From NCBI GenBank assembly GCA_963921795.1, contig OY997651.1, positions 52,757,018 through 52,821,017 on the forward strand: DNA of 64,000 nucleotides, written 5' to 3'. The notes beneath the pieces were generated by a model. That model searched no databases. It was not told the origin of the DNA and worked only from the letters and a program-made list of their open reading frames with translations. Position 1 is the stretch's first letter. Each line of letters opens with the position of its first letter. The stretch is from Nannobrachium achirus (Eukaryota > Chordata > Actinopteri > Myctophiformes > Myctophidae). A program made the translations under genes and the position numbers. Shown here piece after piece: positions 1-64,000 of the stretch.

Positions 1-969
1 ATACAACGTGCCTGTGTGAGTCACCTCACTCACGTCACCTTTGTTCACGTCACCTTTGTTTTTTGTTTTTTTGCACCCATCTGGTTTAAAAAACATAATC
101 ACAGTCTCTCTCACACATGCAATGACAATTGAAAAGTGAGATCCAGATACGTTAAAGTATTCGCGGTGCATCTAAGAGCAACACACGCTGTTTCAGCTCG
201 ACATAATTTGAGAACTGCTGGTCGAAATGGCTAGCTTTTTTTTTGCAGAAGCACAGAAATATCCTTCGTCGTTACTGTTGTTCAGGGTATCAATGGTACA
301 GGAGATGTAGTTGCAGTTGCTTTTATTTACTGAATCTTTATTTGCTGCTAGATTAAAACTAGACACACAAATGAACCCTTTTGTTACCATGGCAACACCC
401 AGCGACCAGCATGGCACGGTTCAAGCGCTAGGTGGGATTAAGGTAGCCTTAATGCACCTTAAGCAGAAGATACCTCATTATGTACATGGAAGATGGGAAT
501 GTTTATTTACACTTAAAGGTGATACACCATGCATTTAAAAGTAGTATTTATGTCATACTGTTTATGTCCCAAAAACGTTTTTCAAAAGGTTTGAGGCTAA
601 ATTACCACTCCTGAATAGAGAGCCTCTCTCATTTTTGAATGGCTCTCAGAGCATTTTCAGCTGCAGTACCACCTTTGGCCTGAACTGCGCCACCCCCCCC
701 CCCCCCCCCAAAAAAAAAAAACGGCCGTCGATGACTTCAGCGACGGCAGTAAATCTGGGATGCCTGTTTTGAGAACCCGTGGGATGCTTTTAACCTCCGC
801 CTTCCCCAAAACCAGAGAAAGACACAATGGTCAGAAATGGGACTTTGTGATGATAGAAGGTGCTAGTGGGACCCCAAAAAAAGGTTTTAAAATAGGAAAA
901 TTGAAATTTCATGGTGTATCACCTTTAAGGAATCCAGTGATAGCTATCACGTTGTTTTTCTTCTCCTAG
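1..969. other. non-coding stretch upstream of zinc-finger exon
   Basis: No convincing exon is seen. Open frames here are short and low-complexity. A poly-C then poly-A run lies near 697-721. The stretch ends in a pyrimidine-rich tract and an AG acceptor at 968-969, so it is probably the intron before the first visible zinc-finger gene exon. Confidence 0.6.
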
Positions 970-1769
970 ACATCATGCACATGGTTGTGTGTAAAGAGGA
1001 GGTTTCTCTTGAACGGGAGAGGAGCCCCAGTCTTCTCCAGGAGGAACCAGAGCCTCCACACATTAAAGAGGAACAGGAGGAACAAGAGGAGCCACTTCAA
1101 AGACCAGAGGAGCCTGGAGGGTCAACGTCAACATTACCAGCAGTGAAAAGTGAAGACGACATCTCTTCACACTGTTCTGAAGTTGAAGTCGAGCTTGAAT
1201 CTGACTCTGAAGTCACTGAAGACAGTGACGATTGGGAGGAAACCAGTGGAGGTAAGTCACAGGGACAGGGACAGGACTTACAGTACATTATGTTGGGAAA
1301 AGAAACTGGGAGTTGGAATAAAAGAGATAGAGTGGCAAAGTTTTCTCAAAGTCTCAAATGTGTTTGCCACAAACACTAGCTTGGTCAAAGGGTTTCTGAC
1401 ACGTAAACACAGGTGGGCTTACTGTATTTATACATCCAAAAGCAGAAACTGGACCACAGTACTCACAGATTCCATATGAGGCAAGGATGGCGTTTAGGTG
1501 TTTTACTGAATGTTAATTCCAGCAGTACAAAAAAAAGGGGGTGCACTTTAACAAGAAATATTACATACAATACTGTCTAAAATATGGCCTACTTATATGT
1601 ATATTAAACCAACACACGAAGACAATAATACAATGCAAAATTTGTACCTTAAACATTGTGACTAATTTAGCTCTTACAGTAAATTAATAGGGAAGATGTA
1701 ATTGCTCCTCATTTTATACTCATCAGTTTTAACCTGCCTCTCTTCTCTCCTCCTCTCTACCCTCTATCC

Positions 1770-1829
<60 letters not shown>

Positions 1830-3112
1830 GGTACACTGAAGAAAAACCTTTTAACTGTGAACATTGTGACAAGAGTTTTAGTTATTCATCCTGCCTGAAG
1901 ATCCACCTGCGTGTCCACACTGGAGAAAAACCTTTTCACTGTAAACATTGTGACAAGAGTTTCAGTCGGTCATCTCACTTGAAGAGACACCAGGTTTTCC
2001 ACACTGGAGAAAAACCTTTTCACTGTGAACATTGTGACAAGAGTTTCATTGAGTTAAGTAACTTGAATATACACCAGCGTGTCCACACTGGAGAAAAACC
2101 TTTCCAATGTAAATATTGTGATAAAGGTTTTAGTCTTTTATCTAACATGAAGCTCCACCAGCATGTCCACACTGGAGAAAAACCTTTCCACTGTAAATAT
2201 TGTGATAAAGGTTTTCGTCTTTTATCTAACCTGAATAGACACCAGCGTGTCCACACTGGAGAAAAACCTTTTCACTGTGAGCATTGTGACAAGAGTTTCA
2301 AGCAGTCAGCTCACCTGAAGAGCCACCAGCTGGTCCACACTGGAGAAAAACCTTTTCACTGTAAACATTGTGACAAGAGTTTCAATCAGTCAACTCACCT
2401 AAAGAATCACCAGCGTGTCCACACAGGAGAAAAACCTTTTCACTGTAAACATTGTGATAAGAGTTTTAGTCATTCATCTGACCTGAATAATCACCAGCGT
2501 GTCCACACAGGAGAAAAACCTTTCCAATGTAAACATTGTGATAAGAGTTTTAGTCATTCATCTGACATGAATAATCACCAGCGTGTCCACACCAGAGAAA
2601 AACCTTTTCACTGTAAACATTGTGATAAGAGTTTTAGTCATTCATCTGACCTGAATAATCACCAGCGTGTCCACACTGGAGAAAAACCTTTTCACTGTAA
2701 ACATTGTGATAAGAGTTTTAGTCATTCATCTGACCTGAATAATCACCAGCGTGTCCACACTGGAGAAAAACCTTTCCACTGTAAATATTGTGATAAATGT
2801 TTTAGTCTTTTATCTAACCTGAAGAGCCACCAGCGTGTCCACACTGGAGAAAAACCTTTCCACTGTAAATATTGTGATAAAGGTTTTAGTCATTTAGCTA
2901 ACCTTGATAGACACCAGCGTGTCCACACTGGAGAAAAACCTTTTCCCTGTGAATATTGTGACAAGAGTTTCATTCAGTCAGCTCACCTAAAGAGCCACCA
3001 GCGTGTCCACACAGGAGAAAAACCTTTTCACTGTAAACATTGTGACAAGAGTTTCATTCAGTCATCTAACCTGAAAAGACACCAGCATGTCCACTCTCCT
3101 GGAAAACTTTAA
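970..3112 (+). CDS. C2H2 zinc-finger protein, 15 fingers (5' partial)
   Basis: Likely a nuclear DNA-binding transcription regulator. The model is join(970..1251,1830..3112). The donor GT follows 1251. The acceptor is the AG at 1828-1829, after a long CT repeat. The split codon G|GG restores the frame exactly, giving 519 codons plus stop if counted from the ATG at 975. Exon one encodes an acidic leader with the [14 protein letters not shown] motif found ahead of finger arrays in many fish ZNF genes. Exon two encodes 15 tandem C2H2 fingers with TGEKPF linkers; one linker reads TREKPF. Fingers 8, 10 and 11 are identical and finger 9 nearly so. Exon one opens in phase 1 after an acceptor, so an upstream coding exon probably lies outside the window. 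It is not assigned to a named orthologue. Confidence 0.88.
1773..1828 (+). repeat. (CT)n microsatellite forming the splice polypyrimidine tract
   Basis: An almost pure CT dinucleotide run ends directly at the AG acceptor of the zinc-finger exon, so it also acts as the polypyrimidine tract. Length variation here could affect splicing. Confidence 0.85.
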
Positions 3113-3205
3113 GAGATATATTGATGATATTTGTAATGGTATTTACTGGTTAAGAAATTGAGTTGCTAGAATTCAGGGATTACATTAATGGTACACATCC
3201 CACAT

Positions 3206-5335
3206 TGTTACGGACAAGAGCAATGATTAAAGCCATAGTGCCATTTGGGTGGGGATCTGTACTGTTATGTGGTGTGCGCACGCCCTGTTCGTCATTGCAG
3301 GTCCTTGCTGCCGCTATGAGTGGAGGAGGGCTCCCGTCAATCGGTCACCTCCAGCCAATCAACGTTCGGTCCGTCTGGTCTGACGGCCCCGCCCCTTGCT
3401 ATAAATAGCTCCATGGAAAAGGCTTCATGGCCGCTGTCTCCTTTGTCACACCAGCTACGAGAGTAGGCTAGAGACAGCGTGCCCAACGGAGCAGAGTAGC
3501 ATTAGCCGCATGTTCTCTTTGTTTGTAAAGGTTGCTTGATACCAGAGTCCAGTCTAACTCTCTATTGTACGGTGAGCAGGGTAAGTTAGTAAGTATATTT
3601 GGGATTATAGTTAGGTGCATTCAGTCACGCAGGTAGGGGCAGGTAACCTCACACTCATTCTGTTTTGGTGTTTGGCTAGGAGAAGCTTTGGGGGGGTTCC
3701 TCTTAGGTTAGGGATCAGTCCTTGTTTCTTTATTATGTATTATGTTTCTTTCTATAGGTGCCTGCCCAGCCCTGTCTCACCACTAACCATCTCTATTGTG
3801 AAAGCAACCTAATTTGTACATTTTGTAAATATAATTGATTTATTGTAATAAAACTACCTTTTGGCAGTTACCACCTTGCCTTTGTTCCGCCTGCAAACAT
3901 CCCTAGGCCCTGTGGGCGTAACAGATGGGGGCTTGTCCGCTTTTATTGAACCAAAAGCTTAAATTAAAGTAAGTTTTTCTCTCCATTGTAGGCCACCCTG
4001 TGTTCCAGTCTCTTAGATTGCTCCTGGTTAACAAGGTTGCTGGGACTGGCGCAGGCGTGGCGTGGCAACATGGAGGTAAAGTAAGTTTTATTAATAATAA
4101 ATTTAGTGGTATTCGGTGGTGCAAATTTAGTATTCGCGGCTAATTGCATAGAGGGATGGCGCTGTTTTCCATGTAATCTTGAGCTGTTTATTTAGAATTT
4201 GTCTATTTGATCAAATTAATAATTGCCGTGTGCAGGAGCTGCACACAGTAGCGGTTCATTTCAAATTCCCGGTGCCAAGTAAGTATGGTAACAAAGATGA
4301 TCTTAAAGCAGTTGTGGTGGCGGGATTGGTGGAGAGACAAATTCTGAAGTGGGTGCCTCTTGTTGAGGCAAGCCTTAAACATGGTGAATCGACTGTGCAA
4401 GGCAGCGTTCATCGTGGCGCTGAGGCCGGTGCTCCAGCAGGCAACGCTGGGGGTGGTATGGGGACATCACCGCAGCCACGGGCTGTGAATGAGGACGAGG
4501 GTGACGATTCCCCACTGACCGAGCCTGATCCTGACAAGGAAGAAGTGAGTATCAGGATTGCACAAATAAAAGTCGATTCCTATGAAAAAGTGGAACTGCG
4601 TAAGGCACAGCTCGAACACGAGCTTCAGATGCGAAGGCTGGAAATTGAGGCGGAGACTCAGTTCCGCATACGGCAGCTTGAAATGGGTGCCCAGCCTAGA
4701 GCAGGGGGGCCTACAGGGGTTTCTCCTCCCCGCCAATCCGCCTGTTGTTAATCATTTTAAACTCTAAATTTCTTTAGTATACTACTTTCCGGGAGTCTGA
4801 GGTTTACTGCTACATTAGTGCGTTTGAGCGCAGGCTCCGCACTTAAGTGGCCCAAAGAGGTTTGGCCTTTGATGTTACAATGCAAAATTGTTGGAAAAGC
4901 TCAAGATGTAATGGTAGCACGCCCTCTACAGGACAGTCTTAATTGTCTGTTAAAACAGCTATTCTAAATGCTCATGAGTTAGTGCCAGAGGTATAGATTT
5001 TACATAAAGTTTAGACATCACAGGAGGACCAACCAAACTTTTGTTTAGTTTGCCCGTGAGAAGGGTAATCTTTTGTAAATGGTGCACCTCGAGTAAGGTT
5101 GGTCACTCACTATAATGCTCTATGGGAGCTCATTTTATTTGAAGCGTTCAAGAAGTGTTTGCCCGAGCGCATGTGTGGTGTAATCTAAATGAGAAGAAAG
5201 TGGAGTCGCTATCGGAGGCATCTATCCTGGACGGGTTTGTGCTCACTCACAAAATGTTCTCGTCGAGTGACGGAACTTCGGGTGCTACGGCGCCAAATAA
5301 TTTGGATTAATAGTAATCTCACTTGGGGGAGGGGG
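3206..5335 (+). mobile_element. Decayed Ty3/Gypsy LTR element: 5' LTR, primer site and gag remnant
   Basis: A fossil. The LTR spans 3206-3923 (718 bp), begins TGTTACG and ends CGTAACA. It holds a TATA-like CTATAAATAG near 3400 and an AATAAA signal near 3849. A primer-binding site starting TGGGGGCTTGTCCGC follows within a few bases. Next, about 4210-5100, comes a gag-like region: an N-terminal alpha-helical charged segment rich in Glu/Arg/Leu (about 4530-4720), then residues resembling the FRESEV...FER core of fish Gypsy gag proteins. No pol or 3' LTR is seen. The copy is broken, with several reading-frame interruptions, and truncated, so it is old. Confidence 0.75.
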
Positions 5336-5340
5336 CTCTG

Positions 5341-5613
5341 TAATTTTTTTTTTCTCAAATTTTTTTCTCAAATTTTTTTTTTCAAATTTTTTTTTTCTCA
5401 AAATTTTTTTTTCTCAAATTTTTTTTCTCAAATTTTTTTTTCTCAAATTTTTTTTTCTCAATCTTTTTTTTTCTCAAAATTTTCTCAATTTTTTTTCTCA
5501 ATTTTTTTTTTCTCAAAATCTTTTTTTCTCAAAATTTGTTTTCTCAATTTTTTTTTCCTCAAAAAACTTTTTTTTTCCTCAAATTTTTTTTCTCAAAACT
5601 TTTTTTTTTCTCA
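5341..5613. repeat. T-rich minisatellite with TCTCAAA spacers
   Basis: About 17 imperfect copies of a short unit made of a T run followed by TCTCAA(A). It lies at the truncated end of the Gypsy remnant. The open frame across it encodes only Phe/Ser/Gln-rich low-complexity sequence and is not taken as a gene. Confidence 0.85.
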
Positions 5614-5795
5614 CAAAACTGTCGTTAAAGTGCGACCCGTGATAACGGCCAAAAATGCGCCAAAACGCCACTAATTAGTCGAAATGGCTGACTTCCTGTT
5701 TGGTTTCTGATTGGCTGCTGGCCTTGTGACGTGGGTAGAGCTGCGAGGGCCCGGTCATCGCTGCTTGCAGCTTTAATTCATTAATCGTCCATGAC

Positions 5796-6053
5796 CTTAA
5801 TTGGGGCCTTTTTCGCCAAACAGGAAGTGCCCCTCACCAAACAGGGAGTGACCCTTGATCTCGTGAACCGTTTGTCATACAGACACGCGGGTTGCGTCAA
5901 ATGACAAGATTAAGAGTCCTTAAACTTAATTGGGGCCTATTTCGCCAAACAGGAAGTGCCCCTCACCAAACAGGAAGTGACCCGTTTTCTCGTGAACCGT
6001 TTGTCGTACAGACATGTGGGTGGTGTCATATGAAGAACAATAATGTTAAAGTT
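5796..6053. repeat. 129-bp tandem duplication
   Basis: Two adjacent copies start with CTTAATTGGGGCC at 5796 and 5925. Each carries CGCCAAACAGGAAGTGCCCC and CGTGAACCGTTTGTC, and they differ at scattered positions. No coding content is seen. Confidence 0.8.
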
Positions 6054-6537
6054 TATGCACAAAAATGCTAATGTTAATAACGCTAATGCTAACACCAACC
6101 GCTACACAAGGTTGCACAGACTTAGCGAGCTGCAGGCACACTTAAAATTTCTTAGAAATTTTCTTTTCTAGTTATACTTTATCTGTTACAGATGATTGTC
6201 CAACTAAACCGTACATTATTTAAACTGTGAGCCATTTATAGAGGTAGACGGTAGACGCACACAGAAATTAAAGCAGACATCTGCTTTAATTTCTACTCTT
6301 TACAGTACAATAAGTAGGCTACAAAGAGTTAGGCTGCCAGAAGCATTTGAAAATTGTGGGAATCAAAACTCAAGCATATCCGTCTTGGGACACTAACTTT
6401 ATACTAGTCACATTAAACAGAAAGGTATCTTTGATTTGTGTCATACTGGACAGTGTATCTAATCCTGTGAGGAAACACCCATGAATACTGCCTTGAGTTG
6501 AAGGCAGGGGGTCCCCAGCTAAATTCTGCGATTAGAC

Positions 6538-7055
6538 CAGGGATTTTCATAGTGGGTGACGGAGCAGCCTGGGGTGCCGTGACGGCAGTATCATTTTAAA
6601 CTTGATGTACAAAGTTATTTTCAGTCAGTTCTAACCAAAATGGCTATTATCTCAACATTTTCCTCGCAACATAATCGCTAAAATATCGTCACTGTCGGGC
6701 AGAAACCTTGTATCTCCAAGTATCAAGTGTGTGCGTCTTTTGGTAAAGCAAAGCCCTGCTTCATCATACAAGACTGTCGCACAAAACTAGTGAAAACAGC
6801 CGATCTACAAGCACACAGTGCCTCGCAATGCGAGGCGTTGTGTGCTTGTAGATCTGCTGCTTTCGCTAGTTTAGTACATTTTATAGATGATAAATACAAA
6901 ACGAATGGTTTTGGACATACTGTAAGGTTCCCACCCGACAACGACGATATGCTATAAATATAAGGTGCTGGGAGTGAAAATTATAATCTAGGGGTGCCTC
7001 GGATTAAAAAAATATTCATGGGGTGCCCTGAGACAAAACATTTTGGGAACCCCTG
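6538..7055. mobile_element. Non-autonomous hAT element with 8-bp TSD
   Basis: The element begins CAGGGATTTTCA and ends GGGAACCCCTG. It is flanked on both sides by GATTAGAC (6530-6537 and 7056-7063), a perfect 8-bp duplication as expected for hAT. There is no transposase. A hairpin repeat is nested inside at 6784-6872. Confidence 0.85.
6784..6872. repeat. Palindromic hairpin repeat (family H)
   Basis: The arms GATCTACAAGCACACA and TGTGTGCTTGTAGATC pair around a short CG-rich centre, with outer arms AAACTAGTGAAA and TTTCGCTAGTTT also pairing. In this copy both arms carry CAC/GTG where most copies have CTC/GAG, a compensating change. Confidence 0.85.
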
Positions 7056-7202
7056 GATTAGACGATTTAAGATCACTTGTAGATCTATTTCAAATAGAAA
7101 TCTTGACATTCAAATGATTATTATTACAGAATTATTTGTGAAACAATTTAACATACAAATCTAGTATGAGGAATTGTGGGTCCCTGGCACTAAATATGTT
7201 CA

Positions 7203-7275
7203 GGTGGGGGGTTTGTATTGCAAATCACAATGTGATGACATCACACCGTTGTACTTTACAATACAAACCCCCAAA
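7203..7275. repeat. Short inverted repeat, MITE-like
   Basis: GGGGGTTTGTATTG faces CAATACAAACCCCC around a roughly 40-base centre that itself contains TGTGATGACATCACA. The class is unknown. Confidence 0.6.
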
Positions 7276-7743
7276 TCAATCCTCCAGTTCTATGCAACAC
7301 AGAAGAGGGGGAACCTTTTTTTTTTATTTCCACACAACTCCTCTAAGGTATATTAATGACATAGTTCAATATTGAAAATGGGTGGTCTTCCCCTTTAAAA
7401 TAATAATGCAATCATTTACTGCAGGTAAAGAAACAAATGATAAACACATTATTCCTTGGGAGTGTTATTTCCACACCAACACTTTCCAACTCTATTCCTC
7501 AGTGAGGACAAATCAAACAGTGATAAACAGTTAAACTAACACACTGCTGTTAATACAGATGAATGATGGAAATGTGTTTAATCTTTGCATTAGTTTAATT
7601 AGTTTAAAGGACAACTTTGTTTTTTTACAACAAGGGTTCATATTTAAGATTGTAATTAGAGAAAAGTTAAAATGTAAAAATGTTTTCATTTGCTTCGTTC
7701 TATTGTTCTATCTTGTTTACCGTGCTAAAATGTGGGTATGCAT

Positions 7744-9148
7744 TAGGGATGCGAAGATATACCGGTACGGATCGTAATCGCGATACAAACGTCCGCGATA
7801 CGGTTGAATCGGTTCATTCAGTGTGTACCGGTACAATAGACGGCCGAAATCGTGATGGATCGTACCGTGAGTGTCTGGATCGGTAAATTCCGCGATTGTA
7901 TCGGTTCTTCCATATAGTATTTCATTACATCCTGTGTTTCCGAGGCGCCATGAATGCACCATCATCAGCCGTTCAACCCCCTCCCCAAAAGCCAGTCAAG
8001 AGCTGCGAGCCTGCGACTCGGACAGACGGACAACATCTGCACTCTGCATGCAGGCAGGGAGACAGACAGTGCAGCGAAATGCGAGTGAATCAATACAGAC
8101 GAACTAGCAGCCCCACGGGTTAAAAAGATGCAAGATTAGTTGTACAGTACTTAGCTTTATATCATCCAAGTCCGCTGCGCTGATTGTTGTCACAGAGTAG
8201 CACAGGCTGATCGAGTGATATGTAATCAACAGCCGTTTCTTAGCGAATCTCCGACGGACAATTGATTGAGATCATCTTCTGCGCTATATTAACTGCACAC
8301 ACACAACAACAATGTTGCTGGGTGTTGTAGGACTACTGCTTGCGTTTAAAACAAAGTATTTGTCACTGTTCTACAACTTTCCTGTTGATGCAAGCAACTC
8401 TCTCACTTGAGAGAAGCCTAATTTATACATCGCAGTACAAGGGTGTCGCACCTAAAATAGCAGACCTACAAGCTCACAATGCGTCGTGGATGCGACACGC
8501 TGTGAGCTTGTAGATCTGTTTTAAAACATTTTGGCTATAAAAATGGCAAAATCCTGGATTAAATATAATATAATATAATATAATATAATATAATAATACA
8601 AACCAGGGAGGGACTTTATTGTTTTTCAGGTCAAGGACCCCTTAGCTCAGACAGAGATCAAGCAGGGACCTTCACTATAGGCTAGGCATTATAGCCTACT
8701 GTATCACACAAATATTTGGCAGGCCCCCTGTAATAACCCTGGATTGGGGTCCCTGACTCAAAGTTGAAGACATATAGGCCTACTAATAATGACATAGGCC
8801 TTCTATATGATTAGTTATGAAACAATTCTACAATAGCCAGCAGCTTTGTGTTCTCCCAGAATACTATAGGCCTATGTTGGGTTGTTAGACAGAGCCTAGT
8901 ACTACAGTGAAACAATAAATTGCCTTGAATTTAAATTTCATAAATTTTTAGTCGCTATGTTTTGTAAATTTTGGGATTTGGGCTTGAATCGTGGTGAATC
9001 GTGAATCGTATCGCATCGTATCGGGAACAGGGGTGGATCGCGATGTATCGTATCGGCAGGATTTCAATGTATCGCAATTATATCGTATCGCTGGCAGTGT
9101 ATCGAGGTCCGTATCGTATCGCCTCAGTGGTCGAGATTCGCATCCCTA
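7744..9148. mobile_element. hAT-like element, copy 1 of a side-by-side pair
   Basis: 1405 bp, with inverted ends TAGGGATGCGAA and TTCGCATCCCTA. It is flanked by the perfect 8-bp duplication GTATGCAT (7736-7743 and 9149-9156). It has no transposase frame of useful length. The interior holds a TATAA-rich stretch near 8570 and a hairpin. It appears essentially identical to copy 2, offset by exactly 1415 bp. Confidence 0.9.
8453..8527. repeat. Palindromic hairpin repeat (family H), in hAT copy 1
   Basis: The arms CTACAAGCTCACA and TGTGAGCTTGTAG flank a GCGTCG...CGACAC centre. The outer arms TAAAATAG and TGTTTTA pair less perfectly. Confidence 0.85.
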
Positions 9149-9158
9149 GTATGCATAC

Positions 9159-10563
9159 TAGGGATGCGAAGATATACCGGTACGGATCGTAATCGCGATA
9201 CAAACGTCCGCGATACGGTTGAATCGGTTCATTCAGTGTGTACCGGTACAATAGACGGCCGAAATCGTGATGGATCGTACCGTGAGTGTCTGGATCGGTA
9301 AATTCCGCGATTGTATCGGTTCTTCCATATAGTATTTCATTACATCCTGTGTTTCCGAGGCGCCATGAATGCACCATCATCAGCCGTTCAACCCCCTCCC
9401 CAAAAGCCAGTCAAGAGCTGCGAGCCTGCGACTCGGACAGACGGACAACATCTGCACTCTGCATGCAGGCAGGGAGACAGACAGTGCAGCGAAATGCGAG
9501 TGAATCAATACAGACGAACTAGCAGCCCCACGGGTTAAAAAGATGCAAGATTAGTTGTACAGTACTTAGCTTTATATCATCCAAGTCCGCTGCGCTGATT
9601 GTTGTCACAGAGTAGCACAGGCTGATCGAGTGATATGTAATCAACAGCCGTTTCTTAGCGAATCTCCGACGGACAATTGATTGAGATCATCTTCTGCGCT
9701 ATATTAACTGCACACACACAACAACAATGTTGCTGGGTGTTGTAGGACTACTGCTTGCGTTTAAAACAAAGTATTTGTCACTGTTCTACAACTTTCCTGT
9801 TGATGCAAGCAACTCTCTCACTTGAGAGAAGCCTAATTTATACATCGCAGTACAAGGGTGTCGCACCTAAAATAGCAGACCTACAAGCTCACAATGCGTC
9901 GTGGATGCGACACGCTGTGAGCTTGTAGATCTGTTTTAAAACATTTTGGCTATAAAAATGGCAAAATCCTGGATTAAATATAATATAATATAATATAATA
10001 TAATATAATAATACAAACCAGGGAGGGACTTTATTGTTTTTCAGGTCAAGGACCCCTTAGCTCAGACAGAGATCAAGCAGGGACCTTCACTATAGGCTAG
10101 GCATTATAGCCTACTGTATCACACAAATATTTGGCAGGCCCCCTGTAATAACCCTGGATTGGGGTCCCTGACTCAAAGTTGAAGACATATAGGCCTACTA
10201 ATAATGACATAGGCCTTCTATATGATTAGTTATGAAACAATTCTACAATAGCCAGCAGCTTTGTGTTCTCCCAGAATACTATAGGCCTATGTTGGGTTGT
10301 TAGACAGAGCCTAGTACTACAGTGAAACAATAAATTGCCTTGAATTTAAATTTCATAAATTTTTAGTCGCTATGTTTTGTAAATTTTGGGATTTGGGCTT
10401 GAATCGTGGTGAATCGTGAATCGTATCGCATCGTATCGGGAACAGGGGTGGATCGCGATGTATCGTATCGGCAGGATTTCAATGTATCGCAATTATATCG
10501 TATCGCTGGCAGTGTATCGAGGTCCGTATCGTATCGCCTCAGTGGTCGAGATTCGCATCCCTA
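9159..10563. mobile_element. hAT-like element, copy 2 of a side-by-side pair
   Basis: Same 1405-bp sequence and orientation as copy 1. It has its own perfect 8-bp duplication ATGCATAC (9151-9158 and 10564-10571). The two target sites overlap by six bases in the palindrome GTATGCATAC, so these are two separate insertions rather than a simple tandem duplication. Confidence 0.9.
9868..9942. repeat. Palindromic hairpin repeat (family H), in hAT copy 2
   Basis: Same as the hairpin at 8453-8527, carried by the second hAT copy. Confidence 0.85.
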
Positions 10564-10985
10564 ATGCATACGCATGGGTGCATGCGTACAAGTGGCTAAA
10601 TATGTATCTTTTTTTTAGACACAATAAGCCAGCACTTTCTTTATTGCTATTTACAGTAACACTTCTAGCCCCCATAAGTCACATCCAACCATGAAAGGTT
10701 GCGTTGTATCTTGGGAATGGGCTTATTCTGTGTAAAATTACATATTTAGCCACTTGTACGCATGCCCCCAACCACTGAAATAAGAATCTCTAAAACAATA
10801 GAAAGAAGTAAATGAAATGATTTTAACACTCATCTTTTATATTCTTTATTACAATCTAAAATATGAACCCTTGTTGTAAAAAACTAATGTTGTCTTTTAA
10901 TTAATACACATGCATGATGGAAATGTGTTTAATGTTTACATTAGTTTTCTATTCTAACCTGACTGTCTTCTACATGTTGTCTCAG

Positions 10986-11092
10986 GATCTGCTCTGAGGT
11001 GTTACATGTGCCCTGGAGGTAGAGGAAATGGCACTGATGAAATAAAGACCTGTCCTAACAGTTCTGATAAATGTCTCAGTTCTGATAAATGA
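10986..11092 (+). pseudogene. Orphan Ly6/uPAR (three-finger) exon
   Basis: After a pyrimidine-rich tract and CTCAG acceptor, the phase-1 frame reads SALRCYMCPGG...CPNSSDKCLS, the LxCYxC...C...CP....C start of a Ly6/CD59-type domain. The frame stops at 11090-11092 without a clear donor. No signal-peptide exon or C-terminal Cys-Asn exon was found nearby on this strand. It is most likely a remnant of a Ly6-family gene. Members are usually secreted or GPI-anchored. Confidence 0.55.
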
Positions 11093-12049
11093 AACAACCA
11101 GAGTCTAGATAAATGAAACAACCAGAATCTATTCCGGTATGTAACAGTAACAGCGGTATCACCACTGGATTTTATTTTTTGTAAGGTAAAACTGTCGCAG
11201 ATTACAGTATTCTAGTATGATAAACCCTCAAATACCTGGACGCGCCCGAGTCGCGTTAGATTTTAACCACTTTAACCATTATTTTATGCTTTAACTATTG
11301 AAAAATAGCAGATATACAAGCTCACAGCGCGGCACCGAGGTCATTCTGATGTTGTGATGAACTTTTTGAAAAAGCTTTGTCCAGGATGATTTTCATTGTG
11401 AAAAGGACCACTTTACACTAAAAATACTATATATACAAATATACTGAACAACCCTCAGTATGGACTGTAAATGACCTGATAGTTTCATATTTAGTTTACT
11501 TAGACATAGTAGGAAGAGTTTATATCTATTCTATTGGACTCTCATCCCCAGACAATCACATGCTTGAATCACTTTCCACTCAATAGAGAACATTTACCTC
11601 AACACTGCAGTTCCTTTGGATTCTGTCTTTGCCTGAGTTATTGCCAATGTTCATACATATTAAGCAAATATAAATGATTAAAATCAGGTGTTTGAAAAGC
11701 CTGGGTTCCCGAGGCTACACTTGATATAATATTGTTATCCCAGATAAGTCAATTCCAAAACCAACCACGAGAGGTCAGAATTTATCAAGTTTTGAAGCCA
11801 TTTAACATTCAATCAATGCTATGCAATGTGTTCTTGTGTTGTGGGGAAAGATTCAAAACTGTTTTGAATGTAGTTGTTTTTTCAGCAGTCTTGGGCCAGT
11901 TATTTAATGTAATGGTTGATGTCAGGGCATTCTATATTACTGTCTGAAATGTAGAATGAACATTTTCCCATGTTTGTGCTAAATGTGTGAGGGGGGGTCC
12001 TTTAAAATCACCCTGAAAAACCACTTACAGGCAGCAGCCGTTCGCAACT
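11093..12049. other. non-coding stretch, single hairpin arm
   Basis: AT-rich and without a convincing exon. One arm of the hairpin family (GATATACAAGCTCACA) lies near 11300-11340 without its partner. Confidence 0.5.
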
Positions 12050-12089
12050 GGTAAAAACAAACATAGCCCGGCCCTACCCTGACCCTGTA

Positions 12090-12316
12090 TTTACCTACTG
12101 TATGTTTTTATTTTTAAATTGTTTTCCACTTTTTTTCCTGACTATATCTACTGCATAGTATTGTGTTCTATCCGTCTTCAATGGTTTCCTATGGAAATAA
12201 GCTTAGTCTTTTCTAGGATCTCCTTTTAGTAGACCTTGTACCAGTGAACATAAAACTGTACCTTTTCCTATGCAAACTTCTAATTAAGTCTTCAATCAAT
12301 CAATCAATCAATCAAA
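12090..12316 (+). mobile_element. LINE 3' end with (TCAA)n tail
   Basis: The segment TCCTTTTAGTAGACCTTGTA...ACTGTACCTTTTCCT...CTTCAATCAATCAATC matches the reverse complement of 56372-56460. It ends in a CAAT tetranucleotide tail as non-LTR elements often do. It is 5' truncated. Confidence 0.6.
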
Positions 12317-12861
12317 GGTGCTCCCTCTGGTGGAATCACAGGTTTGGGTTTGTGTTATCTATTCTGCATCTAGCTTAAGGTAAGACCTACATTCAGAGTG
12401 ATTGATTGAATTATTGATTAATCGCATATTTTTTTATTTGTTCTAAATCTACCTTAAACAGATATGAAATACTCGTATCAACATGGGAGTAGACAAATAC
12501 CGGTAGCCTACTTGCTTTATGCAAATGCTACATGTAGGCCTATATTATTATTATTATTACCCTTATTATTATTGTTGGTAAAGTTTGGTTAATATTATTG
12601 TACCAATTTTGTCTTAAGGTCAAACTACTGTACATGATAGATCATTATTAATTGTGCTGTTTGTCCCTCTATGTTCCAAACACAAAACCCTGTTACTTTA
12701 ACATTGTTATTCCAACAGCCTTGACACTGTAGAAGTGTCTGATATTCAACTGGTAAACCATCTTTAAGCCGTCAACAACAAGATTACACCATCATGTCAA
12801 CAACTCTGTTGTGTTCTGACCACTGATAAAGGTCATCAGGGCACGTTCTCACCCAAAGTCC

Positions 12862-14475
12862 GCTTAAAAGGTCCGGATCAGAGACCAAATGTTTACATTG
12901 TTGCATTTTGAATTTGGTCCGGTTAGCGTTCACATGGGACTTTTGTTAAAAGAACCAAATATGTAAACAAAATGACACGTGGACGTGGTCATACAGGCTG
13001 CTGTTGATCTATTGACAGAATAGGCTATTCCTATGGAAAATTACTTGCTGCCTATTCTAATTAATTTTGTGTTATTAATCACAGCCGCTTCCTATATCTT
13101 TTTTTTAAAGAAGCGAAACTCACACATTTCAGGCAGTAATTAGCGATGGATGGATGGAGGAATCTCTCTCTCTCAAAAAATATAGCCTAATATAAAGCCT
13201 TCTTCTTGATTCATTTAACAATAAATAGCGCAAGAACGCATGGCCAAATAAAAACATAATAAGCGTCACCGTTTCCACATCAAATAATCTGTCTCTCTCT
13301 TTCTTTACAAGCAACGGGTCCATAAAGATATTTCCTATCCTTATCATGTTGGAAATGTGAAGCTACATGAATAAATAACCTAAATAAAAACAATAAAATA
13401 ATGCATAGCAAATCCCTATTGTCCCAAATGTTGAATCTAGCATATGCGTGTGAGCCATATAACTTTATATGCGGTGGCGCATGCTTAAAAATAACATATC
13501 TTACAGGATGCTAGCTTGCAGATCTGTTCTTTTTTAACCACAGGATTCATTTAGCTCTGAAACAGCGCAACAGTGTAACAGTGTAAGCTTGCAAATCAGT
13601 TATTTTTGCGCACAGCACACGATGACTGGAGTAGGCTATGGACATCTTACTACGCGCCCCATCTTACTGCCGTCCCAACAACAATGTGAAAAGTTTGACT
13701 CATGAATGCCTGTCCTCAGGGGAACAGTCAGTGAGAGAGCGAAAAGAGAGCGAATCCTAATGCCTTGAAAGAAAAGCCAAGTTTGACATTTCCTTGTTGG
13801 ATGGAAGTTATGCGCGCATTGAGCCTGGCTCCGTCTACTCCCGTGTTACACACAAGATGGTGACCTTACTTTTATTTGTGACAGTATTTGAGTCAAAACA
13901 AACAATGATCACCGTGTTCGGAGAGCGACCCCTGGAGTCACCGCACACGATGGGTCACCAGTTTCCATGTAGCTTACAAGACACCGCAGTGACGGCTCAG
14001 GGAGAGGAGATGATACAATTATTAACGTGTAGCCTACTGCAGCTAATGAAAAAATATCAGCGGTTGGGTCATATCAATAGTGATTCCCGCAAGAAATTCA
14101 TGCTTTTAGAACTAATTATTAATCCAGCTTCACCACTGCAAAACAAGATTGACGAGTGTAGGCTAAGCTGTAGCTGAAGTTAGAATTGCTTCACGAGTAG
14201 TCGTTTATTCTTTTTTTCCATATTGTTTTTCAATGAACAACACACAGTGCAGAATGTACTGTAGGCTGATCAGACCTACGTTTGGTCCTCTATAAAGTCC
14301 GGCTCCGTTCACACCAGCAGAGGACCGGACCATGGTCCTTTTGGAAGCGTACCGAGTCCTGCCTTTTCAAGAGGACCATGGTCCGGACCAAACAAAGGGA
14401 CCATGGTCCCTTTGCACGTTCACACCAGCGAACCAAAGGAGAAAGAGGACCATGGTCCCTTTTAAGCGGACCCCC
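12862..14475. mobile_element. Possible DNA transposon remnant with GTCCGCTTAAAAG ends
   Basis: GTCCGCTTAAAAGG at about 12862 is repeated in inverted form at about 14458-14471, and both ends carry GGTCCG and GTTCACA motifs internally. The right part (14320-14465) holds four copies of the palindrome GGACCATGGTCC. A 127-codon open frame at 13794-14177 has no recognised domain. Class is uncertain. Confidence 0.4.
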
Positions 14476-14504
14476 AGTGACCACGGACCAACTGTCTATT
14501 AGGC

Positions 14505-14690
14505 CAGAGAAAGCTACTATGGGTGAATTTGCTGTACTGTATGCTGAACTCTGACTATTCTCTTAATACAATTATTTCAAACAGACTTATTGGTGTGCTG
14601 CCTCTTTCTTGGACTCTGACTCTAACTCTTTTACTCTGTGGGTGGAAGTCACTCTGGGAAAGGAGAACTTTCTAAATTAATCAAATTACC
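14505..14690. repeat. Dispersed repeat shared with 41985-42160
   Basis: The stretch from CTATGGGTGAA through ACAATTATTTCAAACAGACT to CTTTACTCTGTGGGTGGAAG recurs at about 41985-42160 downstream of LINE ORF2-like sequence, so it is probably a LINE 3' tail. Confidence 0.6.
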
Positions 14691-15507
14691 CATCAATTAG
14701 TATTACCCCTTATTGTTATTAATAATGGTGAAATTGGCTTGGAAATCCTTTCTGTTTTTATACTGTCATCACGCAGTGGTGTGATATGGATTTTAGAAGT
14801 GGTACCACTCTAAATTCATGACGTCACGTGCACGTCAGGCACGCGCATGTGTGCACGCATGCCTCGCATGCTTGGTGCTAGTTGAAATACTGTATTCAAC
14901 ATCACAACATTTTTAATGTAGCCTAACTATATTTCTTATTATTTAGTTACATTATAGTTTCAATTAATGTGTTTCAATTAATGTATTTTTTATATAAAAT
15001 ATAAAATAACTTTACATATACATAGACAACTTTACAATCATAGACACTTCCCTCCGCTATGCCTATGCATGCAGCTCTGACAAAACAACACACCGCTTCG
15101 TTTTTCTTCCACTCTTGTGAAGTAAACAGATGAGATGTTCAATGCAAGGCGAATGTGCTGCTGGCCGTGTACAAGTGTAAATGAGGATGTAGGTGAGAAC
15201 TGCCTACCCGAGTATTGTTATGCAAAACAGCTAGCCAGGTAGGGGGACTGAAGTGTTGTGCTGACCACGGCGTCACACAACTCGACTACGTGCGTGCACG
15301 CGCGGGTCGTGTGTGCGTGCATGTGGGGCGTGCGTACGTGCAGCTTGAAAAAAATAAGTGTGGGCTCGCCGAGCCCAACCGAGCCCACGGCATCTCACCT
15401 CACTCATCAGTATCATTTGCTTGTGGCTTCTAAAAATCGAATTGCTAGCCTGATAAAGAACTATGCGGGGTCCGCTCACTATCCCGACTATCCGCTGTTC
15501 CGACGCG

Positions 15508-15680
15508 ACGGCAGGTTAGTTACTTAGTGTAAGGCAGGTTTATTACTTAGCGTAAGGCAGGTTAGTTACTTAGAGTAAGGCAGGTTAGTTACTTAGCGTC
15601 GGCAGGTTAGTTACTGAGGTAAGGTTTACTGAGGTTAGGTTTAGGGTAGGGGGTAGAGTTAGGGTTAGTTTTAGTGTCGG
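15508..15680. repeat. Minisatellite of AGGCAGGTTAGTTACTTAG units
   Basis: Four to five imperfect units are followed by GGTTAGGTTTAGGG-type sequence. The flanks are partly inverted: TGTTCCGACGCGACGG and the complementary CCGTCGG...ACA context at about 15672-15690. Confidence 0.6.
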
Positions 15681-15789
15681 AACACCGGCCCGTCGGAATA
15701 TTGACGCGGACCCGAACTATGCACGACTGGAATTACGGTAAAACTGGGTTTGTACTTTGTCCGTACGAAAGTGTTGTTCGTTGAACCTC

Positions 15790-15850
15790 GCTAATCTACA
15801 AGCCTACAACTCGTCGCATCCTCGGGGCTTGGAGGGCTTTTAGATCATAA
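15790..15850. repeat. Degenerate hairpin repeat (family H)
   Basis: CTAATCTACAAGCCTACAAC-TCGTCGC faces a decayed second arm, GGGCTTTTAGATCA. It is a diverged member of the family. Confidence 0.5.
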
Positions 15851-16647
15851 TGGCTCACGCACGGCACAACACTGCCGTACGGAATAAGTATAACCACGGT
15901 CTCTTTGCATGGCAAGCAGTCTGCTTCACGGCTCGCATCGTTGTTTTTGTTCAGATGAAATTGTAATGAGATGGAGTTATTTATTTGAGCGAGTGGACCT
16001 GTTGTTGTCGAGAGTTAAATAAAAGAAAGAGAAAATAAGCCGCCACAGCACAGGAACGCGCCAGCTTGCATGACTGGCTGTGCCTCAGCCTTGTAGATCG
16101 GCTCTTTTGGAGCCGTTTTAACTTGTAACCTAGATTGACAGTCTGTTCTCTGCCTCTTTCTGCGGTGTAAATTAACCTCTTACTAGCGCAGCATGTAAAG
16201 TTCTACCTGAAATTAAGGATGATAACACTGCCTGTGGTAACTTTTTAACCACTCTGTTTACATCATATAATATTTAGTTTCCGTGTGTTTCATAGACGGG
16301 TTTCTGGTCCACGTCACACTGATGGGTCGCAGGGGCGTAGCCAGGAATTAAAAATAACACCACATTTTAAAATACATTATAATTAAAACACTATTCCAGT
16401 ATATTCAGTGTAAGGGCTAGTTATTTTCAAAAAGCACAGTATGGAGCATTACAAACAAGGCGAACATTGCTCCCAAATAGTGACATATTTCAACTTGCGA
16501 TACTAGCTAAATTAGTTCAAAGTAAACATAATGTGTCCCTTAAAATACATGGCTCACAACAACATGCGGCGGGGCTTGAGCTTGAAAATATCGATAATTT
16601 TGAGTGTGAACTACTCCTTTAATGAAATACATTTTATTTTTTATTTA

Positions 16648-16842
16648 AGGCCCATTCCCACTGGGCCAGATAACAGATAAAAAAAATCTCTTTCTCTAGA
16701 TATTTTTCCATTCAAAGTGGATGGTAGATACAGATAAAAAAAATATCTACCATGCACAGATATTTGCCACAGATACTTTTATCTGTGGTAGATATTATAG
16801 ATATATTTTTTATCTGTTATCTGGCCCAGTGGGAATGGGCCT
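16648..16842. mobile_element. MITE with about 38-bp near-perfect terminal inverted repeats
   Basis: AGGCCCATTCCCACTGGGCC at the left end has its exact reverse complement at the right end, and pairing continues through AGATAACAGATAAAAAA. The interior contains further small inverted repeats around TCTACC. There is no coding capacity. TAA/TTA flanks hint at PIF/Harbinger, unproven. Confidence 0.75.
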
Positions 16843-17540
16843 TACATTTATGGAAGAGGCTTGCTTAACGAGTTGTAATATGATACAGCTGGAGAGACAA
16901 CAAGACGTCAATTCTTAATCCAGCAGTGCTGGATTTAAACAACACAATGATCACGTATTGTGTTTGGAAGCTGTTTACCTACTACATTAAGGACTTTATT
17001 CATTTGGAACAGAGGATATCCTACAGGTAGGAGGAAAGCAGAATGGACTTTGTTCAGTGTGTTATTGTCTCTGTTGTTTCGACTAACACTTTCTCAATGG
17101 CCAGGCCGCCTACTAGTCAATGAATGGAACTGGTTGAGTGACATTCTACAGGCCTATGGTCCCCTCCACACTGTAGGCCTACTGCCCAGTCAGGCCTTTA
17201 CACAATGGAAATAAGAGACTTTTTCCTTTTTTTTGGGAGACTTTTTTTTTTTTTTTTGCCAGATCATTTCTCAGTTGGTAGGCGGTCGCCACGTTCGCCT
17301 ACCGCTGCCTACGCCACTGATGGGTCGGTACCAAAATTAGCCAATAAATAGAAACCATGCAGCGCTCCCCAAAACAACAGGTTTGGGGATTGGTGGGAAT
17401 TGATTACATGATACATTCAGCTGTGCATTTAGTCTCAATGTTTCTAAACAAGAAACCGGTCTATGCGGCCCGTTTCATGCGCACCGTTTATGTAGCAACA
17501 GTGATATGCACACGTTCAGTGCAAAAAATCGCAGTAGGAG

Positions 17541-18086
17541 CGAGATCATTTAACGACCTCCAACCTGGTCGCAACCTGGTCGGTAGTTTTCACCGACCGG
17601 GTCGCTAAATCTACCGACCGGGTCGCAAAATCTACCAACCGGGCTGCAAAATCACCGACCAGGTCGCTAGATCTACGGACCGGGTCGCTAAATCTACCAA
17701 CTGGGCTGCAAAATCACCGACCGGGCCAGGTCGGTGATTTAGCGGCCCGGTCGGTAGATTTAGCGGCCCGGTCCGTAGATTTGGCGACCCAGTCTGTGAT
17801 TTACCGGCCCGGTCGGTAGATTTAGCGACCCGGTCGGTAGATTTAACGACCCGGTCTGTGATTTCGCGGCCCGGTCGGTGATTTAGCGACGCGGTCGGTA
17901 GATTTAGCGTTAGCGACCCGGTCGGTGATTTAGGGTTAGGCTTAGGGTTTGGGTTAGGGTTTGGGTTAGTGTTAGGGTTATCAGCCCGGTCGGTGGATAA
18001 GCGACCCGGTCGGTCGATTTAGCAACCCGGTCGCTGACAACTACCGACCAGGTTGCAACCCGGTTGGAGGTCGCTAAATGATCTCG
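17541..18086. repeat. Large palindromic array of GACCGGGTCG units
   Basis: The outer arms CGAGATCATTTAACGACCTC and GAGGTCGCTAAATGATCTCG face each other. Between them, units of about 27 bp (CGACCGGGTCGCTAAATCTAC) run in one orientation to about 17725 and then in the opposite orientation, with a GGTTAGGGTTTGGGTTAG stretch near 17935-17970. The whole could fold into a very long stem. Confidence 0.8.
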
Positions 18087-18224
18087 CCCTCTCTCAAAAA
18101 TCATCTACGTCCCGATTGCCTCCCAGGGGAGATTAATTTGCATTCCAAATACATATTTTTAGGTCCCCGGGACATCGGGAGTCCCTTAGTCTCGAGCCCT
18201 GTCCTGTTAGATATGGGCTTAATA

Positions 18225-18425
18225 TTGATGAAATCAGGGATCTCCATATATGGGCATAAAAGGGATTCTGTTTGAGTGGTTCCCATGACATCACAACATA
18301 CAATATCTTTTATGCCCATACATGGAGATCCCTGTCTGAACCAGCCACCCAGGTATGTCTTGGCCATCTTCTGATATATATCGATGACATCAGGGATCTT
18401 CATATATGGGCATAAAAGGGATTCT
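18225..18425. repeat. Dispersed CCATATATGG repeat, inverted pair plus one
   Basis: GGGATCTCCATATATGGGCA at about 18238 is followed by an inverted copy at about 18310 and a direct copy at about 18392. It is the same unit as the array at 34196-34560. Confidence 0.7.
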
Positions 18426-18930
18426 GTGGAATACCCATATATGGACTCTTACATAGGTGATGTCACCTGTGATATCACCTGTGATGTCACAGTGATGTGT
18501 CAAGGGAACCGACCCATAGACTGTAAAAATGTGTATACACAATTACACATGTCTACACAGACACGGACAAGCTGTGACATTTCTCATGGTAAACTGCGCA
18601 ATAATGACTCCTGATTCATGAGCAATTTTTTAGTTAAAAAAGTAGGATATGTGGTTAAATAAAAAAGGAACACGTGGGTTTTCATATTCCAAAACACCTC
18701 AGATCATTAACACAGAAAGACATATAAAGAAAAAAAAAAAACGTTTTAGGCAATTTTTTCAACTCAGTTTCTTGCAGTGGAATTATGGCAAGCTTCTCTA
18801 CATCATATGGGGGTGGTGTTTACTGGCCAGCGAGGCGTCTTCACATGTATGTCTATGGACACAGTCCTGGGCAGGCAACCCAGCCTCATGTGTTCTTGAG
18901 TAAAAGGTAGCCAATACCAAATAGTGTTTG

Positions 18931-19491
18931 TTAAAGGGGCCACACCATGCTTTTCAAAATATATATTTTATTTAAATATTTGTCCATAATAAGGTTTTAT
19001 ACAGGTTTTAGCCTAAACGACCACTCGAATATTGAAATTTCATGCTCTGTCCGTCTCTAATTCCAAGCCGTTTCAGATGCAATACCAAAATGCCCTTTGT
19101 TGGCAACGGGGCGCTGTCTTTGGGCAAAAATTGGAACAACACAGAGAATATTAGAGAACCACGATGAGAACTATGTAGTCAATTGTATTCTTCTCTGTAT
19201 CGTTCCAATTTTAGAACCAATTTACTATCATGGTTCCACCTCATATATATAGTCTCAATAGAATATAGCCTCCCAAAAAGTTCCGGCCCCTTCTCGAGGC
19301 CCTCTGTGACATAGAATGGGGCCCATTTTCTAAAGTACCGTTCAGACACGCCCATTCAGAAAATCACTGAAATGAAAGGCAATACTTAGAGTTAATGAAT
19401 TGGGTTTTTGGGGGGCTGGAAGAGACACTGAGAGGACCAAAAAACAAGGGAAAAAAAGAAAAATGAGAAATTCATGGTGTTGTCCCTTTAA
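18931..19491. mobile_element. Second Kolobok-like MITE family (TTAA ends)
   Basis: It begins TTAAAGGGGCCACACCATG and ends CATGGTGTTGTCCCTTTAA, which are inverted repeats within TTAA duplications. About 561 bp, without coding capacity. Confidence 0.65.
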
Positions 19492-20676
19492 AAGGAAATG
19501 CCCAAAGCATTAGCATGGAAATATAGTAAAAGTAGTGTCGTAGATGAGAGTTTATCATGATTGATTATGTGTGACGTTATAGAGTAGACGTTTTGGTTAC
19601 CACCGCACTCTGACTCTACTGGTGCGGTATCCCTTTAGATCAACATGTAGGAGGAGGAGGATGGATCGCACACAGTGGCAAGAGTTGTCTTTTCTTTATT
19701 ATTGCATTTGCCGTTATAGAGTAGATCATGTGTTCATTGATTATATTAATATCTAGGTCTTTATGATGATACGAATACCTGATAGTTAGGAGTAGAGAGG
19801 CCTTCAGTAGGCCTCAGTAACTATTGTTTTGGTAAAGCCTATCTTGTTATGGTACACCTTGTTCCAGAGGCCTTGAAGCCACACAGTATATAACTCTAGT
19901 GTCTGACCATTCCTCTTGGCAGAACTCCTTTACCACTGCCCAGAGTGTTAATTGTACTTCTGTCCATGATATCATGTTACATAAACTTGACCACACCACC
20001 ACCTAATATAATTGTCTTGTCTCCTCATTTTCTCATGATTATTGATTGATCTGAATTCCACCACAGAAGCCAAAGTAGATGTACTCATTATGCAGAATGT
20101 CCCATTTCAGAATGAATCATTAGTGTGGTTGCCTGAAGGGCAACACACTGTAGTTCTGCGGAAATGTTCTTTTCACTAGATAAACTTTTCACTTGATAAA
20201 CTTTTCCGCTGCCATTGGAAATTGTTGGAAACCAGATTTTCAATGTGGTAGTGGAACTCAATGGGGGAGTGGAACTCAATTAGGGAGTGGTGGACCAATC
20301 GAGGATTGGACTGGTTTGGTCTGGCTTCACATGACAGTTAGCTTGCTGCAGAATATAGTCACGGCAACCACACTTGCAATTTCCAATTGCTGTTTCTAGT
20401 TTATTTTGCTATGATTATTGATCATGAACCAGGTTTGAGTTTCCTTTGTTATTATTATTATTATTTTCAGCCCCAAAAAAGGAGACAGGCAACAAGTTGA
20501 ATGCTATGCCTTTTATTTGAGGGTCACAAAGAGGCCTGGATCGACCAAATAATGAAGAAATACTGTCTTGAATTAATGATGACAATGATGAGTCGACGAT
20601 TTCCCTCGGGAGCTGTGGGAGGAGAGCAGGAACACATTGATACAGAAGCAGAACTAAATGCAAATTATAATTACCA
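19492..20676. other. non-coding stretch
   Basis: No convincing exon. It includes two GTTATAGAGTAGA motifs (about 19580 and 19725) and a short GTGGAACTCAAT tandem repeat near 20250. Confidence 0.5.
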
Positions 20677-21105
20677 GTAAGACTCCCTAATCGGGAGATA
20701 AGCAACCGCCAGGTCGCATATTCAAACTTTAGAAGGCAATGGTAGTCAATCAGGAGGGAATAATGGAAATGGGACAGATCCATGTTGATGACATGACTTT
20801 AGAGATACTGTGTACTGCGTTGCATGATTTTAGGGCAAAACCTGTAGGAGCAGTGTCCAAAAATGTGTTTTGCAAGAATCGGCCTCATGGTGGCGCTAGA
20901 AGAGGGCCATGTGAGAAATGAGGGGTGGAGGTTGTGGTGTGGCAGCCAAGGAGTGTGTGTGCAAGGTTTGGCATGGATAGGGGCAACGATGGCAGAGGAT
21001 GAGAAGGGCAAAAGTGTGACGTGACGTGTGACATACAGACTGACTGACAGACTGACAGCCGGTGGATGTTTTGACAGTAACTGCGACCTGACGGTGGCAA
21101 TTATT
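20677..21105 (+). repeat. About 420-bp dispersed repeat, copy 1
   Basis: It starts GTAAGACTCCCTAATCGGGAG, passes CATGGTGGCGCTAGAAGAGG and ends CTGCGACCTGACGGTGGCAA. Related copies lie at 45789-46200 (+) and 49480-49747 (-), with pieces at 34066-34105, 34790-34870 and 55700-55860. Class is unknown, SINE- or MITE-like. Confidence 0.65.
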
Positions 21106-21261
21106 ATTAATTCAAAAGTGTATGCCATTTTCTGCTGCGTCAAAATATTGTATTCTCAAATGTATGCTACGGGAATTTTCATTTTTTATAATGGACTGTA
21201 TAGGTCTAACAATAACAAGAGGCTTGGTGACTTTCTGCCTGTCCTCACCTATGTGTGGGTC

Positions 21262-21613
21262 TCTCCCACATCCTCTCCAGCCGCAGGGAGGTCTGCTGCC
21301 TTTAAAGCAGCTACACCAGCTAAGAAGAAGAAGAAGAAGCAGAGTTTTGTTTAGATCAGGGGTCTTCAACAGGGGGTCCTCAGAGCTACTGCAGGGGGGG
21401 CCGCCAAATCTTCGTGTGATACTAGGATAATTCAAACACGTCTATGAATCTACCTATGAAATCGATGAAAACCTGCAACACAGTTTTGTACGTAGAGGGG
21501 GGTCCTGCTTCATCTGTCTTTCGGCTAAGGGGTCCTTGTTCTGAAAAAGTTGAAGTCCCCTGGCATAGATTAATAAAGGCTATATCTTTGCTGTATATTA
21601 TTAGAATGGGGAC
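21262..21613. repeat. Dispersed repeat enclosing a short hAT element
   Basis: Shares sequence with 32885-33430, including CTCTCCAGCCGCAGGGAGGT, the GAA repeat, and an internal hAT-like element at 21357-21562 (CAGGGGTCTTCAAC ... GTTGAAGTCCCCTG). Confidence 0.65.
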
Positions 21614-21626
21614 TGCCCATAAGTCC

Positions 21627-22698
21627 TGTATGAAAGGTAAAAAAAAAAAGAAAATGTCTACCCTTCCCCCCACTCAGTCTCCATTTCCAGCCTGGCAGTG
21701 CCAGGTGGGCGGCATTCTATATGATGACGTCACCCTGACACTGCCAGGTTCGTCTAATTTAGCCAGATGAGTGGGAGGCTATATAAGCTGTGGCAAATGT
21801 TTGTTCCCTCTTTTCCAGCCAAGTGTGCGTGTATGACACGATGCAGGCTGCAATGGAGATCACAGCAAAATATTGCCCTAAAGAAATGGAGGCATATGGG
21901 TCATGTGTGCATGCCAACCCATCAACATGGCAACACGACTGTGAGGAGCTGAAGCTGAAGCTTGCACAGTGCACATCTTCACATCCAATCATCCAGAAGA
22001 TTGGGTCAAGTTGTTCCAAGGAGTTTGAAGAATTTGACCGCTGTCTCAGAGAAAACCAGACCTCAGCTGCCTCCTGCACACCACATTTAGCACGTTTTCT
22101 TGGATGCAGCGAGACAGTGGATCTGAGTGAAGTGGCTGCAAATCCAGTTCCTCAGCCCTCCTAGAATCCAGTGGTTATCCATCTACCTCAGAACAGAACC
22201 GACAAGACTGCTCCACAGGGGATGTAATCCCAGTCACAGCAAGTCATGTACAGTAACACTTTCGACCTCTGTGTTTCATAAGGACTCATTATAGTGACAC
22301 ATCCACTTATCGCTGGGACTACTATTATTGCCTTTCATAACTGGTGTGAATGCTGCCAATACACTCATGTATTGAAAACGCAAAGATTTGCCGTGCGTAA
22401 GCACTCTTAAGTTTGTGTGAAAATAAAATGGAAGGTTTTGGTGTGAGTACTGGTTTGGAGCGGTTTCTTTGGTGAAACATAATTAAAAATGTATGTCAGA
22501 GACGCACATGAGACAGATGATAGTAACACTGTAACCTTGCTTTATCCATTCTTTGAGAGACAAACCTCCAGTTGTTCCAAAACATACCACACCCAAACCA
22601 TTTGTTTAATTAAAGACTCTGGAATAGGGATTCTTGACTGGATCTCTTTCTTTTAGTGTGCCAACCTGACCGGCTTTCCGAAGTCCTACTTCGTTTCA
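21627..22698 (+). repeat. BEL/Pao 5' LTR
   Basis: 1072 bp with TG...CA ends. The U3 region holds an inverted pair CCTGGCAGTGCCAGG / CTGACACTGCCAGG, a CRE-like TGACGTCA (21725-21732) and a TATA box CTATATAAG near 21779. An AATAAA lies at 22422-22427. If these set the start and polyadenylation sites, R would span about 21810-22445 and contain the whole CHCHD5 frame. Confidence 0.85.
21841..22164 (+). CDS. chchd5: CHCHD5-like protein encoded inside the 5' LTR
   Basis: 107 residues starting MQAAMEITAKYC, in register with vertebrate CHCHD5 (human begins MQAALEVTARYC). CHCHD5 is a small twin-CX9C protein; relatives are oxidised by MIA40 in the mitochondrial intermembrane space. All four CX9C motifs are intact: CPKEMEAYGSC, CEELKLKLAQC, CSKEFEEFDRC, CTPHLARFLGC. 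The AQCTSSHPII motif typical of CHCHD5 is present. The frame is uninterrupted, so it was probably captured from spliced RNA; the host gene was not seen here. An in-frame upstream extension exists but begins without ATG, so I use the conserved Met. It lies 54 bases downstream of the LTR TATA box. Whether it is translated is unknown. Confidence 0.88.
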   Translation: MQAAMEITAKYCPKEMEAYGSCVHANPSTWQHDCEELKLKLAQCTSSHPIIQKIGSSCSKEFEEFDRCLRENQTSAASCTPHLARFLGCSETVDLSEVAANPVPQPS

Positions 22699-22716
22699 TG
22701 GTCCCTCGAGACGGAT
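22699..22716 (+). other. BEL/Pao primer-binding site
   Basis: TGGTCCCTCGAGACGG starts at the base after the LTR end. The TGG start pairs with a tRNA CCA tail. The tRNA was not identified. Confidence 0.65.
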
Positions 22717-22733
22717 CAGGTCAACTATACACT

Positions 22734-24950
22734 ATGGATCCAGAGGAGAAGGAAGAGTCACTGCCCAGTCGAGACCACCGGCCACCTGGACACTTAGTCT
22801 CCTACGACGTTGAGTTTCTTCCCTTCCAGCAGCAGCTTTTCACCACTGAGGCGAGTCTCTTTTCGTATCTTGCCACCACAGAGATTCACTCTCAAATGGT
22901 CCACCCTCCGGAGTATCCTGCCACTACAGAGACCCACTCTCAATTGGTTCACCCTTCGGAGCATCCTGCCACTACAGAGACCTACTCTCAGATGGAACTC
23001 CCTTCGGCACATGTTGAGACTACAAAGCCAAGCTCCAGAGTGAGCCAGACAGAAGCAGCCTCGAAGAAGACCTCAAGCCGTTCTCGAACAAGTGCCAGCT
23101 CACGGTCATCATCAGGTCGACTGCACCCAGGCACCCAGGCTCTGTCCGGTATCCGAGCAGCTAAACTTGAGGAGCGTATTAAACATATGGAACTCCTTGA
23201 AATCCAACAGCAAATAGAGGAAGACAACGATCTAGATGAGGAATGCAACCGACTCAATGCCCAAGCCAGAGAGGGGCAGCGCCTACAACAGGAGGCCATT
23301 GAGGTCAAGGAAGCTATGGCAAAGTACTTAGAGCGGCGTCGACGCCTCAAGAAGGCGGAAAAGAAGCTGGCCGTAGCCAAGCTAGTCACCTCCATCCTAG
23401 AAGAGCCTATTGAAGACCCAGCGTCCAAAGCCCCATCAATGTCCGGCTCTGCTACTGTACGTCCCACAGTGAGTACACTGCGGGACACCTACACCTGGCC
23501 CTCTTGGGCTCTCGACATCACGGCAGCGAGACCCTGTCCCCACTCTGGTGGATAGAGCGCCCATCTATGTAATGACATCAGCTATGTCTCATCCGCAGAC
23601 TACTGTAGTCCCCTCGCAGAGTTCAGCATCTGCTAACACTACAGTTCCAGATGTGAGGCCTGCCTCAATCCCGACACAAATATTTCCTCCGGTAATGCCT
23701 ATTATTGCGTCTATTCAACCAGCATTCATTCCAACCTCTGTGTTGCCTTCGGTAGCATCCACCCATGCCCTTGTGCAGCATACAATCCCTGCATCAACGG
23801 TGCCACCTACTGTGTTGGCTCGTTCTTCCGTGCACCCTGCATTAACCCAGGTGCAAACATCGATATTGCCCCCAGCAACATCAGTACCTGTCCCTGTGTA
23901 CACTGCACCGGTTCCGGTGACACAATACTCGTCTCATTACATGTCGACTTTGGGTACCAATGTACTGCCAGCTCACCGTCTTGGGACTCCACCACATTCG
24001 AGACCTCCAAATACAGCACACCCGCAGTACTATCCACCTCCATGGTCAGTCTATGGACTGAACATCCCACCTTCCTTAGGGGCAGTGCCTTATTTAACTC
24101 CATCAAGCTACCATTTGGGGTCCATTCCATCTGCTGCTCCTCAATCTTCGATTCTGCCCCAGGCGGGCAACATCCCACATTCCTCACTGGCAGTTCCTTA
24201 TTCAACATCATCAGGCTCCCTTATAGGGTCCATGCCATCTGATGCTTCTATTCTGCCCCAGGCGGCATATCCAGGAATGGATTCCCTAATAGCATCCTCT
24301 TACGGCATTCCAAAGCCGGCACTTCCTGTGTTCGAAAGCGGACGTGAGAGTGATTTTGCCATGCTGAAGATGGCCTTTGACAGTCTGATGAATAACCACC
24401 AGCATCTGAGCGAGCACTACAAATATCAAGTGCTTCTTGGACAGCTCAAACTCCCAAGTGCACTGCAGTTGGCAAGGTCATCTATGTATGATCCCAGACC
24501 GTACTCAGCAGCTATGCGCTCCCTGCAAGATAAGTATGGCCAGCCAAGGCAGTTGGTGCAAAGTGAACTGGGAGCCATACTCAACTCACCGGCCATCAGA
24601 GCTGGGGATGCGGAGGCATTTGACTCCTTTGCTCTCTCTATTCAGTCTCTTGTAGGCATGCTTCAGACCTTAGAAGGGCAAGGAGGTTTCGAGCTCAGGT
24701 GTGGATCCCATGTGGACCGCCTCCTCAGTAAGATGGCTCCGGGACTAGTTTTGTAGAATACTGCTTGTGTCGTGGGATCCTTAAGACAGGTACAGACCTG
24801 ACGTATACCCTGCCAGACCTTGCAGCATGGCTGCAGATGAAAGCACAGGCCAAGCGATTGGCCAGCAGAGCTACCTCCCTCTACCAGAGTGGGGGTACGG
24901 TACCCCCCAAGAAGGAGCAGCGTGACACACGGCCAAAGGGGAAAGCGGCG
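22734..24950 (+). mobile_element. BEL/Pao gag-like region
   Basis: A Met shortly after the primer site opens a Gln/Glu/Arg-rich coiled-coil region (about 23150-23390). It is followed by a long Pro/Ser/Thr/Ile-rich stretch and a conserved FESGRESDFAMLKMAF-like core (about 24330-24740) resembling the BEL gag/DUF1759 region. Part of the fossil element, so not a functional host gene. Confidence 0.7.
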
Positions 24951-27900
24951 GCAGTCTTACTTTGCTCCAGTGGTACATCAACCACTCAAGAGCCCTCTCA
25001 GTCTAAGCCTTCTGCTTCTTCTAAACCCAAACCATACTGCCCATTCTGCAATAATAAGGAACACTACCTGAACGCATGTGAGGAGTTCAAGAAACTCGAC
25101 ACTGATGCAATCCTGAAGTGGATCCAGGATGGCAGCCGGTGTTCTAAGTGCGGCAGTAACCATAAAGCCACTACCTGCACACTCAAACGACCATGTAAGA
25201 CATGTAAGGAGCTGCATCTTACGGTGTTACATGATGCCCTTCAGAAGAACACTAGTCGGGTCTTAATGGTGAGTAGCTCCCAACCAAAGGTCTACTTCGA
25301 TCGACCCAGCCGCGCACCGAAGGTGATGCTCAAGGTAGTCAAGGTCGTCTTGCACCATGAAGACCGTACCTTAGAGACCTACGCCGTGCTTGATGATGGA
25401 TCGGAGAGAACCATCATTCTGTCGCCAGCCGTACGAGAGCTACAATTAGTTAAGCAGCCTGAAATGCTTCAACTGAGGACAGTTCAGCAAGAGGTGACAG
25501 AGCTCCATGGAGCCTCAGTCAGTCTGTACATTTCCTCCCCGTGTTATCCTGGCGGGAAGTATTGGATTGACCGAGCGTTCACCGCGGACAGCCTGAGTCT
25601 GTCTGAGCATACCTACCCAGTAGCAGCACTGTTAAAGCGCTACGAGCACCTCAAAGGTTTAAACCTGCCATCCATCCATCGTGCCCAGCCATTAATCCTC
25701 ATCGGATCGGACATGCCACACCTTCAAACACCTACAAAGCCAGTGCGCTCGGGCCCTCCAGGTGGACCCACAGCCGTCTGTACCAGATTCGGTTGGACCT
25801 TACAAGGGCCAACAGGCTTCCTGCATACCCTATCCGCTCCGTCATCTTGTCTGTACACTACTGACACTAACTCCCCAGCCACAGAGCTTAGTAGGAATGT
25901 GGAGCGTCTTTGGCAAATCGACACGCTTCCCTATGTGAACGAGAAGACGGCTTCTCGTTCTAAGCAAGATCAGCAAGCAATCACCATGCTACAGACAGCA
26001 ACCATACGGGTAGATGTAGACGGTGTTCAGCGTTATGCCACCCCTCTGCTCCGGCGCCAAGAACCTACCATTCTGCATGCTCCTAAGGAAGCAGTGATGC
26101 CAAGTTTACGCAGTACTGAACGCAGGCTGGCTAGAGATCCCATGAAGACAGAGGCTTACTGCAGGGAAATCAACAAACTGAAGGAGGCTGGCTATGTGGT
26201 GAGGATTCCCACAGAAGAGGCTGCATTGACTACGGAGTCGTGGTACATACCACATCACATGGTCCACCATAACGGAAAGGATAGGATTGTGTTTAATTGT
26301 TCTTTCACTTACAAGGGCCAGTCCCTCAACGACCAACTGCTACCCGGGCCAACCCTCGGCCCATCCTTGATTGGCGTTTTGCTTAGGTTCCGTCTACATG
26401 CCTTGGCTATAAGCGGAGGCATTAAATCGATGTTCCACCAGATCCGCTTACTGCCAAGCGACCGACCAGTGTTGTGATTCCTCTGGCGGGACATGCAAAG
26501 AGCCACAGAACCAAGCATCTATGAATGGCAGGTACTGCCATTTGGCACCACGTGTAGTCCCTGCTGTGCCATCTTTGCCCTGCAGCAGCATGCCAAGGAC
26601 CATGGTGCTTCTGACTCAACACTTGTGGAAGTAGTGGAACACTCCTTCTATGTGGACAACTGCCTCTACAGTACCCGTGAGGTTGGAGATGCCAGAGCCC
26701 TGATCAACGAACTGCGACAGCTGCTAGGTAAAGGTGGCTTCGAGATTCGGCAGTGGGCGAGTAACATACCCGAGGTCATTGAGCACCTACCTCCTGAAGC
26801 CCGGTCAGCAAGTAGTGAGTTGTGGTTGTCTAAAGCCAGCACTGACCTGCAAGAGCCAACTTTGGGATTATGCTGGGACTGCATCAACGACACACTGGGT
26901 TACAAACCTTGTCTAACCGAAGCCTCAACACCCACTCTACGGCATGTCTACAGTGTCCTCGCCAGACTCTATGACCCCTTGGGTTACATCGTGCCCTTCA
27001 CCACTACATGCAAGGTCCTCATCCAAGACCTATGGAAGGCAGATATCGGATGGGACGATATCATTCAGCCCCAGACCCTTTTGGACCGCTGGCTCAGCTG
27101 GGAGCAAGAAATACCTACGCTGTTACAGCTGAGGCTTCCTCGCACCTACGCTCCGTATAGTGCAGATACTGCTAGTGCTACCAGGTACGTGCACATATTC
27201 TGTGACGCTTCAGAGCGTGCCTACGGGTCTGTGGCCTTCCTGCAGACAATAGACGACGACAAGCAAGTTCACATGTCCTTTGTACTGGCCAGATCCCGTG
27301 TTGCACCCAGAAAGCAACTCTCAATACCTTGGCTTGAGTTGAGCGCAGCCCTCACCGGAGCCCAACTAGCCAAAGTGATTCAGACAGAGCTCGACATCCC
27401 CTTGGAGAACATCACTCTCTGGTCAGACTCCACTACCGTGCTGAACTGGATAAAGTCAGACTCCTGCCGATATAAGGTCTTCGTTGGAACACGTATCACC
27501 GAGATCCAGAATCTGACTGATGCCGTTCAGTGGCGCTATGTCGACTCCCTGAACAATCCAGCGGATGATCTGACCAGAGGACTGACTCTAGCTGAATTGA
27601 CACTCCCTCATCGTTGGAATAGATGTCAGAGGAAGATGCCAGAGGAAGAGTGGTCGTCTATGCCGGCAGTCAGTATGGAAACTGACACTGTCGAACTGAG
27701 GAAATCCACATTCATTGGAACAGTCTCCCATGTCTCGTCTCCTCAGCTTCCAGAGGTCAGTAATTTCACTACATGGAAGCAGCTTCTTAGGGAAGCAGCT
27801 AAGGCCCTACACGGGACGGCCGACGATGGCACCAGTACTCCATGTGATGCTGCCGATTACCTACTTGCAGAGAAATTCCTGTGGTTAAAGGCCCAAGAAG

Positions 27901-28125
27901 AATCGTTCCCAGACGATTTGAAGGCCCTTAGGTCTGGTCGTCCTCTACCTTCAGACAGCCGACTGAAATCCCTGTCCCCAGAATATGACGAGGCCAGCGG
28001 ACTGATCAGAGTTGGTGGACGTCTGCGACGTGCAGAAACCCTGGAACAGGACATGATCCACCCTGTAATTTTGGATCCAAGTCACCATGTAACTAAGTTA
28101 CTGATTCAAGACACTGACGAGTCCC
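24950..28125 (+). mobile_element. BEL/Pao pol region: zinc knuckles, protease, RT, RNase H
   Basis: Cys/His knuckles occur around 25040-25200. A protease core with AVLDDGS lies near 25385. Reverse transcriptase runs from about 26030, with RIVFNCS and then FYVDNCLYS near 26650. RNase H includes FCDASERAYGS (about 27200) and LWSDSTTVLNWI (about 27420). Order and motifs are those of BEL/Pao. Fossil copy. Confidence 0.8.
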
Positions 28126-28597
28126 TTAAAGGACAACTTTAGTTTTTTACAACAAGGGTTCATATTTTAGATTGTAATTACAGAATATAAAAGATGAGTG
28201 TTAAAATGATTTAATTTACTTCTTTCTATTGTTTTAGAGATTCTTATTCCAGCGGTTGGGGGCATGCATACAAGTGGCTAAATATGTAATTTTACACAGA
28301 ATAAGCCCATTCCCAAGATACAACACAACCTTTCATGGTTGGATGTGACTTATGTGGGCTAGAAGTGTTACTGTAAATAGCAATAAAGAAACCGCTGGCT
28401 TATTGTGTCTAAAAAGACATATTTAGCCACTTGTACGCATGCCCCCATGCGTACGCATGCCCCACATTTTAGCACGGTAAACGTGATAAAACAATAGAGC
28501 GAAGCAAATGAAAACATTTTAACACTCACTTTTTGTTTTCTCTAATTACAATCTAAAATATGAACCCTTGTTGTAAAAAAACAAAGTTGTCCTTTAA
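28126..28597. mobile_element. Kolobok-like MITE inserted in BEL/Pao pol
   Basis: TTAA-AGGACAAC ... GTTGTCCT-TTAA, 472 bp. It is inverted relative to the copy at 7604-10900. It retains the unfilled GCATGCGTACGCATG site that the other copy lost to hAT insertions. It inserted after the BEL/Pao element, between RNase H and integrase. Confidence 0.85.
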
Positions 28598-28599
28598 GC

Positions 28600-29693
28600 A
28601 CCCAGGACCAGAAAGAGTTCTTGCAGAGCTCCGCCGCAGATTCTGGATCCTGCGAGGGAGAGAGGCTGTGCGCAAATATCAACACTCATGCCTGGAGTGT
28701 CGCCGTTGGAAGGCTAATCCTGAGGTCCCTAGGATGGCCGACCTCCCGCCTGCTCGCCTCAGACTCCACAAGCCTCCTTTCTTTTCGACCGGAGTGGACT
28801 GTTTTGGTCCTTTCCAGATCAAGATTGGCCGCCGGACCGAGAAGAGGTGGGGCATAGTCTATAAATGTATGACGACTCGTTCTGTACATCTAGACCTTCT
28901 AGAAAGTATGGATGCAGATGCCTTTCTACTGTCCCTAAGGCGCTTCATCGCACGTAAAGGCAAGCCATTCGAACTCCTTATGGACAACGGTACCAACTTC
29001 ATCGGCGGAGAACGGGAGCTGCGTGAAACCGTCGCATCCATGGCCCCCCAGCTGAGGGATCAACTTGCTGAGCACCAGATCCTGTTTCAGTTCAATCCAC
29101 CCAGTGCACCACATTTCGGTGGCACCTGGGAGAGAGAAATAAAGTGCATCAAGACAGCCCTTCGGGTAGTCCTCAATGAGCAGACTGTCCCAGAACCTGT
29201 GCTACAGACGATGATGGCCGAAGTCGAAGGCATTATGAATGCCAAACCTTTACGGTATTTGTCGTCAGACGCTATGGACCCGGAACCAGTCACCCCGAAT
29301 CTCCTCCTTATGGGGCGGCATGACTCATCGCTTCCCCAGGCGATTTATGATCCAAGTGACTTGGGGAGAAGACGCTGGAGGCACAGCCAAGTGCTAGCCG
29401 ACCATTTTTGGTCGTCCTTCATTAGACACTACTTGCCAGGGTTGCAGAAACGTACAAAATGGCAGAAGGACTGCAAGGCGCTTGCAGCGGATCAAGTAGT
29501 GCTGATCGTGGACCCCCAGCTTCCTCGCGCATCATGGCCAGTGGGGAAGGTTACTCACACCTACCCTGGGGAGGATGGTCGGGTCAGAACGGCCACGGTC
29601 CAGGTCAAGAACCGCTCGTATCTGCGTCCAGTGGCCCGACTCATCCCACTGCCAGCTCTCGAGGATACGGATGGCCCTGGTTCCAAAGACTAG
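28600..29693 (+). mobile_element. BEL/Pao integrase region
   Basis: HSCLECRRWK (zinc-binding end), GVDCFGPF, a DNGTNFIGGERELRE segment and PPSAPHFGGTWERE mark the BEL-type integrase core, followed by a C-terminal VTHTYPGEDGRVRTATVQV module. Ends just before the 3' LTR. Confidence 0.8.
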
Positions 29694-29740
29694 ACTTTCA
29701 CTTTCTATTAAACTGCCTGCTCGGACAGTTGGGGCGGCTT

Positions 29741-30792
29741 TGTATGAAAGTCTACCCTTCCCCCCACTCAGACTCCATTTCCAGCCTGGCAGTGCCAGGT
29801 GGGCGGCATTCTATATGATGAGGTCACCCTGACACTGCCAGGTTGGTCTAATTTGGCCAGATGAGTGGGAGGCTATATAAGCTGTGGCAAATGTTTGTTC
29901 CCTCTTTTCCAGCCAAGTGTGCGTGTATGACACGATGCAGGCTGCAATGGAGATCACAGCAAAATATTGCCCTAAAGAAATGGAGGCATATGGGTCATGT
30001 GTGCATGCCAACCCATCAACATGGCAACAGGACTGTGAGGAGCTGAAGCTGAAGCTTGCACAGTGCACATCTTCACATCCAATCATCCAGAAGATTGGGT
30101 CAAGTTGTTCCAAGGAGTTTGAAGAATTTGACCGCTGTCTCAGAGAAAACCAGACCTCAGCTGCCTCCTGCACACCACATTTAGCACGTTTTCTTGGATG
30201 CAGCGAGACAGTGGATCTGAGTGAAGTGGCTGCAAATCCAGTTCCTCAGCCCTCCTAGAATCCAGTGGTTATCCATCTACCTCAGAACAGAACCGACAAG
30301 ACTGCTCCACAGGGGATGTAATCCCAGTCACAGCAAGTCATGTACAGTAACACTTTCGACCTCTGTGTTTCATAAGGACTCATTATAGTGACACATCCAC
30401 TTATCGCTGGGACTACTATTATTGCCTTTCATAACTGGTGTGAATGCTGCCAATACACTCATGTATTGAAAACGCAAAGATTTGCCGTGCGTAAGCACTC
30501 TTAAGTTTGTGTGAAAATAAAATGGAAGGTTTTGGTGTGAGTACTGGTTTGGAGCGGTTTCTTTGGTGAAACATAATTAAAAATGTATGTCAGAGACGCA
30601 CATGAGACAGATGATAGTAACACTGTAACCTTGCTTTATCCATTCATTGAGAGACAAACCCCCAGTTGTTCCAAAACATACCACACCCAAACCATTTGTT
30701 TAATTAAAGACTCTGGAATAGGGATTCTTGACTGGATCTCTTTCTTTTAGTGTGCCAACCTGACCGGCTTTCCGAAGTCCTACTTCGTTTCA
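29741..30792 (+). repeat. BEL/Pao 3' LTR
   Basis: 1052 bp, nearly identical to the 5' LTR, ending TTCGTTTCA before the AGTCC target duplication. It carries its own TATA box near 29873, so it could itself drive the second CHCHD5 copy. Confidence 0.85.
29935..30258 (+). CDS. chchd5: CHCHD5-like protein encoded inside the 3' LTR
   Basis: 107 residues, the same as the 5' LTR copy except for one residue (Gln instead of His in the NPSTWQxDC segment). All four CX9C motifs are intact. It is a second copy because both LTRs are made from one template in reverse transcription, so it is not an independent gene duplication. Transcription from the 3' LTR promoter would give an mRNA whose first good ATG is this frame. 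Whether it replaces or supplements the host CHCHD5 is unknown. Confidence 0.88.
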   Translation: MQAAMEITAKYCPKEMEAYGSCVHANPSTWQQDCEELKLKLAQCTSSHPIIQKIGSSCSKEFEEFDRCLRENQTSAASCTPHLARFLGCSETVDLSEVAANPVPQPS

Positions 30793-30796
30793 AGTC

Positions 30797-30914
30797 CGAA
30801 GGTTCATTAGTCCGAGGGTTCATTAGTCCGAATTTAGTTTGGGTTACTGAGGTTAGGGTTAGGCATTATTCTTAACAAATTCGGACTAATGAACCTTCGG
30901 ACTAATGAACCTTC
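30797..30914. repeat. Palindromic GGTTCATTAGTCCGA array with GGTTAGGGTTAGG core
   Basis: Two and a half units of GGTTCATTAGTCCGA face inverted copies TCGGACTAATGAACC around GGTTACTGAGGTTAGGGTTAGG. The BEL/Pao element inserted at its left edge. Confidence 0.75.
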
Positions 30915-30984
30915 TGACCAATGCCATGGCACCCGGCTAAGGGGTCCTTGGACTACCATTTTTAGCATACTGGACTACCCTTGG

Positions 30985-31110
30985 AACCTTTGAATATTCT
31001 TTGGAACATGTCTTCAATACAAAAAGGCATTGATACGGCAATAAGGCAAAATTTGTCATTTGTACTCATGAACACTTGAGTACTCCAGTGCTTTAACCCA
31101 AGTACACATT
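30985..31110. repeat. Dispersed repeat shared with 33835-33940
   Basis: TTCTTTGGAACATGTCTTCA through ACACTTGAGTAC...CAGTGCTTTAAC recurs with few changes at 33837-33940. Confidence 0.65.
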
Positions 31111-31744
31111 TTAACTCATTAAAAGCCAAACGCGAGATGTCTCGCGAAAAGTACTCGAGTACTTATAGTGCCAAACGCGAGATGTCTCGGGAAAAGTAAT
31201 CTATTACTGTAACGTTGAGTACATTACCGAGTAGAATGGCCGGATGTCCGGAGGCGAAATCCGTCGCTGATTCATCATCATCACGTCTCCACGAGCACAA
31301 AATAGTCATCCCATAACATTGAGGTGGACGGGGGATCTCATCTTTAATGTCCATTATCTCAAAACTACACTTTAGAAGCGAAGATGGAGGCAGATGCTCG
31401 CTTATATAACACATGTATAAATACTCCGACGCAATCCAGCATGGCATGCACGTAACAACGATCGGTTCCGTTGTCGGGACAAGATCTGCACGTCTGCCAT
31501 TTCTACTCTACATCCGGCGGTTGCAACTTACGGCACACAATATGATGTTGTGATTGGCTTTTCCTCTTCAAACCTTTATTGAACAAGGACTAACAACATC
31601 CCCCAAAGTAACTTTTAATAATAATTAACAGTAGGCTACTGCATTAATTCTTATTGCCTTTAATAATAAATAACAGTATTGCATTAATTCTTATTGCGGA
31701 AATTCCAAGTAACTTTTAATAATAAATAACAGTAGGCCTACTGA

Positions 31745-32206
31745 GGTACCCCCCTGAGGACCGGTGGTCTGCGAGAGACCTCAGTGTGAGTCAGCCGTCC
31801 TGCGGGGGTTTCTCACCGCAGACCACGGGGCGAGGTCCGTGACTGACCGTGAGTGGTGGTCTCCCGGTGGCCGTGAGTAGCCGCCCTGCGGGGGTCTCTC
31901 GCCGCCGACCCCCGCACCTCTCACGGACCTCCAGCGGAGGTGCGGGGGTCAGTGGCTCTGTGGTCAGCAGCGGGGGTCTCGCCGCTGACCACCGGGGCCG
32001 CTCCCGCTCGTGGTCGGCGGCGAGAGACCCCCGCAGGGCGGCTGACTCACGGCTACCGTGCGGGGATGCGTCGACCCTCCACCGGGAGACCCGATGGTCA
32101 CCTTGCCTCGCCGATGACCGTCACCTCGCCTCGCCGGTGACGGTCAGCGGTCCGTGGTCAGCGGCGGAGGTCTCGCCGCTGACCACCGGTGTGTCTCTCA
32201 CCGCTG
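31745..32206. repeat. GC-rich foldback island of GCGGGGGTCTCTCGCCGC units
   Basis: About 460 bp of high GC in AT-rich surroundings. CCGCTGACCACCGG, GCGGGGGTCTC and GAGACCCCCGC motifs recur on both strands, so the island is internally palindromic. The 123-codon open frame is repetitive and not accepted as a gene. Confidence 0.7.
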
Positions 32207-32207
32207 A

Positions 32208-32345
32208 TATTTATTATTAAAAGAAACTATTCACTATATTATTAATATAGAAACTATTTTTACTATATTATTATTATTACTATATTAAAATAAACTATTA
32301 CTATATTATTAATATAGTAAATAGTGTCTTTTAATAATAAATATT
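32208..32345. repeat. AT-rich palindrome
   Basis: ATTTATTATTAAAAGAAACTA faces TTTTAATAATAAAT across ACTATATTATTAATATAG units. It abuts the GC-rich island. Confidence 0.6.
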
Positions 32346-32446
32346 CTCAAAGAAACGTGTTATTTTCCTGTGTTCAATAAGAATTATTAATCCATGTAGC
32401 TGTAGTATTCTAAAAACGACTGGGCACCGGTGGCTGTGTTGGGTGG

Positions 32447-32522
32447 CGAAAACAGCCGATCTACAAGCCCACAAAGCGTTGCGCTTGCTATGCGTTTTGA
32501 GCTTGTAGGTCTGCTGTTTTTC
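32447..32522. repeat. Palindromic hairpin repeat (family H)
   Basis: CGAAAACAGCCGATCTACAA faces TTGTAGGTCTGCTGTTTTT with a partly mismatched inner stem. No enclosing hAT element was identified. Confidence 0.75.
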
Positions 32523-33001
32523 AGCAGAGCGCCGGAAGCGAGCAGAAAAGGCAGACCGCGCAGATATTTGACCCACACCGTCGCAGGATGCGATGACGTC
32601 AGACCGGAAGTAATCACCTCGTGGCCTTCTGGCCTTCAAAATATTTGATTAGTAAACCGGAGACCGAGGCAAAACTATAACTATGTAAAAAAATTAAATA
32701 AAGAAAGGAAAGGATATATATATATATATATATATATGTGTGAGAACTCCAAAAGCAGTACACAGTGTAATTATTCATAATAATAATAACAATAATAATA
32801 ATAATAAATTGAGACCTGCGGCGCGGGCTATGGCTGAACATATTGCAGGATGATTTGCACAAAAGACTAAAGGATCCTCTCCCTCATGCTCTTGGGTCTC
32901 TCCCACATCCTCTCCAGCCGCAGGGAGGTCTGCTGCCTTTACAGCATCTACAGCAGCATAAGAAGAAGAAGAAGAAGCAGAGTTTTGTTTACAGTGTAGA
33001 T

Positions 33002-33383
33002 CAGGGGTCTTCAACAGGGGGCCTGGGACCCCCAGGGGGTCCTCAAAGCTACTACAGGGGGGGGGGGGGAATCTTTGTGTGATACTATAGGATAATTCTT
33101 TTAGATTAACAACTTGAACCCTCGCGTCCCTAAAATCGCAGATCTACAAGCTCTCAACGCCTCGCGCTACCGAGTGATAGGTCAAGTTTACGAAGTATCG
33201 ACAATTTAAGTGATTAAATGTCTGAAAAAAACACAAATCCAACATCGACTGATGCAGTGCTGTCAACCACCTCCCTTTGAAATCGAAGAAAACCTGCAAC
33301 ACAGTTTTGTACGTAGAGGGGGGTCCTGCTTCATCTGTCTCTCGGCTAAGGGGTCCTTGGTCTGAAAACGTTGAAGACCCCTG
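33002..33383. mobile_element. Short hAT-like element with half hairpin
   Basis: Ends CAGGGGTCTTCAAC and GTTGAAGACCCCTG. Flanks GTGTAGAT and GCGTAGAT match at 7 of 8 bases. Related to 21357-21562 and 37498-37938. One arm of the hairpin family lies at 33130-33170. Confidence 0.7.
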
Positions 33384-33435
33384 GCGTAGATTAATACAGG
33401 CTATATCGATGCTGTATATTATTAGAATGCCTTGG

Positions 33436-33836
33436 ACTAGGGCTGTCACGATATGTCATTTAACATGACGATTAATTGTCACTCAAATAATTGGCGATTA
33501 ACGATTTAATTGTGTTTTTGTCATTGATAATTACATTTCTGTTGGGCTTTTAGGCTTTGAAGTTTTACATGGCAGATATGACACATAACCTAAATATACA
33601 AAGAAATTACTCACATATTTGACAATTTACTACTTAAAAAATAACTTTGATAGTGGAAATAGCCGATCTACAAGCTCACAACGTGTCGCGATGCGACGCG
33701 TTGTGAGCTTGTAGATCTGCTATTTCCACTATTTTTGACTCTTTTTTAAATATATGAACGTTTTTCAACATGGAAACGATTATGACGATTATGAAAAATA
33801 ATCACGATTATGTCAAATAATCACGATTAGACGATT
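33436..33836. mobile_element. hAT-like fragment with TAGGGCTGTCACGAT end
   Basis: Left end TAGGGCTGTCACGATATG. The right part is full of ATCACGATTA repeats, but the matching right terminus is missing. A complete family H hairpin is nested at 33650-33732. Confidence 0.5.
33650..33732. repeat. Palindromic hairpin repeat (family H), best copy
   Basis: ATAGTGGAAATAGC and GCTATTTCCACTAT pair outside, and GATCTACAAGCTCACAACG with CGTTGTGAGCTTGTAGATC inside, around TGTCGCGATGCGACG. One fixed mismatch (AGCCGATC against GATCTGCT) recurs in most copies. Confidence 0.9.
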
Positions 33837-33972
33837 ATTCTTTGGAACATGTCTTCAATACAAAAAGGCATTGATACGGCACTAAGGCAAAATTTGTCAT
33901 TTGTACTTATGAACACTTGAGTACACCAGTGCTTTAACTCTATAAATATAAATATAACTCTATAAAAAAAAA

Positions 33973-33975
<3 letters not shown>

Positions 33976-34021
<46 letters not shown>
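33976..34021. repeat. (TA)n microsatellite
   Basis: Pure AT dinucleotide run. Confidence 0.9.
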
Positions 34022-34023
<2 letters not shown>

Positions 34024-34195
34024 GTAAGAACTCCAATAATAATAATAAACAGGTAACATACCAGTAAGACTCCCTAATCGGGAGATAAGCGACCGTTGGT
34101 CGCTTATCTCCATAAATAGGCCAAAAGTTTGTTTTACCAATTATTACACTCTATGTGAACATTTACATCAACAAATCCCAAGTACAAGGCATCAT

Positions 34196-34560
34196 CTGGG
34201 ATACAATCCCTTTTATGCCCATATATGGAGATCCCTAACATAAACCCTTTCATGCCCATATATGGAGATCCCTAACAGAATCCCTTTTATGCCCATATAT
34301 GGAGATCCCTAACAGCATCCCTTTTATGCCCATATATGGAGATCACTAACAGCTAACAGAATCCCTTTTATGCCCATATATGGAGATCCCTAACAGAATC
34401 CCTTTTATGCCCATATATGGAGATCCCTAACAGAATCCCTTTTATGCCCATATATGGAGATCCCTAACAGAATCCCTTTTATGCCCATATATGGATATCC
34501 CTAACAGAATCCCTTTTATGCCCATATATGGAGATCCCTAACAGAATCCCTTTTATGCCC
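34196..34560. repeat. 37-bp minisatellite carrying CCATATATGG (CArG) in each unit
   Basis: Nine full units and one partial unit of AATCCCTTTTATGCCCATAT-ATGGAGATCCCTAACAG. Each full unit holds CCATATATGG, the CC(A/T)6GG consensus bound by serum response factor. Confidence 0.85.
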
Positions 34561-34670
34561 AGTTGGTTGCTAGGGTAAAAAAACATGGTTGCTATGGTAA
34601 ACAGTTGGTTGCTAGGGTAAACAGTTGGTTGCTAGGGTAAAACCATGGTTGCTAAGGTGGTTGCTAACGT
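34561..34670. repeat. GTTGGTTGCTAGGGTAAA minisatellite
   Basis: About five imperfect units of roughly 24 bp follow the CArG array directly. Confidence 0.7.
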
Positions 34671-34985
34671 ACACTAACAGACCAGCAACAACAGACTGTT
34701 GCCACAGCAACGTACACAAAGGTTTGTGTACACATGTGGTGTGATGTCATACTGAAGATATATGACATCACACCGTACACAAACAAAGGTGTGACGTGTG
34801 ACGTGTGACGGACGGACGGCCGGTGGAGGTTTTCATAGTAAACTGCTCCCTGACGGTCGCAATAAAAACATCTCTGGCAGAAGTTTCTGAATTAATTAAT
34901 TATATACTTATAGAGGCTGTGTTAAGTTACAGTGAAATGGCTTGATATTACATCACATGAAATTACACCTTATGTAAATAGTTAC

Positions 34986-35061
34986 CTGGCTCATCCGCAG
35001 CTTTCGCATTTTGCACTGCTGCAACGGCCAACCCAGCGAAAAGAAGGATCGCAATCTTCAT
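34986..35061 (-). CDS. Signal-peptide exon of a small secreted protein (partial)
   Basis: Reading from 35061, MKIAILLFAGLAVAAVQNAK followed by AADEP is a classic signal peptide: Lys, a hydrophobic core, then small residues before cleavage. A GTAACT donor follows 34986 in phase 1. The context just before the Met (CTCACAGAAA) is acceptor- or 5'UTR-like. Length, phase and sequence resemble first coding exons of fish Ly6/CD59-like genes, and an orphan Ly6 exon lies at 10986 on the other strand. No downstream exon was found, so the protein is unidentified. Confidence 0.45.
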
Positions 35062-35291
35062 TTTCTGTGAGAATGTAAAACAAAAGCTCTCAGTAGTTGT
35101 ATGACTCTGTATGGTGTCGGATCTCATAATACAGTGGTATTCAAACTTTGCTTTTCTGGATCAGGGCCCATTTGAAGATCTCAAAAACACACCCTTCTGG
35201 CCACTTAAGATGCTAGCCTTTAGGCTGCCATATTAAGCACTCAGATGGATGGGCCATGTGCTTTTTCAAAGCATACCGTATGTTATCCATC

Positions 35292-36301
35292 TAGGCCTGT
35301 CCTCTAAAAATCGACGAATCGACGCGTCGTTTTAAGCCCCGGGAATCGACGCCAATTGTTTGAGTCGAGGAGTCGAAAATATATATTTTTTTATATCACC
35401 AATTAGCCTACTACTGCGGTGCACTGCTAGACTGGTGTCATGTACTTCCAATTGAGAGATGTAGCAATTGGCGAACAGTTATTTATTGTCTCGCACCAGC
35501 GTAGGGGTGAAAGTGAGACGGAACGGCCAGAACCGCCGCTTCGTTAAAACATTCGGAGCCGGGACGGTGTTCCGTTAAGAGGAGAAGCACGCTGTCAAAA
35601 TCCCCTATTAAATAACCTGCCACAGCACACACGCACGTCCACGAAGTAATTAAACAATCTATTAAAGTCAAATTAACATACACAAGTGTAGGCTACTAGT
35701 TACATTTTCTAATTAAAGTGCTTCTGAATTGTTCCAGTGTTGTAAGTAATCCATGATGATGTTTGTAGTTTGTTTCGCTGTGTTTGCGTCCATGACATGT
35801 CCACACTGAGGGCTCTAGCTGGGAGCTGTGCCTCCAGCTATTTATGATCCGTTTCTGAAATGAATCCGTTCTCGACACCGACTCATTACTCTGTCAGTGC
35901 TCGGTGTCCCGCGACTGCGGACTGGATCCCATCGTTCATTTAAAAGAGCCGTTCAAGAGAGCGGAATCGTTCGCGAATGTCTCATCTCTACTGCACGGCA
36001 GTGGATGCTGCCGAGACGGGGCAGAGTTGATCAGCGGAGATGTTTTATTTGTTTTAACGGTGTGTTGTACATTGCTATGCAGATAATGTTTGTGCTCGCG
36101 CACCGATATCACCGAAAACACCGTGCATTCAATTCATCTTAATGTATTATTGTGTTGTGTTGATGTGGACGTTTAAAGCAACACTTTATTTTTTTATTTA
36201 TTTTTTTACACAAAGTAGACTATAAAACGATTCGTCGACGCGTCGGAATGAACCCCTTGACTCGAGTCGATTTCAAAAATCCCGAGTCGAGGACAGCCCT
36301 A
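35292..36301. mobile_element. Non-autonomous hAT element with perfect 8-bp TSD
   Basis: Ends TAGGCCTGTCCTC and GAGGACAGCCCTA, flanked both sides by TATCCATC (35284-35291, 36302-36309). Sub-terminal ATCGACGAATCGACGCG repeats are inverted at the other end. No transposase frame. Confidence 0.85.
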
Positions 36302-36460
36302 TATCCATCATTATACAACAGGTAGTTCCAACAATGATTGGTTGAAACAATGACTGTGACCGTGATCATATTCAGCATTATGTAACGCTCTCATCAATCA
36401 AAGAAATTAGTTGACTTGTTTTTTTTTTTTTTTCAGGGCAACAGCTGTATAATCGCAATA

Positions 36461-36609
36461 TTACACTCGAGGGTGTGCCATATCGTCAGATATCATCAGT
36501 GTCAGATATCATCACTGTGCTGCCAACAGAACTCGCCCTTCAGGCTTGTTGTTCCTGAGGCAACGTGGGTGTGATGATATCTGATGATATAGCACACCCT
36601 CTCGTGTAA
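36461..36609. mobile_element. Palindromic MITE, about 149 bp
   Basis: TTACACTCGAGGGTGTGCC at the left faces CACACCCTCTCGTGTAA at the right, and pairing continues through ATATCGTCAGATATCATCA. No coding capacity. Confidence 0.7.
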
Positions 36610-36917
36610 CATTGCTTAAATTGTAAAAAAAGAAAAAGAAAAAAAGGCTACTATATTGTTGTACATAATTATTTCTTATCATTAAAATCGTAGTGTTTTG
36701 CCAAGTAAATGGGGGTTACGCTAGCCCACATTGAGTATAGTATCTAGTCAGTATTGAGCTCACCTTCAGTAGTTTGGGGGAAGTCCTCAGAGCTGAGAAG
36801 AACCTTGTCAGAGATGTCTGTAATGTGAACTGTGAAGTCCTTCTGCCCGAGCTTCTGGAATATATAATGTACTAACTGCCCCAGGTGTTTATGGAGGGAG
36901 GGGGTTGCAAATATATC

Positions 36918-37246
<329 letters not shown>

Positions 37247-37497
37247 TGCGTGCATGCGTGCGTGTGCATGTGTCTCACATAGTGTTCTCATAGATAAACA
37301 TTGCACATCATATTATGCCAAACAAAGTAATAAAATATGTCAATATCAATATTTTGCAGCATAATCAAACAATGCCCAGAATTGTCATCAATGTCAGTTT
37401 GTTTTATTCTTCAAACTTGTCTAAGTAGTTCTGTCTGGATCATGACATTTTACGATGTGATGATTCATTTTCATACAAAATAGTATTTCTTTTAGGT

Positions 37498-37938
37498 CAG
37501 GGGTCTTTCTTGACCCCTTAGTCTTTTCTGAACAAGGACCCCTTAGTTGAGAGAGAGATGAAGCATGAAAAGAGATGAACCGCCAAAACCTTTTCATTGA
37601 TTCCATATAGTTTCACTGTTTGGCAGCACAATCATCAGTGTATTTTAGATTCATGTCAATTTGTGTTTTCAGACATTTTAACCACTTGAACCGTCAATAC
37701 TTAATAAACTTTACCTTTCACTCTGTACTTCGTCTGCTCTTTTTCCCCTCTACACCAGAGCTCTTTGCCGAAAAAATAGCCGATCTACAAGCTCACAACG
37801 GCTCGCAGCTCGAGGCATTGTGAACTTGTAGATCTGCTATTTTTGGCTAAAGTTTTGGCAAAAAAAAAACTTTCTATCACTCAAAGATTTGGAGGACCCC
37901 CTGTAGTAACTCTGAGGACCCCCTGTTGAAGACCCATG
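37498..37938. mobile_element. hAT-like element (CAGGGGTCTT family) with hairpin
   Basis: Ends CAGGGGTCTTTCTTG and GTTGAAGACCCATG; flanks TTTTAGGT and TTTTAGGC. The interior is the inverted counterpart of the element at 33002-33383, with the hairpin at the equivalent position, so the hairpin was present before this family spread. Confidence 0.65.
37767..37847. repeat. Palindromic hairpin repeat (family H)
   Basis: GCCGAAAAAATAGCCGATCT pairs with the complementary GATCTGCTATTTTTGGC side; inner arms CTACAAGCTCACAA and TTGTGAACTTGTAG. Confidence 0.85.
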
Positions 37939-38139
37939 TTTTAGGCCATTATTGCGATGTTTTAGGCCATTATTGCGACCGAAGGCCGGTCGCAGTATAC
38001 CATGAGAAATGTTGTAGCTTGTCCCTCTGTCCGTCCGTCCGTCCGTCCGTCCGTCCTTCCTTCCGTCCTTCCGTACAGGACGTGACATCATCAAAGATCA
38101 AACCCTGGATATTCATCACTGGCCAGATGGCAAAGGCAT

Positions 38140-39320
38140 GGCCCATATCTGTGTAGATGGTTCAGATAGGGATCTCCATGTATGGGCATAAAATACATTG
38201 TATGTATATGAATACATATTATTATTAATAAAGGATAAAATAAAATAAAAAGTCCATATATGGTCATTCCCAGAAACAAAATCCCTTGTATACCCATAGA
38301 GATTTCTGATGTCATTAATCCCAGGCCGAAAACGTTAATATTAAGTCCATATATGTATATGGATATATATATATATATTAATAAAGGATCAAATAAATAA
38401 AATGTCCATATACAGTATGGGCATTCCCAGATGATGCCCTGTTAGGGTACCCCTTATGTCTATATATGGAGATCCACAGGCATCAAACCCAGGCCCTAAC
38501 TCGCCAAGACCCTGCTTGGCTTTACTAAATAACATACACCCATACACGGAGATTCCTATATTATCAATATTAAGGACATTATTAAGGATATTATGTTATC
38601 AATAAGGACACATCTGGGAATGCCCATATTTGGTAATGCATGTTTTGACATAACATTGTTGATCATGCAGGGGTCTCCATATACATCACTGGCCAGATGG
38701 CCAAGAATTGGCGCAACCTCGCCAGGTGACCATCTACTGTAGCTGCTTCATTGAAATGAATCAGATATTGGGAAGCTTATTTGGAGAGAAAAGTATAGTA
38801 ATACCGCACCGGTACACACACACACACACACACACATATTTAATTATCATTAATTAAATATTTGTGTTCCAAAGACTTTGTTTGCTTGTGCAAAATAATA
38901 TGACGCCCTGAGCCAGGGTGGTGTTAGTTTTATTCATTCAACAGACAGGACAATTTTCCAATGTACATTTTAAGCATTTAGCAGACACAAGCTTCTAACC
39001 CATGAGTGAATATATTATATGAATGTATCTGTAAGGAGCTTAGGCCTATACCTCTTTCACAAGTATAGGAATGTGCCATATAGGCCCTATTTAAAACGAC
39101 TCATTATACTCATTTTACTCACATAACCATGTACAATAACACCTCTACATTACACAAAATCTTTGTTGTGGTCAGTTAACAACACTGACCTGCCAAGCAA
39201 AGGTCCTGCACTTTGCGCCACAGAGACTGGCACAGGTGGAAAAAAACAGCCTGTTATTCTGGTCCCTGGCAGCTCCTCCCTCAGGGCGTTCATTAGGGCC
39301 ATCTCGTAATCTGAGAGAAC
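38140..39320. other. non-coding stretch with scattered CCATATA repeats
   Basis: Diverged copies of the GGGATCTCCATATATGGGC unit occur near 38165, 38335, 38405, 38460 and 38545, with a short (CA)n at 38814-38835. No exon recognised. Confidence 0.5.
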
Positions 39321-39321
39321 T

Positions 39322-39620
39322 CGAAGGTGCCCTCCACACTACAGGCGGTTGCCGTCGAGGCTGCCGCTAGGATTAGCGGTGGCCGCACCGCGGTGAGACA
39401 CAAACACACTCGCTCAGTGAGTAAACGCCACGCGGTATTTCACAAAGATGAACACAATCCATCTCTCACCGCCCGCGTACGCATGCACAAACGAGCACGC
39501 TCGCGGGGGATTTAACGGGACCGCGCCCGCTCGCCTTGCCGCCCCAACACTTCCGCCCGCCTCTCATTGAAAATGAATTGCTAGGAGGCGGTGACCACGC
39601 GTAGTGTGGAACCCCCTTAA
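39322..39620. repeat. MITE-like GC-rich element
   Basis: CCCTCCACACTAC near the left faces GTAGTGTGGAACCCC near the right, with GCGGT/ACCGC-rich sub-terminal sequence. Class and exact ends are uncertain. Confidence 0.4.
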
Positions 39621-39768
39621 CAGGGCTCCATCTTGCACGTGAATGGGGGTATGGATGGACGGATGCATGGACAAACAGGTGTTAAAAAAGAAGGAAAATA
39701 TATTATTCTACTTTGCATAAAATATGAAAAAGGCAGGTCCATTGGCAAGAAGGCCTACAGTGAGAGTC

Positions 39769-39769
<1 letters not shown>

Positions 39770-39830
<61 letters not shown>
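39770..39830. repeat. (CA)n microsatellite
   Basis: Pure CA run. On the minus strand it starts a few bases after the donor of the MULE-like exon. Confidence 0.9.
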
Positions 39831-39832
<2 letters not shown>

Positions 39833-39837
39833 CTTAC

Positions 39838-40672
39838 CGTTGGTCTGTGACCCGCTCTACACGCCTCCTCACATGTCTGAGGACAGACCGATACATGGCC
39901 TCCGTTTTCCCGGACATTAAAATGTGCACCAAAGGCACCACCCTATCCAGATACAGCCCGTGAATTGTGGCGTACTGGAAAAAGGGCCTCGGGCACATCC
40001 GGAATGTGGCGTCCATGTATATCTAAAACAAATGTCAAAATCCATTTTATTCATACTGATATAAACTAGACCTGTATCATTACAGAAAACACTTATTAAA
40101 ATATTCAACCACAGCACCTTTAAGGTGATCAAGCATTGATATACAACATATTTTAATTAGCATTTCACTAACAGGTGTTTTGTGGGAGAGGGTTCTCACC
40201 TGGTCACAATGACACAGTCTGTCCAAATTCTCGTCTGTTGTAAAGACTAGGTAGCCGTGCTGCCCGTTATTCTTTGAGAGGAACTGGTCCCCTCCCCACG
40301 TAGCAGCCCATTCCCCCTGCACGGCGACCTCTTGGACTGTGCGGGGGATGGGAGGCATGTGGCTGGCCCGGCGTCTCTCCAGACGAGTTTTCACTGACTC
40401 CCAAGTGGGGAGGTGTTGACCTCGTGCTGCTTGGGCAGCAACTTGGTCATACACCCGCTTGACGGGTTGAGTAGGATTGGCCGCCACCAAGTTGAGCATC
40501 CGCTCTTTTACAGCCGTGGTGGCGACCAGATCCTCCTCTCCCGCGTGCATGTGGTCACCTGGCGGTTTTAAAATGGTGATCTGTGGATTTTCGGCGTCCA
40601 CATCGAGGTACTGCATGTGGACCCACACGCCGCACCCCTGGCAAGCGCAACGCCAGTAAAGCTACACCTCCC
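39838..40672 (-). pseudogene. FLYWCH / MULE transposase-like gene fragment, two exons
   Basis: Minus strand. The first exon, about 40672-40200, opens with YWRCACQGCGVWVHMQYLDV and a His-x-His (GDHMHAGE), the end of a FLYWCH zinc finger. A helical stretch (AVKERMLNLVAANPTQPVKR) follows, then LVFTTDENLDRLCHCDQ before a GTGAGA donor. The second exon, 40022-39838, joins in phase 0 and reads IYMDATFRMCPRPFFQYATI, the start of a MULE (Mutator-like) transposase DDE domain, then a PLVHILMSGKTEAMYR segment; a GTAAGA donor follows. It resembles FLYWCH-MULE genes or elements of animals. The N-terminus and most of the DDE domain are missing, so it is a partial gene or transposon relic. Confidence 0.6.
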
Positions 40673-40689
40673 ACATTAACATTTACTAT

Positions 40690-40938
40690 GGTGCACAGTA
40701 GAGACCATATTGCCTTTTTAGATTTACACATTTCAGGAGAGCTAAACGCACAGAGCTATCATCCAAACACTTAGTGGAAAATATTCCATATGGACAATGT
40801 TTGCGCCTCAAGCCCATTTGTAGTGATCCTGCATTGGAATATACTAAAATGTGATCCCAATCTAAAACATTATCCAAACTTCCACCTAGGTTTTGTTTCA
40901 AAAGAGGTAGAAACATTTGGGACTGTATAAACCACCCA
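40690..40938 (+). mobile_element. Retroelement RT fragment, possibly Penelope-like
   Basis: The plus-strand frames read RDHIAFLDLHISGEL, then YHPNT and a NIPYGQCLRLKPICSD-like stretch, the pattern after the RT core of Penelope-like elements in fish. Decayed and short. Confidence 0.4.
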
Positions 40939-41369
40939 CCGGGTCCACTTTGTTAACTCGTCTAGTGCCTATCCCGAACTAGTCCGGGATTTTACATTGC
41001 GCCGCAATGCAAGGTGCCTTTCCCGAACTAGTCTGAGTCCGGCACTGTACTGAGGTAAACATTGTAAGGCCTTACCGTGTCACCGGGCTGTAGTGGGCCG
41101 CAGTCCGTGAGCCGTGATCTGTTTACATGCGACGCTGAGAGCATCGCGCTGCCATTTTTTCCATTGAATCCTATGCATCCTGGCCACTTTAAAGCTCTTT
41201 TTCTCTGATCTATGCTTTTTTTGGAAGATGACAACCTTTATTCATGGCTAAATAGCCGAAAAATAGGCCTCTAACACTAGCATTAGCCTATTAGGTAATG
41301 GAAGCTAACTTCATCCGGGTCATATTCATGTCACGCACAAACGTCATCGCGCGTCCCGGCTACATACAG

Positions 41370-42160
41370 TGCTTGCCTATGGGGCTTGCTCTGGCTACTC
41401 AGCAGACCTCTGGCACCATCTTCTGTCATCGTTTGTGTCAAGTCCTGGGCAGAATCTCCACTTTTGTCAACAAAAGTGCCATCGGGCCTCTTGCTGGGCC
41501 TTCATTCAGTCCCACTTTGCTTGCACCTCATGGTACTCCAACATCAAAAAGCCACTGAAGACTAAGCTCCAGACCTCCCAAAACAAACTGATTCGGCTAC
41601 TTCTTGACCTGGGGCCCATGACCCACGTTTCTCCCACACATTTTGCTAGCCTAAGTTGGCTCAGCGTTGAAGACAGGGTTAAACAATAAAAAATGGGATT
41701 GACTTTCAAAATAGTCAATGCAAATCTGACACCCACATCCACAACACCAGAGGGAGCACACACAATGATCTGATAACACAAACCCATAAGACAAAAATAA
41801 TGGGTAAATTCTCCTACAACACTGCCACCCAGGTGTGGAATTCCTAGACTACCTCCCTCAATCGCTGGCATCCTTCAAAACTGCCCCGAAAACTCACCTC
41901 TCAGGAGGCCAGAGAAGGGAGGTAGTTATTACTTCTCCCATACAGGCGAGAAGTGAGCATGGGCATGTTTTGTATGGGCAGAAAGCAACTATGGGTGAAC
42001 TATTGACTGACCTTACTGTACGTTGAACTTCTGAACTAATACAATTATTTCAAACAGACTTATTTGGTGTGCTGCCTCTTTCTTGGACTCTGACTAACTG
42101 TGATTTTACTCTGTGGGTGGAAGCTGAGTCTTCTGTGAAAGGATAACTTTCTAAAGGAAT
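41370..42160 (+). mobile_element. LINE (CR1/L2-like) ORF2 C-terminus and 3' tail
   Basis: KLQTSQNKLIRLLLDLGP, then HFASLSWLSVEDRVKQ and a later YNTATQVWNS-like segment, is the C-terminal signature of CR1/L2-type reverse transcriptase proteins. Frames are broken. The tail after about 41985 matches 14505-14690. Confidence 0.65.
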
Positions 42161-42194
42161 TAATACATGGGAATTCATCTAAAACCCCATCACA

Positions 42195-42405
42195 GGGTTA
42201 CTGAGGTTAGGGTTAGGTTTAGGGCTAGGTTTAGGCATATCTTTACTGAGGTTAAGGTTAGGTTTAGGGCTAGGTTTAGGCATATCTTTACTGAGGTTAA
42301 GGTTAGGGTTAGGTTTAGGCATAGTTTTACTGAGGTTTGGGTTAGGTTTAGGCATAGTTTTACTGAGGTTAGGGTTTGGGTTAGGTTTAGGCATAGAGGT
42401 TAACA
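42195..42405. repeat. Minisatellite of ACTGAGGTTAGGGTTAGG units
   Basis: Four to five units of 45-60 bp combine TTTACTGAGGTTAAGGTTAG with GGTTTAGGCATA. The core is the same as in the palindromic arrays near 15.6 and 30.8 kb. Confidence 0.75.
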
Positions 42406-42521
42406 TTCACCCGCGCGGTCCAAGTGAGCGCTCCAGACCTCCGCTCCAGCCAATCACAAGCCGCGCCTTCTAATTTATGCGACACCATCTCCTACGGTAG
42501 GAATGATCGCATCCTGTACAT

Positions 42522-43043
42522 CATACATGGGCAACTGGCGGCCCGGGGGCCACATGCGGCCCCCACCTTCACTTAATGCGGCCCGCAGGTTAATTTTGGA
42601 ATACTGATATATTATATATTTCAGCTGTTACAATTCCAACCATGCAAACATGACTCACTTTAATTACATCAGTCTATATTAGTAGCTTAATTACTTAGCA
42701 CAAGTCTTTTTTTATGTCCAATGTATTTGAATTTAAGTTAAAAAAGTTTGGCATAAGAACAGTCATATGAAATCAAATAAAAATGTTACTTCTTAGGAAT
42801 CCAATTAAAATACCTAAAAATAATCCCGGATTCCAATTCAAAAATTGCAAAAAATAGCTGATCTACAAGCTCAAAACGTGTCACATCGCGACGTGTTTTG
42901 AGCTTGTAGATCGGCTATTTTTTCACATTTTGACTTGTGTATGCATTGTGGCCCTCTGGAGTGAATGTGGAAAATATAGTGGCCCTCTGGAGTGAATGTG
43001 GAAATATAGTGGCCCTCTCCATCATCAAAGTTGCCCACCCCTG
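42522..43043. mobile_element. Non-autonomous hAT element (GGGCAACT family)
   Basis: Begins CATACATGGGCAACT and ends AGTTGCCCACCCCTG, flanked by perfect CTGTACAT duplications (42514-42521, 43044-43051). 522 bp. It carries a GTGGCCCTCTGGAGTGAATG tandem repeat near 42950 and a nested hairpin. A related piece lies at 44024-44070. Confidence 0.85.
42846..42927. repeat. Palindromic hairpin repeat (family H), co-varied arms
   Basis: TGCAAAAAATAGCTGATC pairs with GATCGGCTATTTTTT. Inner arms CAAGCTCAAAACG and CGTTTTGAGCTTG carry AAAA/TTTT where other copies have ACAA/TTGT, so both sides changed together. The fixed mismatch lies in the reverse sense, so this copy is inverted. Confidence 0.9.
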
Positions 43044-43454
43044 CTGTACATAGTGTTTTTATAACTGTGGTATTATTGAATGTTTTCTTTGCTTGCTATT
43101 TGTTATGTCCATGAATTACATACCAAGGACTTCCAAAGTAAAAAAGACTGTAAAAGGAATTATTTGGGATGTTCCTTTTTGGCAGGGTGTTTAACTGTAC
43201 TTGTACTGTACTGCATTTCAATTGTATTGACTATACTTGTAATGTTCTCCATTTTTGTCTGATAAAATAACCAATTGATCAATCCAAAAATGTAAGTACA
43301 CATTACACACATTGCTGCACACATTGCTGCACACATTGCTCCAATACCAGTGAAGGTATTTTATCACCCACAGACCGGACAGGTATGTGAAATAAATTGG
43401 GTTTATTAACTGCAACACAACTCATGTGGTTTATATGTTGAAGAATCCTTGCAG

Positions 43455-44085
43455 TACAGTTCCAAACTGAAGTCCATCTACGTTTCTCTGCCAATTGTCC
43501 TCACCTTGGTTGTCGTCTGCATGCTTTTCTCTGAAGGTACGACTCGACACCCTTACGGAGTCTATGGAGACTACGACTCCATCATCGGGTTGGGCGCTGC
43601 GGCCTCTGCTTTGACTGTGGTGACATGTGCAACAGCAGCACGATCGTGGTGCACACGCCGCTCACCAATAGAGAAACGCGAGGTTCTTGTATATGTAATG
43701 GCAATGTTCACATTCACCACATACGCGCCTAGTTTTGTGGTGCTGTGCATGATGCATTATGATGGTATTGATCTTTATGACACTATGGTCTGTTTGTGCA
43801 ACCTGCGGCTGGTGGCGGATGCACATCTGTTTTGGCAGGTCACCAACTGCACCACCGCAGGCAGATGCACTGGTGGTCCTGGAGAACATAGAGGAAGGTC
43901 AGAGGATTCACGACACAGATCAAACCATTGGCGTTCCTGGACTCTCGCTTGGAGGGGATGTGTGTGTTCCCACGGCTCCTCCCAGTGTCCAACAACATTG
44001 GGCAACAGGTGACCCACAAATTATGTTTGTGGGCAACTGGCGGCCCCCGGGCCGCCAGTTGCCCATGTATGCCTTAGGGAATTGA
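43455..44085 (+). pseudogene. Uncharacterised multi-pass membrane protein fragment
   Basis: After CCTTGCAG the frame runs open for 186 codons without an ATG start. It shows three hydrophobic segments (SIYVSLPIVLTLVVVCMLF, IIGLGAAASALTVVTCATAA, VLVYVMAMFTFTTYAPSFVV) separated by charged loops and Cys residues, then LRLVADAHLFWQ. Near 43860 coding-like content moves to another frame (ADALVVLENIEEGQRIHDTD), so there is an unseen splice or a frameshift. The helix spacing suggests the C-terminal part of a multi-pass receptor or transporter, but I do not recognise the family. Confidence 0.35.
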
Positions 44086-44473
44086 ACCTGGGCCGTTGAA
44101 TTACCTGCTAAAGTACCATGCATAGTAGTACATATGGACTGCAGGAATACACAAGCAACGGAGGGTGAGAGAACTTTCCTCCGTTTAATCCGGTCTGACT
44201 CCCAGTACGTAATACTCCGGATGATTTAGCTCTGTATACGGACCCTTACGTTCAGCACCCAAATGGACGGACTGAACGTACAAGATGTAGCCTATATAGC
44301 AAGAAGTACCCACGGCCACCGTTGTCAAACATATAGGCGCAGTAGTGATGAAAATTACTTTAACTAGGCTCTATGACAGCAGTTCTCAAACTGTGTGTCC
44401 CAATATAAATATATTTTTTCAAGAAACGGGAAAAAAGGAATGTCGTTAACCACTTGAAGAGGACGCCTCGACT

Positions 44474-44583
<110 letters not shown>

Positions 44584-45788
44584 TCAACACAGTCATCAGC
44601 ACAGACGTTGTGTTGGACAGTGAGGCACACAAGTCACAAGAAGAGATGATTTAGCTCAGCGGCTCATTTATTAATTGGGAATTATGTTCAATATATGAGC
44701 GGGTGTGTAGGCCTATGGGTGTTTTGTTATAATTACTCCGGGTCCGCATCCATGTGGTTAAATTTGTACCCTCGCGGAGTTGCATTTACCGCGATAAAGT
44801 TGTCGACAGACAGCAGAACCAGTCGAGACTGTTACCACGTATTATAGACCTACCAAACATCACGGCGGGTCAAACAAAAATGTGGTTCTACATATTTTGG
44901 CTAAATGCTTCGGTTTTTACACATGTGTGCAGAACCACCATGTGGCACGCGGCCCCAACCGGAGCAGAATTGGAGTGGAGAGAGCGGTTCGGCACATAAA
45001 TAACGTAAAGGAACTATGCATGTCGACGGATTTACCGTACGTACTTTCTCACCCAAAACGCACACAAAATCAAGCATACGTAACAAAAAATGGCCCTTAA
45101 CCCTCGCTACTGAGTTAGCTAACCAGGCTTTATTGAGGGCCAGAGTACACCAGAGTGATACAGTGCCGCTGTCGTGTTATGAAAGGACCTCATTGTAATA
45201 GTCTGACATGTCTACAAAAATCATGCAGTTTTAACGTTTCAAGTTTCAATTCAGTTGTAAAATGAATGGCTCTTCACAGACTCCCAGTAGGTATGGGAGT
45301 TTTTCATCATTGGTCATGTTTTCAAACTCACTTCGGGTGTGTGTAATCTGTGGGAAGTATGTGTCTCTGATGTCTTGGTATAGGTAGTGGTTATACAGTG
45401 GTCTTTGGTTGCCACCATGTGGCTTTAATATGCAATTGCTGTTATGTTTGTCCAGGGGTCATTTTAGGGTCAAGATCACTTGGCCTTTGGTGTTGTCAAT
45501 TTGTGGAAAGCACGGAAATAATTAATTTAACTTGACAGGTTAAGGATTATTACATTTGAAAGGCAGAGACATTTTAATAACTTAGATCCAAATGATGAAT
45601 TTGTGTGGTTGCATGACACATAGAAATTACATCTTTTCATCTGCATCATTTCTTGAAAAGGCCCGGTCGATGAGGAAGGATGGCCATTTGCATGTAAAAT
45701 GTCATATTTGTTCTTGTTACTTGCGCCAGCAGGGCGTGCAAGTACTGCGTTCGATATTATTTCATTTATGTTTTTTACATATTTACAC

Positions 45789-46200
45789 CAGCAAGACTCC
45801 CTAATCGGGAGATACGCGACCATCGGGTCGCATATACAAACTTAAGAAGGCAATGGTAGCCAATCAGGAGGGAATATGGGAAATGGGACAGATCCATGTT
45901 GATGACATGACTTTAGAGATACTGTGTACCGCTTTGTGTGATTTTGGGCCAAAATATGTAGGAGCAGTGTCCAAACCAAAAATGTGCCTCATGGTGGCGC
46001 TAGAAGAGGGCCATGTGAGAAATGAGGTGTGGGGGTTGTGGTTTGGCAGCCAAGGAGTGTGTGTGCAAAGTTTGGCATGGATAGAGGCGGAGATATGAGT
46101 AAGGCAAAAGTGTGACATGTGATGGACAGACAGACAGACTGACTGACAGACTGACAGCCGGTGGAGGTTTTGATAGTAACTGCGACCTGACGGTCACAAT
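45789..46200 (+). repeat. About 420-bp dispersed repeat, copy 2
   Basis: Full-length match to 20677-21105, from CAAGACTCCCTAATCGGGAG to GCGACCTGACGGTCACAAT. Confidence 0.7.
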
Positions 46201-46555
46201 GAATTTACTTTAATTGTTTCATTATTTTTGAGCAGTCAACAGACTGTAAGTCCTTTAGTAGGGAAAATGGGCAACACTTGATTGAAGGTGTCCCTACACT
46301 GGGAGTTTACTTCAGTGCACTGTGGGTTCAAGTTCATCAGGAAACGTACGCCCTCTGCTGGTTGTTTCACACAAGTGCTCTCTAGTCATTTCAGAGAGAG
46401 GTCGTCAGGTTGTAGGGATGTGTCCAGTAGGTCAGAGGTCAGCCAGGAGGTCGAAGGTCAGCAAGGCTTTCAGCTCCCAATGGGAGATAATACAGCGCGA
46501 TTATCAGCCCTCGTCTTCTGGTGGAATTTGAAAACAAACAAAAAGCAAATGCATG

Positions 46556-47454
46556 TCACACAGAATTCCAAACAGACTGGACTGAAAGAGGGGTTTTGTT
46601 ACGTTGTTGGTTTCTCTTACCCAGATCTTCGAGAAGAAAGGATTCATACTGTTGCAGAGCATCGTAGAATACTGACATGGCTCTTTTCCCTTTAGGATGC
46701 ACGGCGTCAAACAGTATTCTCATTTGTTCCTGACTGGTCTTTGCTTCCCTGATGCAGTCGTACGTCCCCTTTGAGAAGATGTGTTTGTCGAGCAGGTCAT
46801 CTGCCAGACACAGGACCTCTCTGACACGTTGGATTAGAGCAAGCCTGTTCCTCTCCACAAAGTCAGCTTTCCTGTCTGTCAAAGGAAAAGTCTATTATAA
46901 TACTCGACTTCTGCCCTCAGAAAATTAGAGGTACACTGAACTTGGAAAAAAGAAGACCTCAGACATGAATTATCTCATTATCCATTTGATTATTCTGTAG
47001 TTGTTGGTTTGAGGTTCAAATATACAGCTCAGAGACAAGTACCTGTTGTCTGGCTAATCCGAGGTTCTTTCACAGCTGATGCACCTTAGAGAAGACAAGA
47101 ATCGGTTGATGTAACAGAAATTACTTTCATGTTCATGATGTGATTTTAATGAATTAATTTATCTAACGAGTAAGGAAATGTAAACTCACCTGGCCGATGT
47201 AGGAGAGAATGTCTCTTACTGGTGGCTCTGTCGTCCGATGCATCAGTTCTCTGCTTTGTGACTGTGAAAGAGATGGAAATTCAGCTACTGTCTCGTTCTA
47301 CAACGCTGATCCTGATATTACTCTAATTAATCCAAGCAATTTTAATTCGTAAACTTTAAATCATATGATTCGCTCTAACCTGTTTTCTTTTTGCTCGAGC
47401 CCAGTGGAAACTGACCAAATAGTTGTTGTATCCTGGGCCTTTTCACCAAGTCAT
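46556..47454 (-). CDS. Exons 18-21: basic linker and C-terminal CARD
   Basis: Three short phase-1 exons (47454-47380, 47261-47190, 47084-47043) encode a Lys/Arg-rich linker ([17 protein letters not shown]). The last exon (46875-46556) encodes a [75 protein letters not shown], then a 20-residue tail and stop. It resembles CARDs of ASC, NLRP1 and caspase-1-type proteins. Such CARDs recruit inflammatory caspases or ASC. Confidence 0.85.
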
Positions 47455-49168
47455 CTGACACCACAACAACAAGAGATAAGTATAATCTTTCAGACTGAAA
47501 TACACTGCAAAAGCATCATCTTTCAGACAGAAATAAAATGCAAAAGCATCATCTTTCAGACAGAAATGCACTGCAAAAGTACAAACATTAAAGTAGACAT
47601 GGGTGACTTATACATAGTTACCTTGTCGAATTATATCAGTCCATGCAGTTTCATCAGTACCACTCATTTTAAGATAAAATGTGAAGGGAGGTGAATGCTC
47701 ATAGTATGCTTCAAAGAAACCTCTGATCTGAATTGGTTTCAGGGTGAACGGCAAGTACTGCAAAGACACATAACATTAGTAATTAACATTCAAATTGAAT
47801 GCATGCAGTATGCTCATTGCTACACCTATCTACACAGACACACCTCAGGATAGATTTCTCCTCTTGGCTCACTCATCAGATGGTAGTTCCCCTCTGCCAG
47901 CAGACAGAGCAGATTCTTGTCAACCTTACTGAAACGTCCCTTCTTCATCATCTTCTTGATGTCCTGCCACACACAAGGACAACAGGTATGACAAAAGCAG
48001 AGGAGGGAATACAAAAACTGACTGATACATCTTGAGCACATGTATAGGTATTGCGTATACCATTGTACCTACTGTTGTTCTGTATTGACAGCGTTTTATT
48101 TTTCTTGCCCTAAATTGCTGTATACAACAGTATTTCTAACCTCTTTACCTGTAAATCTGTAACTCTTAATTGCTGTGCTGTATCTGGACGACTGCTTGTC
48201 TGACTGATGTTAAAGTATATTGATTAATTTGTCAGCATATTTATTAACCACTACTATTGAAAAAGATTGTGTAGGTCAAATATTTTATATGTGATTACAA
48301 ATATGAATCATTTTGATTAATTACTTACAAAGCCTATTACAAAGAGTTGCAGCCTTACTAAATATTGATGACAGCTGGTCATTGATCACTATAATTGCTA
48401 GAAATCTAATCAAAATCTTAATCCTTTGATCTCTGCATGTATTTGGACTGGATATAGTGTTCATACAGGAGTCAATAAAGACACGGAATGTTGCTGTTAG
48501 TTCTACTAGACTGGTTGCTAGATTGCTACCGAAGAGGAGTCATAGTGTAGGCCTATCTGATGAGTCAAAACCAAAGTTAGACTGACTCAATCAAAACTGA
48601 CATCATACAATATAGGCAGGAAAGATAGAGTTATTTGTTTACTGGTAGATCTGAAGATGATATGCATTATTACATTATTTCAACTTCCTCTTTTCACTTT
48701 TAGCTCTTTTGAAATCTACCCTTCAAAAGAGCTCTGCAAGTTTATTATTTTAAAGGTTCACATGATTCATGTGAATAGTTATACAACAACGTTTGTCTCC
48801 ATCTTGGTGGCCCGCTCACTTTAATATGAGATGTGTTGCAGCAGACGGGGAAGATGCGGAAAGGGTGGGCGTCGATACTACTTCCCAGAACCTCGTAGAC
48901 CAGCACCGCGCCGTGGTGTTTCTCCTGCGGTGTGTCCAGGACAATGCCACCCACAGGTGACAGGGAGGACACCGGCCACATCAGATGACTACCAGAGTAC
49001 TGGACTTTCTCAATGACGGGATCCTTGCCTTTGACGTGTAGAACACCAAAGACCTTCTCTTTCTCCTGGCCTGCAGGTGTAGATAAAGAGAAGAAGGATG
49101 GAGGGACAGTTGTATAGAGACAACAACTTAAAATGCATGGATGCCAATAAAGACCAATTAAGGCTGAC

Positions 49169-49256
<88 letters not shown>

Positions 49257-50059
49257 TAGAAATTAGCGGCCCTTCGGGTCACTCACATCTAGAGATCGCG
49301 CCCACTTTGCAGGCGCTCACAGCTACGTTGCAGCAGTGATCCAACTGATATGGCCATATATGGAGATCTGTATCTGTCAGATCTGTATCTGTACACTTGC
49401 CCACATGTGTCCAGCTGTCCAGGAGCCCACCTCTCCAAGTGCCCACATGTCCCAAGTGCCCAGTTGCCCAACTCTCAAACTTTGCACACACCTCCTTGGA
49501 TGGCAACTCACAACGACCACCCCTCATTTCTCACATGGCCCTCTTCTAGCGCCACCATGAGGCCGATTTCTGGACACTGCTCCTACAGATTTTGGCCTAA
49601 AATCACGAATTGCGGTACACAGTATCTCATAAAGTCATGTCATCAACATGGATCTATCCCATTTCCCTCCTGATTGGCTACAATTGCCTTCTAAAGTTTG
49701 TGTATGCGACCTGACGGTCGCTTATCTCCCGGTTAGGGAGTCTTACTGGTATTAGACTTGGAAGATGTTTAGTTTTATTATTCAATAATAAATGTATTAT
49801 ACATATATTCTCACCAGCCAGGCACAGGGAGTGAGGTAGTTGGATGAGCTTAATGGCAGATGGATCCTTGTCGACTGTGTGCACGTTGAATATAGGACCA
49901 GCAATCCTCCAGGGGTCCGGGATGAACTTGTTGAACTTTGACCAGGACAGGATGGAATAACGCACCAGAACTCGCGCCGACGCATTAAATATCAAGCCTG
50001 TTAACTCACACTCATATGTCCCCTCTCCTTCCAGATGAGCCCTAAAGAATGCACGCACA

Positions 50060-50134
<75 letters not shown>

Positions 50135-53100
50135 CAAATTTAAAATTCGTATAAGTTATATGAAATATAATTAAACCAGATAAGCAGATGATTTCACAAG
50201 TGATGTCCCGACTCACTGCAAGCGCCCTCTGGACAGTTTCTCAGGGATGATCTTCTTAGTGCCGTAGCTCTACCAAGCAAACACACACAGGAGAGCATTA
50301 CATTCGGGCAGTACATTTATAGGCTGCATAATGCATTGCTAGCAGCGCAGCCTAATAGACTTTTATATTACGAGCCTAGGACACAGCTGCAGTCTGTATA
50401 CCTGGTCTGTGTGCAGCCAGCAAAGCCTATTTTTTTTTTAAAATAAACTACTTACTTGGGCACAGTTACAAAGCGATCAATCATTATCCCCTGGACTTGC
50501 TTGTGCACTGAAGCATAATTATTAATAATAACAAGAAATACTGTTCCTACGAAACAGTGTGGGCTCGCTCGTGACTATATGCTGCAGCGTGCTAACTGTC
50601 ATGTGAAGCTCAACCAATACTCCAGCTAACACCACTCCCACACTTTCCGCACCTCAATTGCACCTCATTGGCTAAGGGCCCTGCCTTTGTACTGTTGTGG
50701 CGGACTTGGTAAATAAATAATGGAGATAACATAGTATTCTCGCCTTTCCCGCGAGCCCACAATTATGTTGAATGAATCCAACATTATAAAGTAAACGTTA
50801 ATGTTACGTCATTTGACAGGATAAATGTCAGCCTGTCACTGATCAGCGCACCTCCTCACATCAAAGGCTTTGCGCTTCCAGATTATTACGTCAAATCCAA
50901 TCAATGACTGCAGAGTTGGACAGTCACTTTGAAAACAGAATGAACACAACAGCTAGTTGTGAGAAGGTAGAACTGTTCTTCATGAATAACCAATAGGCGG
51001 CTACTATTTAATGAAGAGAAAAAAGGCTGCGAGCACACTCCTTAGTCCTTTGCACCCCAAGTGAGCTGTGTATGACGCATATCAAGAAGAGTATAGATCT
51101 GCTTTGATCAAACTGACCTGCTGGACATGTTGGCATTTTTCACAGCATGGTCTGAAGTACACCTGATCTGGAGGGACAAAACATAATAATTACACAATAT
51201 TTACCCAAATGTCACAAAGGTGATTGCGGTATTGCACTCATCCATTCATTCATTCATGTATTCTCATCTCCCACCTACCATTGTCATAATCATCCAGATC
51301 AGGTCTCTTCAGCTCTGCAGGAAGACATTGAAGAGAACATTTTTAATCATGTTTTTAGTGTGGGGCAACCAGACTATACTGTAGTACTTGTCCGACCTTA
51401 TTCCATCCATCTTTGTAGATAAACTTTATTTTGCAACAGTTATGGTGGCTTGCACTTGGGCCATATGTCTAATCAAACGGCTTCATCGTGAAACGCCTGC
51501 TTGCATTGACATCATAGATGGCTGACGTCATAGACAAGAATGAATTTCCCCCTTGGGATAATAAAGGTATCTATCTATCTATCTATCTATCTATAGACCA
51601 CATGAGACTGACACTGTGAAATATTATATTATTATGTGCATATGTTTGTGTGTGGCTGCACCAAGCCCCCAGACACCAGGGGGAAGCCTGAAGCCAAATT
51701 TACATGGTGGCCGTTTGTAGTACTGCAGCTTTTTAACGGATGGGGCCAGAAACATGAACGCGCTTCTAGGCTTCTTTTATTGACAGCGCGTCCATGAACA
51801 TAAACGACGACGCAAAACGCGTCACTTAGGCCCCACAACGTCACGTTTCAAACCCGGAAGAAAGGATTGAAATTTGGCTTCATACGCTGGGTGAGCAACA
51901 CAATACAAGTGGACAGGTGGGGATATCCGGTGTCCTCTCTATTCTTCTATGGGCTGCACTCATGCATGTAAACAGTTGGGGTCCTCTGTTCTAGTGGTGC
52001 CCAAACAAGTGCCTCAACTAAAGTGTCACCTGGGTCCTGATCAGAGGGTGCCTGAGGCATGCCTGCTCTAAATGGGGACAATAAAGGTGGTGATGGGTAG
52101 GCGTGGGGCGGTATCGACATTTTGTTACCGCGATTACCGTCTTCCCATTTACCGCCGGTATTGCGGTAATTACCGCACCCCCGTATCTATTAATTAAGGT
52201 TCGGCGATAAGCCAAAATATTGCAATCGTCTTCCCAAAAGTCGCCTCTCCACAGCCTGACTACCCGAGTTATACTTCCCCGTACAGCACAGCAGGTTTGG
52301 CTTTGAAAGGAGCAGATCTACAAGCTCACAACACGTCGCATCCGCGACGCGTTCTGAGCTTTTAGATCTGCACTGTCGGGTTACCATAGTAACGGTAGCT
52401 ATTTGGGCTTTTAAGACACAGACTGCTGTGTGTGAACAAACCAGAAGAGAGACGGAGACGGGTAATCAGATCGTGTACAGTGATTAACTCACGTCTGAAA
52501 TCGCAGCGATTGAGTGCTGATATATACAGGTTTTAGTGACAAGACTTGACAGAAAAGGTTATAAAATCGGCGACGGGGCACAACGGGGGCACAACGGGCG
52601 AGTCGGCGGCTCGGCGCGACGCGGTGGGAAAAGTAAAAGATAGTTTCATTTTCGATTTTAGTCCACGCGGTCCACGCTCCGCCTGTAATCCGTATGAATA
52701 AAAAACAAAATGCCACAAGGTACTACTGCCACAACACAAGGTATGTATTAACATACTTGTGTTGTGTGGATTACAGTCAGAGAAAGTTTACGCTTCTCCG
52801 TGCTCCCTACTACGAGGCTGCTGCTGTAGACTGTGTCTCCGAGTCGAGTGACGTATGTGGCTTCCAATCCATAGACGTTCCAAACCTGTGGTACGCAGCC
52901 CAGAGCAGAGCGGCATGGAGCGCATGCGGTCCTCGCCTCTCCCCCGTTTTAAAACTCGCTTGTTTTCAATAAAAAATAGACTATTTTGACCGCGGTAAGG
53001 ACCCTGACACCGTGGTAGGCCTCGGTATACCGCGGTACGGCGGTTACCGCCCCCAACCCTAGTGATGGGGAATTTTGTACAGACACAGTATGTCCATATA

Positions 53101-56100
53101 TGGGCATTCCAAGTATGGGCTTAATATTGATGACATCAGGGAGATTTTCTCCATGAACGGAATTCATTTGCAAGTGTGACTCGCTTCACGGCAACCACAC
53201 TTTTAAATCATTATCTTCATTTTGTATCCACACCAACGCCTGGGTTCCCGAGACTCATTGTAGTGTGAAATGTATTACCTTCCTCTCCACATTCTATCTT
53301 CAGCATCTTCATCATGTTCATGCAGTCGTCTGTAGAGAGTAAAGACAGTGGACAGTTAATGGATCAGCGGCAGCTTGGAGGCTTACAGTATAAAAGATTA
53401 ATATGATCCATGACTCTCACCAGAATCCTCTTCCTCCTCTTTCTCCTCATCCTCCTCTTCCTCCTCTTCCTCTGATGAGATGTCAGACAAATCCTAAAAA
53501 TTGAGAAGAAATCGTAAAACACAACTTTAAGCAAGATTCAGTCTAAGAAATTCACATTCAGAATAGTACAGCATCTTTTAAATGACTTAATCTATAAATC
53601 CAGTTGAATTATTCTACTGACTATTCAATTCTGGCAAATCACATACAGTACGGTAATTTATCGATGTCCATTATCCAAGGACAGACATCTGATATGTCCT
53701 TTATGTACATACAGGGTGTATGACCAACAAATGAATCAATAAACAATGTTTATTCATGTAATTTGATGTAATTTATTTTATGTTTTTAAAAATAAATAAA
53801 TCAGTGTTCTGAATGTTGATGGACATGGAGAAATGTGATGGAGAAATTACAAAAATAAGGATTGAACCGATATATATATATATTGGGAGAATAATTTCAT
53901 TAAATGAATCTTGCACAATGTGTTTTGTCTCTCTAATTTCATCCCCTCGCTTCTCTTGTTGAGGAAGATTCTAAGAGTACTACTTGAATGATGACTTGGA
54001 AATTAATTACATAATTCTGATAATGACGTACGTACATTTTGAACAATTTTGCAAATATTTTCCTAAACTTAAGTTTCATCTATAAAACATCTTCATCTCT
54101 CACACTCATCATCACGTCAGCGTCTGCCTGTGAATATACTTCACTCAAGGTCCCATATCCTGAAGAGGACGCAAACCAATCAGAGACTTTCTTGCTAGGT
54201 GACCAGCTGGATACACTTCCTGTCTCAGATGGTGTTTCAACACTCACTGGAAAATAAGACAAGAGACGACATTTACAATTATAATCATCATTATCGTTGT
54301 CGTTGTTGTTATTATTATTATTATATTATTATAATTCATTTACTGCCAGATTTTGACTTTGATTTAGCTTCTGCATTGTCGTTACATGACCCAGAAAGAT
54401 GGAGAGAGGCAGGGTTTGCCTCCTGGCAGATGTTTTCCTACTAATAAGCGCACGCACATTTCTAGTTCTTAGATTGGTTCCAGGGTCAAAACTGCAGGTC
54501 AGAGAGTAAAGATCTTACACGTTGAAATCTTGAGACCATCCATCCTGTAGCCACATTTTTCCAGTAGGAACCTCAGAGGTTCAGACTCAATGTACTCCTC
54601 AACACGTCTGTCTCCTAGCCACCATCCCATCATGGACATAACCAGAGCGTCTCTCTCTGTTTGGGTTCCAAGCTCCTGGAATATGAGGTTTACTGTATGT
54701 TAGTCATAATTAATAGATCACTAACATAGAGCTACAGTACTATATGGAAGTAAATAAAATAGCTAACCGTGACAGTTAGTTAACACAGGTCACAATGACA
54801 TGTACTTGCTAATACTTACATCTACTCCACTACACATTGAACTACTTACTCAACTACTGTACAATTATTTGAAATCATTAATTAGCGACCGTAGTTGAGA
54901 ACATAGTTAGCTACTTAGTATGAAAGCCACCAGATCCTGTCCGTCACTTGTTCCGTCACACAGGCTATATCTCCATATGTCGGGCTATATCCTATAGTCT
55001 GCACACGCCGATGTGCGCCGGTGTCTTACTGCTGTATCGGACTGCTGTATCGGACTGCCAGTGTTTTCTTACCTTTTACGCAGCGGCCGTGCATGTCCAT
55101 TGTGCACGATGGTGCATGGATCGTGTACGACGCGTCTGCACGACATTCGCCGTTCGCGAACATGAACAAACGCATGTTAATCTGAGCTACCGTCCCGAGC
55201 TACCAGCAGCTTTGTTTACACAGTAAGCAAACGGATACAGGATCAGGGATTTGAAAATCGGTTATGTCCCGCCTCCAGAAATGCATTTCCGTATCCAGTT
55301 TCCGGCCCAGACCAGAAGCACTTATTTTAGGGAACCTTGGATAATTTTTCTGATTTTGGATAGTTTTTAAGATAATCAAATTAATTAATACCTCGGAAAA
55401 ATGGCCAAAACTCTGGATATGGCAGGGAATAAAGAACGCATTAATGAATGACTAATTACAAAAGTTGAAACAAATATAAATCAGTACTTGACATTAATTC
55501 AAAACAAAATTTCAAAATGATTTCAACAATCCAACAAATCAAAAAAAAAAAAAAAAAATGCTTGCATGCATGCCGTGATTTTTTTTTTGCTGGAGCAAAT
55601 ACATATTAGTTATAAGAGCAAATACACATTAGTTATTAAGCTGTTATTAGCTGTGTTCATGATTTGAGACACTTTTGTTCAAAACTGAGAAATCCTGCAC
55701 ATTTTGGAAGCCAGTTTAGCCAATCAGGATGTAATATGGAAAATCGGACAGTTCTATTTTGATCACACAATCTGAGCATCTGAGTGTCCAAAGTTTTGCA
55801 AACATTGGCCTCATGGTGGTGCTAGAACAAGGCCCTATGAAAGACCAGGGTGGAAGTGGTTAAACATTCATGACAGCAGATACTTTCACATTAACCAGAA
55901 AACATTTATGTTGTTCTCTTTACTGTTTTACTTTGAGCTCATTCATTATAACATCACACTCATATCATATTACTCACCTTGAGCACAGTTTCTGTAAACA
56001 CATCCTGCTGCGGAATGAGGTTTCCAGCTCTGCTCCTGTCATCCTGCTTTCCACCAACCAACATCAACCTATCATCTGCTAGACTCTGATGTTCTCCTGA

Positions 56101-56225
56101 ATTGCTCCCCCTAGAGGGGAAGAAAGGGTTGACAGTCCCACCGGACACCTCAGTTTGTGTTGCTGTTTGAGTAATAACAACTACTACGACAACGACGACG
56201 ACGAGGACTACTACTACTACTACTG

Positions 56226-56270
<45 letters not shown>

Positions 56271-57234
56271 ATAATAATAATAATAATCGACAATGCAAAC
56301 CAACAGGATTAGAACTGAAATAAAGTCCTGGTTAATCTGATTGATTCAATTCAATCTGTATTAGCAGACTCAGATTGATTGATTGAAGTATTTATTAGAC
56401 ATTTAAGGAAAAGGTACAGTTTCTTGACAGTACAGTTCACTGGCACAAGGTCAACTAAAAGGATAAGCTCATGAAAGCTGTGGCTTGTTTACATTGAGAT
56501 CCTTTTTTATAACATTGAATGACAGAGAGATAGAACACAATACTAGTTAGGGATTTACACTCCTTCGGTAGGGTGTTCCACATTTTAGTGGCATGCAGGA
56601 GAACGAATTTGACCCTTTGTTTGAGCCGAATCTGGGTTATTCGGCTCAAACTCTGGGGTTATTACATTGTCACCCACTTTGAGGGGAGTAGTTAAGGGAG
56701 TGGGATAAAAAAAAAGCCACAGGCTTAGCATGCCGTCCAATCCGAGTGTTCAGTTTAGGAGAAGAAAAAGAAATGAATCAAAACAGGAAATGCATCCCAT
56801 CTGGGGGATTTTGTAGGTGGGACTTACTTGATGTTGTGGTCGTCAGCTGTCGCCACAGCCGCCGCCCCCACCAGGAGACAGGATGCAGAGTCTTTTATGG
56901 TCTTTGTGGACGGGACTTTGAGGACATCTCCCGGCACCCAGCCCTCGATGGCCGATGATTGGCTGTCGGCCCTCCGGCAGACCAGGAACATGTTCTGCTG
57001 ATTGGCTGCCAGGATCTCCACCGTTTCGCCCAATGAGACGCTGACCTCGTTCTCCTTCACAGCCGAGTAGTCCTGACACACCTCCATGATGGTAGAGACA
57101 CCTTTACCGCCTGTAGCACCTCCCTCTGCACCTCCCTCTGCACATCCCTCTGCACCTCCAACACTGTCTGTCTGCTGACGAGGTTCCAGTGGCGGTGACT
57201 TCTGGTACTCGATACAAGACTGCAGGGCTGGGAG

Positions 57235-57327
<93 letters not shown>

Positions 57328-59120
57328 AACAACAACAACAACAACAATAATAAATATAAAAAACAAGTAGTGAAAATAGGCGATCTAAAAGCTCACAAGT
57401 TTGCAGCTCTACTATTTTCACTACTAGGCAAACGTCTAATTTCTTGAGCTAAAACGTAACTATAGGCCTACTGTAAGTAGACACTGCAATGTGACAAGAA
57501 GAACACTGTAGAGCTCTAGACCCTGATGTTAGATAGGAGAGTGTGGAGGGCAGCGATCCAGGAGTCCTGAGTTAAGCCGGTTTTCCATACCACTTTTTAG
57601 CCCGACACTACACGACACGGCACGACACCGCACCGCACCGCATTTTTTATGTAAGAACCCCCCCCCCCCTCTCTCCTCCTCCACTCTCCCCCTCCTCCCC
57701 TCCGCTCCCGAAATAAATCGACGCCCCATTCAACATACGGATACTCGGATCTTCTCAGTCTGTAAACACAACGGAGATGCTAACTTGCGCTAATTATTTT
57801 TAGAGATGTGGTGGACAATGTTTTATGCCACACACTCACACAGGTCTTCATCGAGTCTTTACAACTATAGCGACGACTAACGTCGGGGTGAACATAGTCA
57901 AATAATAACGTTATTGGCCAAACTACACAAAGAAGAGTAGAGGCTAGTTGCGCTAGCATACATGCTAAGCTACAGTACAGTACATGTAGGCTACTGTAGA
58001 TTCTTTTCCCCATTCAACACGGAGATGTGGTGGACAATGTTTTAGATGCCACACGCTCACACAGGTCTTCATCAAGTCTTTACAACTATAGCGACGACTA
58101 ACGTCGGGATGTTCATGGTCAAATAATAACTTTATTGGCCAAACTACACAAAGAAGTAAGCTAATGTAGAGGCTATGCTAGCGCAGCAACAGTACAGTAC
58201 ATGTAGGCTACTGTAGATTTGTCCCCCCATTCAACACATGCAGTTACAAATACAAACAGGAGACATCTCACTGACATCTCATCTATATAAAATAACGTAT
58301 TGCCGACGCATTTGCCGTTGATAATTGCGACTCGCAACGATATAGCCTATGTCCACTGTTTGTGTTGGTTAATGTTCTTGGTGCTTCGTGGCATCTCAAC
58401 TGCAGGGCTGGGGAACACAATTCTGCCTCAGATATATAAAACAAACAGGCTTTGCTTTTATATTTGATTTGCAGCCGTGACTGCATACTAAAATCTGTCT
58501 CAAGTTGTTGTGTTGAAAGACACAGCTCTGCCGTGAGACTGTCTCTGACCAATCAGTATCAGCAGCGTGTATACGTCACTGATTTGGCCTCACTTAGCCC
58601 AGGCCGGACCACCTCAAGAGTGGAGCCGTTATAGTACCACGTTAAGTACCACTTTCACACCACTCTACCCAGTTCCTTGTAGTGGAAAACCTGACACAAG
58701 TGGGCGGTGTGGTGTGGAGTGGTGTGGAGTTGGGCCTGTGGAAAACCGGCTTTAGTGTAGGTTAAGGGCTATGCAGCCCATACAGGCAAACCAGGCAGCT
58801 GCCTGCGACACCACACAGATGGGGGCACCAGACAGCGATAAACATCTTTCCAATCAATTCTAGGCCCCTAAAATATCACCACAAACATCGGCCCTTAACT
58901 ATCAGGGGCCCTCATGATGACCGAATCTGCAATGTCTCACGTTACTTAGTGGCCTTTATTACATGACCTTAAAACATAGATACAGTTAATTTAGATTTAA
59001 ATATATATATTTGAGGATATCTCATGGGGCCCCCTGAGTGTTTTTGAGGGGCCCCAAATGGATTGGAAAGATGTTTGCAATGTCACACGTTATAGTGGTC
59101 TTAATATAGCATGATATCAA

Positions 59121-59202
<82 letters not shown>

Positions 59203-62200
59203 ATTTGGGGCCTCTCAAACATCCATGAATACAAGTCATCCATTGAGATATCCTCAAATATATGTTTTTTTAAATATAAATAAATTGTAAAAAGGCCACA
59301 GAAATGTAACATCTGTTTAACTTCAAATACTTTCAAGGGGTTTACTGGGTTCCTTAAAGATTGCATTGTTTGTTTTTACTGTCAATAATTAAAGTAAGTA
59401 ACTATTCTTCTTCAAAATAACATTTTAAAAGTGATATACTGCACTGCCCGTAGTAGCCCGTAACATGCTCCCATAGACATGCAAATATACAGTATAGGCT
59501 TTGTGTTCACCTGGCAGTGTTAAAATTCACACTGCCTTAAGTAAGTGCAGACTCAGAGGACAATGGAGCTGAAAATCTCTCTGGCAAAGCAGGTCTACAA
59601 GCCCGCAAGATGTCAAGGATCGGTCGGAAAGGGCGATTGCAAATGCACGTAGTGAAGACACAGTGACAGTCAACGAGAGAGAGATAGGGGGAGCAAGCGA
59701 GGGAGAGAGATGTTTCCTCCAGAATTAAAATGGAAAAAAAAAAAAAAAAAGGAATGTGAATGTAGGAAGTGGGCGTGTCTGCTCTCCTCACCAGACAGGA
59801 AGTTGCTCTGAGCGTCCAGGACTTCCTGTACGTGTCGAACCCACAGCCGCTTCACTTCCACGTTAGCGGCCTGCAGCGTGAAGCGCGCCGCAGAGCCGCG
59901 GCACGACAACACTAGCTTACAGGGATCAGCATCCACATGCTCCTCTAAGCTAAGATATGATACCTGGAGGAGAGGAGAGGAGAGGAGAGGAGAGGAGAGG
60001 AGAGGAGAGGACGGTCAGAGTTAGAGTATAGGGGTCAGGGGTTTAAGTTAGGGTCAGGGTTAGAGTAGGGGTCAGGATAAGGTCAGGGTAGGGGTCAGAG
60101 GGGTCAGGATTAGGGTCAGGGTTAGAGTATAGGGGTCAGGGGTTAAAGTCAGGGTTAGAGTAGGGGTCAGGATAAGGTCAGGGTTAGAGTAGGGGTCAGG
60201 GTTAGGGTCAGGTACCTTGATACTGTTCTCGAACTGGTACCCCGGTATAGACGATCCTTTCCTCAGCAGTTTGCTGAAGATGACGATCTGTTCGAACAGG
60301 AAGACCCGCATCTCCTTGGAGCGTGACAGGACGCCGCCGTCCGTCTCCGTCACAAAGAGTGTTTCCTGTTGCAGCAGCTTGCCCTGACTGGTCAGTTTAC
60401 CCTGTCAATCAAACCCAGGTACTAGGTACTCGTACCACAACTAGCAAGAATAAATACATTGATTTGCATACTTTTTTAGTTTTTAGTTATTTTTTAAGGC
60501 CCTTTCGCCAACCCCACCTAGGTAGTATATGAAATTATAAAGGCTTGTAAAGACGATTTCCTCGTTGCAATGAACAGCCAAATGATTTCCAAATGGAAAT
60601 AAGGGTCACCTTAAAAAACACAGTTACTAGACCATATAATGACAAAAGAACAAGCTGACAAAGTGTCAAAATCTATCAAAATCTATCTTTTTTTTTAAAT
60701 GTATTGCCTCTCCTGGCTGCCCGTCCTTTCGTGTCTAGGAACACCGACAGAATGCGGATTAGCTGACTGTGGATTCTGGGTTTTGGGGTGGCAGGCATTG
60801 GCTTTTCTCAGAAGGGGGAACAATTTGACTGGTCGGGATTTCACGTGACCGCCAGGAATACAGGATTGCAATTGGCCGCCCAAGCTCGACAGACAAGTTA
60901 CAGCAGGCGTCACCGTGCCCCACTAGATCCGCAGTGTTACGAAAGTAACGTTACGTCATGTTGTCGGTTGTTGTAGTCATCAGGCGGCCAGAACCAGCAA
61001 ACCGGAAACCCCTGAGTGATACTATCTAGCACATTACATTCGTCCTAAAAATATGTCCATCTTTCCCCCTAAGATGCAGTATGTGACAAGGAACATTTGG
61101 AAGAACATCCGTTTCTATTATAGTTTGAAAATAACTTTTATACTTGCACAAGTTAGCCATACATGGCCACGAGTGCACAAGACGCAAGTTGACACCTCGA
61201 CATATTGTAGTCTAGTTATAATTCTAACTTTCCTGTGGCACCACTTTGAGAAGCCCTGGACTAGAGCTCATGTTAACTCTGCTCGTTCTGATCTCACTCT
61301 ATCTCTCTGGAGAGAGGACAGGAAGTGAACAGAGAACAGGAAGTGAACCTTCTGGATCTAAGGGCGTATATAACCTCCAGGCTTCAGTTAAGATCCGCCC
61401 CTCAGAAGCTTCTGATTGGCTGAACCGGAAGTAGGGAAGCTCCGTTGTATCCACTTGGACCGCGTGGAGGTGGCGAATGTCGGGGGAGGGGGTAACTCGG
61501 TAACGGCGCTGAGTCGGCTCATGCCGTCGGCTCATGGTCGCCTGAGACGGCGCGCCTCCGTCTTCTCCACAGAAAACAAGCGCTCCTTTACAAGAACCTA
61601 ACTGAACCCTGGTGGGTTGGGGATTCACGCAATCTAAGGTGTGAAACAAGAAGCTGGTGGTGAGGAAACAGGAAGTGAGCTCAGAGTATTTGCGTGACAA
61701 TGAATGATAGCGGCGTTCAGGCAAGTCCCGGAAAAGACACACAGTAATTGGCCAGAGGTACGTTGAGTGACAGTTCGCCCCAAACATTATTTACTATTCT
61801 GTCCCCCTGGTTTACACATTCTAATGGCGCTGAGTCGCCTCATTTGACCTTCGCAACGCTCGACACGGAGACTCGGTCACTACCGTGCGCTCGGCGGTGT
61901 CTCACGTGGATCAAGGTCGCCTGAGACAGCCAAATGATTTCCAAATGGAAGTAAGGTTCACATTACGGATCTCTGTCGCTTTTTTGGAAAAGTAATGTCG
62001 GTGTCCATATTTTCTCCGTCTTGCATTGAGAGTGAGTGGAGGGAGGGCGGCGTTGGCCAAATGTCGCTACAATTCACTATTATGCAGAGTATTTACCTCG
62101 TAGCCCCACAGGCGGCCCAGATGCATCATGTCGTTGCACAGCTTAGGAACCTGAGACATGAGGTCTACTGCCCTCTGGTGGAGGGAGGGCAGACAGAAAA

Positions 62201-62360
62201 GTTACCAGTGTTAGCGGCCTATCAGAAGCAGAAGCATTTTATGTGTGGAGGACATTATAATAAATGATTATTAACAATAATTCTAATATCAGTTCAACAA
62301 ATCTGTCACCTCAATCTGTTCACAGTCCAGCCCCGCCTTCAGGCTGTACTTTAGGAAGTC
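46556..62360 (-). CDS. RhoGEF (DH-PH)-SH3-FIIND-CARD fusion protein (5' partial)
   Basis: 21 minus-strand exons: 62360-62310, 62174-62097, 60401-60216, 59963-59792, 57227-56828, 56110-55978, 54675-54519, 54246-54104, 53493-53421, 53329-53279, 51314-51279, 51167-51118, 50269-50217, 50041-49815, 49070-48820, 47963-47844, 47757-47622, 47454-47380, 47261-47190, 47084-47043, 46875-46556. Every junction has AG/GT borders and agreeing phase, and the total is 2826 nt (941 codons plus stop) in one frame. The order is a Trio/Kalirin GEF2-type DH end, PH, SH3, linker, FIIND and CARD. DH-PH modules activate Rho GTPases. FIIND-CARD is the self-cleaving, caspase-recruiting end of NLRP1 and CARD8. The start lies past the window edge. 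The alternative is two neighbouring genes, but no stop, poly(A) signal or new start separates the parts, and the phases match across the SH3-to-FIIND linker. Confidence 0.82.
47622..51314 (-). CDS. Exons 11-17: FIIND (ZU5-UPA) domain
   Basis: A Cys pair (FRPCCEKC) leads into [20 protein letters not shown] and [10 protein letters not shown]...[11 protein letters not shown], the ZU5 start of FIIND. Then comes [20 protein letters not shown] and [20 protein letters not shown], holding the expected catalytic His and the Ser of the self-cleavage site. The UPA part has [27 protein letters not shown] and [18 protein letters not shown]. In NLRP1 and CARD8 this domain cuts itself and the freed UPA-CARD piece triggers caspase-1. 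Here Leu replaces the usual Phe before the Ser. Confidence 0.8.
49178..49256. repeat. (TA)n microsatellite in intron
   Basis: Pure TA run broken by one GTGTATA, in the intron between the two ZU5 exons of the fusion gene. Confidence 0.9.
49480..49747 (-). repeat. Dispersed repeat, copy 3 (inverted)
   Basis: Reverse complement of the 20677-21105 family, from GTAAGACTCCCTAACCGGGA down to about 49480, where it diverges. Lies in a fusion-gene intron. Confidence 0.65.
50071..50132. repeat. (CA)n microsatellite beside ZU5 exon acceptor
   Basis: CA run 30 bases upstream (in gene orientation) of the acceptor at 50042. Confidence 0.9.
51690..51885. repeat. MITE-like inverted repeat in intron
   Basis: CTGAAGCCAAATTT faces AAATTTGGCTTCA about 180 bases later. 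GC-rich interior; class unknown. Confidence 0.45.
52098..53061. mobile_element. Non-autonomous hAT element (GGCGGTA family) with 8-bp TSD
   Basis: Ends TAGGCGTGGGGCGGTA and TACCGCCCCCAACCCTA, flanked both sides by GTGATGGG (52090-52097, 53062-53069). Sub-terminal ACCGCGGTA-type repeats. Lies in a fusion-gene intron and carries a nested hairpin at 52311-52371. Confidence 0.85.
52311..52371. repeat. Palindromic hairpin repeat (family H)
   Basis: GCAGATCTACAAGCTCACAA faces a TTCTGAGCTTTTAGATCTGC arm around ACGTCGCATCCGCGACG. Confidence 0.8.
53279..56110 (-). CDS. Exons 6-10: linker of unknown fold with acidic stretch
   Basis: Exons 56110-55978, 54675-54519, 54246-54104, 53493-53421 and 53329-53279. 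One exon encodes a folded-looking Trp-rich, helical segment ([20 protein letters not shown], then [18 protein letters not shown]). The next is Ser/Thr-rich. The 24-codon exon at 53493 is [21 protein letters not shown] recognise no domain. These exons bridge the RhoGEF and FIIND halves in one frame; the join at 54104 depends on a good GTGAGA donor just before an in-frame stop. Confidence 0.65.
56205..56290. repeat. (ACT)n trinucleotide repeat in intron
   Basis: ACT/ACG run passing into AAT repeats, 95 bases upstream of the acceptor of exon 6 in gene orientation. Confidence 0.85.
56372..56655 (-). mobile_element. LINE ORF2 C-terminus and 3' end (inverted)
   Basis: The minus-strand frame reads [20 protein letters not shown], the ATKxWNxLP end of LINE reverse transcriptase proteins, then a tail ending TTCAATCAATCAATC. 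The tail matches 12210-12316. Inserted in a fusion-gene intron. Confidence 0.65.
56828..57227 (-). CDS. Exon 5: SH3 domain
   Basis: This 400-nt exon continues [14 protein letters not shown] (Trio: NALQSPIEYQR), then a Gly/Ala-rich repeat ([14 protein letters not shown]). The SH3 domain is at exon residues about 50-107: [46 protein letters not shown]. It corresponds to the SH3 that follows GEF2 in Trio and Kalirin (DYTAVKEDE...NQQNMFLV...EGWIPG). A long (TG)n lies just upstream of its acceptor. Confidence 0.9.
57234..57321. repeat. (CA)n microsatellite abutting SH3 exon
   Basis: On the gene strand this is a (TG)n run of about 85 bases ending six bases before the CCCAG acceptor of the SH3 exon. 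Confidence 0.9.
57367..57426. repeat. Short family H hairpin, inner stem shortened
   Basis: TAGTGAAAATAGGCG pairs with ACTATTTTCACTA outside, with GATCTAAAAGCTCACAAG as one inner arm and little left of the other. Confidence 0.7.
57574..58753. mobile_element. DNA-transposon-like element with AAGCCGGTTTTCCA ends
   Basis: AAGCCGGTTTTCCATACCAC at the left faces GTGGAAAACCGGCTTTA at the right. Sub-terminal CACGACACGGCACG and GTGTGGAGTGGTGTGG are also complementary in type. A tandem duplication of about 220 bp (GATGTGGTGGACAATGTTTT at 57804 and 58022) fills the middle. It lies in a fusion-gene intron. Class uncertain. Confidence 0.6.
58754..59791. other. intron sequence with (TG)n
   Basis: No exon seen. 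A TG run lies at 59121-59200, between inverted copies of GGCCCC and CCATTTGGGGCC sequence, and one hairpin-family arm (GGTCTACAAGCCCGCAA) near 59590. Confidence 0.5.
59792..62360 (-). CDS. Exons 1-4: end of DH domain and PH domain
   Basis: [17 protein letters not shown], then [20 protein letters not shown], match the last DH helix of Trio/Kalirin GEF2 and ARHGEF25. The PH domain follows: [56 protein letters not shown] and the C-terminal helix [20 protein letters not shown]. The catalytic DH core (CR1, CR2) would lie upstream, outside the window. Introns contain AGGAG and TCAGGGTTAG repeats. Confidence 0.88.
59969..60215. repeat. (GGAGA)n and GGGTCAGGGTTAGAGTA minisatellite
   Basis: A pentanucleotide run at 59969-60012 is followed by about eight degenerate GGTCAGGGTTAG units in the short intron between the two PH exons. 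Confidence 0.8.
60410..62090. other. intron sequence with repeated CGCTGAGTCG blocks
   Basis: No exon recognised. GGCGCTGAGTCGxCTCAT recurs at about 61507 and 61825, GGTCGCCTGAGAC at about 61535 and 61914, and AGCCAAATGATTTCCAAATG at about 60577 and 61928, indicating a duplicated or transposon-derived block. Confidence 0.5.
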
Positions 62361-62802
62361 CTAAACAGAGAGAGGGGGGGGGGGGGGGGGAGAGAGAGTG
62401 AGATGAAAAACAACACACCCAAATATGTAAATGTTTATTACCTCAAATAATTACTGATCATATTCTGTTAACACTAGCGTAACTGTGAAACCCTATCACA
62501 CAAACGGACTTGGATCAAAATGACGGATAGTTTACTGCCATTTCATTGGCTATTCTCTCCCCTCCAGACTCAGCAGAGTCAGCAGCATTGACACCTCCTC
62601 TCCCGCAGTGGCGGAGATTCCATTCCCTTCTAAATGTCCATTAACATATCAATGCCACAAACCTCACATGCACATCTAGGCTTCCATTGGTTTACATCAA
62701 AAATGAGGTTTGGTAGGCAGAGTGAAAATTAAATTAATTTTCTGTTATTTGAAGAGTGCACGTATGAAACAGCTGGTCGCTGCGTCTGAGTGTGTGAGAG
62801 TA

Positions 62803-62837
<35 letters not shown>

Positions 62838-64000
62838 CAGAGAGAGAAGAGCGCATTTCTCAACATATTGTCTGCACAAAGTCTACTTTTTTTAATCTTT
62901 TTAGTTTTGACTTACACAAACTCAGAACTATGCTTTTATGCCCCACACGCACGCAGGGCTGTTTGCAGCCAGCCAGCAGCGTACATTGCTGATACCTAAC
63001 CTACACCGTTGAAACATCCATGGTTAATTCTGTGACGTATCACCACAAATAGCCCTATAGCATTGATTGCATGCCTGAATTCCCGCATTCGTCGTTGACT
63101 ATTCCTTGGAATCATGAACAGTCGAGTGGATTTCACGGACATTCCTGTCTGTCGTCTCATTCTCCGCACAGTGTAATTCAACTTCGCACATGGAATAAAG
63201 AACCGATTACAACACTTTCACATTCTCTATACTCAGTAAAATGTTGTCATCTTTATCAAATAAGGTTTTATTGAAAGGCAATGAAAGATTATAGACAACT
63301 CGTGAAACCAGCCAATGATTCAATCAGGTAATGTCCTGTGTAGGCTATAAGAGCTAATACTGTGTCCTAATACAGTATTTAAGAGCAATTATGCAGAATG
63401 AAGGGGTGATGTTCAAGAAGATATGATGATGATCATATGGTTCGTGAAAATCAACTCCTCTTCACACTCAATTAAGTGTGGGTTCTTTTAATGAAGTAGT
63501 AATGTTTCGGTTGCTTCACAAATCAATTCACAATATACAGTAATAAAGGAATGTCCAGATATGATTTTAAAATTATCTCATGTCAACTTATTTATTGAAA
63601 AATCATAAATGGTGTGCACAACATTTTTAAGCAAAACTTGCTGTCATGCGAGGAGAACATAGGATAACGTCTTAGAATCGTTTTAATCTACTTACAAATA
63701 CGTAAGTGCACTAAAATGATTATCAGTCCAGCTAATTTAAGCGACTATACTGTGGTGTGTGAACCACGTGGGAGGTAATAAGATCGGTAGGTCAGACCTC
63801 TCCAAGATATGCTTTTAGATAAAAGTATATTAGATCTTAGACTACAGACGTTATTCTATATCCAACCAAGTGAGATAAGATCAAAGCTTTATTGATTATA
63901 TCGTAGATAGTCACTAGAAAAAGGTGGCGAGAATCGCGTGTCCCGTCATGGTTATTTTTCAAAAACTACAGCTTTGCGTTCAGCCTGTAGCAATTAATAT
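62361..64000. other. upstream intron of the fusion gene, no exon seen
   Basis: Contains a poly-G run near 62377, a GA repeat at 62803-62852 and AT-rich unique sequence. I could not identify further DH exons, so they probably lie beyond 64000. Confidence 0.5.

What the first reader, a model, noticed from the sequence alone, without database searches (positions are those of the whole stretch)
46556..62360. RhoGEF-SH3-FIIND-CARD: a Rho-signalling protein fused to an inflammasome effector end
Seen: 21 consecutive minus-strand exons, all with matching splice phases and no break in frame, run from a Trio/Kalirin-like DH-PH-SH3 into a FIIND and CARD. Known: FIIND-CARD is the self-cleaving output of NLRP1 and CARD8, and innate sensors such as pyrin monitor Rho GTPase tampering by pathogens. 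Inferred: this fish protein could be a sensor that uses a RhoGEF module as bait or switch and frees UPA-CARD to recruit caspases. I know of no described vertebrate protein with this architecture.
Basis: partly seen in the sequence, partly recalled or inferred. Interest (0 to 1): 0.92.

Follow-up and report, generated by a model that had tools for sequence, protein, structure and literature searches.

The report
Rho-regulator gene joined to inflammasome end
In this fish-like genome the front of a cell-skeleton regulator gene sits next to, and in frame with, the back of an immune-alarm gene, so the two could make one hybrid protein; whether the cell really makes it is not yet shown.

Summary
Eighteen (not 21) minus-strand exons with GT-AG borders give one 890-codon frame through DH end, PH, Kalirin-type SH3, FIIND (ZU5+UPA) and CARD. 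Five exons outside the window complete the DH. Window 62472-56128 matches a RhoGEF copy on C22 (60415-56755 also one on C546); neither has a FIIND unit in the DNA read. Window 56100-46231 matches FIIND-CARD loci elsewhere, which carry AIG1/GIMAP GTPase exons where the flank could be read. The breakpoint lies within 28 bases. The parent introns differ in phase, so a plain join would shift the frame; a strong acceptor at the joint, 14 bases upstream of the family's own, keeps it open. Neither half has stops or frameshifts where neutral decay predicts some. The pairing was seen at one locus in this genome; other fish could not be searched; no transcript was available. A FIIND-CARD chimera is well supported; one mRNA is somewhat more likely than not; a Rho-bait sensor is inference.

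The parts
62310..62360 (-). RhoGEF exon DH5 ([17 protein letters not shown])
   Evidence: splice borders and frame; homologous exon on C22
62097..62174 (-). RhoGEF exon DH6, end of DH domain
   Evidence: with exons outside the window PF00621 E=1.3e-38
60216..60401 (-). PH exon 1
   Evidence: PF22697 E=5.9e-25
59792..59963 (-). PH exon 2
56828..57227 (-). SH3 exon; ends AACATCAA|GTAAGT, leaving 2 bases of a codon (an in-frame TAA follows if unspliced)
   Evidence: PF23587 SH3_KALRN E=8e-24; same donor in C22 and C546
56100..56128 (.). breakpoint between RhoGEF homology (above) and AIG1-FIIND-CARD homology (below)
56391..56396 (-). AATAAA signal in the 717-base SH3-to-A intron, inside a stretch (56374-56505) that also matches C22 at another place, so repeat-like
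55978..56110 (-). exon A, decayed AIG1-like start; in-frame acceptor at 56110 (simple score 10.8), family acceptor at 56096 (score -3.1)
   Evidence: AIG1 likeness by eye, no Pfam hit
54519..54675 (-). exon B, decayed AIG1-like piece; its 3' border rests on the window alone
   Evidence: stop-free homologues in C13 and C3, only partly mapped there and not found in C1 or C18; no Pfam hit, AIG1 likeness by eye
54104..54246 (-). exon C, linker
53421..53493 (-). exon D, acidic linker
53279..53329 (-). exon E, linker
51118..51167 (-). exon F, linker
50217..50269 (-). exon G, start of FIIND
49815..50041 (-). exon H, FIIND ZU5 part
   Evidence: PF13553 E=3.2e-27
48820..49070 (-). exon I, ZU5 end, catalytic His (LHVKGKD), cleavage motif SLSP, start of UPA
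   Evidence: aligned to NLRP1 His and FSP motif
47844..47963 (-). exon J, UPA
   Evidence: PF23679 E=1.9e-8
47622..47757 (-). exon K, UPA
47190..47261 (-). exon L, UPA-CARD linker
46556..46875 (-). exon M, CARD and stop codon
   Evidence: PF00619 E=4.6e-16

Best explanation
This is a young chimeric gene. The 5' part is a copy of a Trio/Kalirin-GEF2-type RhoGEF gene (DH-PH-SH3), cut in the intron after its SH3 exon. The 3' part is the tail (decayed AIG1 piece, linker, FIIND, CARD) of a member of this genome's AIG1/GIMAP-GTPase-FIIND-CARD family. The RhoGEF promoter would drive one pre-mRNA. The SH3 donor splices to the acceptor at 56110 and keeps the frame, giving DH-PH-SH3-linker-ZU5-UPA-CARD. 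By analogy with NLRP1 and CARD8 (inferred) the FIIND cleaves itself at SL|SP, the N-terminal part holds UPA-CARD in check, and loss or degradation of the N-terminal part frees UPA-CARD to nucleate caspase or ASC filaments. The RhoGEF head would then be the handle whose cleavage, ubiquitination or membrane recruitment trips the alarm. Shown by sequence: the two homology blocks, the breakpoint, the intact frame, the domains, the conserved His and Ser. Inferred: one mRNA, autoproteolysis, signalling, and what is sensed.
For: Sharp change of homology at 56128/56100: RhoGEF copy C22 (and, up to 56755, C546) on one side, FIIND-CARD loci C13, C3, C1, C18 on the other. All 18 exons have GT-AG borders and compatible phases; ORF of 890 codons. 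The C22 copy shows the natural phase of the SH3 intron: its next exon supplies the one base needed (K|KSVSWNTLRARKRAE), and this exon was found only on C22. The AIG1 exon ends read by eye in C13, C3 (second AIG1 exon) and L056 leave one base (phase 1), so a plain join would be out of frame; the joint carries an acceptor (56110, score 10.8, best of six above 4 between SH3 and the end of exon A) that keeps the frame, while the family acceptor scores -3.1. If the window branch were neutral since splitting from paralogs (half the pairwise non-coding divergence), P(no stop or frameshift) is 2.3e-6 to 2.5e-5 for the in-window RhoGEF exons (C546, C22) and 5e-11 to 5e-10 for the FIIND unit (C1, C13, C3; C18 not used). 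No AIG1 exon is found in the window or 39 kb upstream, so an upstream partner is the simplest way for the FIIND unit to be translated.
Against: No transcript could be examined. A phase match at one joint is a 1 in 3 event. The SH3 exon runs into an in-frame TAA, and an AATAAA lies at 56396 before exon A, so transcripts could end there. Over PH and SH3 the window branch shows 10 nonsynonymous to 6 synonymous changed codons against 5 to 13 on C22, that is, relaxed constraint. Linker exons show little constraint (dN/dS 0.51-1.12 against four paralogs, exon B left out, not all exons mapped in each). ORF survival may reflect selection before the join, or on two separate genes; the indel rates come from short, repeat-rich non-coding stretches (374-2839 bases). 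Cleavage-motif P1 is Leu, not Phe, here and in the four paralogs read.
Confidence: 0.55

Rival explanations
1. Two neighbouring transcription units. The RhoGEF copy ends just after SH3 (read-through of the donor to the in-frame TAA, poly(A) at the AATAAA at 56396) and the FIIND-CARD part is expressed from its own new promoter or is silent.
For: In-frame TAA directly after the SH3 exon in three of three RhoGEF copies; AATAAA at 56396; the C22 copy's next exon was not found at C14 or C546, so a 3'-truncated copy exists without a FIIND unit in the DNA read (C546, about 7.6 kb).
Against: The SH3 donor is intact (score 9.3) and in C22 fits a Kalirin-like next exon in frame. The FIIND unit has lost its family's AIG1 exon yet exon A keeps an open frame and a strong acceptor in phase with SH3. 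Whether the FIIND unit has a first exon or promoter of its own was not properly tested (the scan is for bacterial promoters).
Confidence: 0.28
2. A dying chimera or an assembly misjoin: the join is real but not functional, or the two blocks were put together wrongly in a repeat-rich stretch.
For: Simple repeats flank the joint: a trinucleotide run (TAG)n just upstream in the window and, in C13 and C3, (TG)n before exon A. RhoGEF amino-acid changes where the other two copies agree. One locus only.
Against: No stop or frameshift in 2673 coding bases where neutral decay predicts several. The window carries neither repeat at the joint itself but about 27 bases of other sequence with the acceptor, unlike a repeat-to-repeat switch.
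Confidence: 0.14
3. An old, conserved vertebrate or teleost RhoGEF-FIIND-CARD family.
For: None beyond the architecture itself.
Against: In this genome two of the three close RhoGEF copies show no FIIND unit in the DNA read (C22 about 14 kb, C546 about 7.6 kb after SH3), and the FIIND tail belongs to an AIG1-linked family. No paper holds both FIIND and RhoGEF in the library searched. Other fish genomes could not be searched.
Confidence: 0.03

Closest known systems
CARD8 and NLRP1 (FIIND-CARD inflammasome sensors)
   Same: ZU5-UPA FIIND followed by C-terminal CARD; catalytic His and SP of the cleavage motif align with NLRP1 (CARD8 was not among the four FIIND hits there)
   Different: No NACHT-LRR; N-terminal part is DH-PH-SH3; P1 residue is Leu instead of Phe
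Zebrafish Gbp3/Gbp4 (GBP GTPase with FIIND and CARD; PMC4932187, passages and figure legend seen)
   Same: Fish proteins in which a GTPase module, not an NLR, stands with FIIND and CARD; Gbp4 works through Asc and caspase in that paper
   Different: Head is a GBP GTPase, not a RhoGEF; an experimentally tested gene
AIG1/GIMAP-FIIND-CARD family of this genome (no paper found)
   Same: Parent family of the 3' half: exons A to M are shared in part or whole
   Different: Relatives with readable flanks (C13, C3, L056) have an AIG1 GTPase exon upstream; the window has RhoGEF exons instead
Trio GEF2 / ARHGEF25 (p63RhoGEF) / Kalirin
   Same: DH-PH best matches Trio (6d8z, E=2.7e-120), then ARHGEF25 (2rgn) and Kalirin (8c7d); SH3 matches SH3_KALRN (that 6d8z is the GEF2 module is recalled)
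   Different: The Kalirin-like exon that follows SH3 in the C22 copy was not found at this locus; FIIND-CARD follows instead

Membership tests
FIIND-CARD sensors (NLRP1/CARD8 type) | FIIND ZU5 and UPA subdomains | tested here: met
   PF13553 E=3.2e-27, PF23679 E=1.9e-8, both above cut-off in the fused protein; UPA-FIIND was just under its cut-off in the first, incomplete model (26.9 against 27)
FIIND-CARD sensors (NLRP1/CARD8 type) | C-terminal CARD | tested here: met
   PF00619 E=4.6e-16; solved relatives include cIAP1, a guanylate-binding-like CARD, ASC and CARD8 (24 of its 48 rows are TAL-repeat chains without a passing stretch and were ignored)
FIIND-CARD sensors (NLRP1/CARD8 type) | catalytic His (H1186 in human NLRP1, PMC8081665 passage) and Ser of the cleavage motif | tested here: met
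   both columns align
FIIND-CARD sensors (NLRP1/CARD8 type) | Phe before the scissile Ser (FS motif) | tested here: not met
   Leu-Ser (SLSP) in the window and in four of four paralogs read
FIIND-CARD sensors (NLRP1/CARD8 type) | actual autoproteolysis and inflammasome activity | not testable with these tools
   needs expression
NLRP1 | NACHT and LRR upstream of FIIND | tested here: not met
   upstream exons are RhoGEF; no NACHT or LRR hit in the 890-residue protein
Trio/Kalirin RhoGEFs | DH-PH plus Kalirin-type SH3 | tested here: met
   five DH exons lie outside the window
Trio/Kalirin RhoGEFs | Kalirin-like exon after SH3 (KKSxSWxTLRxRKRAE; motif recalled, found on C22) | tested here: not met
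   found only on C22 in the own-genome search
AIG1/GIMAP-FIIND-CARD family of this genome | shared exons A to M | tested here: met
   exon A found in two of four paralog loci (C13, C3), the held DNA of C1 and C18 does not show it (short flank; N gap); the C18 locus has a more diverged CARD (49% identity)
AIG1/GIMAP-FIIND-CARD family of this genome | intact AIG1 GTPase exon upstream | tested here: not met
   none in the window or 39 kb upstream (tblastn with the C13 exon); AIG1 scored by Pfam in C13, C3 and L056
one fused gene | single transcript across SH3 and FIIND | not testable with these tools
   no RNA data

The most novel reading that the evidence does not exclude
In this fish a FIIND-CARD effector tail has been taken from a GIMAP-type immune GTPase family and put behind a complete RhoGEF module, making a decoy sensor. 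Tampering with Rho-pathway proteins at the RhoGEF head (cleavage, ubiquitination, binding of bacterial effectors) would destroy the head and free UPA-CARD, a direct link between Rho surveillance and the functional-degradation inflammasome. It would be part of a wider habit in this genome of swapping sensor heads (AIG1, PRY-SPRY, RhoGEF) in front of FIIND-CARD.
Probability: 0.27. Interest if true: 0.88.

Novelty: new variant of a known kind. Interest (0 to 1): 0.63.

Why it matters
FIIND-CARD proteins act as tripwires: whatever sits in front of the FIIND decides what is sensed. A head made of a complete RhoGEF would tie a known pathogen target, Rho signalling, straight to this switch without pyrin. 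Even as a one-genome chimera, it is an example of how an immune sensor can arise by joining two genes at an intron, with a shifted acceptor that keeps the frame. It also points to an AIG1/GIMAP-FIIND-CARD family for which I found no paper in the library searched.

Tried and rejected
Considered and rejected: (1) chance ORFs: rejected, Pfam scores far above most cut-offs and paralog-conserved exons. (2) The linker exons B to G as a Kalirin-like tail: first suspected from the acidic exon, rejected because they match the FIIND-CARD paralogs and not the RhoGEF copies. (3) Use of the family acceptor at 56096 from the SH3 donor: it would shift the frame, with a stop after eight residues. (4) An old Trio/Kalirin-FIIND family: C22 continues with a Kalirin-like exon instead. 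(5) In one search some exon borders were off by a few bases (B, C, G, H, I, L), so its fused translation broke; corrected. (6) Structure prediction was not run: the tool takes window proteins given letter for letter by the DNA, which a spliced protein is not. (7) (bacterial promoter scan) is not informative for a fish gene. (8) The dN/dS figures for exon M include a C-terminal tail that is out of register in C13 and C1, which inflates dN. (9) Two short matches (39 and 57 bases) of window 50529-50567 and 50711-50766 to C22, in the opposite orientation, lie between exons of the FIIND unit and were taken as repeats.
Full report
OBSERVATION. The window lies in a 1.66-Gb, 564-contig genome at C14:52757018-52821017. 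I rebuilt the minus-strand exons from open frames, splice borders and homology. Eighteen exons from 62360 to 46556 all have AG/GT borders and pass the frame from one to the next, giving 2673 coding bases (890 codons plus stop). Pfam finds SOS1_NGEF_PH (5.9e-25), SH3_KALRN (8e-24), FIIND (3.2e-27), UPA-FIIND (1.9e-8) and CARD (4.6e-16), all above cut-offs. The window holds only the last two DH exons. Five more lie beyond its end at extended coordinates 87436-81183, and with them the RhoGEF family scores 1.3e-38 and the best solved relative is Trio (6d8z, 2.7e-120), then ARHGEF25.

TWO PARENTS. A protein search of the whole genome with the PH-SH3 part gave 86 matches from 102 candidates, all scored. 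Three loci match at 77% identity or more over both PH and SH3 exons: the window, C22:16876506-16881915 and contig C546:57610-59298; a C2 piece matches at 81% over 52 PH residues only. C22 DNA matches the window from 62472 to 56128 and C546 DNA from 60415 to 56755. Beyond that C22 has only two short matches (39 and 57 bases, opposite orientation), though about 14 kb (C22) and 7.6 kb (C546) after the SH3 were held. tblastn with the whole FIIND unit found nothing at E 0.01 in either, but 12 and 11 matches in the C13 and C3 loci. A genome search with the FIIND-CARD part gave 132 matches from 121 scored of 640 candidates, on many chromosomes, at up to 91% identity outside the window, none of them listed on C22 or C546 (a lower bound). 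In the four such loci that I read (C13, C3, C1, C18) the DNA matches the window from the CARD exon or its 3' flank up to the linker exons, and in C13 and C3 up to 56100. The first exon of this unit (A) has full matches at 39 other places among 40 scored of 120 candidates, and in 39 of 39 the similarity starts at query base 11, that is window 56100. Hence the locus is a joint of two blocks with a breakpoint in 56128-56100.

WHAT NORMALLY STANDS IN FRONT OF THE FIIND TAIL. Upstream of exon A, three relatives whose flank could be read have exons that match AIG1 (PF04548): C13 (4.1e-35), C3 (2.9e-28; a second AIG1-like exon there was read by eye) and L056 at C18:7.86 Mb (1.1e-42), an exon-A locus with a FIIND match 6.7 kb downstream on the same strand. 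In the C1 and C18:8.87-Mb loci no AIG1 exon is in the DNA held, which is short (C1) or broken by an N gap (C18). So the parent family reads AIG1/GIMAP GTPase, decayed AIG1-like piece, linker, FIIND, CARD. No AIG1 exon is in the window or 39 kb upstream of it. Another branch of FIIND-CARD in this genome is single-exon; of six such frames printed, the one scanned with Pfam carries PRY-SPRY in front (L008). The PF13553 search gave 151 matches from 150 scored of 410 candidates, a lower bound.

THE JOIN. In three of three RhoGEF copies the SH3 exon ends AACATCAA|GTAAGT. In C22 the next exon starts after an AG with one base that completes Lys and reads on as KSVSWNTLRARKRAE, like the exon after SH3 in Kalirin (Kalirin letters recalled). 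So this is a phase-2 intron. That exon was found only on C22 in the own-genome search. The AIG1 exons of C13, C3 (second exon) and L056 end, read by eye, with one base over (phase 1), and exon A in C13 and C3 starts after ATCAG or TCAG with two bases before its first full codon. A plain join of the two introns would be out of frame: read so, the message stops after eight residues. At the joint the window has CCCTTTCTTCCCCTCTAG|G, 14 bases upstream of the family acceptor and not seen in C13 or C3. It scores 10.8 in a simple matrix, the best of six above 4 between the SH3 exon and the end of exon A, while the family acceptor, now without its pyrimidine tract, scores -3.1. Use of 56110 makes the frame open through to the CARD stop. 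A one-in-three phase match at one joint is not proof. Exon B's 3' border rests on the window alone.

ARE THE PARTS ALIVE? Taking half of the non-coding divergence and the indel rate between the window and its paralogs, neutral decay on the window branch predicts about 11 to 13 disabling changes in the in-window RhoGEF exons (C22, C546) and 22 to 24 in the FIIND unit (C13, C3, C1; C18 not used); none is seen. The indel rates come from short repeat-rich stretches and may be too high, and the estimate does not tell when selection acted. Over PH and SH3 the window branch has 6 synonymous and 10 nonsynonymous changed codons, C546 5 and 7, C22 13 and 5: the C22 copy is tightly kept, the window and C546 copies loosely. 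In the FIIND unit dN/dS against paralogs is 0.26-0.48 for ZU5 with the cleavage site, 0.40-0.89 for UPA, 0.44-0.62 for CARD (three paralogs) and 0.51-1.12 for the linker; exon B was left out and not all exons mapped in each paralog.

MECHANISM. The catalytic His and the SP of the FIIND cleavage site align with NLRP1 (His role from PMC8081665, passages seen). P1 is Leu in the window and in four of four paralogs, where six of six single-exon frames printed have Phe. I infer a CARD8-like device: autoproteolysis, N-terminal part as inhibitor, release of UPA-CARD when the N-terminal part is destroyed. The CARD is closest among solved structures to cIAP1, a guanylate-binding-like CARD (zebrafish, recalled), ASC and CARD8, so either ASC or caspase recruitment is possible. 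The RhoGEF head would set where the protein sits and what destroys it.

KNOWN OR NEW. Zebrafish Gbp3/Gbp4 carry FIIND and CARD with a GTPase (PMC4932187, figure legend and passages), so putting other heads with FIIND-CARD is a known fish theme. No paper in the library holds both FIIND and RhoGEF. Of 34 papers with two of FIIND, GIMAP, AIG1, none of the 20 listed holds FIIND; of 268 papers with three of five related terms, none of the 10 listed holds GIMAP. Most subscription papers are not in that library. Fusion genes linked to segmental duplication are documented in human (PMC6764479, abstract). I file this as a new variant of FIIND-CARD proteins, not as NLRP1, CARD8 or Kalirin.

VERDICT. Structural chimera: very likely. 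One fused transcript: somewhat more likely than not (0.55). Rho-surveillance sensor: plausible, untested.

Noticed in passing
G000 C18:6.6-8.4 Mb, C13, C3 and others; L045:2359-3081, L048:1730-2488, L056:20-1030: An AIG1/GIMAP-GTPase-FIIND-CARD family in this genome; exon A of it has full matches at 39 places outside the window (of 40 scored, 120 candidates), and at several C18 places the DNA just after it recurs in 54-base steps.
   Followed up: partly
L008:706-2931 (minus): A single open frame of 742 codons carrying PRY, SPRY, FIIND, UPA-FIIND and CARD: another sensor head in front of FIIND-CARD.
   Followed up: partly
G000 C7:17.5 Mb, C12:18.1-18.3 Mb, C13:43.4 Mb, C16:26.9 Mb, C448: Arrays of near-identical intronless DH-PH (RhoGEF) frames of about 380-400 codons, mostly spaced about 14.4 kb apart.
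   Followed up: no
window 21762-30255: By eye a retroelement with gag-like, protease, reverse transcriptase and integrase frames (about 23473-29690), flanked by two stretches (21787-22161, 29881-30255) that each hold a nearly identical 125-codon frame resembling a twin-CX9C (CHCHD) protein, so possibly a host gene caught in the terminal repeats.
   Followed up: no
window 1733-3109: A long C2H2 zinc-finger frame; an 84-base unit in 15 copies.
   Followed up: no
G000 C546 (84.9 kb contig): A third RhoGEF copy whose DH and PH exons lie about 33 kb apart and for which the Kalirin-like next exon was not found.
   Followed up: partly
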